64,000 nt of DNA. Origin: Mytilus galloprovincialis. Lineage: Eukaryota > Mollusca > Bivalvia > Mytilida > Mytilidae. The first letter of the stretch is position 1. Each line of letters opens with the position of its first letter. The stretch covers positions 17,386,863-17,450,862 of the forward strand of contig NC_134849.1 of NCBI RefSeq assembly GCF_965363235.1, written 5' to 3'. Of this stretch, positions 1 to 64,000 are shown piece by piece. The translations under genes were made by a program, and so were the position numbers. The notes beneath the pieces were generated by a model. The model was not told the origin of the DNA, ran no database searches, and was given only the letters and a program-made list of their open reading frames with translations.

Positions 1-1788
1 TATTTTGCGTTCAATCCGATTCTAATTAACACGATTTGTAAGATTTCTTGGCGAAGGTTGTAATAATGCTTCTCCTGTTTAACTGTTGATGTGTTTCGTT
101 TGTATTTTTCAATTTGTTTCAATTTGTGTCGACTTAGAAGTTAAAATTTACTTTTGCTATCTTAGTTATGCAACTTATAGTTTATTTTTTAAAACTTTAA
201 TGTACCGGAGGTTCACATAACTACATTGCATATCAATGGAAATAGGAAATAGTGCACTATAAGAAAAAGTTGGTCGAAAAAACACGGATCGGTCAAACCT
301 CAAGTATATCTCAAATTGAAATATAAAAAATCATACTTCAAAGTGTAGGAAAATTTGACATTTGTTATCTTTCAAAATGAAAGAGTCTTTGATAACCTAC
401 CACTGAAAAAAAGAGATCTACACAATAACAAATAGTTGGGATATTGGGAAAGAAAAGATTCTTAACAAAAGCAATGGGAGTGATTTTTAAACTACAGAAC
501 ATGATGAGACCATGTCAATTCTTTTTTCTCATCATTTACAGAATTCAAATAATAATCAATGAACTGTCTATCAAATTAATGCGGATAATTGAGTAATACT
601 TTTCTATACTGATATTTATCTATTTTCTAGAATGTTCTTCTTATTTGCAATTCTTTGATATTTAAAGTGTGTAAGTTTCAGGAGAACAGGTTTTAGGACA
701 AAGGGGACATAGTTCATATGTTTATCCTTAGTCAAGACATTCCATATTGGTAGCCCTTTTACATGTATGTTCTGCCTACGATACATTTAAAGCTTCAAAA
801 TCAGATGAAATTCGTTTTCACATTAAATTTGTATGTTCGATTATAAGATGCAGGATGCAGATACATGTTAGTAATTTTGTTTGCAAGATTAAGCTGAATA
901 AAAAAGGCGAAAGATATCAAAGAGACACTTTAACTCCTAAGAAATCAAATTGATAACGTCATCGCTAAAAAAGACAAAATGAAAAACAAGAATACACAAA
1001 ACACAGCATGTTAAACTAAAGAGAGAGCAACACGAACCCAACTAAAACTAAGGGTGATCTCAGGTGCGTCCAATGGGTAAGCAGGTTCTGCTCCTCATTT
1101 AGGAGCAGTCGTATTGGTCATGTAAGTACAAGCCCCGTAATAAGTCTCATTTGCTAGAAAACATTTGGAGAAAAGGTGACAGGATTGTAGTTCAAGCATT
1201 TTTGAGATATCAGCTATCATTAGTGAAACGGATATTCCCTAACGGTTAACCAACATGTGATGGAGTCCGTAAAATTGACAAGGGGATTATTTCAACTTAA
1301 CCACATGAATATCTATGTTTAGAAGCTTCCGTATGCAGATTTAATTCTGTTCTGGGGCGGGGTTAACAAGAAAAGATGAATTAAAATCTTATTGCATCAT
1401 TTTGATTGCGAAGTTTTTTTTCACCAGAATTAGATCATATGTAAATATAGAAGATGTGGTAGCTGTGTCAATGACACAACTCTCCATCCAAATCATTATT
1501 TGTAAAAACAAATGCACATGTATGCCCTGAAATTTCTTATAGATATTTAAATGTAGTAAATTGAGAAGTGATTGTGCTGTTGTTTTTTTTTATATATTAT
1601 TGTGATAATCACGTAGGATTACGTTTATAAAATAATCAAATCTAACACTTTATTGCGCAGCATTATTTGTGTCCATGCAGTACTTATTGAAATCTCAGTG
1701 AAGTAATCGATGTTTCGTCCATTCTTTAAAAAATGCAATAATAAAGGTAGATAATAAAAGTACTGCAATGCCTTACATAGAGAACAAT
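1..1788. other. Non-coding stretch with repeat fragments
   Basis: I see no supportable gene here; the open frames are short and lack splice context. About 1010-1170 holds a minus-oriented fragment of family M2, recognised by the block reading 'gcaacacgaaccc...gatctcaggtgc'. About 1450-1505 holds a minus-oriented end of family M1, with a 'gatgtggtagctgtgtca' motif. The rest is AT-rich with no structure I can name. Confidence 0.6.
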
Positions 1789-1916
1789 ACATGGCAAAAT
1801 CCGTATCATATGTCGTATCATCCCGAGACACCAATATCAGCCCAATGACCTTTAGGCCCGAGGGATGATATTGGTCGAGGTTGATACGGCATGTGATATG
1901 GATTTTGACATGTGTT
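1789..1916. repeat. Fold-back (palindromic) element
   Basis: The left half (about 1789-1843) and right half (about 1862-1916) are imperfect reverse complements. The left half contains 'atccgtatcatatgtcgtat' and the right half contains its partner around 'gatacggcatgtgatatgga', with a short central loop. A stem of roughly 50 bp suggests a small non-autonomous fold-back element. Open frames crossing it are a by-product. Confidence 0.6.
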
Positions 1917-2180
1917 ATACGCTTGATCATATATTTCAACAGGAGAGTATTATATTATATGAACTGTTTTCTGATCCATAGCACTGGGTAACCTTAAGTT
2001 CTACTTTTGTCTTGTTTAAAAGCCTTAAAGGAGCTGCTCAATTACTAATCCGAAGCACCTGGGTTACCTTACAATTTGCGTGCTGTTGTTTTCAAAATAT
2101 TTTGTTTATTTTTGTATGTTTGTGTGTTTTTTGTATTTTTTATAGGTGCATTTAGTGTGCCAAAAAAGAGAGAGGCTATT

Positions 2181-2250
2181 TTGCAGGTTGCAGGTTGCGG
2201 GTTACGGGTGGCGTGTGGCGGGTTGCGGGTTGAGATTTGCAGGTTGCAGG
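2181..2250. repeat. G-rich minisatellite (GCAGGTTG/GCGGGTTG units)
   Basis: About eight degenerate 7-8 bp units of the type TTGCAGG and TTGCGGG run in tandem. It is a simple tandem repeat with no sign of coding. Confidence 0.8.
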
Positions 2251-2957
2251 TCACACATAAATAATATATGTATGTAAATACATGTATAACCCCATGACTA
2301 ATAAATTTAAAATTAGTCAATAATCATAATTTTAATACACATACATGTATCTTATAATGTTAATCCTACTTCTTAATTGCTAATAATAGTTCTAAACATT
2401 GATTCTAATCAAGTGAAAGCAATAAAAACTTATTGACATGGGCTGAACAGGTTCTATAGAACATAATATTCTGTATTAATCTAGTTACATAAACAATTAA
2501 ATTCCTTTCAGTGGACATTCAACATCTTTGATGATTATATCAATAAATTATTAGGTTTAAATAATTGTATATGCCCTTTCTTGCATGAACATAATTTAGT
2601 GCAAAAACAAACAAAATAACTTGCTTTCCTTTATCTGATAAGAATTCTATCCGTGAGATCGCTAAATAATAAGGACATTTTCTAAAAAAATAATACTTCT
2701 AAGTGGCATAACTTGTTTTAATAAGTTCATATTTTTAGAACTTGTCAGAGGTATTGCTGATATTAACCTATTAACCTATTTATAGTATAGTTTTATATAA
2801 AAAAAAAAAAAAAACTGTCAAGAGTTGTACCCGTGAGAGCGCTAACAAAAGCCGGATAGACGGTATGACGGAAGGACCACAGACGCTCGATATTTCTTTT
2901 TCACCCGCAACACGTTACTCAAAAATATTGTCTGCTCTTTTGCGAAATCTTCAAGGG
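2251..2957. other. Non-coding stretch
   Basis: AT-rich DNA with a poly-A run near 2801-2814. Nothing else is recognised. Confidence 0.5.
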
Positions 2958-2962
2958 TGTCT

Positions 2963-3118
2963 CAGTGGCGGATCCAGAAATTTTCATAATTAGGGGCTCA
3001 CTGACTGCCTAAGAGGGGACCTGCTCCAGTCACACTTCAGTTATTCCCTATATAAGCAACCAGATTTTCCCCAAGGGGGGGTTGTCCGAGCCCCCTGCCC
3101 CCCCTAAATCCGCCTCTG
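2963..3118 (+). mobile_element. Short MITE with CAGTGGCGGAT ends
   Basis: The left end reads CAGTGGCGGATCCAG and the right end is the reverse complement of CAGAGGCGGATTTAG. The ends are flanked by a direct duplication, TGTCT at 2958-2962 and 3119-3123. The interior of about 125 bp is non-coding and contains G and C runs. Ends of this type occur in widespread non-autonomous DNA elements; I do not assign a superfamily. A related left end recurs at about 47934. Confidence 0.65.
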
Positions 3119-3566
3119 TGTCTTTTACGTGCAAGATATATTGCTCATTCATAACACGGTTCAGCCATTTATCGCCCCCTTCCAACGGACTTGATTTTAA
3201 ACACATTTCATTCATTAAGATATGAAAAGGATTGAGCTACAGGCACAGCCTATAAAAGCTCTCTCCATATTACCATATTACACGTACAAGGTATAATTCA
3301 ATTACAACAACTGTATTTAAAATAATGCTATATAGTGGAACATGCATGCTACTTGTGACCACACAGATAAATATATGTTAACAGTATTACTTACTAAATG
3401 CAAAGTATATTTAAATATATAGGCAATTAATCATCAGTTATTTAAAGTACCTTGAAACATGCAAATATCCTTTATAAGTCATTAGAAATATATTTATGGC
3501 TTGAAAGAGACACTAAGCTTGCTTAGTGGAATAAATGAATTAATGTTGGAGTGTAGAAAAAAAAAA
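3119..3566. other. Non-coding stretch
   Basis: AT-rich, no gene seen. Confidence 0.5.
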
Positions 3567-4197
3567 CAAGAAAAAAACTAGATGAAACAAAAATTAAAGT
3601 AAGTTTCAAACAAAATGTTGAGTGTCACTGATATATTTCTGAACAGATTTAAAAATAGCAATATTCATATCATATGAAAATAATCTGTTTCCAAAAAGTA
3701 GTAATTCAATATTTAGGTCAACATTATCAACAATGGAGTAAATGGAATCAAGAAGGATCTGTCTTACATCATTATACTTAGGGAAAATAAAAAAGAAATG
3801 TTGGTTATCCTCAACAGGATGGTTACAGTTTGTGCAAAAAGTGTTCCAACGGACTTGAATTGTTTCTCAAGACCATACTGTCTCGCAAATTGTGCAACGG
3901 GAGAGCAAAAAAAAAAAAGAAAAGAAGAAGATACACCAATCATTACACCATGGGCTTTCATGAAGGTCTGAATGGAGGAGGGTCCTTAATTTCTGTTTGA
4001 TAACTTTAAGTCAATTTGTGTATTCATTATTTTTATATTGCAACACCTCATTATTCTCTATACACCACCACCCCTTTCACACTCTCTTTACATATGTGTT
4101 AAAACAATTTTATAAAAAAGCCCAGTACGGAAACGCTGGAATCTCCCAAATACTTTAAAATATGTACATGTTTCTTTACGATGTATTAATATGAATC

Positions 4198-4388
4198 CAA
4201 ATAACAATTTATAAAAGTAAATCTACAAGAGGTAACATGTGGTGTGAGTGCCAATGAGACAACTTTCCATCCAAATAACAATTTATAAAAGTAAACCTAC
4301 AAGAGGTAACATGTGGTGTGAGTGCCAATGAGACAACTCTCCATCCAAATAACAATTTTAAAAGTAAATCTACAAGAGGTAACAGCGG
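4198..4388. repeat. Tandem repeat of about 74 bp, 2.5 copies
   Basis: The motif 'acatgtggtgtgagtgcc' recurs at 4235 and 4309, a 74-bp period, followed by a partial third unit. Each unit carries the M1-type end sequence 'gccaatgagacaac'. The same array recurs with an additional leading unit at 5953-6172. Confidence 0.8.
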
Positions 4389-5952
4389 AGGCATGTCAGT
4401 CATGAATATGGGTCTGCCATTATATATGTTTTCCTAAGAAATATAATTTCAACATGTGAGAATTTCAATCGGCATTTAGTTTATTGTCATGAAGATGCAT
4501 GTAATACTTGCCACCGGACGTTCAGCATCTATAAATCCATCAATCAACAAGAAAAAAACTAGATGAAACAAAAATTAAAGTAAGTTTCAAACAAAACGTT
4601 GAGTGTCACTGATATATTTCTGAACAGATTTAAAAATAGCAATATTCATATCATATGAAAATAATCTGTTTCCAAAAAGTAGTAATTCAATATTTAGGTC
4701 AACATTATCAACAATGGAGTAAATGGAATCAAGAAGGATCTGTCTTACATCATTATACTTAGGGAAAATAAAAAAGAAATGTTGGTTATCCTCAACAGGA
4801 TGGTTACAGTTTGTGCAAAAAGTGTTCCAACGGACTTGAATTGTTTCTCAAGACCATACTGTCTCGCAAATTGTGCAACGGGAGAGCAAAAAAAAAAAAA
4901 GAAAAGAAGAAGATACACCAATCATTACACCATGGGCTTTAATGAAGGTCTGAATGGAGGAGGGTCCTTAATTTCTGTTTGATAACTTTAAGTCAATTTG
5001 TGTATTCATTATTTTTATATTGCAACACCTCATTATTCTCTATACACCACCACCCCTTTCACACTCTCTTTACATATGTGTTAAAACAATTTTATAAAAA
5101 AGCCCAGTACGGAAACGCTGGAATCTCCCAAATACTTTAAAATATGTACATGTTTCTTTACGATGTATTGATATGAACCTTCTCATTAGATATACACAAT
5201 AACTAGATGATCAATGACACACAAGCAAATAGCATTATTTAAAATAAAAAATGAACAAATTCCCCATGTATATATATTATACACTGATATACGTTGGCAT
5301 GTTTAATAAATTATAACTACAACACGGCAAGCAGTAATATACATGATTTGATTTATGTAAAAATGTATACAAAATATATGATTTTAATATGTCAAACACT
5401 GAAATAGTGTGCATTTTGTTACCTGAATTAAATTATCAACAAGGACATGATCACACGATTTGATAAAGATCATTGATTTGAATTTATTTTTAGGTGCACG
5501 GAAATTTTATTTGGCTACATTTGTATTTTCATTTTCTTATCCGACGCCATATTAAGGATTTACGATACCTGGGCATTGTATAAATTTTGTAAGTAAATCG
5601 TTTAAGATTCAAAAATTCAATTTTGATTAGAATTCAGAAATTACGTCGTGGCTTTATTCAAATTGATAAACCTTAAGGTTCGATTATGGATCTCTGGCGT
5701 CGTTTTAGGACTTCGAAATTTTTGAGTTAATATGTGTTCAATAAATGAGAAATCAAAATCTAATAAATTCTTTTTGACAGCAACTAAACAACAAAAGGAA
5801 TCACATATAACCCATATGTTTTGTAGGTGCATCATTGAAGCGGTACTTTTAAAGAGAAAGTAGAAATAAGCCCTAACGCTGTAGGAAGGATAGTGTCTAG
5901 GTTTTAGGTAAGCGTTTTATATTATCTCCGCCGAGAAGTAGATATAGGAAGA

Positions 5953-6172
5953 TGTGGTGTGAGTGCCAATGAGACAACTTTCCATCCAAATAACAATTTA
6001 TAAAAGTAAATCTACAAGAGGTAACATGTGGTGTGAGTGCCAATGAGACAACTTTCCATCCAAATAACAATTTATAAAAGTAAACCTACAAGAGGTAACA
6101 TGTGGTGTGAGTGCCAATGAGACAACTCTCCATCCAAATAACAATTTTAAAAGTAAATCTACAAGAGGTAAC
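5953..6172. repeat. Tandem repeat of about 74 bp, about 3 copies
   Basis: This is the second copy of the 74-bp array, with one more leading unit than 4198-4388. It is part of the larger duplication. Confidence 0.8.
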
Positions 6173-6336
6173 AGCGAAGGCATGTCAGTCATGAATATGG
6201 GTCTGCCATTATATATGTTTTCCTAAGAAATATAATTTCAACATGTGAGAATTTCAATCGGCATTTAGTTTATTGTCATGAAGATGCATGTAATACTTGC
6301 CACCGGACGTTCAGCATCTATAAATCCATCAATCAA

Positions 6337-7485
6337 GTCATCTTTTGAAGCAGGTATGTTTTTTATTGTCCTCACATTTTAGCTGAATATAATCTGAAAT
6401 TTCTAATAACAAATGATAACTTATATTTTGTTTTAAGTTACCAAATCTTAACCGCATGAAAAACGAAAATGACTTTTCCGGAAATGTACCAAAACGACAA
6501 ATTGCATTGTCTGTTTTTCTTCGACATACGTTTATCTTTTATTATCCCCTTCGTTGTCTACATCTTCTTTTTAAACGTACGTAAATTCACCTGTACTTGA
6601 AGTCTTTTCTTTGCATCTCACTTATGCTTTTGGTACGACATTGATCAAACTGAATGGTACATACACATGTTAATATCACAAAACACCCTTTTAATACATG
6701 CATTTGGACATGTACTTTCGATTCCAACCTGAATTGACCAAGATAATTTGTTTTACTGCCGAAGGTCAATGATTTCTCAAAGATTCCTGCATAAATAAAA
6801 TAAAACCGCCACGAAACAGCAAGTAGTGTTGAAAGTGTCGTTTGATATTAAAAACTAAATTAGCCAATCAGTGAGGTATTATATTATTTGAAACATGTCC
6901 TAAAGACAATGTATGCACATATCGATATGTATACATGTAGACAGCTCAGTACAACATTTTAGTTATATCATTATAAAAAAGATTTGTTATATATTTCAAC
7001 TTAAATCTTTATATTGAACGTTATTTTTTATGTCAGTGTTGGTCATGGTGAGGGTCTGGATGAGGTTTACAGAAAAGAGAATAATAAGTTAAGATTACAG
7101 AAAACTTAAATAACAGGTAAAGAATAACATGAATAAGAATAGAGAGAAAAATATTCCAACGAATTACATAAGAGACAAACAAAAAATAGGGTGCTTAAGT
7201 ATGAAGAATAGAGAATAAAGAGCAAGAATGATAATGAACAGAGACAAATGACTAAATTACCACACAATACAGAAATGAGACAAACAGTACTACCCATTTT
7301 GGAATTTCAGCGCTCAAACCTACTCTAATCTTGGACAGACTTTTTATTCAACAATGTTTTATACGGTAGTCATATCTGGGACTACATGTTTAACGGAAGG
7401 TTAGATGAAGTAAACATCCTTTACATTTCCTCTCATTTTAAGCAATTGGAATTATCTAAATATTTATTTTTTTTCTTTCTAACAG
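6337..7485. other. Non-coding upstream region and 3' splice site
   Basis: No gene is seen. The last bases before 7486 form a strong 3' splice site, a T-rich tract then AACAG. This implies that a non-coding 5' exon of the next gene lies upstream, but I could not place it. Confidence 0.5.
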
Positions 7486-7490
7486 AAGTA

Positions 7491-8639
7491 ATGGCGGAAG
7501 CTATGGCAGTCAGTAAAAGGACAATTTCTCCATATCCAACACTAACGGAAATCGACTATTCTAGAAATATATTTGTGACCCGGTTTGTTGCAAGATTTGT
7601 TCAGAAACATCGAAAGTATATAAAACTGCTTCAGGAGAACGGATCATCACTTCCAGAAGCGTTTAGTACCTGTTCAGTTAATTTCTGTGCAACTTTTGAA
7701 GACGAGGTTGACATGATTGTTAGTGAAAAAAGAAATAAAATAAAGAATGCCTGTCGGATAAAAGGTGCATATAGTATAAAAGGACTTTTCCGTCAAATTT
7801 ATCAGATCGTACGTCGTGCAAGAGCATCACGAATAGAAAGTAAACTACTAGACATTCCTAATCATGATCTTATTGAAACACTGGGAGACATTGCGTCCGA
7901 GTTAGGGTTTGCATATGAATACCAAATTACCATGTTGAAATCGGAAGCGGAAGTACGTCTGCTTGCAGACCATGCTGTTAGTTGTACTGTGAACTATTTG
8001 AAACAGTCTGATGCAACGCTAAATAGATGCCACATTTTGGAAGCAGTTACAGATGTTTTACCGAAGAAAAGTTTAAGTCGTGCTGAAAAAGTTCCAACAC
8101 GAATTCAAAAGACGAACAATGTAAAAGGAACAAAGACACAAAAATGGCGTCTTTCTGAAATATTTAAACAACCGGGTCTTCGTATACCCGATACTGACGG
8201 GATAGGTTATAACTTTTTAGGATGTTTTACGAATTATGGTTGTTTATGCAGACCAGATAAATATGGATTCCGAGGTCCACTCCACATCTTGGACGAGAAA
8301 ACATCAGTCTATGCTCTTCTATACAACGATCAAGTGTCATGCAATAGCGTCCATCGTAGAGAAATAGAGCGCGATATTACAGATATTCACCAAAATTATC
8401 AACCAATTCAACTGTGTTCACATGTGTGTTTAAGTAATAAGATGACAAAAGAAAGCATCGAATGCAAACGGGACTCAACTAGTACAGCAAATAAACAGAA
8501 TACAACTGAATCATCTGATTGTTGTCCTATTTATGACACTACCTGTGTCGATTTTAAAGATAGAACATTAAACAAGGATAGCGCATATATTCCTTCCAAA
8601 AAAAGCATCGATGATAAACTGTCACTGCTCTACCGATAA
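7491..8639 (+). CDS. Unrecognised protein, 382 residues
   Basis: I do not recognise the family. I chose the ATG at 7491 because a polypyrimidine tract and AACAG end at 7485, so the in-frame ATG at 7386 lies in an intron. The protein begins MAEAMAVSKRTISPYPTLTE. Residues about 20-190 look mostly helical, with charged stretches around 75-125. Residues about 220-290 hold a Cys- and Gly-rich block, including GYNFLGCFTNYGCLCRPDKY. The C-terminal part is Ser/Thr/Asn-rich and probably disordered. No signal peptide or membrane segment is visible. A long open frame in AT-rich DNA with balanced composition argues for a real gene. A second frame (8611-8961) overlaps the end. The frame may change at the A7 run at 8598-8604, so the natural C-terminus is uncertain. 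A tract of seven A is a common site of sequencing error or allelic indel. Confidence 0.65.
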   Translation: MAEAMAVSKRTISPYPTLTEIDYSRNIFVTRFVARFVQKHRKYIKLLQENGSSLPEAFSTCSVNFCATFEDEVDMIVSEKRNKIKNACRIKGAYSIKGLFRQIYQIVRRARASRIESKLLDIPNHDLIETLGDIASELGFAYEYQITMLKSEAEVRLLADHAVSCTVNYLKQSDATLNRCHILEAVTDVLPKKSLSRAEKVPTRIQKTNNVKGTKTQKWRLSEIFKQPGLRIPDTDGIGYNFLGCFTNYGCLCRPDKYGFRGPLHILDEKTSVYALLYNDQVSCNSVHRREIERDITDIHQNYQPIQLCSHVCLSNKMTKESIECKRDSTSTANKQNTTESSDCCPIYDTTCVDFKDRTLNKDSAYIPSKKSIDDKLSLLYR

Positions 8640-8961
8640 CATTAACAATGGTTTGCTTACAGAAACAACGAACGCGGTCGGTTCTATGGATTACACAGCT
8701 GATAAAGTCATAACCGAAAGAAACGAGAATACATCTATATCGAAGCTCCTTTACAGCGGGATTGACAACAATGAGGTTATTTCTTCCAAAGATGGCAGCT
8801 CAAATGATTCCGACATTTTTGTCGAGTCTAACCATAGTTCACACCAAAGATTAACTGGTACAAATAGCAATGTAGAAAACAGCAATACACTCAACAATAG
8901 TGACGGACAAAAGTCACCATTAAAAACTAACTTTTGTGATGATATACTAGTAGCTGCATAA
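8611..8961 (+). CDS. Overlapping Ser/Asn-rich frame, possible C-terminus of the preceding gene
   Basis: This frame overlaps the last 29 bases of the preceding gene in the +1 frame and stays open for about 350 bp. It encodes a low-complexity, Ser/Asn/Asp-rich sequence like the disordered tail just before it, and ends in DDILVAA. A polyadenylation signal AATAAA follows 79 bases after its stop, which fits a transcript ending here. The likeliest explanation is one gene with a one-base length difference in the A7 tract at 8598-8604. The alternative is that the real protein stops at 8639 and this stretch is 3' UTR. No start codon context supports independent translation. Confidence 0.45.
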   Translation: MINCHCSTDNINNGLLTETTNAVGSMDYTADKVITERNENTSISKLLYSGIDNNEVISSKDGSSNDSDIFVESNHSSHQRLTGTNSNVENSNTLNNSDGQKSPLKTNFCDDILVAA

Positions 8962-9039
8962 TCAAGTTGTCTTTAAGGTATTAGTAAATTGCACAAAGAG
9001 ATTAGACAAGTATAATAGAAAGAAAAAAAGGAAATATCT

Positions 9040-9045
9040 AATAAA
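9040..9045 (+). promoter_or_regulatory. Polyadenylation signal AATAAA
   Basis: Canonical AATAAA, 79 bases beyond the stop at 8961. It is the likely 3' end signal of the 7.5-kb gene. Confidence 0.5.
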
Positions 9046-10139
9046 TGGAATTCTGTTAACGCATTGTATGTGTTTACTGGTGTCTTATTTGATTATACTG
9101 CTAGGATTCTTTTAGATTTTTTTTCATGCATTAAAAGTCTTCATAAAAATTTCACAGTTTTTCTCGTATGTTGTTAGATTTTGGCCACCCTATACGAGAA
9201 ACTAGATAGTTGCTGTCCTTTTGAACGAATCTTTCTAAGTAGAATGTTCTCCGTAGAATGTTCTCCATATCCGATAACGATATATGTGTTTCAAAGAAAC
9301 TTATTTTTAGCTGACTATGCATTATGGGCTCATTGTTGAAGGCCGTTTGTTGACCTATAGTTGTTAAATTCTGTGTCATTTGGTCGCTTGTGAAGAGTTG
9401 TCTCACTGGTAATCATACCACATTTTTTTTTATGTTAGGTATCATGTACCAACAATGACACTTTTATATCCTCTCCCAATAAGTGCCCTTTGATACCCCT
9501 CCCAATTGTAAGACGTAAGTATTGGTATTAGCAAAATATAATTATGCTTAAGACAGGGAAAACACGACAAATAGACACTCAAACGCATAAGCCGACAACT
9601 AACAACGCCTTACCAAAATAATGAAGAAAAGGAATTCAAAAGTACAAAATGTATACAAAATACAACATGGAAAACAATATAAAGACTGAGCAACACAAAC
9701 TCTATAAAAACGGGATTGATCTCTATTGCACTGGAACGTGGCACCCGTTCAAATTACGGAACACATACGAAAAATAATGTGAAAAGTTAATAAGTTATGA
9801 GCTGTACATTTTATCTTAACTGCCACACAGTTTATTCGAATGTATGAGAGGATTGTACACATTTTGTGATGTTTAGAATTAAGAGATGTGCATCCTACCA
9901 CCCCATAAAACAGAAGTAGATATTAAAGTCATAACAAACCAATAATGCTAAATAAGTACCAGGCTAATGCTTAAGAAGGCATAAGACAAATCAATACTTG
10001 GCGCTTACATAGCATACGTTCGGAAGCTATACAACGTTATTAATTCGTACGAAAATCAAGCATTTATAAATTAAGAGTTGAAAACATACTTTTATATCAA
10101 ACTCTTTATGAATAATTAAGTTTTATGTCCGTTGTTATG
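9046..10139. other. Interspersed-repeat stretch
   Basis: About 9308-9425 is the 3' part of family M1, recognised by 'gctgactatgcattatggg' and the 'ccataccac'-type end. About 9560-9770 is a minus-oriented M2-like fragment with 'gcaacacaaactctataaaa'. No gene is seen. Confidence 0.55.
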
Positions 10140-12549
10140 TCAATGTTTTGGCCAATCAGGATTCCCACCACTGGAATATATCCCTCTGAAATAGTGAATA
10201 CACGGACTTGCGTGCTCGATTCCATTATTCTTAAAATTATCAAAGACATCAAACATTCCAGCCTCGGTGTGGTTACCTTTGTTACAAGGAGATGGAAAGA
10301 AAGTTGTCTGGCAAGGATCGCCCTGAAAATGTAATCAAAAACAGTTTCTATGTTAATGCAGTTGAATTAAAGCAAGATATAAAATCTAAAGATTAAAAAC
10401 CCAGAAAGGAGCACATTTTGAACAACAAGAGGCTTAAATTGGAGTTTTAATAATACACAGACAATTTTGAATATTAAAGCGTCGTAATATAATAATGTTA
10501 AACAATATGTTGTTCTTTACAATTTGAAAATTATCAATTGATTATGAATGAAAATAGCATATTATAAATGTTGTAAGTCTGAAGCGCTTGTCTGATTTCT
10601 AATTCACATTCAAAAGGAAAAGCACAGAACGCCCAAGCCTGAACATTTGAAATTCATTAATTGATGAATATTTAAATACAAAATAGAAAACACATATTTG
10701 GACTTAATTAAGGGTCCCAAAAAGGAACAACAAAATTCATCGATGTTGAAATCTTGTTCAGCTTAATTTCTGATAAATTATCGCTGGAGAGACAAAAAGT
10801 CGGGACATTAGAAGACGCGATATAGTTGTATGTTGATATCTAACCTTATTGGTGTAAAGTGTGACAAATATTTCCTTGCCGGTATCTAACGCATACTGGT
10901 ATCCTGCCAGTTTAGTCCGGTCAGATATTTGAGGGAACGTGATGTATCCAACCTGAAAATATAGCATTAATTGATTGATTTAATGGACATGTGGAACGGA
11001 TAAACAAAATGGCCACATGATCTCAACATATAAGGATAATTATCAAACAAACGTTCTTTTCGTTATTTGCTTGCAATCGTACAATCATATGCTATTAATA
11101 TATATAAAAAGATTGTTTAAATGAGTAAACAATTGTCTTGAGCACAGATAACTGATAAAATTATTCAAATTGCTTGTCATATTTTCAAAGTGTAGAATTT
11201 GGGTCTGAATCAGATCTTTGGTGTCTCTAGCAGACTGACAATATATTTGTCCACATTTTTGTGTTTTGTTTCTGTTCGTTTTGTTTTTCTGTTAAGAAAA
11301 TGTGTTTAAAATACGCAATTGTTGTGTACCTAGGTTAGCTCAAAACACATACACAACAAAGTATAGTTTTACCTGAACATCAAGACTATCGAAAATGTCA
11401 ATCATGTGTCTGACTGCGTCTTGTGTTTTCCCGTTGTACGTAATCAGTTTCTGTGCACTACCACAGCGTCCCCAGTGCCAGCTGAATGAGTAATGAGTAA
11501 GTAAATGACCATGGAGTTGTTTCATTGCTTCTGTTTTAATCAAGTTTAGGTTTTGTAAGTACCGTGTCTGTTCTGACTGTCCACTGTGACATTTTATTGA
11601 TGCATAGGCTTCATTGTTGACTGCAACTCCATCGAATTTCTCATTTGCAGCTTAATATTTACAGATGTAAAGTAATAAAGGTTCAGTTAACAATAACAAA
11701 AGTCATGGTTATATTGGCAAAGAGACAACTATTATTTTTAACATATATCATTGTACGGACTTGAACAATGAGCACAGTTTATGGTTTGCAGTCAGTGATA
11801 TAAGAGCCTGGATGACAAATTGTAAAAAAATATATACACCAGAGAAAAACGAACAATTAAATGCATTAGAAAAAATATTTAAATAAGTGGGATCCTTTAA
11901 CATTGTTTAATATATATTGTTAACGTGTTAAGGTTTTGTTAGGTTAATTACATATACTTTGTTTAAAATTACAGTTAATGAATATTAACTTGTTACGTGT
12001 ACGTACATTGATAAAAACAAATATTGCTATTTGTCCTATAGTTTTATATATCATGTGTATAATACCTGAGCAATGATCGTTGTACCAGACCACGTGCTTA
12101 ATCAAATCTCTTTCTGATACGTCAATATCACTTACAGCAAAGAGTGCATATATCTGGAGCCCAAGTACTGTTGAATGACCTTCACTTAATGTTTGTTTTA
12201 TCAATTGAATTCCAGGAAGTCCGCACGATTTAGCATTGAACCCATCACGCAATTTATGATGAACGTCTGCAAGAAATATTTTTCCAATTTCTCTGCCCTG
12301 AACCTTACATGTGTTCCATAGCCATTGTCGTCTGCTATGGGTGTCCCAGGTATGTGTAAAACATTTGGAATGTTTATTCCAGTTCAGAAAGTCACTTTGG
12401 CTACATCCAGGTACTGATGGGTCATAACCGTCTCTCCATACATAGATGGCATATCCGTTGTCCATTCCCGTCAGCAGAAAACATGTGGACTTTTGTATGA
12501 ACGAAAATAGAAAGATTACACATACAAAATTTAGCAAATTAGATTCCAT
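10140..12549 (-). CDS. Secreted protein with probable TIM-barrel fold, four exons, about 350 residues
   Basis: Exons on the minus strand are 12549-12066, 11650-11373, 10952-10845 and 10322-10140. Each internal boundary has GT/AG sites, and the phases (1, 0, 0) keep one open frame to TGA. Residues 1-21 form a signal peptide (MESNLLNFVCVIFLFSFIQK). The rest alternates hydrophobic strands and helices. Candidate strands are YAIYVW, KIFLADV, VLGLQIYAL, FDGVAVNNE, HLLTHYSFSWHWG, VGYITFP, IFVTLYTN and CIHYFRGIY, which suits an eight-strand barrel. Asn174-Glu175 closes candidate strand 4, where clan GH-A glycosidases keep their acid/base pair; I see no equally clear Glu on strand 7. Many Cys residues suit an extracellular protein. 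The fold and any glycosidase activity are inference. The sequence CTTTATA at 12588-12594 reads as a TATAAAG box on the minus strand, about 40 bases before the ATG. Confidence 0.8.
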
Positions 12550-12587
12550 AATGGCACAATAAGTTTATGTAAGAAAGAAAATTTACC

Positions 12588-12594
12588 TTTATAG
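12588..12594 (-). promoter_or_regulatory. Possible TATA box
   Basis: TATAAAG on the minus strand, 39 bases upstream of the ATG of the secreted TIM-barrel-like gene. The position would give a very short 5' UTR, so this is tentative. Confidence 0.3.
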
Positions 12595-13627
12595 ATAAGA
12601 ATATTTACATCGCGTGACATTCGTGTAGATCTAGTCGGAAATTTACTTAAATATTGTATCCTGTTTTGAATTATGAAGGAAGTCATATTGTGTAAGTTAT
12701 AGGGTAGTTAACTTTTAAACCTAACTTCCTTCAATTCATTCAAGTGATACATTCAATAAATTATATCCCCTTCGGCTGACAAGAAAGGACCCGAATGTGT
12801 AGTGTTCTTAACAGTGCAACTACATTATTTGTACTCTACCACTTTGTTTGTGACATCGAACCCGACAAATGACACGTGCGATGCATTCGCCTCAAACTTA
12901 AGTTAATTGGATTGTCAGTTCCCTGCAGCTTCCTCCAATACAAAATCTGAACGTCAAACACTAGCCAATAGTGCTGAAGGAGCGTTAAACACATTAATCA
13001 ATTAATCTTCTTCTCAGATACATTATCTTTTTCAGGCTGAAGCTTTATCGTATTTGTGTTCGACGTTTTCTGTACTAACTTTTACCGTTTGAAAACTACA
13101 TACATGTACACATGTTTTATTGAAATATCCTTACGTTTGTTTGTCATTTGAAGAATACGGTGATGATTACTGAACTTTAATTGTATATACGTTCAATGTC
13201 TTTTTTCAACACAGACATATGTAATAAAAAACTGTATACAAACTGTATAATGACTATAATGTCCTTTTGTTTTATGTGTCGTTCGGTTGTTGTCTTATTT
13301 GATGTATATGCATCCACATTTTCTTGTATTTGTTAATCTTCATCTGCAAAAACTTACCTTTTTATTTCCTGATCAATTGTACAGGTGTACAGGTAAAATT
13401 ATGTCAACAAGGTGTACCTTTTTAAAAATAGTGTGGATATACAACACTGTTTGATAATATTAGCTTACATATTAATATTTATTTGTACCTGCTATACTTA
13501 GTCCCAAACATTAAATAAAAAAAAACGATTGTAGGGTAAACAATTAACACATTAGATGTCTAATAAAAGAGATAGAGACGTTTTTTGGTAATTGCATTTT
13601 TAATACAGGTTACTCTAAAAATTTAAC
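12595..13627. other. Non-coding stretch with one shared segment
   Basis: No gene is seen. About 13405-13625 is similar to about 57525-57785; both contain 'aacactgtttgataatatta' and a 'cggttactcta'-like block. I take this to be an old interspersed repeat. It ends next to the transposon that starts at 13633. Confidence 0.5.
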
Positions 13628-13632
13628 AACTT

Positions 13633-16600
13633 CACGGTGGGTATTGTTGTCCTGCGAGAGAACGTTCTGTGCTGGTGATTCGGTCCTGACGGGTGCTGGT
13701 GATCAATGAAAAAATGTAAACAAAGACGAAAATGATGATTTTTGACGTTTTCACTCATAAAAAATTGAAGAAAACAGTTGAGATTTTTCAATTTTGTCTC
13801 TTATGGGTTCATATGTAAACCATTAAAAAGTTGACCCTCTAAACTGTTTCAGTAAGCGTAACACAAAAATGCTCATTTTCAGAAAATCAAGAACTGAAAA
13901 AATAAAACAAAAATGCTCATAGAGTCCGCTTTCTATACCGCAATCCACACGACAAAACTATTTTGTGAAAAAACATTGCAATTTATTAAAATTTAGCATT
14001 TTCTCAATTTATTCATGTCCTGATACTGTGCTGGTGGGTCCTGTCATTGTGCTGGTGGGTCCTGATACGGTGCTGGTGATTTTGGATAAGAAGTTGGTCA
14101 TATTTGAAACAAATGTTAAAAAATCAATAAAATTGGGCAGATAATTGTTGTCAATAGGATCTATGACTCCTATTTTAGCTCTTGTGCATCCATTTGGCTG
14201 TTTAATATGTGTTTTCAAATGATCGTAACTTGTATTACATAATTACATAAAAGGGCAACATCTTTCGTCCAATATCAGGTAACAAGATATAGTATCTAAA
14301 ATAAGAATAGTTTTATTAAGATATTAAATGCCCCTTACATTGATGCTTCAACAATGATCAAAGCCCATGCCGCATAGACATGTTTGTTAGCGCTCCGCAT
14401 ACTCCTCCCCACTTCCACCCAATCAACCCTCCTCATTTCCTCCTTCATTGTTACAGTGGTGTACCAACACAACAATTTATCACATAAAATAATAACACAA
14501 AGACACACATTATTGAACAACGAATGCTCGCAGGTACTGAAAGCTAGTTCAAAGCCGCATTTTCAACTAATACTAGTAGATAAACCGTGTTCTCATATAC
14601 AAAAATCCCAATCGTGTCGATTAAAAAAGTCTCAAAACTTAAGTTCACATTTTAATGTTTGATGAAGCAGTGAATCTTGTGCTCACAACAGTTATTGTCA
14701 TTATTATGTTTACATAAGACTTATAAAGGAATTAAGAAGTTACCAAGAAATATTTTACAGTTCAATTTAATGATCATGAATGGAAGGAAATGGTACGGAA
14801 GTTTACATAGGACAAAAAGAAATTGATAGTATTTTTTGGCGAAAGACTTAAACGTTTCTTTGTATTATATAGTACAGCTCTTCTATAAAAGCATGCAAAA
14901 AAAAACTTTGATTGACCAGGGCCGTAACTACATTGAGGCTAATGAGGCAAATGCCTCATGATGGAAATTTCAAAAAAACTGAAACAAAAGATTGTCTTCA
15001 TATCAAATTGTTTTCACGGAGTGTCTCTTGCAAGAAGCAAGTTCTCTTCAATAGCTGATGTCGCCCCTGCATGTTTTTTGTGATCCATGTTTCTATTTTA
15101 CTTTTGGTTTTCAGAGTTGATGCTCTATTGTTTGTACTTTTGTGTCCCGGGTTTGTCTTTTGTTCATTTAATGTCCTACTTTATGACTATAGTCTGAAAC
15201 TTTCACATTTCCATCTTCTTTTCTGAAATATTTTACCCAGCTCATACTTGACAGGATTGTTATCCTAGTAAAAGGTGTAACCAATGAATTTAACAGAAGC
15301 TAAAAATTCCACAATACTATATAATTCATTTTATGTGTCAATTTGTTTGAAAAAGTCGAAAAGAAGAGAGTTTTTTTAATGTCATGATAGTCTGTCGCTT
15401 TCTAGATCTATGCTTACTAGCATTTAATTCAGATGACATGGACTCCTCACTCTGGTGACCCTGCTGCCTTTCATAGCTTTATCCGTGTACATATATTAAT
15501 AGTTAAACAAAAGGCTGCAACTGGTATTTTTGTATTTAAAATGATTCGTTGTAACGAGAATATTTGTGGTGAATGGAAACTGTGAGGGTCAAAATCTTAA
15601 ATTGCTTATAAATGTTGCTGGACCCAGTTTCGTTATCTGATCTGAATTTTCTGAAATGTGCAAGGTAGATAGACATTGGCCTTTTGATTTTTTTTTACTC
15701 GGTAAGTTTTGCTCTAATTGGTTGAACTTTTTCAATATTAAAGCCGATTTCAATGAGTGTGTAGACAAAGGGAATATCCTTGGTTATCTTGCTTGCAGAA
15801 CAGAAAAGACATTGTTAGGTTATGTAAACTACCCTACTTTAAGAGTAGACTAGTCCGACAAATGACACATCTTTCTGTCTGTAGGACCAGGCTACTTCGA
15901 AAGGAGGGTAGTATACCTTACCTAACAACGACTTCACGGTTTAGCTAACAAGCATTGCTGCAAGCTAACCAAAGATATAACCCCTGCCTACATACTCAAT
16001 GGAATCGGCTGTAACTAAAAACTCGAATACATTTTAACAGACAGTGGTCATGTTTGTTAATGAATATTGTATTTCCTAGATTCACTCTTGAAAATCATTT
16101 GGTAACATCTGGTCAAGTAATTTCAGATTATATCTTTTTGTAATTGCGGACGCCAAGACAATACATGAACCTCACACGACCCCTCGACACAGGTGAGCTT
16201 ATATATGATTTTATAGCGATTCGGGTTGATAACCAGTTGAAATTAAGCCAGTTTTGTGTGTGTGTGTAGATTTGTATTGTTTTAAACTGTTATGACCTTT
16301 TAAAGTTAAATGTAGGTGTTTAATCTAAGAATTTCTTTTTTAATCTTATATACTTGTTTTATACTCAATTGGTAGTATGAAGCTACGAGGTATTTTAATT
16401 TTTGAAATTGACATATTCTAGTCTGCCCTTTCATTGAATAGTGATTTTTTTAGTGTTCTATCGAACTTTCGAAAAAAAATACCTGATAACCGTTCAGACA
16501 AAAAAATTATGATGAAAAAATCTTACAGATACAGCAAGTGGTTCTTAATAGCTATAAGATACATTTTTCTTTTAGAATACAACTTTTAAATCTTACGGGA

Positions 16601-17561
16601 AACTATTCCAAGCTTAAAACTTTCACTGTAACCTCGCTCTAACTTATCCCCCATCCCCCCCAAAAAAAAACCAAACAAACAAACCCGCAATACTATTGTC
16701 ATTCTTATAGTCAGCACTAAATTGTTCACAAACAAATGTGTTTTAAGCTGCTAAAGACATATGATTCAAACGCTCAGAAAGTCTTTTGTTCTATATTTTT
16801 GCTCTCCATTTTTATGCAAAACCTTTTACATTTTTATTTTATGGGTTATTGTTGAAGGTCGTACGATGACGTATGATTGTTAACACATACTTCCTTTGGT
16901 TTCTTATGGAAAGTCCATTGACAACAAACATACCACATCATCTACTTTATATAAGTATTGTATAAATTACAACGTATTTTGGTGATCTTGCAAAATGATC
17001 GTAATCCCGAAAATCGTAAACATATTTTCTTATCTTAAAAGGGGGCAAGAAGAGTTCCATTAACAGGCCAATAAATAAGATTACAGTTAATTAAAAAAAA
17101 AAAAAAAAAATAAAAAAAAATAGGGGTATTTTTTCTCTCATAATAACAGTAAACAGATTCTCAACAATGTCAATTTCAAGAAAGCAGACAACAGTTAATT
17201 AGTCAATAACAGTACAGCATCAATGATCTTGAATATATGACACTTTTAACTAAAATATAAAGGCACAGAACCAGGACATAGAAGCACAGAACCAGGACCG
17301 TTTTTCTTATCACCAGCACAGCGTCAGGACAATTCCGTTTAACGAACTTACACGACTTTTGCAATATAATATTGTTGTAATATACTTTGCATGGTACTTA
17401 TGACGCATCAGAGAAAAATTAAGCAACAAAACTGTCGTTTTATTGCCGTTCTGATACAATGTAAACAAACCCACCAGCACAGAATCAGGACCCACCAGCA
17501 CCTGACAGGACCAAATCACCAGCACAGAACGTTCTCTCGCAGGACAACCATACCCACCGTG
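13633..17561 (+). mobile_element. 3.9-kb DNA transposon with CACGGTG ends and 5-bp target duplication
   Basis: The left end from 13633 and the reverse complement of the right end at 17561 both begin CACGGTGGGTAT. They match over about 64 bp with about five differences. AACTT flanks the element on both sides (13628-13632 and 17562-17566). Subterminal repeats of the form GGTCCTG...GTGCTGGTG occur at 14025-14085 and in inverted orientation at 17270-17330 and 17470-17540. A CAC-type terminus with a 5-bp duplication is typical of Transib and RAG-like transposons, whose ends resemble the RSS heptamer CACAGTG. I see no clear nonamer. No transposase is recognisable inside, so this copy is non-autonomous, decayed or filled by other repeats. 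The superfamily is therefore only suggested. Confidence 0.7.
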
Positions 17562-17566
17562 AACTT

Positions 17567-18582
17567 AGTGTGTGTAAAAAGAGCCGTAATACTCTACATT
17601 TATGCATTTTCGTTTCTTTTCTGTTCCTGAAATATTTTTCAAAGTTAAATATCATCATATATAATAATTAAATTAAGTATTTAGTTAAAAAACGTAAGTT
17701 ATTCTTTTAGAAATTGGGAAAAAATATACGCCGCCACGGGCATGTTTTAAGAAATATAACAGTATAAAAAAAGGACGATTATGCCGAGAAAAGTTGTGGT
17801 TTCACATGTTTCAGATCTCCTATTTTTACATTTTCAATTTAAAAAAATGTGTGAAATAGTATTCATTATATTACCACAACGAAAAAGTAAACAATACCAA
17901 ATAGGCATCATGAGTTTTTTCACAAGGAGGGATATCTACAAAAGTTAATTAACGAATATCCTTGAGGTTTTAAAGGCTAGAATCAAGGACACGACTTTGT
18001 TTTAATTTTGAAAAAGATATTGGGGGTAAGGGTACCAAAATTTGTGCCTTGTGTGGTTACTATAGAAATGTATAGGAAAGATGTAATCTGTTTGCATGTT
18101 TTATTTTCTGTCGATTTGGGTCAGTTGTGTTTATGGATTCTTTTCTCTTTCATACGAGCCTTCGTTCAGTAGATTTTATTGAGTTATTGCAAGAGAATTT
18201 GGCATATGTTGTTGCTTGCGGTATTATAATCCTTGATAGTCAAATAGTTGGGTTAAACGCCAGCTAGTCGTAATTATGATTGCATCAATTCGTCATATTT
18301 AAAAACAAGGGTTTAAAAGAAAAATGAAAAGATCTCTAAACCGAGTCTTACATAGAACTCAAACAAAACGCCTGATAAAACCCGATGCTTCTGTAAAAAA
18401 AAGCGACTGATAATTAAGGAACAGTAGGGATAAGAATGAACTGGTCATTGGATCATAGACATTCGTGTATAAGATACATGATTTTTTAATTTTTTTTTGG
18501 CATTGCACTAACTGTCGGTAACTGCAGGTACAGTGCAAACTCAGATCTGTAATAAATAAACTCATCATAGATAACAGGACTA
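17567..18582. other. Non-coding stretch
   Basis: AT-rich; no gene, repeat family or structure that I can support. Confidence 0.5.
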
Positions 18583-21500
18583 CATTTTTAATAATATTCA
18601 TTATACCTACCAGTGAAAATTGACATGTATTAAATTAGTCCTATAAGAATATAATTCGCGTTAACTAGTTCTCATCGCAAACATCTATGTAATCTAGAAA
18701 TAAAAAACATCCCTAGGATGTCTGATCACCTTACCTGTGTTATACACCAAAATTCAGGTAAATATACAGTTTTTCTCATCAGTTTTATATTTTGCGAGCT
18801 AGCAACTCCGCAAAGTTTTCAACAAAATTAGAAATTTAATTTTTTTTTCTATTGGAGACTTCTTTAAATAACATAGTATTATTATTATATCGGTTAAATT
18901 GAAAATTAAAATTTATTTGTGAATGGAATCCGATCTCAAGGTGCACGAGAATTCGGAGGTTTAGGTAAACAAAGATACGCCATCTTTTATACCGGCACAT
19001 GAGAAAGATATGTCCAGAACCAAAGCCACTGGTAAAACTAAGAAAAAGCCGTCAAAATCATCTGCATTGCAACAAGAGTATGACAAGAAACTCAAAGGTT
19101 TGGAAGACAATTTTGATAGTAAGTTCGACACTTTATTTAACATGATGCAATCGTTGGCCAATGTTAGAGGGGCAAGTAACAGGTATGCTCAGATCTGACA
19201 CCCTTAGACCCATTATTCCACTAGTTTCGAATCTAGACGAGGATTTAGGTTCTCCTAGAAAATCTTGGAATATAGATTTCGACTCAAGGTCGGAAATTGC
19301 TATACATGTTAGCCCGATAGAAAGGGATTTACTTGGTGATATTTCCTCTGACAATGAGTCAGATAATGAGAGCGAAATTAAAATTGAACAGTCAACAGGT
19401 TGTGTTGCTAGGAAAGGTGAAAGATTTATGAAACATGTACAATTAAAATCTGTTTAAAATGATGTAAACAAAGATATTGAGATAAGCTCAGATAATATTA
19501 CTAGATATAATGTTTTATCAGATTTGTTTAGTGAGGATATTGCCTCAAACAATGATAAAGGTAGTGTTGGGTTGATTATGGATCAGGCACAAGTCACTAT
19601 TTTGGAACATTCCTGGCGGTGTTAGCACCAAGAGAAACTTTCTGCTTATAGAGAGGAATACAGGAGCTGTTTTCCCGTTCATCATAGTGCTGTAGAGTTC
19701 TTGCAAGTTCCTAGTTTGGACGACTTGCTAGAGCCAATGATGAGAAAGAACCATGGGCCAAAGGCAGTAAAGTCATGAGATACTGGCCATAGACTATTAA
19801 ATACACAGCCTTTAAAACAGATTGAGAAACTTTCATTTCAAGGGCAAATGGCGTCTCGAATGAATGTGATTTCGGGCATGTATATGCAACAGACAATAGG
19901 TACTATGCTTTGGAAGCTTGAGAATTCTCCGTCTTTAAAGCACGAGGAGAAAGTATCATGTTGTCAAATTGTAAAAGATTTGTTCGCAATGTCCACAAAG
20001 TCTTTGGACCAGTCTGGTAGGACTGACCATTGCATTTTTTTCATTTAGTGAGACGTAAGGCTGCATCACATGATTCAGGTCTTGTGAATTTGTCTGATAT
20101 TAAAGACAAAACTCAATATTTGCTTCTATCAGGAGAACCTGTTTTTTTGGGAATGGTCTTAAGTCATGTCTTGAAAAGAGCAAGGAACAAAAGGATCAGT
20201 TGAATGATTTATTACCTGAACTAGGTCAGGGTAGGAAAAGAAGGGCAGATTTTGACAGAGATTGGCAAAATAAGAATCCCAAGTTCAATGTTAAGCATAA
20301 TACTGTGAATGTCAGTTAGACTCGAGGCTCAAATAACAATAGGTCCAATGTGCCTAAGACATCAAATAGTGGGAGACAGCCACAAAGAGACAATTAATGC
20401 TATAAGGGTCCTGCCAAAGAGTCAAATAAGGACAAGACCAACAAGACTGGCCAGAGTAGCTGGGGGTCTTTTTGGTTCCCAAGAAAGAACAACAGTTGAC
20501 TCAAAGGTAGGCTCATGTTTAATGATGTGTACAGAGATTCCTGTAAGGGGTGTCTAAAATATTATTCCAAAATTGGAAAATGATAACAACAGATCAGTGG
20601 ATACTCTCTATAATAAAGGAAGGTTACAAATTGGAATTTCTTCAAAGACCTGCATGGACAGGCATCAAGAAAACAATAATATCTCACAAAAACGCAGATA
20701 TATTTTTGGCAGAAATAAATTCTTATTAGAAAAGGATGCTATAGAAAAGATATTTTTTCCGGAATCTCTCACAGGTTTTTACAGTACACTATTTCTGGTG
20801 CCAAAGACAAACGGGAAAATGAGACCTGTGACAAATTTAAAACCATTAAATGCACATTTTAAGAAAGTCCATTTCAAGATGGACACAATGAGCAAAGTCA
20901 TAAATCTAGTGAAACCAAAAGATTGGGCAGTTTCAATAGATCTGAGCGATGTATATTTCCATGTACCAATAATTCAGAAACATCGTCCGTACATGAGGTT
21001 ATGCATAGCAAATCAATGTTATCAATGGAAAGCAATATGGTTTGGACCATCATGTGCTCCTCGAATTTTTACAAAAAATGATTGGTTGATAGTCAATCAG
21101 GACCAACAGCAATTAGTTCATGCTCGTTTGTTTATGAGACCCATCCAACTTCGTTTGTTAAGTGTTTGGAGCGCACAAACCGGTATCAAGTTGGATTTTA
21201 CAGGCTATTAGAATAGCTTATAATGATGACAATATGAAAGTAAATGCACTTTCCACACGTGCTATAGCTCCAAGTTAGACTTTGTACAAGGGAGCTTCTT
21301 TGACATCAATTTTAGATTCTGCCGACTGGGCAGTTGAATCTACATTCGCAAGGTTTGATTTGCGATATTTCGATGCTACTCAAGTTTTAGAATAGGATGT
21401 TATTTTATTTATATTTGCAGTATAACATGTACCTGTATATAGATGTAATTTGTGGTTTATTTTGTTATGGTGGTAGTTTTTTTTATCCTGTTCGAAAGAT

Positions 21501-21987
21501 ATTTGTTTGTGGATTTTTTCTTGAAGAGGAGGAAATTCATTCACCACCGTAGAATGAATTCAACACTGCTTTGAAATCAGTGAGTATTCTAATTTTATAA
21601 ATGTCAATTTTCACTGGCAGGTATAATGAATATTATTAAAAATGGAACAATTTGTTCCCAAGTTGAGATTTTTAATAATAGAGTTATACCTACAATTGAA
21701 GGGACCACCACTATCCCCTAGACGAATTTCCAGATATGTGTAGATTGAAGGAACATGACAAAAATCTAAACTGATGAGAATACCTGTATATTTACCTGTA
21801 TCGGAGTGTATAACACAGGTGGGGTTATCGGACACCCTAGGGATGATTTTATTTCTAAACTACCTAGATGTTTGCGATGAGAACTAGTTTACGCGAATTA
21901 TATTCTAATTTAATTAATGTCAATTTTCACTAGTAGGTATAACTCTATTATCAAAAATCTCAACTTGGGAACAAATTGTTCCATTTT
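18583..21987 (+). mobile_element. DIRS-type tyrosine-recombinase retroelement, broken fossil
   Basis: The element has inverted terminal repeats at about 18583-18786 and 21767-21987. Inside the right end lies an internal complementary region (about 21602-21690) that is complementary to both outer termini side by side, the arrangement known from DIRS elements. Parts in order are a Lys-rich gag-like region (from about 19010), a reverse-transcriptase region with DIRS-style motifs (about 20570-21100), and a remnant resembling the C-terminal end of a tyrosine recombinase (about 21200-21395). At about 3.4 kb it is shorter than whole relatives. It is clearly broken, with several interruptions. The two inverted repeats have diverged noticeably, suggesting an old insertion. 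Confidence 0.8.
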
Positions 21988-22060
21988 GTATATACGCCGG
22001 ACGCGCGTTTCGTCTACAAAAGAGTCATCAGAGACGCTCGATTTTAGAATTTGAAATTTA
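21988..22060 (-). repeat. M3 fragment with hammerhead-like core
   Basis: On the minus strand this reads CTGATGACTC, a short hairpin arm ending GTAGAC, then GAAACGCGCG. This is the same core as in the longer M3 copies. It abuts the right end of the DIRS element. Confidence 0.55.
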
Positions 22061-22319
22061 AAATTTAGCGAGCCTGCGACTTATGTTGCAGAAAGCTCAA
22101 CATAGGGACAGTGAGCCGGCGGCGGCGTTAGCTTACTTGTTAAAAGCTTTGTTTATAGATGCCTTATGTTACGAAGTTTCCATCTGTCATATAACTATTG
22201 TCCGTGATCGTATTATAATGGTTCAGTGACTACTTGGAAAAAAGTTAAGATTTTGTGGTAATGTTAATTTATCTCTTATTATAAAGAAATAAGAAAAACA
22301 ATAGGAAAACTATATTTGG

Positions 22320-22890
22320 TATGTGCGTGCATTGTTGCACCTTGTTGGTCCTCATGCCCCTCATACATTTTTCATTTGACCTCGACCTTTTGGCCTGGAT
22401 CAGTGAACAATGTTATGTGTTAGTGGTCAAGTTCATACCTCAAATACTATCAGCAATAGGTCAAGTATAGTTGGGGTATGTATGGAAGGATTGTAAGGTG
22501 TACATGTCCATCTGACTGGTGTCATCTGACCTTGATCTCATTTTCATAGTTCAGTGGTTATAGTTAAGTTTTTGTGTATTGGTCTGGTTTTATTATACTG
22601 AATGCAATAGGTCTATTATATTTGGTGTATAGAACGATTGTAAGGTGTATATGTCAAACTGGCAGGTATCATCTGACCTTGACCTCATGTTTATTGCTCA
22701 TTGGCCAAAATTAACATTTTGAGTTTTCGACTTTTTTCTATAATACTATACATGTTATATATATAATCTGCAATAGGTCTACTAAATTTGGTGTATAGAA
22801 ATATTTAATGATGTACATATCAGTCTCGCAGGTTTTATTTAGCATTGACCTCATTTGCACAGTTCATTGCTCATTTTTTTGGATCATGTT
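22320..22890 (+). repeat. Diverged tandem repeat, units of about 150-165 bp
   Basis: The motif 'gcaataggtc' recurs at 22453, 22604 and 22770. Each occurrence is followed by a 'tttggtgtatagaa'-like block, then 'ggtgtacat' and 'tctgaccttgacctcat'. About 3.5 units are visible, with perhaps 70-80% similarity by eye. Arrays like this are common in bivalve non-autonomous elements. No ends of an enclosing element were recognised. Confidence 0.7.
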
Positions 22891-24435
22891 AAGTGTATGA
22901 GATAGTTGTAGTAAAGCTTTATGTTTAGGACTATCAAAAAACATCAATGGATAGTAAAGAAAGCACGACATTTCAGCCTGTGCACTGATATTTTTAAATA
23001 GTGAGCATTTATACCTAAGGAATAAATTGCCATACTGTATTTGGCAAAACTTTTAGAACATTTTGGTCCTCAATGCTCTTTAAATTTTCCAATCTGTGTT
23101 TTTGTTCTTACTGCTTATTTACTGTTGCTCTGATGAGTTCATCCATTTTCAACTGAATTTTATAGTTTGTGTTTATGGTGTACTGTTACACCAATATCCC
23201 AGATTTGGAAAGGGTTTGGTGATAATCAACTGTTTTAACACCTTATGACAACGCCGTGAACAAAAGGAAAAAAAAAAGGAAGACTAAAAAACAACAATAC
23301 AAAAAAAGATGTTGTATGAGTGCTTAGTATACAAAACGTCAAACAGAAAACAAAAATAGAGCAACACGGATGCCAGGAAAAATCTATGGTAATCTCAGGT
23401 GCTCCGTAAGGGTAACCAGATCGTGATCTTCTTGTGGCACCCGAGGTTTAAGTACTGCAGTTACAAACTCGGTGTTTAGTCTCATTTGGTAGGTTACATT
23501 CGGGACAAGAAGAACGGGATTGTTCTTATGATGTTTGTAACAAAACTGTCGCTATCTGTGAAATAGTTTTTTTTTATAACGGTCAACCGACTAGCAATAG
23601 TGACCATAAAACGAACGAAGGGAAACTTTTAACGTGCAACAACCCTTTAAATGTGCAACAAACCTTTATCAGAAAAAATTCTCATATGTCGTCATGTTTC
23701 ATTCCGAACCGACTCTCACTGTCGGTTTCTAAACGAAAGAAAGCCAAAAAATGAGGCAGAATTTACGATATCTGTTGTATCCTTTATTTCAAGTTTGATG
23801 TGATAAATGCTTTGAACGTAATCACCGAACATTTTTAATTTAAGTTAAAGGATATCATATTTATCACGTATACAGCGGAAAGTGAAGTGAATTCGAAATG
23901 ATAGTGTTTGCTTCAATTAAAAAAAATAATAAAGCTGCTCTACGAACATAACCTCATATGAATATAGCAAAAATAGAAACAGAGTTACTTCCTATGGAAA
24001 TTCTGATTGCTTGTTAAAAACACGTCCTCCAAACGAAATAAATACTAAGTAGTATTTTGATATACCCGAAATGGTTCTCTGATTTAACCTTTATCAGAAT
24101 CACTAAAACTCATTTATTTGAGATCCAAACATGCACAAGAGCGATATGACCACAATGGACATACACAAGGATAGTCAAATACATTTTCATTTTGATGTTT
24201 TGCCGGACAAATGTCTTGTTGTATGACGAATATGTATAATCTTGTCTAATGAAGGTTTACTGCATGTATGATTATAACAGTCCAAATCAAAGATTGCTAC
24301 GAAAAGAACAATTTAATTCAATTTCATTTAACAAATTGTTATAGCCTATATACTGTTTCAACATTTTGCTATATACCTTGCATTGTCCAAATGACAATAT
24401 TACAGTTTGAGGAAAATTCAATATAAAAAAAACAG
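22891..24435. other. Interspersed-repeat stretch
   Basis: About 22985-23165 is an M3-like fragment with 'catactgtatttggcaaaac' and 'tcctcaatgctctt'. About 23335-23560 is a minus-oriented M2 copy with 'atctcaggtgctccgtaagg'. No gene is recognised. Confidence 0.5.
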
Positions 24436-24795
24436 TCAAAAAATCTTTCTCATAACAAATAGTAATGATTTATAAAGATATAACCTACGGATAATGTTTA
24501 TCACGAATAACGTAAGATGCAATAAATAGGAAAATGAACACATAGTTAGTACATGACAACAACAGCCATACGGCATAGTTCTTAGTTCCCTACCCTGATA
24601 ACAGAGTAGCTGTACACAGTACCCAACTGACATCTCCTTTTTAACGATACTGAACATATTACGATAATTATTGTGGATTTCCTTCTCCAGTTCTTCATTC
24701 ATGTTAACAGTTGTCCATGTAGTCATGCAATAATTGCTCTCAGATTTTTTTCCAACAAATTTCTTCAGAATGTTTTCCCTGTCATTTCCTTCCAC
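24436..24795 (-). CDS. Candidate exon or short gene, unrecognised
   Basis: On the minus strand an AG (in TTTTGGACTAG) just upstream could serve as a 3' splice site. The following frame stays open for 119 codons. It contains Asn/Glu/Lys-rich sequence, scattered Cys residues and a hydrophobic C-terminal stretch (about residues 78-97) followed by RRLYLYK, which could be a membrane anchor. A possible donor, CAGG|GTAGGG, lies at about 24593. I recognise no family. Either this is one exon of a gene whose other parts I could not find, or it is a chance frame in AT-rich DNA. Confidence 0.3.
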   Translation of the reverse strand: MEGNDRENILKKFVGKKSESNYCMTTWTTVNMNEELEKEIHNNYRNMFSIVKKEMSVGYCVQLLCYQGRELRTMPYGCCCHVLTMCSFSYLLHLTLFVINIIRRLYLYKSLLFVMRKIF

Positions 24796-25906
24796 ATTCT
24801 AGTCCAAAATAGCTAAATACTATAGCATTGCCAACATTACATCACATCATCCCTATAATAAAAAATTATTCAAGTTTGACCAGCAGCAGTAGTTTTGTTA
24901 TAAGTTACATCGTTATAAGTCACCATAATACCAAACCCGACTGTCAAAAATGTCACCAATTGATGACTGGTTAATGCTCAACATTTAGGCATCGTAAGAT
25001 CCTAAAAGTAAAACGTGTGAGCGTTTTGATTATACGCTGTTTTCTACTATATTTATACAATAACTGTACATATGTTTAAGTATCTCCAGGTATAACACAA
25101 ACATATTTGGGAAAGGAAATAAGGCAAAGCTTTATTCCAGATACCTTTACATCATATGCGTTTCAGAGGAACTCTGTTCATCCCTGGTCTTGGTATTATG
25201 CAGATCAATTTTGGAGTGGGTTTGAGTGTTGTAGTTTGTTAAATGCAAATACTTAATGCAATGTTCATCCATAATAGTAAAGGCATGTATTGTAAATCAC
25301 GTGTGCAGACTTTTGTTCAAATTCATAAAAGACATATACAATTAATGACAAAGTTAAACTGTCGTGGCAGGTTGGCAAAATTGAGAAACTGTAATCCCAA
25401 TTCATAATTATAGCGGAAGTCGAAGTTCTGAACTGATTATTTCTTTCATATTTCTCATATATGCTTTAATATGTGTTTTAGGTTAATTTCAACTCGGATA
25501 GTGAAATCGTCATGCAACAATATCATATATATTATATGTATCTTATACATTGTGATGCATATAATCACGACGGGTTCTACTACTGGAGAAGCATATCTGA
25601 CTTTTCTTCCAAAGTATGTTAAATCAACCTGCGGAGGTTGAACTCTTGTTTTTTTTAGTTGGTTGGTTTTCTGCGTACAGCACGCATATTTATGAGCTGT
25701 TCATAGTTTCGGTCGCAAAGGTACCTGCTCATGCTGAGATAGTATTTGTTTCTAGAAAAACAACTTTAATTGGACTCTTGAAAATGATATAATTAAATAA
25801 TAGTACAGGTATGTTGAATCAGTTTAAATATTTTTTATTACAAACTGTATAACGTTTGTTTTTAAATGAAACACGATAACAATTGTCGTGTGTTTTACAA
25901 GATGTT
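24796..25906. other. Non-coding stretch
   Basis: No gene or clear repeat boundary is seen. Confidence 0.45.
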
Positions 25907-28228
25907 AGGGAACATATATTTATTCTAGTGAGCTTCCTCCAGGCATGCTTGGAGGACGCTCCGAGCATTTTAGAGAAGCTAATATCGTTAATACACCATT
26001 ACATTCCCATTAATGTCAATCAAATATAAAAGTAATAGTTAAGAGCTTGTATGAGCTTTTTGTGAGCCTTTTGTACGCCTGTAATAATAAAGTTTTACTA
26101 TGTTGCCCTAGAAAATTAGTTAATTGACACAAAAATAGATAAATCAAAACTTGAGGTTAAACAGTTTAGGGACATTTCATCAACAGGAGAACCAAAAGCT
26201 CTCATATAACTAAAACATTTTGTAAAACATATTTTTATAAAGCCCAGCCAAATAACACAACAGTGGTTGTAAAAAATGGATTACATCAAACCAGAAACAA
26301 GTCTTAACAGTTATCATAACTTGAAAATAAATTAAATATTAATGTTGTTGTCAAATCTATAAAAGATATTGTTGAAAAACTATATAGGAAAAAAGAAATA
26401 GATTCACAAACTTATAATTTTTTGAAGAATGATAACTAATCAAAACATAGACACATGTACCTTCTTCCGAAAATTCATCAAATCAATCTAGAAATAATTA
26501 ATGAGGCATTTCAAACTGGTCAAATAGTTAGCAACATAAACATTTCTTACTGACCAATCATCCATAAGTGTAACTCTACCACGAGACGCACTGAAAGATT
26601 ACTGGATCTAATTCTAAAACCGTTATTAAAGAGTCATCACTCTTACATTCAAGATACCAAAGACTTCATTTATAAAATAGAGTCGCACAAGGTATATTGA
26701 GAATGCATTCTCATTGTCTATTATGTAACAGTTAGCAATGCATTTTCATCAGTTGACAAACAAGAATATACTTTAAAAATTTCAAACAAACAGAATAAAC
26801 GGCATTTGTAAAGTTAAGAAACATTGAACTTGAATTAAATGGACATTTATACAAACAAATAATACGAGCGCCTATTGGTGGTATATGATTAACATCTGTC
26901 TGGTCTATTAAAAATATCCTAGATATTAAGTTCCTATGGATAGAAAACATCAAATTGCACTGTCAATATATAAAGACGACAGTTTTATGTTCTTCACAGG
27001 CACATTAAAACAGGTTGAAGATTTCTTTTACACAGCGAACAGCATTGACCCTCTGCTTAAAATCACATTTGAGGTGCCTAGATTTAGTATGACCTATTTA
27101 TTTACCGAAGTGTACAAAGGTGAAAGATTCAATAATAATATACTTGATGTTCAATCAAATATAAAAAAACACGAAACGTATCATTATTTGAATGTTAGAT
27201 GTAAATCTGCATGTCGGAGAAAATATACCACCAAAAGGCACTCCAATAATTTGTTTGTATAACTGTCAATTTTATTCAAGTTCATTGTTTCTTAACTTTA
27301 CAAATGCCGTTCTGTTTGTTTGAAATTTTTAAAGCATAATCTTGTTTATTAACTGATGAAAATGCATTGATAACTGTTTCTTCTTCGTTATCAATCTTCA
27401 TATTTGTGTTCATTGACGTTACATCATAGGCAAAAAAAATGCATTCTTTCTTGACCTTGTGCGACTCTATTTCATAAATGAAGTCTTTCGTATTTTGATT
27501 GCAAAAGTGATGACTCTTTAATAATGGTTTTAGAATTAGATCCAGTAATCTTTCAATGCGTCTCGTGGTAGAGTTACACTTATGGATGATTGGTCAGTAA
27601 GAAATGTTTATGTTGCCACCTATTTAACCAGTTCGAAATGCTTCATTAATTATTTCTAGATTGATTTGATGAATTTTCGGAAGAAGGTATATGTGTCCAT
27701 GTTTTGACTCGTTATCATTCTTCAAAAAAGTATAAGCTTATGAATCTATTTTTTTTTTCCTATATAGTTTTCAAAAATATTTTTTATAGATTTGACAACA
27801 ACATCAATATTTATTTTCATGTAATTATAACTATTAAGGTGACTTGTTACTGTTTGGATTTAATCGATTTTATTTAAAACCATGGTTGTGTTATCTTTAT
27901 CAACTTTATATAAATATGTTTTAGTTATATTATAGCTTTTCGATCTCATGTTGATGAAATGTCCCTAAACTGTTTAACCTCAAGTTTTAATGCATCTATT
28001 TTTGTATCCATTAACTAATTTTCTGGGGCAACATAGTAAAACTTTATTATTACAGGCGTACAAAAGGCTCACAAAAAGCTCAAACAAGCTCTTAACTCTA
28101 AACTCTTCTATTTGATTGACATTAATGGGAGTGTAATGGTGTATTAACGATATTAGCTTCTCGAAAATGCTCGGAGCATCCTCCAAGCATGCCCGGAGGA
28201 AGCTCACTAGAATAAATATATGTTCCCT
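25907..28228. mobile_element. Penelope-like retroelement fragment forming a large inverted repeat
   Basis: The left arm (25907-26855) and right arm (27257-28228) are reverse complements of each other over nearly 1 kb, with perhaps 85-90% identity by eye. The plus strand of the left arm, continuing through the roughly 400-bp spacer, carries Penelope-like reverse-transcriptase remnants. Examples are a YLLPKIHQ block near 26458, a 'CNST' block followed by 'LILKPLL' near 26570-26620, and a stretch ending VYKGERFNNNILDVQ near 27110-27150. The right arm repeats the upstream part on the minus strand. Partial inverted second copies are a known Penelope habit. The coding sequence is degenerate. Confidence 0.75.
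26936..27262 (+). pseudogene. Penelope-like reverse transcriptase fragment
   Basis: This open stretch of 108 codons lies in the spacer of the inverted repeat. The order of blocks matches the palm-to-thumb region of Penelope-like polymerases: a DDSFMFFTGT block, a 'FFYTANSIDPLLKITFE' block, and VYKGERFNNNILDV followed by a His/Tyr and Cys-containing stretch. It is a remnant: flanking parts of the polymerase on both sides are out of frame or missing. Confidence 0.65.
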
Positions 28229-28339
28229 TAGTAACGTACCTGTTAGTGCGAAAAGTGTCAAGTTCGTGATTCTTTGTATCGATTTGTTTAGATCCTAAAT
28301 CGAATAATGAAAAGAAAAACATAATATTTGCAATTGATC

Positions 28340-28500
28340 GGAATAAAGACAACAGTACTATACCGTTGTTCAAATCTCGTAAATCTATGGACAAAAAACA
28401 AAATCGGGATAACAAACTAAACGGTAGGGAAACGCATTAAGTATAAGAGGAGATCAACGACACAACATTAAAATGTAACACCAAGTCTGTTCTTTTCAAC
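28340..28500 (+). repeat. Interspersed repeat M5, copy 1
   Basis: It contains 'tatggacaaaaaacaaaatc', 'aagaggagatcaacgacac' and 'gtaacacc'. The same family lies at about 54050-54210. Neither copy shows coding signs. Confidence 0.65.
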
Positions 28501-29130
28501 GCGAATTTTTGATATGGAAATAAATAGATAAGGTGTATCGGTGCATGTTAAATTGTACATATAGAATAATGATAATTTTTGATTTATATACTTAGTGTAT
28601 CAGCAAGAATATCAAGCCAGTATGTATAAACAAAATTATTATTCTGTTTTTGGCAATTTGGCATAAATAAATGTAAAGTAAACTGAAATAATAAGTAAAA
28701 CTACTTTTACGCGTACAAAAAATTAGGACTTATTTGGATTGTTGTTCGGTTGTATGAATGAAGTCGCGTGCATTTCAGTGACAAAATGACACAGATGGAC
28801 TATTCTTAAAAAATTTAGGCTGTACGATCGAAGAAAAAATGTACAAATTGCCAACTGAGGTAAATAGTTTTTACTAAAACCTAATCTGATAAAAAAACAA
28901 TCATATTGTTTTTTACAATTACGGAATACTTTGTCTCATTATTTTGGACTTGGTTATGTTTTTTCCCTAATTATTTCGCATTCCTGATTTGAATTGTGAT
29001 AAGGACTGGTTGAGTAGGCTTCATTGTGTCTTAATTTGCGTTTTTTGATGGAGTTAAGCCTTCCAATTGATATTTTATAGTGTGCCTTTCTATGTTGTGA
29101 TGTTATACTATTGTTTCAGAAAAGGGAGAA
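28501..29130. other. Non-coding stretch
   Basis: AT-rich, no gene seen. Confidence 0.45.
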
Positions 29131-29420
29131 GGTTTGGTACCATTAAAACGTTTAATCCCGCTGCAAATGTTTGCAACTGTTCTTAGTCAGGAATCTGATA
29201 TACAGTAGATGTAGTCAGCTTATGTAGTTCATACGTGTTTCTCGTTTCTCGTTTATATATAGATAAGACCATTGGTTTTTCCGTTTGAATGGTTTTACAT
29301 TAAAAATTTATGGGACCATTTACAGATTGGCCGTACCTTGACCTATAATGATATACTTTTATAAATTGTTACTTTGATGGAGAGTTGTCTTATTGGCACT
29401 CACACCACATCTTCCTATAA
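29131..29420 (+). repeat. Interspersed repeat M1, divergent subfamily
   Basis: It starts with 'ggtttggtaccattaaaacg' and ends with 'ttggcactcacaccacatct'. The order of blocks matches family M1, with many differences. Confidence 0.65.
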
Positions 29421-29776
29421 CTATTAGTAACATAATGTCAAAATTTTATGCATACCAATCGATTTTTATTATTGAATTTCTCTAGATCTAGCTCGAAACA
29501 AAAACCGAAAACATACATGTTCCAGAAGTTATAGTTACTAAAAAAATAAATTGAAATTGTAACTTTCGACTTATCTGAATTTACAGAAAGCTCAAATGTC
29601 CTTGTTAACTCGTCGTTATAATGAAAAATACTAACATTAGATCGACAATTTGGTATTAACTTATTAATCCAATGATGTTTAGTTTGTATTATGAACTCGT
29701 TCATGCGACTTTATAATTATTGGCTTTTTAAATATTTAAAACCACATTGTCAGTGTAACATGTAGTAAAATATTAC

Positions 29777-29848
29777 CTTTATTCCAGGTTCTCAAACAAA
29801 CTAAGATAACTACCATTAAGATACCATATACAATAAATATATGCTGTC
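29777..29848 (-). CDS. Orphan transmembrane exon (third)
   Basis: The minus-strand exon is bounded by CTTTTCAG at its 5' side and G|GTAAT at its 3' side. It is 72 bases, phase 1 to phase 1. It encodes a QHI lead, a hydrophobic IFIVYGILMVVILVCL segment and a basic RTWNK stop-transfer end. Phase and size match the transmembrane exons of the Ig-like receptor genes nearby. It could be an alternative anchor of the minus-strand receptor gene or the remains of another family member. No Ig exon was found close upstream. Confidence 0.45.
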
Positions 29849-30034
29849 CTGAAAAGATTACTATTGAATTACACTTAATTTCTATTGGCATTTTGTTTTG
29901 TGTCTTTTTATATTCAGTAAATAAATATTACTCATAATCTTATTGTGTCATACGTACAGACAAAAAGATGGAAGTAATACACTTGACACATTATAACCGG
30001 TGCCATATACCCTATTTCTGTTATTCTGAATTTT

Positions 30035-30090
30035 TCAGAGCTTGTCGTACTCATGGGAATGTCTTCGCTGGGTATGTCGGTAGATGTTTG
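30035..30090 (-). CDS. Candidate terminal tail exon
   Basis: After TTTTGTAG on the minus strand, entry in phase 1 gives 18 codons (ANIYRHTQRRHSHEYDKL) and TGA. The peptide is basic, with a YDKL motif of the YxxL type. It would join in frame to the transmembrane exon at 34525-34608 and complete a protein of about 200 residues. The polypyrimidine tract is poor and no polyadenylation signal is obvious, so this is tentative. Confidence 0.25.
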
Positions 30091-30169
30091 CTACAAAACA
30101 TTGCTATACTATCTATGTGCATCAATAATTACTTATTTTGTTTGATGAACTGTTGCAGATTACAATAAA

Positions 30170-31068
30170 GCTATACAAAGAAGCAAGCTGGTATTGAAAG
30201 AAAGTCATATTTTCTCGTTAGGAAGGACTTTATTTACCGTTACAAAATGTTTATGTTACAAATTCTTCTGGATGTTATCATTGGTAATACTTTATATTCT
30301 TCAGTGAGCATGATCACATTGCTCTAAAAGTAAAACAAAAATGATACCAATATGTTCACATTTACTCATCAATGATATGTTATGATAGAACTTCTAGCCT
30401 TTTCGAACTTGTCTCAAACAACGTGTATATTTAATCACTCAATCGTTCTTGCGTTTTGTTTTTTCCTCAGTTAAACACAAAAAGCATGTTTAAAACATGT
30501 GCCTTTGATAAAATGATTGCTTATACTATATGTCAAATTCATTATCGTCATTTGTGTATAATATTTCAACATCAACTTATAATTTTGGAACCGATTCCTT
30601 TTTCCCAACAGTGAAAAAAAATATAGGATACATCTAAATACTTATTGATGAGATTTCTAATAGTAAAATTGCAATGAGAGGTGACATAACAAAAAAAAAT
30701 ATACAAAACGAAATGTCCCTTTTGAAATGGTACCAAGCTCAAACACATTGAAAGAATTGAAAACAACTGTCATATTTATTACTTGGTAGAGACATTAGAA
30801 AATGGTGGAATATATATGGTTTGAAAGCTAGCTTAACCTCTCAGTTCTATGATAGTCAAAATTGTTGGCATATGAGAGCCAGTGAAAAGTGAACAAATGT
30901 CAACAAAGATACTAAGGGTTACAAATGGTTAACACATTTTGTGTTTGGAGATTTGAATATATTCTACTTCTCTGTTTTAAAGACTGTAATTTCAATAAAT
31001 GAGTGTTAGCAAACGAGTAAAACTTAAAGGTTATATCTTCATGACCTAAGAGAAATGATATACGACCT
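30170..31068. other. Non-coding stretch
   Basis: No gene, repeat family or structure that I can support. Confidence 0.45.
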
Positions 31069-31694
31069 TTAAGCGCACACGATACAGTTACAGGGGAGGT
31101 AATGACGTTGCTAACGTAAATTGTTATTTTCGCGACGTCAAACTATGACTTCTCGAGAAAAGATTCAGTTTTCGACTGATTTTTATCATTGAAACTTATT
31201 TAACTTGAAAACAAGTTCATAGAACCCTCCCTTTTAAAATTCCATTTGGTTTGATTACGCGAAAAGATTATGTGTGCCAATTTTCGTGAAAACGTAAATA
31301 GTGCAATTTTTTTAAATTTGATAAATATACAGCAAAATATGATGTTTTTTTTCTACATTCATGAACATTTGATAAATATGAGATGTTTCTGAATATAAAA
31401 TGTATAAATTTTTAGGATACTTATAAAATATAGGTATTACAAATTATTTAACAAAAAACAATTTGTGTTTATCTTTTAAAACAAAAAAGTTATGTCTTTC
31501 TTTCGAAAGAGAAAATATGGTCACAAATCCGAATTTTTAAGCAAATGTTCCAAATAACGACATCATTTTACTCAAAAAGTAGCACATGAAGGTATACTTT
31601 TTATTACATATTTGATTTAATCAGGTAAAAAATAGTCTTGGAAATTTGTATCAAAATGTAAATACGGGATCAAAACTGTATCGTATGCCCTTAA
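31069..31694 (+). mobile_element. MITE with TTAA target sites (piggyBac-like), first
   Basis: TTAA at 31069-31072 is followed by GCGCACACGATACAGTT. TTAA at 31691-31694 is preceded by the complement of GGGCATACGATACAGTT. The interior of about 620 bp is non-coding. TTAA duplications are the mark of piggyBac elements; the assignment is by target site only. Confidence 0.65.
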
Positions 31695-32372
31695 CAGTTA
31701 ATAGATACTTAGTAAAACATGTCATTCTGATAAACAACTCTACCTATCCAAAAAACCTTGAAAACTTTAACACTGATATAACTCTGTTCGATGCTGACTG
31801 TTCTTAGATGCATGTACAAACTAATAGTTGTTGCTCGGTCCCGGTTATGCCCTTTGTATTGTTTTTCAACAAGTCAGTTTCTCCTTATATTTTGTACATT
31901 TGTTTTTTTTTTTCATTTAACAATTTGAGAGTTTGTATCTGCTTCGTTGGTAATTCTTCGCTTATTTCAACATCTCTTTGCAACAAACATGAATCTTCAA
32001 TTTCTTGTAAATTACTCACATGCAATTTCCACAATTTTACGATATTTCACCCCCTCTAATATTGTAGCACATTAAGGGTGTCTAAATTGAAGTCTATAGG
32101 AGTTTTTAAATAGTTTGTCAGAATGCAATTTTTATCATTTTTATTTCATAAAATAATAAAAAGTATGCTTCGCCAGACGTTTTTGCACGCTACATGTTGT
32201 GCAAAATTGACAGATTTGGTAAAGATCACGTATTGAAAATCCAATTTTGTGTAATAAAAAGAAAACTTCACCATAGATTTTTTAAGTAAAAATGTGAGAA
32301 GATAGCTCTAACAACATGCTTTCATATAAGAAAAAAAAATGGGGGCAACGAAATTGTTTTATTGTTTAAGAA
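31695..32372. other. Non-coding stretch
   Basis: Chance short frames only; no supported gene. Confidence 0.45.
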
Positions 32373-32527
32373 ATAATTGATGCAAGATATACTTTATTGT
32401 AGTTTTAACATGGGTAGGCATTTTATTCGGGATTATTTTTTCCCGAGCAATAGTGAGGGCTAAAATAGCACGAATGTAATGCCTACCCATGTTAAAACTA
32501 CAATAAAGTATAGCTTGCATCAATTAT
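32373..32527. repeat. Hairpin fold-back element, stem of about 50 bp
   Basis: The left half begins 'ataattgatgcaag' and contains 'gttttaacatgggtaggca'. The right half is its near-perfect reverse complement, ending 'cttgcatcaattat'. The loop is about 50 bp and contains a smaller palindrome. This is probably a fold-back MITE. Confidence 0.75.
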
Positions 32528-32547
32528 ATCGATTCTGATTAAGACAA

Positions 32548-32954
32548 TTAAGGATGTACTTAGGTGAGGTTAGGTGAAAATTAATAAATTAAGGAGTTAA
32601 AATTGATACTATAAGCTGGTAGAGGTTCAATTAAGGATAAAAATAAGCTAAAAATATTGATAGGTCATGGACCTCCTTTTCGAGATATTTGAGATTCAAA
32701 ATATGGCGGGAAAAGGCTGACTCAGACTTTTACCATATATTTGCATTGGCATTATTAGGTCTCAAAACAAAAGAAAGAAAATTAAGAATCTTTTAAACTT
32801 TTGGTAAATGACCTTTCATGATCTATTAAGTCTTGTATGAAAAAATAAATGGGTGTTATGGGGCAAAATATTTTACATTGTATTGTATGGAAAAACATCA
32901 AGGAGTCTGAATATTTGACACAAATTCCCAAACCTCACCTTAGTACATCCTTAA
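32548..32954 (+). mobile_element. MITE with TTAA target sites (piggyBac-like), second
   Basis: TTAA at 32548-32551 precedes GGATGTACTTAGGTGAGGTT. The right end carries its near-perfect inverted copy before TTAA at 32951-32954. The terminal inverted repeat is about 20-24 bp and the body about 400 bp, non-coding. Confidence 0.75.
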
Positions 32955-33670
32955 GGAAATTTCTATGTCCGATTTGTATAAGTGTAGAGGGTATGTATAG
33001 GCTCTTCCATGAACTTGTTTGTAAACAAGTAAGCGACTGGCAACGTAATTTTTCAGAGGGAGGAATTTTTAACAGCCAGAATGAACAGTTGTCGTATCTA
33101 GGTCATAAATGTCAATTTTTTATTGCAACACACTATGAATTAGTAACAATATGTGCATCATTTAAGAGTTTGGAAGTGTTTTAAGTTAATGAAATATGTT
33201 TATTGCAGGCTAATTTGTTAAATGCATTAGTCTGCCGTAGTCAATATACGCATATGCAAACACATGTTATTGGATTTAGGGCATAGGTTTATTCACAAAG
33301 CGAAAGAAGCACGTCCTATTAGAATACATATCAAAATAAATACATTCACACCACTTTCTATTATAGTGGAAAAGAATGATTCAAATAAAATCATTGTGTT
33401 ATTTAGAAAATACAGCCGTTAGTATGATAAAACACATAATTTTCTATTAAAAAAGAAGGTCTCACTCATGAATTATACACTACTCTTACAATTTGCACAT
33501 TCTATTGAAGATCTAGACCGATTGTTATCTGCTATCTAAAATTCAAGATGGAGGAAAACATCCCAGCCACTTTAAACATATACATATACATGTAGTTTGT
33601 TCGGATTATATTACCAACTTTCTTATTAATACTATTCATCTGCGGCAGTACGTTATAATAAGAATATGAA
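32955..33670. other. Non-coding stretch
   Basis: A frame at 32849-33184 runs out of the MITE into flanking DNA and is not credible as a gene. Nothing else is recognised. Confidence 0.45.
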
Positions 33671-33757
33671 AATTGTAGGAGGACAGTTCCTCCAGGTTTC
33701 TATCTCATAATGGCAATTGTAGGAGGACAGTTCCTCCAGGTTTCTATCTCATAATGG
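33671..33757 (+). repeat. Two-copy tandem repeat of 44 bp with internal palindrome
   Basis: Two identical copies start at 'aattgtaggagg' (33671 and 33715). Each contains the palindrome-like GGAGGACAGTTCCTCC. Confidence 0.85.
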
Positions 33758-33761
33758 CATT

Positions 33762-33840
33762 TACCGCTTTTGTGGTCCTGTAGTAGCTTTTTTGTTCACC
33801 TCGCAGGCGGGAGAGGTCTGGTGTTCGAATCCTAGTAAGT
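33762..33840 (+). repeat. tRNA-derived SINE head
   Basis: A box-A-like region ('gtggtcctgtagtagc') is followed 30-40 bases later by 'cctcgcaggcgggagaggtc' and a box-B-like 'gtgttcgaatcct'. The layout matches the tRNA-like heads of bivalve SINEs. It is too imperfect to call a functional tRNA gene. Confidence 0.5.
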
Positions 33841-34071
33841 TGAACTGATATTTTAATAAAAAAAAATTGTGGTTTGAACCTGGTTGTGTGGCCAGCCAAA
33901 CCTCCCACTTTTATGGCAATAGTAAATATAACATTTCCAGGACAACATTACATGACAGGACTACGATACAAATAAACGGAAGAACATACAGGACAGATAA
34001 ACACACAAATAAACATTACAATATAACATAACGACAAGCTACTAGTTATTAAAAATACCAGGCTTATAATT

Positions 34072-34262
34072 TAATACGCCAGACGCGTGTTTTGTCTATA
34101 TTAGACTCATCAGTGACGCTCGTGTCAAAATAACAAAGCAAAAAAAGATTAAGGCATTGTTGACCAAAAATTCCAAAACAATGTGCCAAATACGGCTAAG
34201 GTTATCTGCCTGGGATAAGAAACTCAGTCCTTGAAGTTATAAAAAGGGTGAAAACAAAGGCT
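34072..34262 (-). repeat. Interspersed repeat M3 with hammerhead-like core
   Basis: On the minus strand it reads CACTGATGAG, then GTCTAATATAGAC, which forms a 4-bp stem and loop, then an AAAAC block and an ACGC...GCGT stem ending in GTA. This is the order of hammerhead conserved elements, with GAAA changed in this copy. The downstream part contains 'gccaaatacgg', shared with the copy at 52258-52502. Confidence 0.65.
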
Positions 34263-34524
34263 TCAATCACTAAATATATACCTGATATAAATGTACTTGG
34301 AACACTAATGTTTTTTTTAACATAAAATTATAACCTTTAAAATGCATCTACCAATAAGATTGTTGGAAAGTTTATATATTTTAATCTTTATTTTTTGTTG
34401 TTCATGTTTGTTTAACTTTTTGAGTCATTTGCTCGAAGTCATTTGATCGTATCCTATTCGTCTGCTCACAATTAATCATCTTATAATCATTAGTCCAGTT
34501 CTTGACAAGAGTTTCTCGCCTTAC

Positions 34525-34608
34525 CTTTGCAATCAGATGTTCGGACACCAATTACCAATGGTAAAATCACAACAATAACCATAAAAAAAAGTCCAATTAC
34601 AGTTGAAA
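34525..34608 (-). CDS. Transmembrane exon (second), minus-strand receptor cluster
   Basis: The acceptor is TTTCGTTTCAG and the donor is AAAG|GTAAGG. The exon is 84 bases, phase 1 to phase 1. It encodes VSTVIGLFFMVIVVILPLVI, then GVRTSDCK. A hydrophobic run of about 20 residues ends in a polar segment, as expected for a single-pass anchor. It may follow the exon at 37888-37950 in the minus-strand Ig gene, where that exon would serve as the stalk. Alternatively it belongs to another copy whose ectodomain exons are lost. A retroelement at 35.1-36.8 kb lies in the intron upstream. Confidence 0.55.
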
Positions 34609-35077
34609 CTGAAACGAAAAAAGATAAGAAAACAGTAATTTAAGCGTGTTATTCCAATAACAAACTCCTTTTCTTTTCTCTCAAAGTAACTTATAATAAT
34701 GTTATTATGGTCTTTCTATGTGTCATCTTAACAGGTTTTTGGAACGACCTGTAGATACACCGCGATCTGAGAAATAAATATTGTTAACAGTAGATAATTA
34801 AATAGAAACGTCATTTCTACTGTCGTTTTATAAGTGAATTAAAACATTCATGACAAAGATGGTTCTTCGTTATAATTGTTAGTACATACTATATGTATTT
34901 TCGTATTACAAGAAGTTCAGTTGTCTTTTCAAAAACGCTTATGATTTTTTTATTCGGAATTATTTTGAGATTACTGATTGATTATTTTATACTTCTTGCA
35001 ATTGGCATTAACACTGGTTATGACGTATATTGATTTCAAGCACTCTTGGTCTAGTGCTTTGTGTCCCGATTTGATAA

Positions 35078-36830
35078 TTGTTTTTTACCTTTCAGCTGTT
35101 ATTTAACTGTCTACGGAAAGTGATTTATTTAGCATTAGCAATCGTATTAAACATGTCATTTTCGCTGAAAGGCCGCAACATAACAAAATGTGAACAACAA
35201 AACTTGAATGTTCCTAAAACAAGAAATAACAAACAAATTGGACACACAGAAACCATCAAAACTAATGAATCCATACTCTTTGCCGGACGCGGAAATGCAG
35301 AATGTGACAGTGTTACTATATATGCCCTTGAATTTTTACTAGATAACATTTTTGTCGCTTTGGGGATTCCGTATATCGTCAGATTATCGGAATTCCAATG
35401 GGGACTAACTGTGCACCACTTATTGCGGACCTGTTTTTGTATTGTTATGAGTTACAATTTATGACAAAAATAAGCAAAGACCCATCGAAACAACATCTGA
35501 TAAACAAATGTAATAATACTTTTAGATATTTGGATGATATTTTGGCTCTCAATAATGACGACTTCAGTATGTATATCAATGAAATTTATCCTGTTGAACT
35601 TACTTTAAATAAAGCTAATACTAACAATGACCACTGCCCTTTTCTCGATCTTGATATCTATATCACTAATGGAAAGCTGAATACTAAAATTTATGATAAA
35701 AGGGATGATTTTTCATTTCCTATCGTTAATTATCCGTTTTTAGATGGTGACGTTCCCTTGTCACCATCTTACGGTGTTTATATATCTCAACTTGTACGAT
35801 TCGCTCGTGTATGTAACAATGTTTTAGATTTTAACGAGAGAAATTTATGTATTACTGAAAAATTATTACACCAGGGTTTTCGATATCACAAACTAGTCAA
35901 AACATTTACTAAATTTTATCATCGGTATAAAGACATCATTCGTAAATATAGCTCAACATGCAGACTTCTAATACGTTCAGGTATTTCACATCCAATTTTT
36001 TATGGAAATATTCTTTATAAAGCACAAAGGTGTCAGTATTCACCTCAGAAACTTACAAAACCTTTGAATAGACTTATTAAGAAGGGATATAATTACGATA
36101 CTGTTGTCAAGTCATTAAAGATTGCATATTTTGGCGTTAATATTGAGTCACTGATAAGGTCTTTGCATCGGAACTAAACACATTTATTCTAAAAACAGTT
36201 GTTGGTATGACACGGGTTATGTTCTTCTCATATATGTTATGATGGTATGATACTTAACCCCTAACGGGAAGGATTGTGCCTGATGTTCATATGATGAAAT
36301 CATAATCTTTCAGTCAGTTTAATTGAAGTCTGGAGCTGGCATGTCAGTTAACTGCTAGTAGTCTGTTGTTATTCATGTATTATTGTCATTTTGTTTATTT
36401 TCTTTGGTTACATCTTCTGACATCAGACTCGGACTTCTCTTGAACTGAATTTTAATGTGCGTATTGTTATGAGTTTACTTTTCTACATTGGTTAGAGGTA
36501 TAGGGGGAGGGTTGAGATCTCACAAACATGTTTAACCCCGCCGCATTTTTGCGCCTGTCCCAAGTCAGGAGCCTCTGGCCTTTGTTAGTCTTGTATTATT
36601 TTAATTTTAGTTTCTTGTGTACAATTTGGAAATTAGTATGGCGTTCATTATCACTGGACTAGTATATATTTGTTTAGGGGCCAGCTGAAGGACGCCTCCG
36701 GGTGCGGGAATTTCTCGCTACATTGAAGACCTGTTGGTGACCCTCTGCTGTTGTTTTTTATTTGGTCGGGTTGTTGTCTCTTTGACACATTCCCCATTTC
36801 CATTCTCAATTTTATTACACATGTTTTTGA
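35078..36830 (+). mobile_element. Reverse-transcriptase element, 5'-truncated and broken, with 3' tail
   Basis: The coding region has two overlapping frames. The first (to about 35464) contains the EFLLDNIFVALG block. The second (35398-36177) starts at MGTNCAPLIADLFLYCYE and continues with the catalytic FRYLDDILAL block, YDKRDDFSFPIVNYP, YGVYISQLVRFAR and a basic C-terminus. These blocks match a reverse-transcriptase family I know from bivalves and fish, most like Penelope-type or other endonuclease-poor elements; the exact clade is not certain. A frame break separates the two parts, so the copy is dead. The 3' tail to about 36830 includes 'ggttgagatctcacaaacatg' and 'cgcctgtcccaagtcaggag', a block shared with family M1. 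Confidence 0.7.
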
Positions 36831-37887
36831 ACCATGAACTCTATTCCCTTATACAGAACAGTAGTATAAAAGCACAACATGTGTAAAAACTGCCCATGAT
36901 TAGTTGCAGATGAGTTGTCCCATCAGATTGACACTAATTAAAATCTTGTTTCGTTATCTACCGTGGAGTTTTCGGTTTCATCAAAATTACGGATTTCGAT
37001 TCTTATAAATCTAATTTCTCTAGAGGCAGTCATAATTTCTTCACTTTAGTTATGTATTTCAGTGAAAAAGCCCTACAAACAACCTGTGAAGCAGATTAAT
37101 TGATATCTTTTAAATTATTGCTTATATTACAAAATTATGAAGTGTTTTACTTATCTTGATTTTATAGTGTCTATCAATATTAGTCACTTAATAATGTTTA
37201 TGAATTGCCATCAAATTAACAAATGCCTTACTCAAAGAAATGTCTGTAACATAAATATAAACGGCAACAGCAAAAAATACTTCAATGGAACCAACTTAAC
37301 AACCAAGATCGCACGATCAAGATATTTGGTACAGGAGTACTCTGTGGAAGATACAAGTATTGTTACCTTCGAATCACATTCATGTTTTGCCTTTGCTGAC
37401 CATATACTAAAGAAACAACCCTGTAAAGTGCTAATATGAGAGTGTTACCATTTTCCCGGTCAAATTTCTCAACGAAAATATCCGTTACTTGAACTGATCC
37501 GGGTAAACACGTCTTAACTAGGTGAGGAGGGTTCGTAAGGTAGCCTCAGCTGTTAGCTACAACCCCACCATCAAAACTTTACTAAGAGAACTTACATGGA
37601 TGAAAATTAAAATCGGCAGTATTGTGAGCAAATACAATAAGTACATGATAAAGATATCTGCAATATTGGAAAAGTACAAACATATCGGTCACTTCCTAAA
37701 TGAACTTTGTTTTGTTAATATAGTTCGAAATTCTGTCAAAAAATATTACAATAACAAGATACTGGTATTTAAAAAAAAACCAATTCAATCATAGCAAAAG
37801 CATTGAAAGCAGAACAAAATTTAGTTAAATATCATCATGATAATATTGCATTCTAATTAAACTTTTACGATATGCTACTAAACTTAC
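36831..37887. other. Intronic stretch with unsupported frames
   Basis: Two plus-strand frames (37137-37439 and 37522-37794) have no recognisable domain, splice context or matching neighbour. I regard them as chance frames. Confidence 0.45.
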
Positions 37888-39874
37888 CTATGGAACGATG
37901 TCTCTTATATTTATCTAAACATTGTTCAAGTCGTGTGTCTGTGAATAGATCTAAAATAAAACTCATTTGATGAGTTCTTAAAACTACATATAAATTACCA
38001 TAACATGCTTCCCATTCCGTATGCTTTCTGTTGTCAATATGTGTTTTGGCAGTCTAGATTTTTTTCACAAGTGTAATCTACTAAATAAGTGTTTTTACCG
38101 GGTTAGTATTAACACGATCAACACAACGGGTGCTATTAGTGGAGCAAGATCTGTTTACCCTTCATGAGCATCTGTAATAACCCATCGTGTTTGATGGAGT
38201 TCATGATGCTTAGTCTTTAGTTTTTAATGTGTTTTTTTTTATATTTTTTTTAGTCTCTAGGTCTTTTCCTTCTCAGTGTCGTTATTTAATATAGTACAGC
38301 TTGATCAAATCACTTATGTTAATAAATAGTATTTGTATATGTATTTGTTCATGCATTGACTTGATTACTGACTCTGACATGGTAAACAGTATGGCAGTAC
38401 TTTGAATTTCTAATCACTTAGATATTTACGTCCTGGAGTTTCATTTGTTTTATTCCGATTGATTACTCTGTGAATTCCTTGATATTAAGGCACTTTTTTA
38501 AAATTTTACACAGAGATAAAAAAATACTGAGACATTATTGCAATTTTTGTAAAATTATTTAACTTTGTCTGGAAACAAGTCTTTATATTCAGTACAGTTA
38601 TATTCTTTACATTAGTCTTTGTTGCATGTCTTTCTATATTTTTATCTTGGAATGACAGATATGAATGTGTTATGAAAATGTTTATGCATGTCCACTTTTA
38701 TTCCCATAAGTATGAAATAGTTCATATTTTACTTTGAATTGGTATTTGCAAGACATAAAGAATATGACAGTTATTATTTTATTTTTCAAATTTGGCTGTT
38801 ATCAGATTCCACCATTGAATATTGTCTTGCATTGAGTTTAACTAGATAGTATACTATTTTAGACATTAAGACGTATGAAGTCGTAGTTCAGATTCCAGTA
38901 TGTGAAGTAAAAGAGTACAGTAAATTTATAGAGGATCACTGCCTATCCTTTGTATTATATACACGGTAAGCTGTGTTCTGTTTTTACATGTTTATTTCCT
39001 AAGGCGTTTTTTTTTGGTGTTTTTTAATTAATGTATGTCTTGTCTATGTTTCTATTGTGTTATTGTTTAGTTTACGATTATCTCCAAATATAATAGTGTA
39101 TCATAATTGATTACTATAAATGATGATCGTTGACACAAGGTGTAATTGTTGTCTGTAGTATTGAATATTGAACAGTTATCGGAAATATACTTTGGTACAG
39201 ATGCTTATGATTTGTAGTAAAACACACTTTATTAATTAAGGTATATTTTGAACTGAAGTTAAAAACTTGTAAAATTTTATTTTTGTTTTTATTGATGTGA
39301 AGATACTTAGAGTCATCGTTCTTTGAACGTATGTATTGTGTCTTATTGTGTGTTTTATATGCTACTACAAGGTGTGTATTTGAGATTGCCTATAATAAAC
39401 CTTTAGAACCCTACTCAGAGTTATCTATGCCCACATTAGTCTACATTGCTTTCCACTTATGATTTGAATGTCCCTTTGGAATATTTTGAACCTCTTTCTT
39501 GGAATTTTTGGATTTTGTTTGTTTCTGTGATATGTTCATTCCTCGTCGAGTTATGATATTGTCGCTTTGATTTCCCCAATTTTAGTTTTCTACTTGTGTT
39601 GACTTTCTATTAGATTACACAGCTTTACCTGCTGTTTAGAACATTTAGTTTAGTTATTATGATTTGTTTATCTAGTTATTTATGTTATGTGTCTAAAGAT
39701 AAATCTTGACTTACTCATTTTTTTCCTTATAAAATAAAACATATGCATTATTGCAACAGAAGAGATAACTCCAACAAATGTCCATGATGTGAATTCTTGC
39801 CAACAATTCTCGCCTATTAAAGGCAAAAGTAAATAAATGTAACAAAATGTGTATTTGCAACTAAGTTTACCCGA

Positions 39875-39929
<55 letters not shown>

Positions 39930-42900
39930 GTCTGTCTGTCAGCCTGCCCGTCTGTCTATCTTTCTTTATCTCTGTCCGTCTGTCTTTTCGTCCGTCAAGA
40001 TGTTCATCCATTCATCTGTCATTCCGTTCTTCATTCCGTCCATCTCTTAATCTATTCACATATCCATCCATCTATCTTTCTGCCAGTGTTGAAAAAAGAA
40101 GATAAACACAAACACGGATTTAAACATAAGCCCTTAAGCGCCCCATATTTTTTTTTTGTAAATCTTCCTTTGCATGTTTGTTAACTTTGCGTTATAACAA
40201 CCATAAACAATGTGTGCGTTATTTCGCGAAGGTTTGCGTTACTTTGCAAAGTTGTGCGTTCAACTGCAATGGTTTGCGTTCTTTCGCATATTTCGTTTAA
40301 CGTTATTTTGCATTATATTGTAAACAAAGAAAGAAAGAAATTTTAAAATAATGTGTGTGACGCTAATAAGTTTCCGTAAAAGCACGAATATGTTTCATGT
40401 CCCTAGTAAAATGCTATATGTTCATATCTTATAAGTCAGATTAAGCATCATTAACTGTGAAACGTTTTCAATGTCTCTAATAAAAACTTGTATGCCGTAT
40501 TTTCATTATGTTAATACTTATTTATTTCCAATATCTTTTGGGCAAACTAACATTTTTGACATGCATTAAAATATATGAAATATACTTACCTAACTTGCTT
40601 TTACCTGAATGTAAATAATTGAAAAATGAATATCGAAAGATATTAACAATACTTAAATACAACACCTACCTATCATACCTATCACATACAAATTAAAAGA
40701 AATCAAAGACAATGCATTTTTTTTAAAAGCTAATGTCTACAAAAAGTTACGTAAACAAAAAATAAAGTGATCGCTGAGTAACCTAAATACCTGTCACCAT
40801 AACACATTGAAGCGTTATCACATGTGAATAAAAACATTTATGGATAAAATTTGACTATTTGAAGTGCAGATGTATCAAATTAGTGACACAGCATTCACGC
40901 AAACAGATATTAAAGTAGGAAGTACATTTTTTGTTTGTCTAATCAATTGTCAACGTCTATGCATACATGTACTCAAAGATTTACAGAAATAAGGATATAT
41001 TTTTGTTTACACTTGTAAATTTAATTTTATGACGGCCCTTTGATAATATTCTAACTGGGTTAGTGAACTGTGATATTCACGTTAAATTTTTTTTCTTCCT
41101 TAGATTTAAATGAGATTAGTATTTGTATAAAACAATGAATTCTAAAAGTTTGTCAATTTTTAAGTTATCAATAGGGCTAAAACGTAACTTTGTCCTTTTA
41201 CATAATAAAACTAGCAAATGTTATTAGTATGCTTGTAATGTAAAATCCAAATGCATTAATTCGTATTTAAAGTCATAAAGAAACGAGTGACCGGTGAAAA
41301 AAAATGTTATTCCAATTCTTGAATCAACAAAAAATCAACAAAAAAGCATGGACATTGAGCACGTGTTTAACATGTACAATCAGATAATAGTTTATTTTAA
41401 GGACATCCGTGCGTATTGTGATCACCGAATTTGTACGAGATGAATCACACTGAGGTAGCTTTGCATACGGAAATAATGTCGGAGGCCTGGAAGGAAGCAA
41501 TTAAAATAAAGTAAACTTTTTCTAAATATGAACAAATTAAAGAATTTTCTTCAGAAAAAAGTATATGTATATGTTTTATAATGAAAACCATCCATTGAGT
41601 TATAAAAAAATTATACGTATTATTTTTTTTTAATTTGAGGTTTCTTATGACTTTAATTTTGTCTCTTTTTCAAAATATAAAATGATTCAATACCTTCTCC
41701 TTTCAAAACCGTAACATTTACACTAGCTGTGCCCAGGTTGGTTCCATGATAACATGTCCATTTTCCGTTAATAGAATCATCAATATGTCCTCGTACGGTC
41801 AACGTTGTAATATTAGTATATGCATCTTGAGTGATACTACAGTTTTTATACAAATGATAACATTCGGAATGAGGTATTGGACTCAGGCAATAAGCTTGTT
41901 CACGATGATACTGGTTAAAAAACTCAACTTTCCAAGTTAAATAATTAACCTTGCACCTAAAGGCAATCATATTATGCTCCGCTGACCAAGTTAGACATAC
42001 TTCAATATTGCAAGGATGGATTTCTGAAAAATATAAAACTCTAACAAACACAGATGTCGATAGATACTGCATGCAAATAGCATATCTAGCTTATCTGTCA
42101 CTGTGGAATAGAGGAGACAGTTAATCACAAACATATCAAATATAAAAATTAACGTTCTTAAGATATTTTAGTTATATACAATGAAGACAATTATTCTCAA
42201 AGTTATTTATATAGAAACGTTCTCAACATTGTTTTAAAGTACGAGTTAGCTACTCTTAGAAGTAAAAAAGACTGAATATGATTTTAATATTATTAACTCT
42301 TCCAGACTTTAAGACACTTTGATAGTGCATAATCTGGTTTTATTGGTATGTTATGAAGTAAAGATGTAGTCATGGCTCAAAGTAAAACTCAAAATATCAT
42401 TATAAGTCTTCATTCGGTTATTTCGATGTTACGGGCATTGGTATTTCAAAGCATATTGCATCTAATCCACCTTCTGATACTGTAATGGCAACTTGTCAAT
42501 CTCTCAAAGAGTTGGGTAATGGATGGATTGTCCACCAACTGTATAACCTCTTAGCGCTACAACATGTCTCTACGCGACTTTCCCTTATGCATTTTTATAT
42601 TTTGTCAAATTTTCCACGAAAAATAGATAGTACTTGACAAAACAAAAAGAACAAATTGTCTTTTACTTCCAGTTTTCCGAAATAATCAAACAATTGTTTT
42701 TCGTATGAGTCCAATGTGGCTTTTGCTTGAGCTTTAGTGCAAATGCACTATTTAATTGAAATTCGATGGTGTTTTAACGATAAGTAAAGGTTTATAATGC
42801 TTGAGAGGAAAAGGATAAAGTATTTAATAATTTTAGAAGGTTTATCGTGTTTTGTGGTAGTTCCGTGATTATATATGGTTAGAAAATAAAAAAGAATCAA

Positions 42901-43370
42901 GCAATGTACAAAAGGGTCAATATTCACATAAAAGCTTAAATTTGCACACTTGAACTGTAGTGTAATTTGGTTTACCTAGCATCTTTCATTAAACGAAATT
43001 GTCAATATTGAGCACACACAATTCAACTTTCATAAAACAAACAGAAGAAATAAGAGTTTTCCATAATTCAAAATGTGATACTACATGCTTTTTAATAACA
43101 TTTCCACATACACTTATATATTTCTTTGTCAATCCATCAAAGTAAGCAAAACATTATATTGTAAAAAAAAAAATTACAAAAACATATAGCATGGTAACAA
43201 ATTGCCAAATTGTACACATCAACAGTAACCACAATTGTTTTCTCAAACAGTACCTTCACCGATTTAACACGATTTGCTGAATGTATATATTACTGACCTG
43301 ACATTTGATATATCATAATTAACAGAATATCCATGACAAAAGCATAACTGTTTTTAATCAATGATATCAT
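37888..43370 (-). CDS. Ig-like single-pass receptor gene, minus strand (5' and middle exons)
   Basis: Exons on the minus strand are 43370-43298, a signal peptide (MISLIKNSYAFVMDILLIMI) with donor TCAG|GTCAG; 42023-41694, an Ig-like domain; 39795-39715, a transmembrane segment (WTFVGVISSVAIMHMFYFI then RKKM) with donor ATGA|GTAAGT; and 37950-37888, a basic 21-residue segment with good splice sites. All are phase 1 at both ends after the first, so they join in any combination. The Ig domain shows FRC (B-strand Cys), TWKVEFF, and LTVRGHIDDSINGKWTCYHG (the D..G.W.C signature), plus extra Cys and N-glycosylation sites. Direct joining gives signal, Ig, membrane and a basic tail. Skipping 39715-39795 and using 34525-34608 gives signal, Ig, stalk and membrane, like the plus-strand gene. 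The terminal exon is unresolved. The acceptor of 39795 is weak. Confidence 0.65.
38100..38230 (+). repeat. Interspersed repeat M2, divergent copy
   Basis: It contains 'tcaacacaacgggtgctatt', 'gagcatctgtaataaccc' and 'gttcatgatgcttagtc', in the order seen in other M2 copies. Confidence 0.55.
39878..39925. repeat. (CT)n microsatellite
   Basis: About 24 uninterrupted CT dinucleotides, followed by degenerate 'ctgtctgtc' tetranucleotide sequence to about 40080. Frames across it encode simple repeats and are not genes. Confidence 0.95.
40124..40378. mobile_element. Short TIR element with GCGTT arrays, copy 2
   Basis: The right end reads 'gacgctaataagtttccgta'. This matches the right terminus of the larger element at 53477-55451 ('ggcgctaatacgcttccgta'), and the left end is a degraded counterpart. 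The interior has several 'tgcgttacttt' and 'tttgcgttctttcgca' units like the array at 54702-54856. It lies in the intron between the Ig exon and the transmembrane exon of the minus-strand receptor gene. Confidence 0.55.
42024..43297. other. Intron of the minus-strand receptor gene
   Basis: No additional exon or repeat that I can support. Confidence 0.45.
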
Positions 43371-43722
43371 GGCCTGTATTCTGAACTGTAAAAAGACGAA
43401 ATAACAATAACAACAACAAAACTGGAACACAAAATGTATCGTCCTTCTGATATAAAAAATTGTACTAGTATTAATAATTATGTGTGGGATGACCTTCTGG
43501 AAAGATAAAGCTTTAATAGTCAATGATGTTGTAGATATTGTTGAACATTGCTTATGAAGGTTGCTTCTGACCAACGTTATTTATTTTTTTAGGGTTAACA
43601 CAAATTACAAAAGGGATTATTTTTTATCAGATTGAAATTTACAGAACTGTACTGCATTAATTTTTTTTTTATGACTCATGTTTAATTGACAATTGACATG
43701 ACATATATGTTTAAGTTTGGTA

Positions 43723-43808
43723 CTAAAGCCTCGGTCACGCCTTAACGGATAGCTCGAATGGATTCCTAAAGCCTCGGTCACACCTTACCGGATAGCACGA
43801 ACGGACGC
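43723..43808 (+). repeat. Two-copy tandem repeat of 43 bp
   Basis: 'ctaaagcctcggtcac' recurs at 43723 and 43766. Each is followed by 'ccttaacggatagc'-like sequence. Confidence 0.8.
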
Positions 43809-44290
43809 CTAACGAATGAAAATGCATTAATGATTTGGGGAAAAAAATAAAACCTTTCTCATATTACGTATCTATATGTTTCGATATGTTGATAGAAACA
43901 CAATTTAAACTCTTTATGTAAATACCGACTTAAAAACAACACAAAATTATAGAACACATCTGCTCTATCATATATGAATATTGCATCGCAATTTGGGACG
44001 GGACGCGAAACAACCTTTTCTCCCCTATGTCGTATCGATTGTGTGATGATTTCTCTGAATTATGTGGAAAAAAACCCACAAAGATGCCTGTAAAATTATC
44101 AAAAAGAAATAACTTACAAATTTATGAATTGTTGGCAAACACTTCAAACACACACTGTTAGAAGATCCGATGTGTAGTAGTGTTTTCAATATGATAATAG
44201 GTATAGAATCGTAATCAATATACTATTGTTAGCTACTAATTTGTTTGTAATGAATATCGACAAGATCACACTGTTTAAAATATGACTGAC

Positions 44291-44371
44291 ATTTGTTTAC
44301 AAAATACAAATCATTTGTTGAACAGATTAATGCATGACTTAATCTGTTTAACAAATGATTTGTAAACAAAT
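44291..44371. repeat. Hairpin, stem of about 33 bp
   Basis: 'atttgtttacaaaatacaaa' followed by 'tcatttgttgaacagattaa' is answered after an 8-bp loop by 'ttaatctgtttaacaaatga' and 'tttgtaaacaaat'. The two arms differ by a few bases and a short indel. Confidence 0.8.
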
Positions 44372-44850
44372 ATATTTTAAACAAAAAAGAACATACCATT
44401 TATTAGTTCTTGTTGTTTCTTAAAAAAATATAGGAGAGTGTATATTGGGTAAGTATATTTATTTATCTTAAGTTTCATATTTGATTTAAAAGTGATGAAC
44501 AAATAGACTTTCAATATAAACTATAAAACAATAAAAATGACTAAATTAATGCTATATATATCTTTAATTTTCAATTATTTCAATGTTGAATTTCGTAAAT
44601 TTTACATATCTTGAATATTGCATGTAAAAGATTTTTCATACAATCTGTTGTGTGACATGAAATTGAGAAAGTAAACGTAACTTCAATTCATGGAGGAGGT
44701 GATCTTTAAGACATGTAAACTTTAGATTGATTTCCAACGGGCAACTTATTACCGTACAGCATCATTACATTTACATACACTTTTTAAAACCTCTGAATAA
44801 TGAAGCACTTCAGTAATATACGTATAAACAAATGTTGTACTGTTATACAA

Positions 44851-45200
44851 CTGTCCCAGTTTCGGGGAAGGGTTGGGATACTGCTAAAATGTTTAACCCC
44901 GCGACATTATTTATGTATGTGCATGTCCTAAGTCAGGACCTGTAATTCAGTGGTTGTCGTTTGTGTATGTGTTACATATTTGATTTTCGTTCATTGTTTT
45001 AATATAAAAAAAGGCCGTTAATTTTCTCGTTTGAATTGTTTTACATTGTCATATCGGGGTGTTTTATAGCTGACTATGGGATATGAGCTTTGCTCATTGT
45101 TGAAGGCCGTACGGTGACCTATAGGTGTTAATGTCTGTGTCATTTTGGTTTCTTGTGGACAGTTGTCTTATTGGCAATCATACCACATCTTATTTTTTAT
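44851..45200 (+). repeat. Interspersed repeat M1, near complete
   Basis: It begins 'ctgtcccagtttcggggaag' and ends with 'ggcaatcataccacatctta'. It carries the internal blocks 'aagtcagga', 'gctgactatg' and 'ggccgtacggtgacctata'. It serves as the reference copy for this window, and a reverse copy lies at 62943-63292. Confidence 0.85.
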
Positions 45201-46147
45201 GTTATGTGGTTATATGCGTATTAAAGTTTTACCAATCATGCCAATGACCAGAAATAAAAGGAAAAAAAGGTAGCCAAAGTAAAAATAAAATCATCAAAGC
45301 ATTTTATTTTAGAATGGTTAATATCTGTCCTAAGTGTTTATGGTTAAACTGTTGTAAAAAGAATACTACTTGTAGCTGCTGAATTTCGAATTAGTACAGG
45401 GTTCTAATTCGTATGCATTTAGTAAGTATTTAAATAAAAATTAAAGCAAGGATGATTCCGAATACTACATATTCAAATGTTATCTTGTAATATTTTGTAT
45501 ATTTTTATTATGATTCCATTTGTTCTAACGTATAGTGACACTCATCATTCAAGAAATGTAAGTTCTTACATTATTTGTAAATTCCACAGTCCTTGAATTT
45601 AATTGATATAGTTTAAAAACATATACTTTTGTAAAACACTTAAAATTAACTGGCCAAACTAATGTATAGCACATGCTTATATAGTTTTGATATATGCATT
45701 TTTTTCATAATGCATGCTTTCTTCGTATCTAATTAATCCAACACTTATTTGATTTTACCACGTAGCATAGTTTCAGGAATGAGTCAACTTTAAAGACAAT
45801 AATAATGAACAAGTACATTAGTGGAACTCATATGTGTTTTGAAATTGTTTTATAGTTATGAATTTCATATGGCATTCTTTTTCTAAAAATAAAACTGCAA
45901 AATGTTTTCCATCTTCTATTTATTAAAATGATAAATACTAGCTAGTTGTACTATCATTTGTTTTTAATGTTATGGATGATCCAGTGAATCATTTTAGATA
46001 ATAAAAAAAGTATTCTAAAAAGTCGTTTCGAAATTAAGGTCATCAATGAAACATACTGGCTTATATTTTGGTTCGCCAGATGGAAGGTCAAATCAAGATT
46101 GAGGCTGAATTCTTTGAAACAACAATATTCAGATGTGTCAATTTAGC

Positions 46148-46745
46148 TTAAGGTGGTATGTGTGTCTTTCGCCATTTTGGATAGTAAAAAAAAAGAGAAT
46201 ATCAGATCAAGATTTTCAATCAAGTAAGCAAAACTTAACGTAGGAATGGAGATATCTAATGTATATTTGTATTTTAAAGAACACATGTATAAGCTTTTAA
46301 CTTATAAATATTAATACTGTTACAAATACAGTTTGTTTTTGCTTGATTTCTAATGTTTTTAAATTGATATCTAAAGGGAATGTAACTCTGAAATAGTGCA
46401 TTTCTTATGGAACCTATATGGAATTTCGCTATTTTATATTTTAGCCGGAAAAACGCACAGTGACTCTATATTATCTTCTAATATGCTCATGGCTATCGTC
46501 TCGTATTTTATTTAACAATTCTATCATTTAGTTTAGCTTCTTATCACATATAATGTACTTTCTTGTATAATTCATAAAAAATGTGTCATTTTGTCACAAC
46601 CTGTAGCCTGAGAAAACACGCGGTGAACTATAATTTTTATTATATTTTTGAACATATATCAATATGTACTACGTTTTGGCAAAGTATGAATAAATTCTAT
46701 CATTTCTAATTTAAACACCCATATATACCATATATACTACCTTAA
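46148..46745 (+). mobile_element. MITE with TTAA target sites (piggyBac-like), third
   Basis: TTAA at 46148-46151 precedes GGTGGTATGTGTG. The right end is the complement of GGTAGTATATATG before TTAA at 46742-46745. The inverted repeat is short and imperfect. The interior is non-coding. Confidence 0.5.
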
Positions 46746-47695
46746 GTAATATGTTTATATCGCGACAATAGCTGTCAGAAAACAAAACTTTCATTTCATA
46801 CTTGTTGATTATCTACTGTTTTAATTGTAATAGTGACAATGAAATAACAATGAAATACGAGGTCTTCAGGTACACAGACCCACTATAAACATATTATAAC
46901 ATACATAGTATGCACTTGATAAAAAGGAATGACATGGGCCAGTGAAGAGCCTATTTTAAGTTATTGTTTAAATGATATATAAAAGTGAAAGATATAAATA
47001 AAGTCAAATATATAGACCTTTTCTTTCTACATGAATAACAATTAATAAAAGAAGAATTGCTTTGGTGAAATCTTTGTTCAATCTAAAAAGATAAAAATAC
47101 ATCTAGTACTTCTTCAGTATCATTCTCATTCACACATTTACCATCAGTTATAATCATTAATAAGTTTTCATTGTTTCCTTACTCGTCTTTTTTTAAATAC
47201 CTGAAAATACGACATGGAGTTTGTCTATATTTAAATGCCATATAGTCACCTACATTGTATAAGCTCTTACAGTTAGTGGTAATAATACTGCATGTCCTCA
47301 TTTTTATTTTTGACAAATCCGTAAAGTAGTTACTGCCTACAATTTACCCGACTAAATAAGACTAGTTCTATTGAAGGGTACACGAGGACAAAATTCATAA
47401 ATAACTCGAGAGACTATGTGTAAGAAATACATAACCTTTTATGTATCGATAATTGGCCATAATTCCAAGTTTAGAAAATTTAGAAATCTGTATAATGAAA
47501 AGTTATTTAACTCAAACCATACAAGAACTCAAAACGTCTTGAAAATACTCTTATCTGATTGAAATATAAGGATATGAAGCAATAATAGAACAATGATATG
47601 CCATACCCTAGTCAAATTATATTCGTTTTATTTTATAGCTATTTTGTCGTAAATTACAACAGTTATACAGAAGAAATTAACGTTGCAAAGAAAAT

Positions 47696-50600
47696 ATGGA
47701 TTGGCTTATCCATTTCTTGTTGCTCTTCATATCTAAACATTCAATAGGTGAGTGAATCATTATATGTATTATGCTTATTTAACTAATATATAAATAAATA
47801 CTTTAACCATAAAGATAATCGAAAAGTATTTATGGAAAGTGGTATTGTACTTTACCACGCCAAACTACATACTTAATAGGCTAACGGTTTTATATTTACC
47901 ATTATACTTGTTCTGTCAAGCAGCATGTCCAAGTGGCGGATCTAAAAGGGGGTTCCGGGGGTGTAACCCCCTTTTGTGTACAATCAATGCATTTGAATGG
48001 AGACATCTAGTTAGAACACCCCTTTATCCTGGGTTAGGAAGCCCTTTATATAAATGGTTGGATCATACCCTGTGTCTCTAAACCCTGCTTTTGTGGACAA
48101 TCGATGCATTTGAATGGAGCCATCTAGTTGGGACATCCCTTTATCCTGGGTTAGGATCCCCCCTTATCTTAATGGTTGGATCAGACCCTGTGTCTCTAAA
48201 CCCTGCATGCAACTGATAGATATTCATGTTTGTATCAAAAAATTAAACATTGGATCCATATCATGTATAATCAAGCCTTAACACATATATTTTGATTTAC
48301 CTATCCTGAATTACATTTCTTCAGTTTCATCACGTGGGTTTTATGTTACCCCGTTATCTTAGGTCATTTCAGCATTGTATTTGTCGGTTCGGTGTATTTA
48401 AACCATGTGAATAAACAAACATTTTTAATTAATGTTGGTTCAAGATCGATTTTTTTTTCAGATTGTGTACAAATTATAAATATCAGTGGCAAAGTTATGA
48501 CAGAGAGCACGAATACGACATCATTTTCATTCAAGTGTTCAACGACAGGGAATTTCATGGGGTGTTCTGTTGAATTTCTTTTGGACAAAAAAACGAAAGA
48601 AAATATCAGACAGGTTAATGACAGTTGCTATCATAAACATGGAATATGTAATGCAAACAGATGTGAATGTTCCCCTAATTGTAAGAGTTTTGTCTGGATA
48701 CTAATTCCAAAGACAGACATGACTAATCATACATTTGGTTGTGGAGGTAAAATAGAAAATGCAGTATCCGGCATTCTTTATAGAGCTAATGCCACGCTTC
48801 TATTTGATGGAAACGGTAAGTAGCTATACTAACTAAATCGAATAAAGCTAAATCGGATACTTCTCAGGGAGCATACAATGAATCGTCCGGATATGTTCAA
48901 CCGGAGACAATACACACATTTGAAAAGGAAATATTTACCTAACTGCCTAACAAACACTGACATGAAAAAAAAGAAAAAAAAAAACGTTTGGCAAAAGTCT
49001 GAGGAATCAGAATAGAGTATAAGAAACACGAATCATGTTTTTCAAATGCTCATTCCTACATATGTTCAAAAAAGAATTTTATTATATATGGTAACTAATT
49101 ACCAGTTACGCATTTAAGATCGGAAGGAATAGGATTATTCAAAAACAATAGCAATCAATTTTTGTAATTTAAAAAAAAAATCACAATTATACCAGTTAAA
49201 CCGAAAATCAGTACCATCTGTCATTTAATTATCATTAAATTGATAGTGTCGATATATGAGTGACGATTGAAACAATGAAAAGTCAAATCTGAGAAATCAA
49301 TTCTTGTTGATATCTGAAAAAAGTAGTTCTTTAATATTTTGCATTATTGCTTATACATGTTGCCAAAATATAATGACGTTCTGTTTTTCCAAATGGATGT
49401 TTGATATACTTTCTTAAATATTTCTGTTAAATTGGAAATTCATGATCCTTTTATATCAATAATTTGATAGGCATTTATCTGTCTGTTATTATACGTTTCC
49501 TTCGACGGGTATTATCTGTATGCTATTTTCTGATCGAACACGTATTCATTATTCCAAATATTAGATGGTTGAAAGAGAAAACACGGTTAAAACATACGCA
49601 GTTCCTACTTTGTAAAACATTGACAGTAACTGCACTTTCTGTATAGCATTGGATAGTGAAAAATTGATAGAATAAGTATGAAAAAGTAAAAGTGAACCGT
49701 CTTATGTAATGTATATTTAGATATAGCTATTATACACAAGTTATAACTACTTATGTGTTTGTACACACTTGTAGAATTTTACCTCATCGAAAATTCGACG
49801 CACCAAATCAAAGATTCCACAAACGGACCTACAATTAAAGAACAAGAAAATAAGATAGGTAAGCATTTCATAAAGATATGTACTACACGATAATCATATA
49901 TAAGAGAATCAAATGTTCAAGGCTACATTGTACTATGATTAGGAACGTGATAGGTTCATGTGATACCAGATATAAAACTAGCTACATGTTGTCCTGAAAA
50001 ACCATAAGATGATAAGCAATTATACTTATAAAGATACAACTGTTCTTGCGATTTTCTAAACAAAATACAAAGGACCATCGAAAACCGATTATGTTTTTTT
50101 ATAACGAAAGTGTAATCTAAATAAAAAAAAAGTATACTACAAATACATAAGGTATAAACTGGTAGTTAACCTACGAAACTTATTATTGTGAACCACCTAA
50201 TTTTCCCAAACGATTTTTTTTCGCAACTTTCGCAAGTAGAAAAATAACGCGATTATAAATAGTCGCCTATTTTCAAACTTTGATGTTTCCTTATCCAATT
50301 GCTTCAAGTTAATTTGAAAATCGCGAAATCAAATCGATGCAAAATAGATTAAAAAGAACTAAACGCGAAGAAAAGTATCCACTGAAATAAGTTGTCTAAC
50401 AGCATTCAAATCCCGCTAGGTCATTTTTACATGCTTATGTTAAACTAAGCTGTATTCAGAATTGGTACATACTCTGTAAAAGAAATATGAAATAAACGTG
50501 ATTTCGAATTTAGCGTTTGTTACATGAACTTTTAGACCAAACAGCCTAATGTTCATGCTCATTAACTAACACAACCCTTTGGTGACATACGAGTGTTTGT

Positions 50601-53600
50601 AGTGACGTTGTTTTTAGCCATGCAAAAAAAAAATCCACCATTAAATGATAGCGTCCAATTGCGCATTTTCCCAGGATTTAGATGTAGTGTACGTCCGTAA
50701 AAAATGCGTTTAGCAAGGAAAATGGAATTAAGTGCATTGCTAATATCCACAAATAGACACAAAAGAATCGTCAATATCTTTAACCTTGCATGACATTAAA
50801 CGTTCACATACTCCGAAATTTTACGTGTGTACATGGGTACAGTGTAATGACTTAGTAAAACGCTTAGAAATTGGTTTAAAAAGATTTAAAAAAATAGGTA
50901 ACCTGTAATTAACTGCTACAAGTTAATCACTGTCACAATAACTCTCAATAGTCCCACAAACACATTTCCGTTTGTCCCTCAAAATTTCATTATTTCTTTA
51001 CCTGTAATTCTAAAAAAGGAGACAATCGGTTAGACACCATGAAAATATGAAGAGTCAAAAATTAGTTTTATGGTTCAATAAATTCAAAATAAAGTATTGC
51101 CATTCATTATAGATTAATTTTTGTCAAAAATAAGACTAAAAAAACTTTTTATATTATTTATATTAACAATAAAAACGTACACACATGTTGGTGTTTCGCC
51201 ATAAAAAATTAAAACATTGAAAATAAAAGTAATACTTTTAACCAATAAGAAGACAGTAAATACACCAAATTTATTTATTCGTTAATACGTTTAATTTTGA
51301 ATTGAATGATATAAACTATATCATTTAAAGATCAAGACAATAAGAATCATTAACTTTTCAATATTTAAATAAAAAAAAACCTAGCAAATATCTTGTTGAT
51401 GTTCTGGGGAAAAAAAACTGAGGTTGCTTTAGTGCCAAAACTAAGACAAATTTATTTCATCATAATTTGTCTCTCAAATCATGAAATACCTGCAAACAAA
51501 TTGTTAAGGGAAAATCACTATAGAACTGAATAGACTGTTTGTTCGTCAAGGAAAAATATGTTACAGGAACACTTTAATAGGTTTTCGTTGCATTTATAAG
51601 TTATAACGATATTAATTGTTGTGCATGATCTTTCGTGTTGTATTTGGTTTTGCTTACTCTGAATTATCAATAACGATAGAGTTTTACAATAATTTGAATA
51701 ACTTAACATTTTTTCCGTTATAATAATAGACGAAAAGTAAAACTTCCTTGGCATTTTTCAGATTTTGTTTATGTTATAGTCGGTGGTACAGTGGTGATTG
51801 TTATTTTGTCTGTCGTAATTTTGATTTGTATCATTCGTCGAAAAGACTATGGTATGTACTTATTATATTCATTAAGCATACCCATGAGAAACCATTCTTA
51901 CTCTGCATGAACTTGATTGATATTTCAATATAGAATTGAGAATGGAAACGGAAAACAGATAAAAAGACAACAACTGAAAACAGTCAAAGGCCATAAATGG
52001 TGGGTCTTCAACACACCCAGATATGGCTTCAGTTGGCCCATCATCACATTTGTTTATTTATTCAGCGAAAATGAATGTCAAACTAGACATGGAAACATAG
52101 AAATAAACAGAAGTAAAATGCATCATACAAGTTTTACAAAAGTTAGAGGGACAGGCATGCAATGCGTTGGGGATTAACATGAGATCAACGCTCACTCTAT
52201 AAATCTATCTGATTTTTGATAAACATTTATACGACATAACACACACTCAAACTCAGTCAAAAAAAGGTCTGATCCCAATGTTTGAATTTTTCGAAAAACT
52301 AAGGATTTTCTTATCCCAGGCATAGATTACCTTAGCCGTATTTGGCACAACTTTTTGGAATTTTGGATCCTCAATGCTCTTCAACTTTGTACTTGTTTGG
52401 CTTTATAAATATTTTGATATAAGCGTCACTGATGAGTCTTATGTAGACGAAACGCGCGTCTGGCGTGCTGGATTGTGGTCCTGGTACCTTTGATAACTAA
52501 TTAGAAAACGTAACAAAAGAATCTTATAAAATGACAATAATACATAAAATAACAAAAGACTACTAGCATATGACTGACATGCCAGTTCTAGACCCCACTT
52601 GAAATTATTAAGAGATTGTGTCTTCATCATATGCAAATCAAACACAAACCCTCCCGTTAGTGGTTCAGTATCATACCACCATTAAGTATTCGAGATCGGC
52701 AACTGGATTTAGAAAAAATGTGTTTATTTTTTGTGCACTAACTTTATGAGTAAATTGATATTAATTCCGAAAAATGCCGTGCTTAGTGACATGAACATGC
52801 ATTGTAACTATACCGCTTCTGAATAATCCCATTCGCATGTTTTGTAAGTTTTTGAGGCTTAATGCTGATATTGTTTTGTTTTATGTGAAATACCTTAACG
52901 TATAAGAGGTAACTGAATAGAATGTTACAAATGATTCTTTTGTAGACAAAACTCACTTCTGGCGTACAGAATGTTAAATCTGGTATCTACGATGACTTGA
53001 CTGCATATGCATGTTTAAAGCAATATATAAACCCTGATATAATTCAATGTTTGATTTGAAAAATGCCATGGAAATGCATATTCCCAATACAATTATTGGT
53101 TGCTAAATTGAAGTTGAAAACAATATTTTCTTTTAAAAACGCCGCTCATCTTTCTATAGTTTCTTTCAGTCACATTCGTAAAATGTTATATAATCATTAG
53201 TTGTCTTTGTGATGATATTCAGGACGTGTGTGTACATGTATTTATGTTGCTAAGTGTCAAAATTGAATTTCGTATATTGTTGTTGCTTACTCTAGTGAAA
53301 ATGTTTTGAATTTTCCAAAAAAATCTTGGCATCCAACAATACTTTCTAGTCATAGAAAAACGGTACTGTTAAGGCTTAATCATTAAACTAATGTTCTAAT
53401 TGTTTTTTTTTTTATCACTTATCGATGTTAACTAAAAATTTTAGATATCAACAGTGTTGAAACAATAAGGTAATTGTACGGAAGCGTATTAGCGCCACAC
53501 ATTTTTTTTAAAATTTTTCTTCCTGTGTTGGCGTTTTAACGCAAACCTTTGCGTTATAACGCATATATCTTGATTTCAATTATTCGTTAATTTTTGTATA

Positions 53601-56231
53601 TATGTCCGTCTGTCATTCATTTCGAATGTGATTTACTAGTTGATAAAAAAAGAAACATACATACAAGGCCAAATCATTATGAAAGATATGCAGAGGAATA
53701 ATGGAATACTTGAAGTGCAATTATAGATACATTAAGACTGATTTGTGCATCAGAAAAGTATATAATTTAGCAAGAAAATAGATATAGTTTAGTACATGTA
53801 TATAATCATATTCAAATTGAAAGATCAAAAATAATGTCATACAATTGCGAAACCTCCAAGTCAAATAGACAAAATGATCTTTCTGCTTTAAAATGAATTA
53901 TTAATAAGGAAACATTTTTTTTTTAAATCTCAGAATATGATTATGATTCTTTGATAGAAAGTCATTGAATTTTCATTTCAATATAATGCAGTTATGTTAA
54001 GATGCTTGGGTAGCAATTTGAATAGAGAGCACATGATTTTATTAATAAAAAAGGCAACAGTAGTATACCGATGTTCAAACTCATAAATCCATGGACAAAA
54101 AACAAAATCGGGGTAACAAACTAAAACTGACGGAAACGCATAAATATAAGAGGAGAACAACGACACAACACTACAATGTAACTAACACACACAGAAACGG
54201 ACCAACACCTTCATTCTATACATTTATTGCTTGTTTGAATCTAACCTACTTTACACAATTCTCAAACGAGGTCTTACTTTGGAAGTGTATTTATATTCGG
54301 TTAAAGCTATATTAGCATGGTTGATTTTTTTTCTTCGGTATAACCTCAATTCACTCAATTTTCTTTGTAATATATATACTAGTAGAAACATGAATATCGT
54401 TTTTGGGGGCCTTTATAGTTTGTTGTTCAGTGTGAGCCAATGCTCCATGTAAAAGACCGTACCTTGGCCTATGATGGTTTACTTTTACGAATAGTGACTT
54501 AGATAGTGAGTTGTCTTATTGGAACTCATACCACATCTTCTTATATTATTCTGCGCAATATTAGTCAATGATATGATCTAATTATTCAAGCATTTTACTT
54601 TGCAATGACTACAAAGGTGATAAATTTTAATATATACAGCCTCCTCCATTAATAACTACTGTTTCCTTTGAATCTTAAATAAGAAATAAGATAAAACAAA
54701 TGTTTGCGTTATTACGCAAATGTTGCGTCAAATGATTGCGTTATATGGCAAAGGTTTGCGTTATAATGCAACGGTTTGCGTTTTAACGCAAAAGGTTTGC
54801 GTTTTATCGCAAAGGTTTGCGTTTTATCGCACAGGTTTGCGTTATATAGCAAAGGTCATCTTCGTTAGCCAAGGGTTACGATCCACTCCCGCTCTCTTCA
54901 CCCTTGGCGGATTGAGATAAAATTTCGGAGACACAAGGTAAGGATTTTTATTGGTTGCAGTCAAAACTCGCTGCATCCAATCAAAAAGCGCCTATAACAT
55001 GATCACGTGTAAATGTAGAAAGTGTTTGTAAACAATTACCACGTGTTAACTGTGCAACAAGTTTTTACATCCCTAAACATACGACTAAATTTAGTGACAA
55101 CTTGAATGTTTTTAATCAACCAATAGAAATTCCTGTGTATGTTTCATGGACAAATGCATGAATGTTGACATATATTTTCATTTAAGGCTTTACCAAGTGT
55201 GTAGAATTTTGACGCTACCGTGTTTTTACCTGCAAATTGAAGAGTTCAAGTGCTACCATTGGTCAAGAACAATGTATTCGGAATGGGCGTGATTTTTATC
55301 TTCCGATAGATGGCGCAACATTGTTATCACAAATGTTGGCTCAATCCGCCAAGGGTGAAGAGAGCGGGAGTGGATCGTAATCCTTGACTAGTGAAGATGA
55401 GCAAAGGTTTGCGTTATAAAAAAAAATTTGTGGCGCTAATACGCTTCCGTATAATTGTGTTTTAATTGTGTTTTTTTTAGGAATATTTTCTCGTTCGTAC
55501 ATGTCTCTTTATTTTCACAAGACAGAAAGATCATAATTTTTCTAAGATTATTTTTTGTTTTGTATTTTAGATAATTCTAAAGAAAATTCACCAATGAACA
55601 ACGAAATGGAGTTAGACAGCACTGTAAGTTAAAAACAATAATATGCTTAACAATGTTTCTATGTGTAACTATAACAATCACACTGTTTCTTGAACAAATA
55701 AGTGAAACGATTTTCAGTGTAAGTCTAGAAGTACATACATACGCAAAATATATACAAGGGTTGGGATCATGCTAACATGTTTAACCCTGCCACATTATGT
55801 ATGTATTTGCCTTTACGAAGTCAGGAGCCTGTTTTTCTGTGGTTGCCGTTTGTTTTTGTGTTATATATTTGTTCTTATTCGCTGTTTTGTACATTCATTG
55901 GTCGTAAGTTACCTCGTTTTAACATTTGTGATTTCTATGCCTTTTATAACTGACTTTGTGATATGGGTTATCCTCATTGCTGAAAGCAATACTTTGACCT
56001 AAAGCTGCTATTTTGTGTGTCATATGATCTCTAGTGAAGAGTTTTCTCTTTGATAATCATACCAAATATTCTTTTTTATATTATCTGTAGTTTTTTTTTA
56101 TTGAACTTTATTTGAAAATTAACAAATTCTTTATGTCTTCCTTCTATAAGTTCAATATATTTATGATATTGTTAAATTTGTTTATTTTACAGGCATATGC
56201 ATTTAGTACAGACAGTCAAGCATCAGGATAA
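47696..56231 (+). CDS. Ig-like single-pass membrane receptor, six exons, 223 residues
   Basis: Exons are 47696-47747, 48462-48815, 49775-49858, 51762-51851, 55571-55623 and 56193-56231, ending TAA. All junctions have GT/AG, and the first four introns are phase 1, so the frame holds throughout. Residues 1-17 form the signal peptide (MDWLIHFLLLFISKHSI). Residues 18-135 form one Cys-rich Ig-like domain: FSFKC resembles a B strand and FVWILIPKTDMTNHTFGCGG the E-F region. Nine or ten Cys and five N-glycosylation sequons are present. Residues 136-163 are a stalk. Residues 164-193 hold the membrane segment (FVYVIVGGTVVIVILSVVIL, then RRKDY). Residues 194-223 form a short acidic/Ser tail ending in AYAFSTDSQASG. 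The protein probably sits at the cell surface as a receptor or adhesion protein; ligand unknown. It is divergently paired with the minus-strand Ig gene starting at 43370. Confidence 0.8.
47934..48206 (+). repeat. Two-copy 117-bp tandem repeat in intron 1, led by a CAGTGGCGGAT-like end
   Basis: 'cttttgtg' starts each unit at 47971 and 48088. Both contain 'atgcatttgaatggag' and end 'ctgtgtctctaaaccctgc'. The leading 'agtggcggatctaaaa' resembles the left end of the MITE at 2963. It lies 250 bp before the Ig exon of the plus-strand gene. Confidence 0.8.
51917..52190 (+). repeat. Interspersed repeat M4
   Basis: It contains 'aactgaaaacagtcaaaggc', 'gggtcttcaacac' and 'ggttagagggacaggc'-like blocks that I recognise as a frequent mussel repeat. 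It lies in intron 4 of the plus-strand receptor gene. Confidence 0.6.
52258..52502 (+). repeat. Interspersed repeat M3 with hammerhead-like core
   Basis: The core at about 52425-52465 reads CACTGATGAG, then a stem-loop made by GTCT...AGAC, then GAAA, then an ACGC...GCGT stem. The base at the cleavage position is G, which is not permitted in active hammerheads, so this copy should be inactive. The upstream part contains 'gccgtatttggcacaac'. Confidence 0.65.
54702..54856 (+). repeat. Array of TTTGCGTTATANCGCAAAGG units
   Basis: About seven direct units of 20-24 bp are each nearly palindromic, of the form 'tttgcgtt...aacgcaaagg'. The last unit is split by the nested MITE and resumes at 55400. 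Confidence 0.85.
54857..55399 (+). mobile_element. Nested Mutator-like MITE, 543 bp
   Basis: Terminal inverted repeats of 59 bp (54857-54915 and 55341-55399) match at all but about five positions and include 'gatccactcccgctctcttc'. A 9-bp direct duplication, AGCAAAGGT, flanks it (54848-54856 and 55400-55408). Long inverted repeats plus a 9-bp duplication are typical of Mutator-like elements. The interior is non-coding. The element sits inside the GCGTT array, which gives the order of insertion. Confidence 0.85.
55755..56080 (+). repeat. Interspersed repeat M1, complete but divergent
   Basis: It begins 'gggttgggatcatgctaac' and ends with 'gataatcataccaaat'. It lies in intron 5 of the plus-strand receptor gene. 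Confidence 0.75.
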
Positions 56232-56337
56232 CTTTTACAAAAACAAATGATTCCTCGTTTTTGTAATTGAATCAGTATTTATTGTTGTATGACTATTCGG
56301 TGGTATGAAGATGAAAAACTTGGGTTAAACATAGTGC

Positions 56338-56343
56338 AATAAA
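56338..56343 (+). promoter_or_regulatory. Polyadenylation signal AATAAA
   Basis: AATAAA, 107 bases after the stop codon of the plus-strand receptor gene. It supports 56231 as the true end of the coding region. Confidence 0.55.
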
Positions 56344-58504
56344 TGAAATGATTCCAGAGGGACAGTCAAACTCATAAATTGAAAAAGAAAAAGAAGACAA
56401 ACAAAAAATAGTACACAAATCACAATGTATAAAATTAAAGACTAAGCAACACGAACCACACACACAAATAATATGTTCCTGCTATCAAATCATAATGTGT
56501 TGTTGTCATAAAATATAATGTCGGTTGATTGAACAAACAAATCGTCTGCGAAAAATTGTGCAATACAAATAGTAATAAGTGTTTCCTGTAAATACGTTAT
56601 AAAATAGTATGTACCTTCAGACTTGTTTTAAGTTAATCTATCAAATTAAAAGTAGATGTTAAGAAATGAGCAACATATGTTAGATATAAAATAAGACGAC
56701 GTGGTCATGCTTATGCTTATGAGAGTTCTCTCCACAAATGACTAACTGACATGAAAAGTAACTACTGTAGGTCACTGTATGGTCTTCAATAATAAGCAGA
56801 CTATTTACTGCATAGCCGGCTATACACAAAAAAAAAACAACACACAACATGACAATTGTAAATCAATTATTATATGCAAAATAATACTGAAAAAAATAAT
56901 ATTTTACACAGCAACAAACAACAATCATTGATTTCAACAAGCACACTAGAAGTGTTACGGTTAACTCGTTGAAAGGCGATAATGTACTTTAGCTTGTAAG
57001 TACTATTTAAATGTCAATTTTGTTCTCATTTCATTTTATATTTGGCCAAGGCAAGTCAAAAAGAGAGATATTATACATGTTATATACATGTTCTAGCCTA
57101 AATGTTAAGAACTATAAATGACTGAATGAATATTCAAATAAATACATAAATCAAAATGTTCAATTAACTAGAACTAGAAAAGGAAAGTTCACAATTAGAA
57201 AGCTAAAATCATCTCTTTTAAAATTTGACAGAATAACAAGCCGTAACTAAACTAAAAATATATATAGGAAGATGTGGTGTGAGTGCTAATTAGACATCTT
57301 TCCTTCCAAATAACAATTTATAAAAAAAATTATAGGTCAAGGTACGGCCATCAACACGTCACTTGGCTCACACCGAACAACAAGCTATCAAGTGCCCCAA
57401 AAATACTAGTGTAAAACCATTCAAACGGGAAAACCAACGGTCGAATCTATAAAAAACGAGAAACGAATATGTAGATATACAAATGGCCATTATATTAATT
57501 AATCGAAACTATAAACAATTTGTATTTGTCAACGAAGTGTTAGTTTTTGAAAATAGTGTGGATAAACAACACTGTTTGATAATATTAGCCTAAATACTTA
57601 ATTCAGTACCCTCTGTACTTAATCCTGAACAGTTTGACGTAAAAAAAATAACGTTTGTATTGAAAGCAATGAAAACATTTTTTTTAGATTGCAGAAAAAA
57701 GAAAAAGAGACTTTTTCATTAATGATGAAATCTTGAAGTAGGAAATTATATTTCAATCACGGTTACTCTACAAATTGTCTTTCCTGAAAATATTACACAG
57801 GAAGTTATAATACTTAGATTAAATATAAAGTTAAAAAAAGTCAGCAATATTTTTGTTTAGAATAGGAAAAGATTACAAAGTCATGGACATGATTCTAGAA
57901 ATAGAGAAAGTTCAAGCCTACATTGCATTGTGTACTGGCATACGTGTAATATATTGCACTTTACTTTTTAACATATTCTTACAAAATTATAGCTAATCAG
58001 AAAAGCTCGAGTGATTTCAAGAATCATTTTTTAACTTTTTAAATTTAAACAAATGCTTATGTATGAAAGTTTATTGATAACATTAGCAGTACGAAAAAAA
58101 TACATTGCTGAAAAGGCACCACAATTTATTTCCCAAAGGGGACCTGTAAAAAGTTACTTAACGAGTCCTAATATTTATCTTGCCTCCTATTAATTTCTAG
58201 GAATATGATTGGTTATAAGCAGACGCCTGGATATCGTGTATTCCATATTTTGTTAGTAGGCGCGGTTAGAAGTGTTGTTACATCCTTTTATAATAACAGC
58301 ACGATGTTGAGGAAAATTGTTAAAAGGTTTCAACAGACGAAGAAATTGATGAAAAACGATTGAAAGAATTCGCAAAACACATTTATAGCGAACAAGTTGT
58401 TATTGTTGGTCTTCGTTTTTGTATAGATCAACGGAAATAATTTTAACGGTATTACAGACTTCATCACTTAAATAGGCTACTAGAGATTACTTACCAATTG
58501 TAAA
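56344..58504. other. Non-coding stretch with repeat fragments
   Basis: About 56350-56470 holds an M2-like minus fragment ('actaagcaacacgaacca'). About 57265-57480 is a minus-oriented copy of the divergent M1 subfamily ('aggaagatgtggtgtgagtg' to 'aaaaacgagaaacga'). About 57525-57785 shares sequence with 13405-13625. No gene is seen. Confidence 0.5.
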
Positions 58505-58757
58505 TATTGTCGTTTGTTAATGTGTTACATATTTGTTTTTCGTTCATTTTTTTACATAAATAAGGCCGTTAGTTTTCTCGTTTGCATTGTTTTACCATTG
58601 TTTACATTGTCTTATCGGGGCCTTTTATAGCTGACTATGCGGTATGAACTTATTGTTGAAGGCCGTACGGTGACCTATAGTTGTTAAAGTCTGTGTCATT
58701 TTGGTCTTTTGTGGATATTTGTTTCATTGGCAATCATACCACATCTTCTTTTTTATA
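58505..58757 (+). repeat. Interspersed repeat M1, 5'-truncated
   Basis: It begins with 'tgttaatgtgttacatattt' and ends 'ggcaatcataccacatcttc', so only the 3' three quarters of the M1 order is present. Confidence 0.8.
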
Positions 58758-59209
58758 TAGTCGATGAGAAAAGTAAACAAAATTGTTTCGGGGGAGCTTG
58801 GGGCAAGGGAGGGGAACCAACATATTTGCCTTGGTACTTTCCTCCATTACCTTTTGCAAATATGTTTTTTGTTGCATGTTGGTTATGTGTGTGGCGATAT
58901 TGTCTTGTTGAGAACATTTTTCTACAAAAAAGATGGGTTATTAACATTATTGTGATGAGCCTTCGTTAAGTACAGAATTTGTAAAGTTATTTCAAACATC
59001 TCGATATTCATATTTCACAAGTAAATGCAAGTTTGACTTGTGCCATTGCATGCAGTGTCATGATACTTGATAGACAAATCTATCAAACTTCCGAGAACCA
59101 GTACGCTTAAATATAAAATTAAAGGTATGTTGATATTTTTCATCACAAGTCAAGAGAAGGTATAGTTTTTAAATGAAGTGACTGCCACTTTATTTGAACT
59201 TAAGACAAA
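58758..59209. other. Non-coding stretch
   Basis: Three overlapping short frames on both strands have no recognisable domain and share the same GC-richer patch; I do not call a gene. Confidence 0.45.
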
Positions 59210-59510
59210 GTAGCCATGAAGGGTTGATACAGATGATATCGAATATGTTCCTTAAGTCGTAACTTCAATCCCCTTCCATTTTCATGAATGTGAACTACCG
59301 AATTAAACTATTTACTGGGGTTTGATAAAATGAGCAACACAACGGGTGCCACATACGAAGCAGGATCTGCTTACCCTTCCGGAACACCTGAGATCACCCC
59401 CAGCTTTTGTGGGGTTCGTGTTGCTTAGTCAAAGCCATGGCGTTGTCATTTTTTTTTATCTATGAGTTTAACTCTTTCTCTGGTATCTTCCGACCCTCTT
59501 TTATTATCCA
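59210..59510 (+). repeat. Interspersed repeat M2, copy A
   Basis: It contains 'gatatcgaatatgttcctta', 'cccttccggaacacctgaga' and 'ggggttcgtgttgctta'. It is similar throughout to the copy at 60690-61080, including the segment upstream of the 'gcaacac' block, so the shared element is at least 300 bp. Confidence 0.75.
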
Positions 59511-60689
59511 GGATCCAAGAAGAGAAATATAACTTGAAAGTCGTAAAATAATTGGCATAAAGGACTAACCTGTGATAAAGTCCCAATAAATTCAAGCCCC
59601 AATTATTTATCTATTATTTTCCTTTGATTAGAATTTTAGTTTGTGGAACGTGTTTATATGCGACTGTCATACAGGTCAGACTTTTAGCTAGACAAAAAAA
59701 CCCAGGTTCAAACCAATAATTGCCACATAAGGAATATCTGTACCAAAATCAGAAATTAAACAACGGTTTCCAATTTGTTTGATGTGTTTGGCCTTTGCTT
59801 TTTTCATTTGATAAAGGACCTTCCGTTTTGAATTTTCCTTGGAGTTTATATAAATGTAATGTTACTTCTTTTTTGGTTAGGATTTGAAAATAAAATATTT
59901 CCATTGAGTTGTTTAATATGTCTTTTGTAGCTGACTATACGGTTTAGGGTTTTCCCATTTTTTAAGGGCCGTACAGTTTCCAATAAGTGCTTATATCTAC
60001 GTTCCTTAACTTATAGGGATAGTTGTCTGATTGGCAATCATACCAGATATCCTTTTTTTCAGTAAGCTCAGGAATCATTAGTTGATGCCTCTATTGCACT
60101 GTATGTTTAAGCTGTGTCGTACCACCACCATCCAAGTTTATGCCGGTAATGTTAAATCATCCAAGTTTTAAACCACATACAACCTGTACCTGTCTTTATA
60201 AAGGACACTGTAAACCAGTGCTGTAATTTGTAACTAAATGTGTCTCTTAATACCTATGCTACATCAATCTTTAGTGACCTAAATATTGCGATACACATGT
60301 CCTATCAGCATGATAAAAATGTAATCTTTCCTGCAGATGAAGCCTCATATACAATCATGTTTGTGTGTATATAACATTAACTAAACTTTTCGATGAATGA
60401 ATAAGGTATTGACAATTAACTTTAAAACTCAACATATATCCCCACCGCACTTATAAAGGAGTTAATCCTGGATAATAAGACTACCTATTGCAGAGGTTGT
60501 GTGATTCAGATGTAGATACAAAAACATCATAGATCTTTTTGTCAACATACAATCTAATCAAACTCATTCAACTTGCAAAAGTATGAAAAAAAACATTGGA
60601 CTTTGAAAAACAAACTTGCCCTGCTCCTTATGCTGCTCACAAGGAAGCTATTAAACCAAGAGTTCCAAATGGTGAAGTTGAAATCATCC
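59511..60689. other. Non-coding stretch with M1 fragment
   Basis: About 59900-60055 is a diverged 3' end of M1 ('gctgactatacggtttaggg' to 'ggcaatcataccagatatcc'). Nothing else is recognised. Confidence 0.5.
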
Positions 60690-61080
60690 CTTCGTAAATT
60701 TACGGACTCCATCACGAGTTGATTGACCGTTATGGAAAAACCGTTTCACAAATGATATCGGATATGTTCCTTACGTCGTAACTACAATCCCCTTCCCTTT
60801 CATGAATGTGACCTACCGAATTAGACTATTTACCGGATTTGTTATCACATAAGCAACACGACGGGTGCCACATGTGGAGCAGGATCTGCTTACCCTTCCG
60901 GAGCACCTGAGATCACCCCTAGTTTTTGGTGGGGTTCGTGTTGTTTATTCTTTAGTTTTCTATGTTGTGTCATGTGTACTATTGTTTGTCTGTTTGTCTT
61001 TTTCATTTTTAGCCATGGCGTTGTCAGTTTATTTTAGATTTATGAGTTTGGCTGTCCCTTTGGTATCTTTCGTCCCACTT
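60690..61080 (+). repeat. Interspersed repeat M2, copy B
   Basis: It matches 59210-59510 and includes an additional stretch between 'ggttcgtgttg' and 'agccatggcgttgtcag'. The text just upstream (60600-60690) looks like the decayed 3' coding end of a retroelement, suggesting that M2 is a retroelement tail; this is inference. Confidence 0.7.
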
Positions 61081-62139
61081 TCATAAGGAAAAAGTCCTGA
61101 ATAAATGCAAGTTCTTGTCTAGGTGAAGGATATATCATACTAGATAAAAAAACACTCTGATTCAACCGAATAGCTCGGAAACTGACAATATCAAGATGTT
61201 TAATATCATGAAAACATATTGAAAACCTTCGAATGACGTGTTTATACACAAACAATCGACATTCCTAGATAAAACAACTGTGTTTCTCTTCTTGTCGACG
61301 TGTTTCATTATTGATATGAGGCTGAGTTCATCCAGGAACTTCTTACTCGGGAGAAATATAGAAATTTGTTTTACATGCACACGTTTTGAAATTGCGGTTT
61401 TTATCCAAGGCAATCATAGGTTTGAACGTAGTTTTCAATTTAGACTTGTTTATATTTTTTTCGTTTGGGCTTGTATCATATTTTCCCTCAGGTTTGTATG
61501 ATCCGTTCAAATTCATGAGTTGGTTCTTAATTCAGGTAAATTATATGGCCTTCCAAAAAACGTTTCGTTCACTTACATCACTGAAGAAACATTCATTGTC
61601 AAAATCCGGATCTGCTGTACAAATTGTTGCACCTGATGTTGAATTGAACATGAGATACTACAAATACAGTTAAGTCATTCTAAGTTCTAAACTTACATAT
61701 TGAAATTAGCAATGATAGGCGGTTTAAAACAAAACTCTACGAAATGAAACCAGCTTCCAAATTGTGAAATTTCCATTTGTATGTAGCAACATTCTAGCCG
61801 TGTCTGCATACGAAAGCTTTATCTGACAATTCCTACGCTATTTCAGGGCTTTTGTATTATGATTTCCTCGATAGAAGGTTACTACTCATAAGCAAGCCTT
61901 GCACAATGACCTACTAGTAAATAAGTATGTCCTCCTTAATTGTACGAAACCCATCACAAGGAACTAAAATCCTGAACGTTTTGCCTAATCCTGCGTACAT
62001 TATGCTTATCATACCCCATTATTATAGCAATCAAAACACAAACTATGACACCATAATATCAGAATATATGTGAAACTTTATAAAAAGACATTGACTGCTG
62101 TATCCTGTTTTTGACATTTTTAATTATCATGTATGTTTG
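61081..62139. other. Non-coding stretch
   Basis: Several overlapping frames of 70-95 codons run on both strands at 61040-61673 with no recognisable domain. I call no gene. Confidence 0.45.
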
Positions 62140-62440
62140 ATTTGTTTGTTCATCGTCTGAGCGTCACTGGTGAGTCATGAGTAGACGAAATGCGCATCTG
62201 GCGTATTAAATTATAATCCTGGTAATTATTGATAACCATTTACACCACTGGGTCGATGCCAGTACTGGTGGACGTTTCTTTCTCGAGGGTATCACCAGCT
62301 CTGTAGTCAGCACTTCGGTGTTGACATGAATATCAATTATGTTGTAATTTTTATAAATTTCTTGTTACAAAACTTTTCGAAACGAAACGCACGTCTGGCG
62401 TATTAAATTATAATCCTGGTATCTTTGATAACTATCAATA
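62140..62440 (+). repeat. Interspersed repeat M3, two partial copies
   Basis: A first core at 62160-62225 reads 'cgtcactggtgagtcatgag' then 'tagacgaaatgcgcatctgg'. A second partial core at 62378-62420 has only 'acgaaacgcacgtctggcgt'. Both are followed by 'attaaattataatcctggta', the usual downstream sequence. Confidence 0.65.
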
Positions 62441-62740
62441 ATGAAATTTGATGCGACGTTGATACTAATAAGAGGTTTAGCTAGCGTTAACACCATGTTT
62501 AATCCACCATTTTCTACATTAGAAAATGCCTGTACCAATTCAGGAATATGAAAGTTGTTGTCCATTCGTTTGAATTGTTTGAGTTTTTGGTTTTACTATT
62601 TATTAGTGATTTTCTCTTGTTAATTTTCCTCGGAGTTCAGTATTTTTGTGATTTTACTTTTTACAATGTATGCTGTCATCGAGATGTCTAATTGTAATGT
62701 GTATCAGTGAAATATTTCTCATATTGTCACTTATTTCTTT

Positions 62741-62788
<48 letters not shown>

Positions 62789-62942
62789 ATATGTTTATTG
62801 ATTTAAATTGAAATATCTCCATTTTACAATTTTAAAGATTTACAAAATATGTTGACGACAAAAGGAATATATTCTATAGATTTGTATTGATAACTAGTAT
62901 AACTGTTCTCTCTCTATGTATATTTATTATATAGCATAAAAA
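62441..62942. other. Non-coding stretch with (TA)n microsatellite
   Basis: A run of about 19 TA dinucleotides lies at 62745-62782. No gene is seen. Confidence 0.7.
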
Positions 62943-63292
62943 AAAGAGATGTGGTATGATTGCCAATGAGACAACTGTCCTCAATAGACCAAAATGACAC
63001 AGACATTAACAACTATATATCACCGTACGGCCTTCAATAATGAGCAAAGCCCATACCGCATAGTCAGCTATAAAAGGCACCGATAAGACAATGTAAAACA
63101 ATTCAAACGAGAAAACTAACGGCCTTATTTATATAAAACAAAAATGAACAAAAAGCAAATATGTAACACATAAACAAACGACAACCACTGAAATACAGGC
63201 TCCTGACTTGGGACAGGCACATACATAAATAATGTGGCGGGATTAAACATGTTAGCAGGATCCCAACCCCCCTAACCTGGGACAGAGGTATA
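62943..63292 (-). repeat. Interspersed repeat M1, near complete, reverse orientation
   Basis: It is the reverse complement of 44851-45200 throughout: 'agatgtggtatgattgccaa' at one end and 'cccaacccccctaacctggg' at the other. Confidence 0.85.
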
Positions 63293-64000
63293 AGTGTTTA
63301 GCTTTATAGATGTATTTACATAATTTTATGAAATTACTAGTCAAAAATAATCTTTCGGATTTTGACGCAGTTTAAATAAATGAATAATGTATACTATAAA
63401 TTACTTCAAGGATGTCACACATTGTTAACCCTACCACATTCTATATAGGACTGCCCCAAGATAGGATCATGTAGTCAGTGGTCGTAGTTGGTTCAAGTCT
63501 GCATAATTTGTTTGTCGTAAATCGGAGTGTTTGAATAAGACTGTTTGGTTTTTTCTCAATTTAATTGTTTCATATTATTATTTGGGCATTTGATATACGA
63601 CTGAAATGTATTGGCTTTTTCGTTGTTAAAAATCGTTCGGTGGCATATGGCTACTTAAATCTACTTGATTTAACACTTGTGGATAGCTGTCTCATTTGTT
63701 ACCATACCAGCCTGAGGGTACTTTATTTTAATATGGTAAAGTTAATAATAGCAAATGCAATATTCAATCCTGGTATCTACGATGGGTTTATCTGTTAATG
63801 CTAATGTTGAAAAATTGACAACTATTTTTACTCAAGGAAATGTACTCAAAATTTAAAATGCGCGTTTACACTTTTACGAAACATATCCTGTCGTATTTTC
63901 TACAATTAAAAAGCATCGCAAACATCTCTGAATATACAGTAATTTCACGAACTGCTTCGTCATGGGGAATAACATGTTTTACATGTAATGCGGTGTTTCA
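63293..64000. other. Non-coding stretch with divergent M1 copy
   Basis: About 63418-63715 follows the M1 order ('gttaaccctaccacattc' to 'ctcatttgttaccatacc') with many differences. It is followed by 'caatcctggtatctacgatg', a sequence found at the end of M3. No gene is seen. Confidence 0.5.

Follow-up and report, generated by a model that had tools for sequence, protein, structure and literature searches.

The window analysed here, a stretch of 64 kb, holds two predicted membrane-receptor genes in divergent orientation, R2 on the plus strand and R3 on the minus strand, with 4,325 bp between their start codons. A divergent pair of this kind, built from phase-1 exons, had been claimed in an original prediction, and both genes indeed splice in frame. 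In silico splicing joins the six predicted R2 exons into a single 223-aa frame (47696-56231, plus strand) that runs from the signal through the Ig-like domain, the stalk and the membrane helix to a tail made of two exons, which confirms the end-to-end reconstruction and the consistent phases claimed for this gene. The last junction is phase 0 and all others are phase 1, AG is present at five of five acceptors, and the donors are, in order, GTGAGT, GTAAGT, GTAAGC, GTATGT and GTAAGT; the stretch checked for splicing was run to 56234, one codon beyond the TAA. For R3, three predicted exons on the minus strand (43370-43298, 42023-41694 and 39813-39715) splice in frame, all in phase 1. The signal and Ig exons foreseen there are present in phase 1 and are now joined by a membrane exon, TM1. 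The features are as follows:

47696-47747, plus strand: R2 exon 1, signal peptide MDWLIHFLLLFISKHSI, donor phase 1, sole signal-exon candidate in 46001-48461
48462-48815, plus strand: R2 exon 2, 'C2'-family Ig-like domain, Cys-rich (9 Cys), phase 1-1
49775-49858, plus strand: R2 exon 3, stalk, phase 1-1, from the splice and frame check
51762-51851, plus strand: R2 exon 4, transmembrane helix, phase 1-1
55571-55623, plus strand: R2 exon 5, predicted cytoplasmic tail, phase 1-0, placed by splice sites and frame only
56193-56231, plus strand: R2 exon 6, tail end with TAA stop; AATAAA at about 56338
43371-47695, no strand: shared upstream region, 4,325 bp between both start codons
43298-43370, minus strand: R3 exon 1, signal peptide, donor phase 1, sole signal-exon candidate in 42024-45000
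41694-42023, minus strand: R3 exon 2, 'V'-family Ig-like domain, phase 1-1
39715-39813, minus strand: R3 exon 3, TM1, a membrane exon that includes a juxtamembrane Cys (NCWQEFTSWTFVG), phase 1-1, homologues elsewhere
37888-37950, minus strand: possible R3 exon 4, phase 1-1, good splice sites, no match in P2
34525-34608, minus strand: possible second R3 membrane exon STVIGLFFMVIVVILPLVIGVRTSDCK, phase 1-1, tentative, resembling P2 27853-27939

No additional family exons were found in the 64-kb window beyond those of R2 and R3, and a third gene, R1, was not detected near the window by an R1-type query, which had no match on C12. The region also contains mobile-element remains.

The transmembrane exon of R2 is the sole candidate of this type within 8.2 kb, and over four R2-type genes such candidates number five in sense versus one in antisense orientation. 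The paralogues L072 and L073 share a conserved stalk-like exon. In Pfam, the full R2 model is matched best by TMEM154 (PF15102, E = 0.00077), which extends over stalk, helix and tail; this match scores 19.8 bits, where the cut-off is 30.3, and leaves out the Ig-like domain. The R2 tail, ending in ...KDYDNSKENSPMNNEMELDSTAYAFSTDSQASG and read by eye, is without an ITIM motif ([SIVL]xYxx[LVI]), and the R2 stalk in the window has no juxtamembrane Cys. For TM1 of R3, homologues were identified in P2, L074, L075, L042 and L045, and the juxtamembrane Cys is present in six of the six R3 membrane exons found. A comparison of open frames between the window and P2 revealed no conserved tail exons for R2 or R3.

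The minus-strand gene had been predicted to reach 37888. Good splice sites at 37950-37888 speak for this, but the candidate exon is absent from the matches to P2, the sole paralogue compared. R3 may possess more than one membrane helix, judging from sequence resemblance to P2: the score of the candidate second membrane exon against P2 27853-27939 was reached in 22 of 60,000 shuffles, after a comparison of 30 exon pairs and with a trailing glycine, common by construction, that inflates it. A candidate third membrane exon is weak (2002 of 60,000 shuffles). No further membrane exon was found in the 5.7 and 6.8 kb past TM1 in the C5 paralogues L074 and L075, and a genome search with the three P2 membrane exons returned, at E < 0.1, nothing but their own copies. 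The joined P2 membrane exons gave Pfam matches that were all below cut-off, to DUF4293 (E = 0.0087) and HlyIII (E = 0.0097).

The designation Ig-like, also taken from the original prediction, is borne out in part, by the Cys pattern and by weak matches, but not by any match above cut-off. In the alignment of the V family (29 of 30 loci, L063 left out) C23, G86, W88 and C90 are invariant, which gives Ig spacing between Cys residues that presumably lie on the B and F strands, and a (D/N)xGxWxC-type motif on the presumed F strand. In the alignment of the C2 family (24 of 30 loci; L015, L022, L025, L032, L033 and L036 left out) C25 and C93 are nearly invariant and no such motif is present. By reading, a core Trp about 12-15 residues past the first Cys is not conserved in either alignment. 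Scans of 29 of the 30 V members and 24 of the 30 C2 members gave no match above a Pfam Ig cut-off, and the best Ig-type matches were E = 0.042 for one member in each family. The V consensus matched Ig_3 (E = 0.028, 15.3 bits, cut-off 30) and ig (E = 0.053, 14.3 bits, cut-off 21.8), whereas the C2 consensuses had no Ig match in Pfam. Against PDB, 15 of 17 matches of the C2 profile were to Fc-gamma receptor II at E 0.10-0.31, none significant. The V profile met the Fc-mu receptor (FAIM3) at E 0.25; 18 of its 19 matches were to dynein light chains (E 0.15-0.92), none significant, which counts against Ig. Neither the V consensus nor that of the R1-type C2 domains had a PDB match. When the profiles were compared with 12 Ig domains from this genome, p was 0.021 for V, 0.088 for R2-type C2 and 0.0025 for R1-type C2; the corresponding hhalign probabilities were 2.3%, 0.7% and 12%, with alignments of only 26-30 columns around the first Cys in each case. 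AF2 of the single Ig-like exons without an alignment gave a mean pLDDT of 32.6 and 32.1 and no usable model. For both domains the Ig fold is putative.

Searches of the 1.385-Gb M. galloprovincialis genome assigned the two Ig-like exons to two domain families with about 60 genomic places each, in agreement with the expectation of many relatives: at E <= 0.1 and with selves included, there are 31 matches for the R2 C2 exon and 61 for the R3 V exon. All 60 extracted loci yielded, under loose scoring, an open frame flanked by AG and GT in phase; those of A7, A13, A14, A17 and B8 were re-cut by hand. Signal-exon candidates lie at most 1.45 kb upstream in 6 of 30 and in 7 of 30 loci, with the window counted; the opposite strand has them in 0 of 30 and in 1 of 30. 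In the C2 tree (A7 left out) the R1 and R2 classes separate with a branch support of 96/90, for 5 R1-labelled versus 21 R2-labelled rows whose labels were assigned manually on the basis of the tree and of search scores; in the V tree R3-type and R1-type domains are intermixed, five changes being required per label.

Both families are conserved internally. Among 11 pairs of relatives dN/dS is 0.13-0.34 in eight, dS being saturated in the remainder, and the eight measurable pairwise values give no sign of positive selection; where measurable, selection among relatives is purifying. For the window exons and a close relative dS is saturated as well, with pS of 0.78 and 0.75 versus pN of 0.39 and 0.29. 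The suggestion that the two Ig domains had diverged fast is therefore not borne out; they differ because they belong to different families. The same values bear on the concern that the models merely join chance splice sites near retroelement debris and that no genes exist. Mobile-element remains in the region would fit this, but exon families of dozens of members and the dN/dS range make it barely credible. For R3 TM1 and both Ig-like exons it is refuted, but the tail exons may still be artefacts of this kind.

The window was predicted to hold a small receptor cluster. One pair is what it contains, but this head-to-head pair is a repeated module, for which a small cluster is too modest a description. 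For pair mapping, the V match C9:85333435, which has two stops, was left out and a C2 exon from L060 was added. A V-only gene lies within 150 kb of 33 of 38 R2 genes, and the nearest one is divergent for 26 of 38, with the divergent pairs spread over nine chromosomes. None of 20,000 strand shuffles, which count duplicated genes as independent, reached 26 divergent pairs (mean 8.2, maximum 19). All pairs closer than 25 kb are divergent (15 of 15). The other 12 R2 genes comprise three convergent and four tandem cases and five without a V-only gene within 150 kb. Gaps between the Ig-like exons of a pair amount to 20-105 kb in many copies, which argues against a common promoter as the cause of the linkage. 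No description of a paired cassette of this kind was found among the titles and abstract openings listed in literature searches.

The partners also share ancestry, as indicated by a Mantel r of 0.51 (p = 5e-5; the 18 pairs out of 26 for which both exons had been retrieved) and of 0.48 with one pair per cluster (p = 7e-4, 12 pairs). The same nearest relative is found in both families for 11 of 18 pairs, and two pairs on C5, 37 kb apart, are mutual nearest relatives in both families and represent a tandem copy of the whole pair. We consider it rather probable that the locus belongs to an old, co-inherited surface-receptor pair whose products would act together in recognition. The locus would be one copy of a conserved two-receptor cassette with genes transcribed in opposite directions, duplicated many times as a unit and often retaining both members head-to-head. 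R2 is predicted to be a type I membrane protein in which a single Cys-rich Ig-like C2 domain is followed by a stalk, one helix and a short ITIM-free tail, and R3 would carry one V-type Ig-like domain directly on the membrane exon with its conserved juxtamembrane cysteine. Since the back-to-back pair is repeated on other chromosomes, it is suggested that the proteins cooperate, as subunits of one receptor or as receptor and counter-receptor on facing cells, with linkage presumably holding matched versions together and with a putative role in recognising cells or microbes. A recent mussel study (PMC12956514), in the part available, reports no haemocyte allorecognition, which speaks against a role in allorecognition in these cells.

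Order and shared ancestry would, on the other hand, survive by unit duplication alone and without physical interaction. The genes could thus be ancestral head-to-head neighbours that hitch-hiked neutrally through segmental duplication and encode independent, ordinary innate receptors. Co-phylogeny and fixed order are expected from unit duplication by itself, and the C5 pairs are a plain tandem copy. However, the closest duplicates examined have a dS of 0.66-1.2, and over such a time the loss of one partner should be common, whereas the divergent V neighbour is still found in 26 of 38 R2 genes; we regard this explanation as possible, but rather unlikely.

If the proteins do cooperate, two arrangements come into question, and we judge each of them unlikely when taken singly. 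By analogy with NKR-P1/Clr, one cell might display R3 as a ligand for the receptor R2 (or R1) on another. The mussel proteins are likewise linked, co-duplicated and structurally different membrane proteins, and the available part of PMC4041007 provides the mammalian precedent of linked receptor and ligand families. There, the two families are C-type-lectin-like, lie in one chromosomal complex and have a proven ligand relation (PMC4041007, same part), whereas the mussel pair is Ig-like, is repeated on nine chromosomes and has a putative ligand relation. In addition, Pfam scans found no lectin domain, and pairwise dN/dS is purifying and not diversifying. Alternatively, R2 and R3 might assemble in cis as a heterodimer, possibly via the R3 juxtamembrane cysteine, and jointly correspond to the V and C2 domains of some single-chain R1. 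This is in line with the single, different domains of the window pair, compared with the tandem V-C2 of some R1 and some R2 copies, and with the cysteine in all R3 membrane exons found. Against it, the window's R2 stalk lacks a juxtamembrane Cys, and 11 of 38 R2 genes have kept their own V domain.

In vertebrates, the Ig-V protein CD47 is partnered with SIRP receptors of V-C2 type. A related and quite improbable reading is a linked receptor/counter-receptor system in which R3 is a multi-helix Ig-V protein of CD47-like topology, acquired independently or through deep descent, and R2/R1 are V-C2-type receptors, with about two dozen co-inherited pairs of differing specificity on nine chromosomes. 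One V-family member matches V-set_CD47 at E = 0.042. The CD47 membrane family PF04549, a five-helix region, had no match in the R3 models and three in the genome, none above cut-off and none near an R3 gene, and no R3 gene is among 28 V-set_CD47 matches.

FREP/VIgL proteins are secreted and carry a fibrinogen or lectin domain. They are molluscan Ig-like recognition molecules (PMC11999971, in part), from which R2 and R3 differ in being predicted as membrane-anchored; Pfam scans of the full R2 model and of R3 as read found no fibrinogen or lectin domain. Multi-copy bivalve Ig-domain proteins, thought to be immune, are described in the available parts of the Mytilus pan-genome (PMC7653742) and Pinctada (PMC9646362) papers and resemble the multi-copy Ig-like proteins reported here; these parts do not mention a fixed divergent pair. 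In the pearl oyster such proteins are clustered, often have a membrane helix and are detected by PF13927, often together with FN3 (PMC9646362, same part), whereas the mussel families fall below such models. The two sizeable families of mussel surface proteins thus lie under standard Ig models, and annotation may miss them.

Expanded recognition receptors are known in molluscs, and few cases indicate which receptor pairs with which. The divergent pair described here, being conserved and co-duplicated, names a likely partner for each receptor beforehand, so that binding and function become testable pair by pair. If the linked receptor/counter-receptor reading were true, each animal would possess matched recognition channels, for cells or gametes.

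Re-splicing of the gene pair (window position C12:17386863-17450862) confirmed both the coordinate range and the consistent splice phases of the original prediction, and the two genes start 4,325 bp apart on opposite strands. Spliced in silico, the six exons of the plus-strand gene R2 yield 223 residues. The parts of both genes are as follows.

47696-56231, plus strand: R2, with signal, Cys-rich 117-residue domain (C2, 9 Cys), stalk, one helix and short tail
43370-39715, minus strand: R3, with signal exon, 109-residue domain with 7 Cys (V) and membrane exon as the parts read
37950-37888, minus strand: further R3 exon at the end of the predicted range, possible in itself but unsupported by the relative compared
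34608-34525, minus strand: candidate second membrane exon of R3, similar to one in P2, another locus of the family

The searched genome (1.385 Gb, 331 contigs) encodes the mussel foot-protein repeat AKPSYPPTYK in a 770-aa open frame, which points to Mytilus or a near relation. In it the C2 exon query found 31 places and the V exon query 61 at E <= 0.1, the window's own counted, and the lists merged after three extra queries comprised 58 and 63 places, respectively. All 60 excised loci (30 + 30) allowed the choice of an open exon flanked by a phase-1 acceptor and a phase-1 donor; the scoring was loose, and five of the choices were re-cut manually. Comparison of the V and C2 families by hhalign gave no match (probability 1% and 0.2%), and the C2 domains of R2 and of the third gene type, R1, matched with a probability of 99.4%. 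Judged from these profiles, the R3 V domain and the R2 C2 domain are two separate families. No Ig-type Pfam model scored better than E = 0.042 among the 29 V and 24 C2 members scanned; the V consensus had only two Pfam matches (Ig_3, E 0.028; ig, E 0.053), each under the cut-off, and the C2 consensuses were without any Ig match. Against the PDB, the top neighbours were Fc-gamma receptor II chains for the C2 profile (E at least 0.10, not significant) and dynein light chains, one Ig receptor included, for the V profile, where nothing was significant either. Single-sequence AF2 gave no informative model, and Ig-like is our favoured guess for both domains, more so for V than for C2.

Joining of V and C2 exons that are consecutive on the same strand within 12 kb resulted in 44 V, 39 C2 and 19 V-C2 genes. 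An upstream V was detected in 8 of the 20 genes with R1-class C2 domains and in 11 of the 38 of the R2 class, with these labels assigned manually on the strength of search scores and a tree in which a branch with 96/90 support parts five rows labelled R1 from 21 labelled R2 and eight rows are unlabelled. The window R2 is among the 27 without upstream V and, given the 11 with it, may be a reduced form. The upstream V domains of two R2 genes, L020 (391-684) and L021 (227-505), designated V12/V13, branch apart from the other V domains.

For 26 of the 38 R2 genes the closest V-only gene within 150 kb was divergent; it was tandem for 4 and convergent for 3, and the other 5 had none within that distance. 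Strand shuffling (20,000 runs) gave a mean of 8.2 and a maximum of 19 divergent cases compared with the 26 observed, which indicates a conserved arrangement and not independent origins, because the shuffles assume an independence of genes that is untrue of duplicates. All 15 R2/V-only pairs less than 25 kb apart are divergent, and chromosomes C1, C2, C5, C6, C7, C9, C10, C12 and C14 carry divergent pairs. A wider order of R1 (+), R2 (-) and R3 (+) recurs on C1 and at C14:61.4 Mb, and as mirror image at C6:17.4 Mb, C9:19.6 Mb and on C10; an R1 gene near the window copy was looked for and not found. The head-to-head R2/R3 pair is the repeated unit. An R2-type domain within the C14 cluster (C14:66645904-66646095) contains an in-frame TGA, and this copy is likely dead. 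Expansions of Ig-domain receptors in bivalves are already known; judging from titles, abstract starts and passages, the open-licence papers listed by literature searches do not describe a recurrent divergent cassette of two such families.

Over the 18 divergent pairs, out of 26, for which both exons were available, distances between R2 domains correlate with those between their R3 partners (r = 0.51, p = 5e-5). The correlation persists when each cluster contributes a single pair (r = 0.48, p = 7e-4, 12 pairs), and the nearest relative is identical in both families for 11 of the 18. Five closest-duplicate pairs have a dS of 0.66-1.2, and blastn of their 3.3-kb loci aligned little outside the exons (one extra 151-bp match and two short ones). 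In 8 of 11 comparisons dS was unsaturated and dN/dS was 0.13-0.34; the three saturated comparisons include those with the window's own exons. These values show that the V and C2 exon families are real, under constraint and old. The fast divergence previously read from the unlikeness of the two domains is not supported, since they belong to separate families and dN/dS, where measurable, lies in that range.

The R3 membrane exon was found in each of the four loci for which a long stretch downstream was available (window, P2 and the C5 paralogues L074 and L075) and in 2 of the 26 remaining V loci, for which ~1.5 kb downstream was covered. In all six, a Cys immediately precedes the helix and a (W/F/Y)T..G motif follows. 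The second membrane exon would, if real, make R3 multi-pass; none was found in the downstream sequence of the C5 paralogues examined, and the CD47 membrane family did not match R3. In all four R2 genes checked, the domain is followed downstream by a phase-1/1 helix exon, with five sense versus one antisense helix-exon candidates over their 35.6 kb. The R2 tail contains no ITIM. Other features of the window are listed below.

53472-55456: mobile element in R2 intron 4; its terminal inverted repeats are 38 nt long (95% complementary), and it contains an array of ~20-bp units around TTTGCGTTATAACGCAAA
54856-54925 and 55331-55400: 70-nt inverted arms (90% complementary) of a second element nested in the first
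39880-39925: (TC)n microsatellite that precedes the R3 membrane exon by ~65-110 bp in transcript sense
35347-36174, plus strand: 276-aa open frame (IGIPMGTNCAPL..), by eye resembling a reverse-transcriptase fragment, no Pfam match at E <= 0.01
20558-21208, plus strand: reverse-transcriptase fragment (RVT_1, E = 2.4e-6, 27.8 bits, slightly under the cut-off of 29.6)
3606-3866 and 4587-4847, minus strand: open frames of 86 aa each, 981 bp apart, with one residue different
7329-8639, plus strand: 436-aa open frame, no Pfam match at E <= 0.01
11944-12564, minus strand: open frame of 206 aa with several Cys, its first ATG followed by a hydrophobic stretch; no Pfam match at E <= 0.01

Units akin to the array were also read at ~40190-40330, between the Ig-like and membrane exons of R3, and the 276-aa frame would lie inside R3 should the second membrane exon be real. 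The two 86-aa frames are a local tandem duplication, and the 206-aa frame is perhaps a secreted-protein exon.

Partnership is the best explanation for two unlike membrane proteins whose adjacency has survived many old duplications. R2 and R3 could be two chains of one receptor, to which R3 would supply the V domain and the juxtamembrane Cys and R2 the C2 domain, and R3 V plus R2 C2 would equal the V-C2 layout of some R1 and R2 genes. Alternatively, they may be receptor and counter-receptor, where linkage would let matched versions travel jointly in the manner of NKR-P1/Clr, whose genetic linkage is described in PMC4041007. A shared promoter explains the linkage less well, because in divergent pairs the Ig-like exons lie 5 to 105 kb apart. 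Hitch-hiking of both genes by duplication of the unit is the null explanation and may also account for the retained order. A role in allorecognition is disfavoured for haemocytes alone, as PMC12956514 reports that it is absent between these mussel cells. An immune role is plausible for bivalve Ig-domain genes (PMC7653742), and R2 and R3 may share it.
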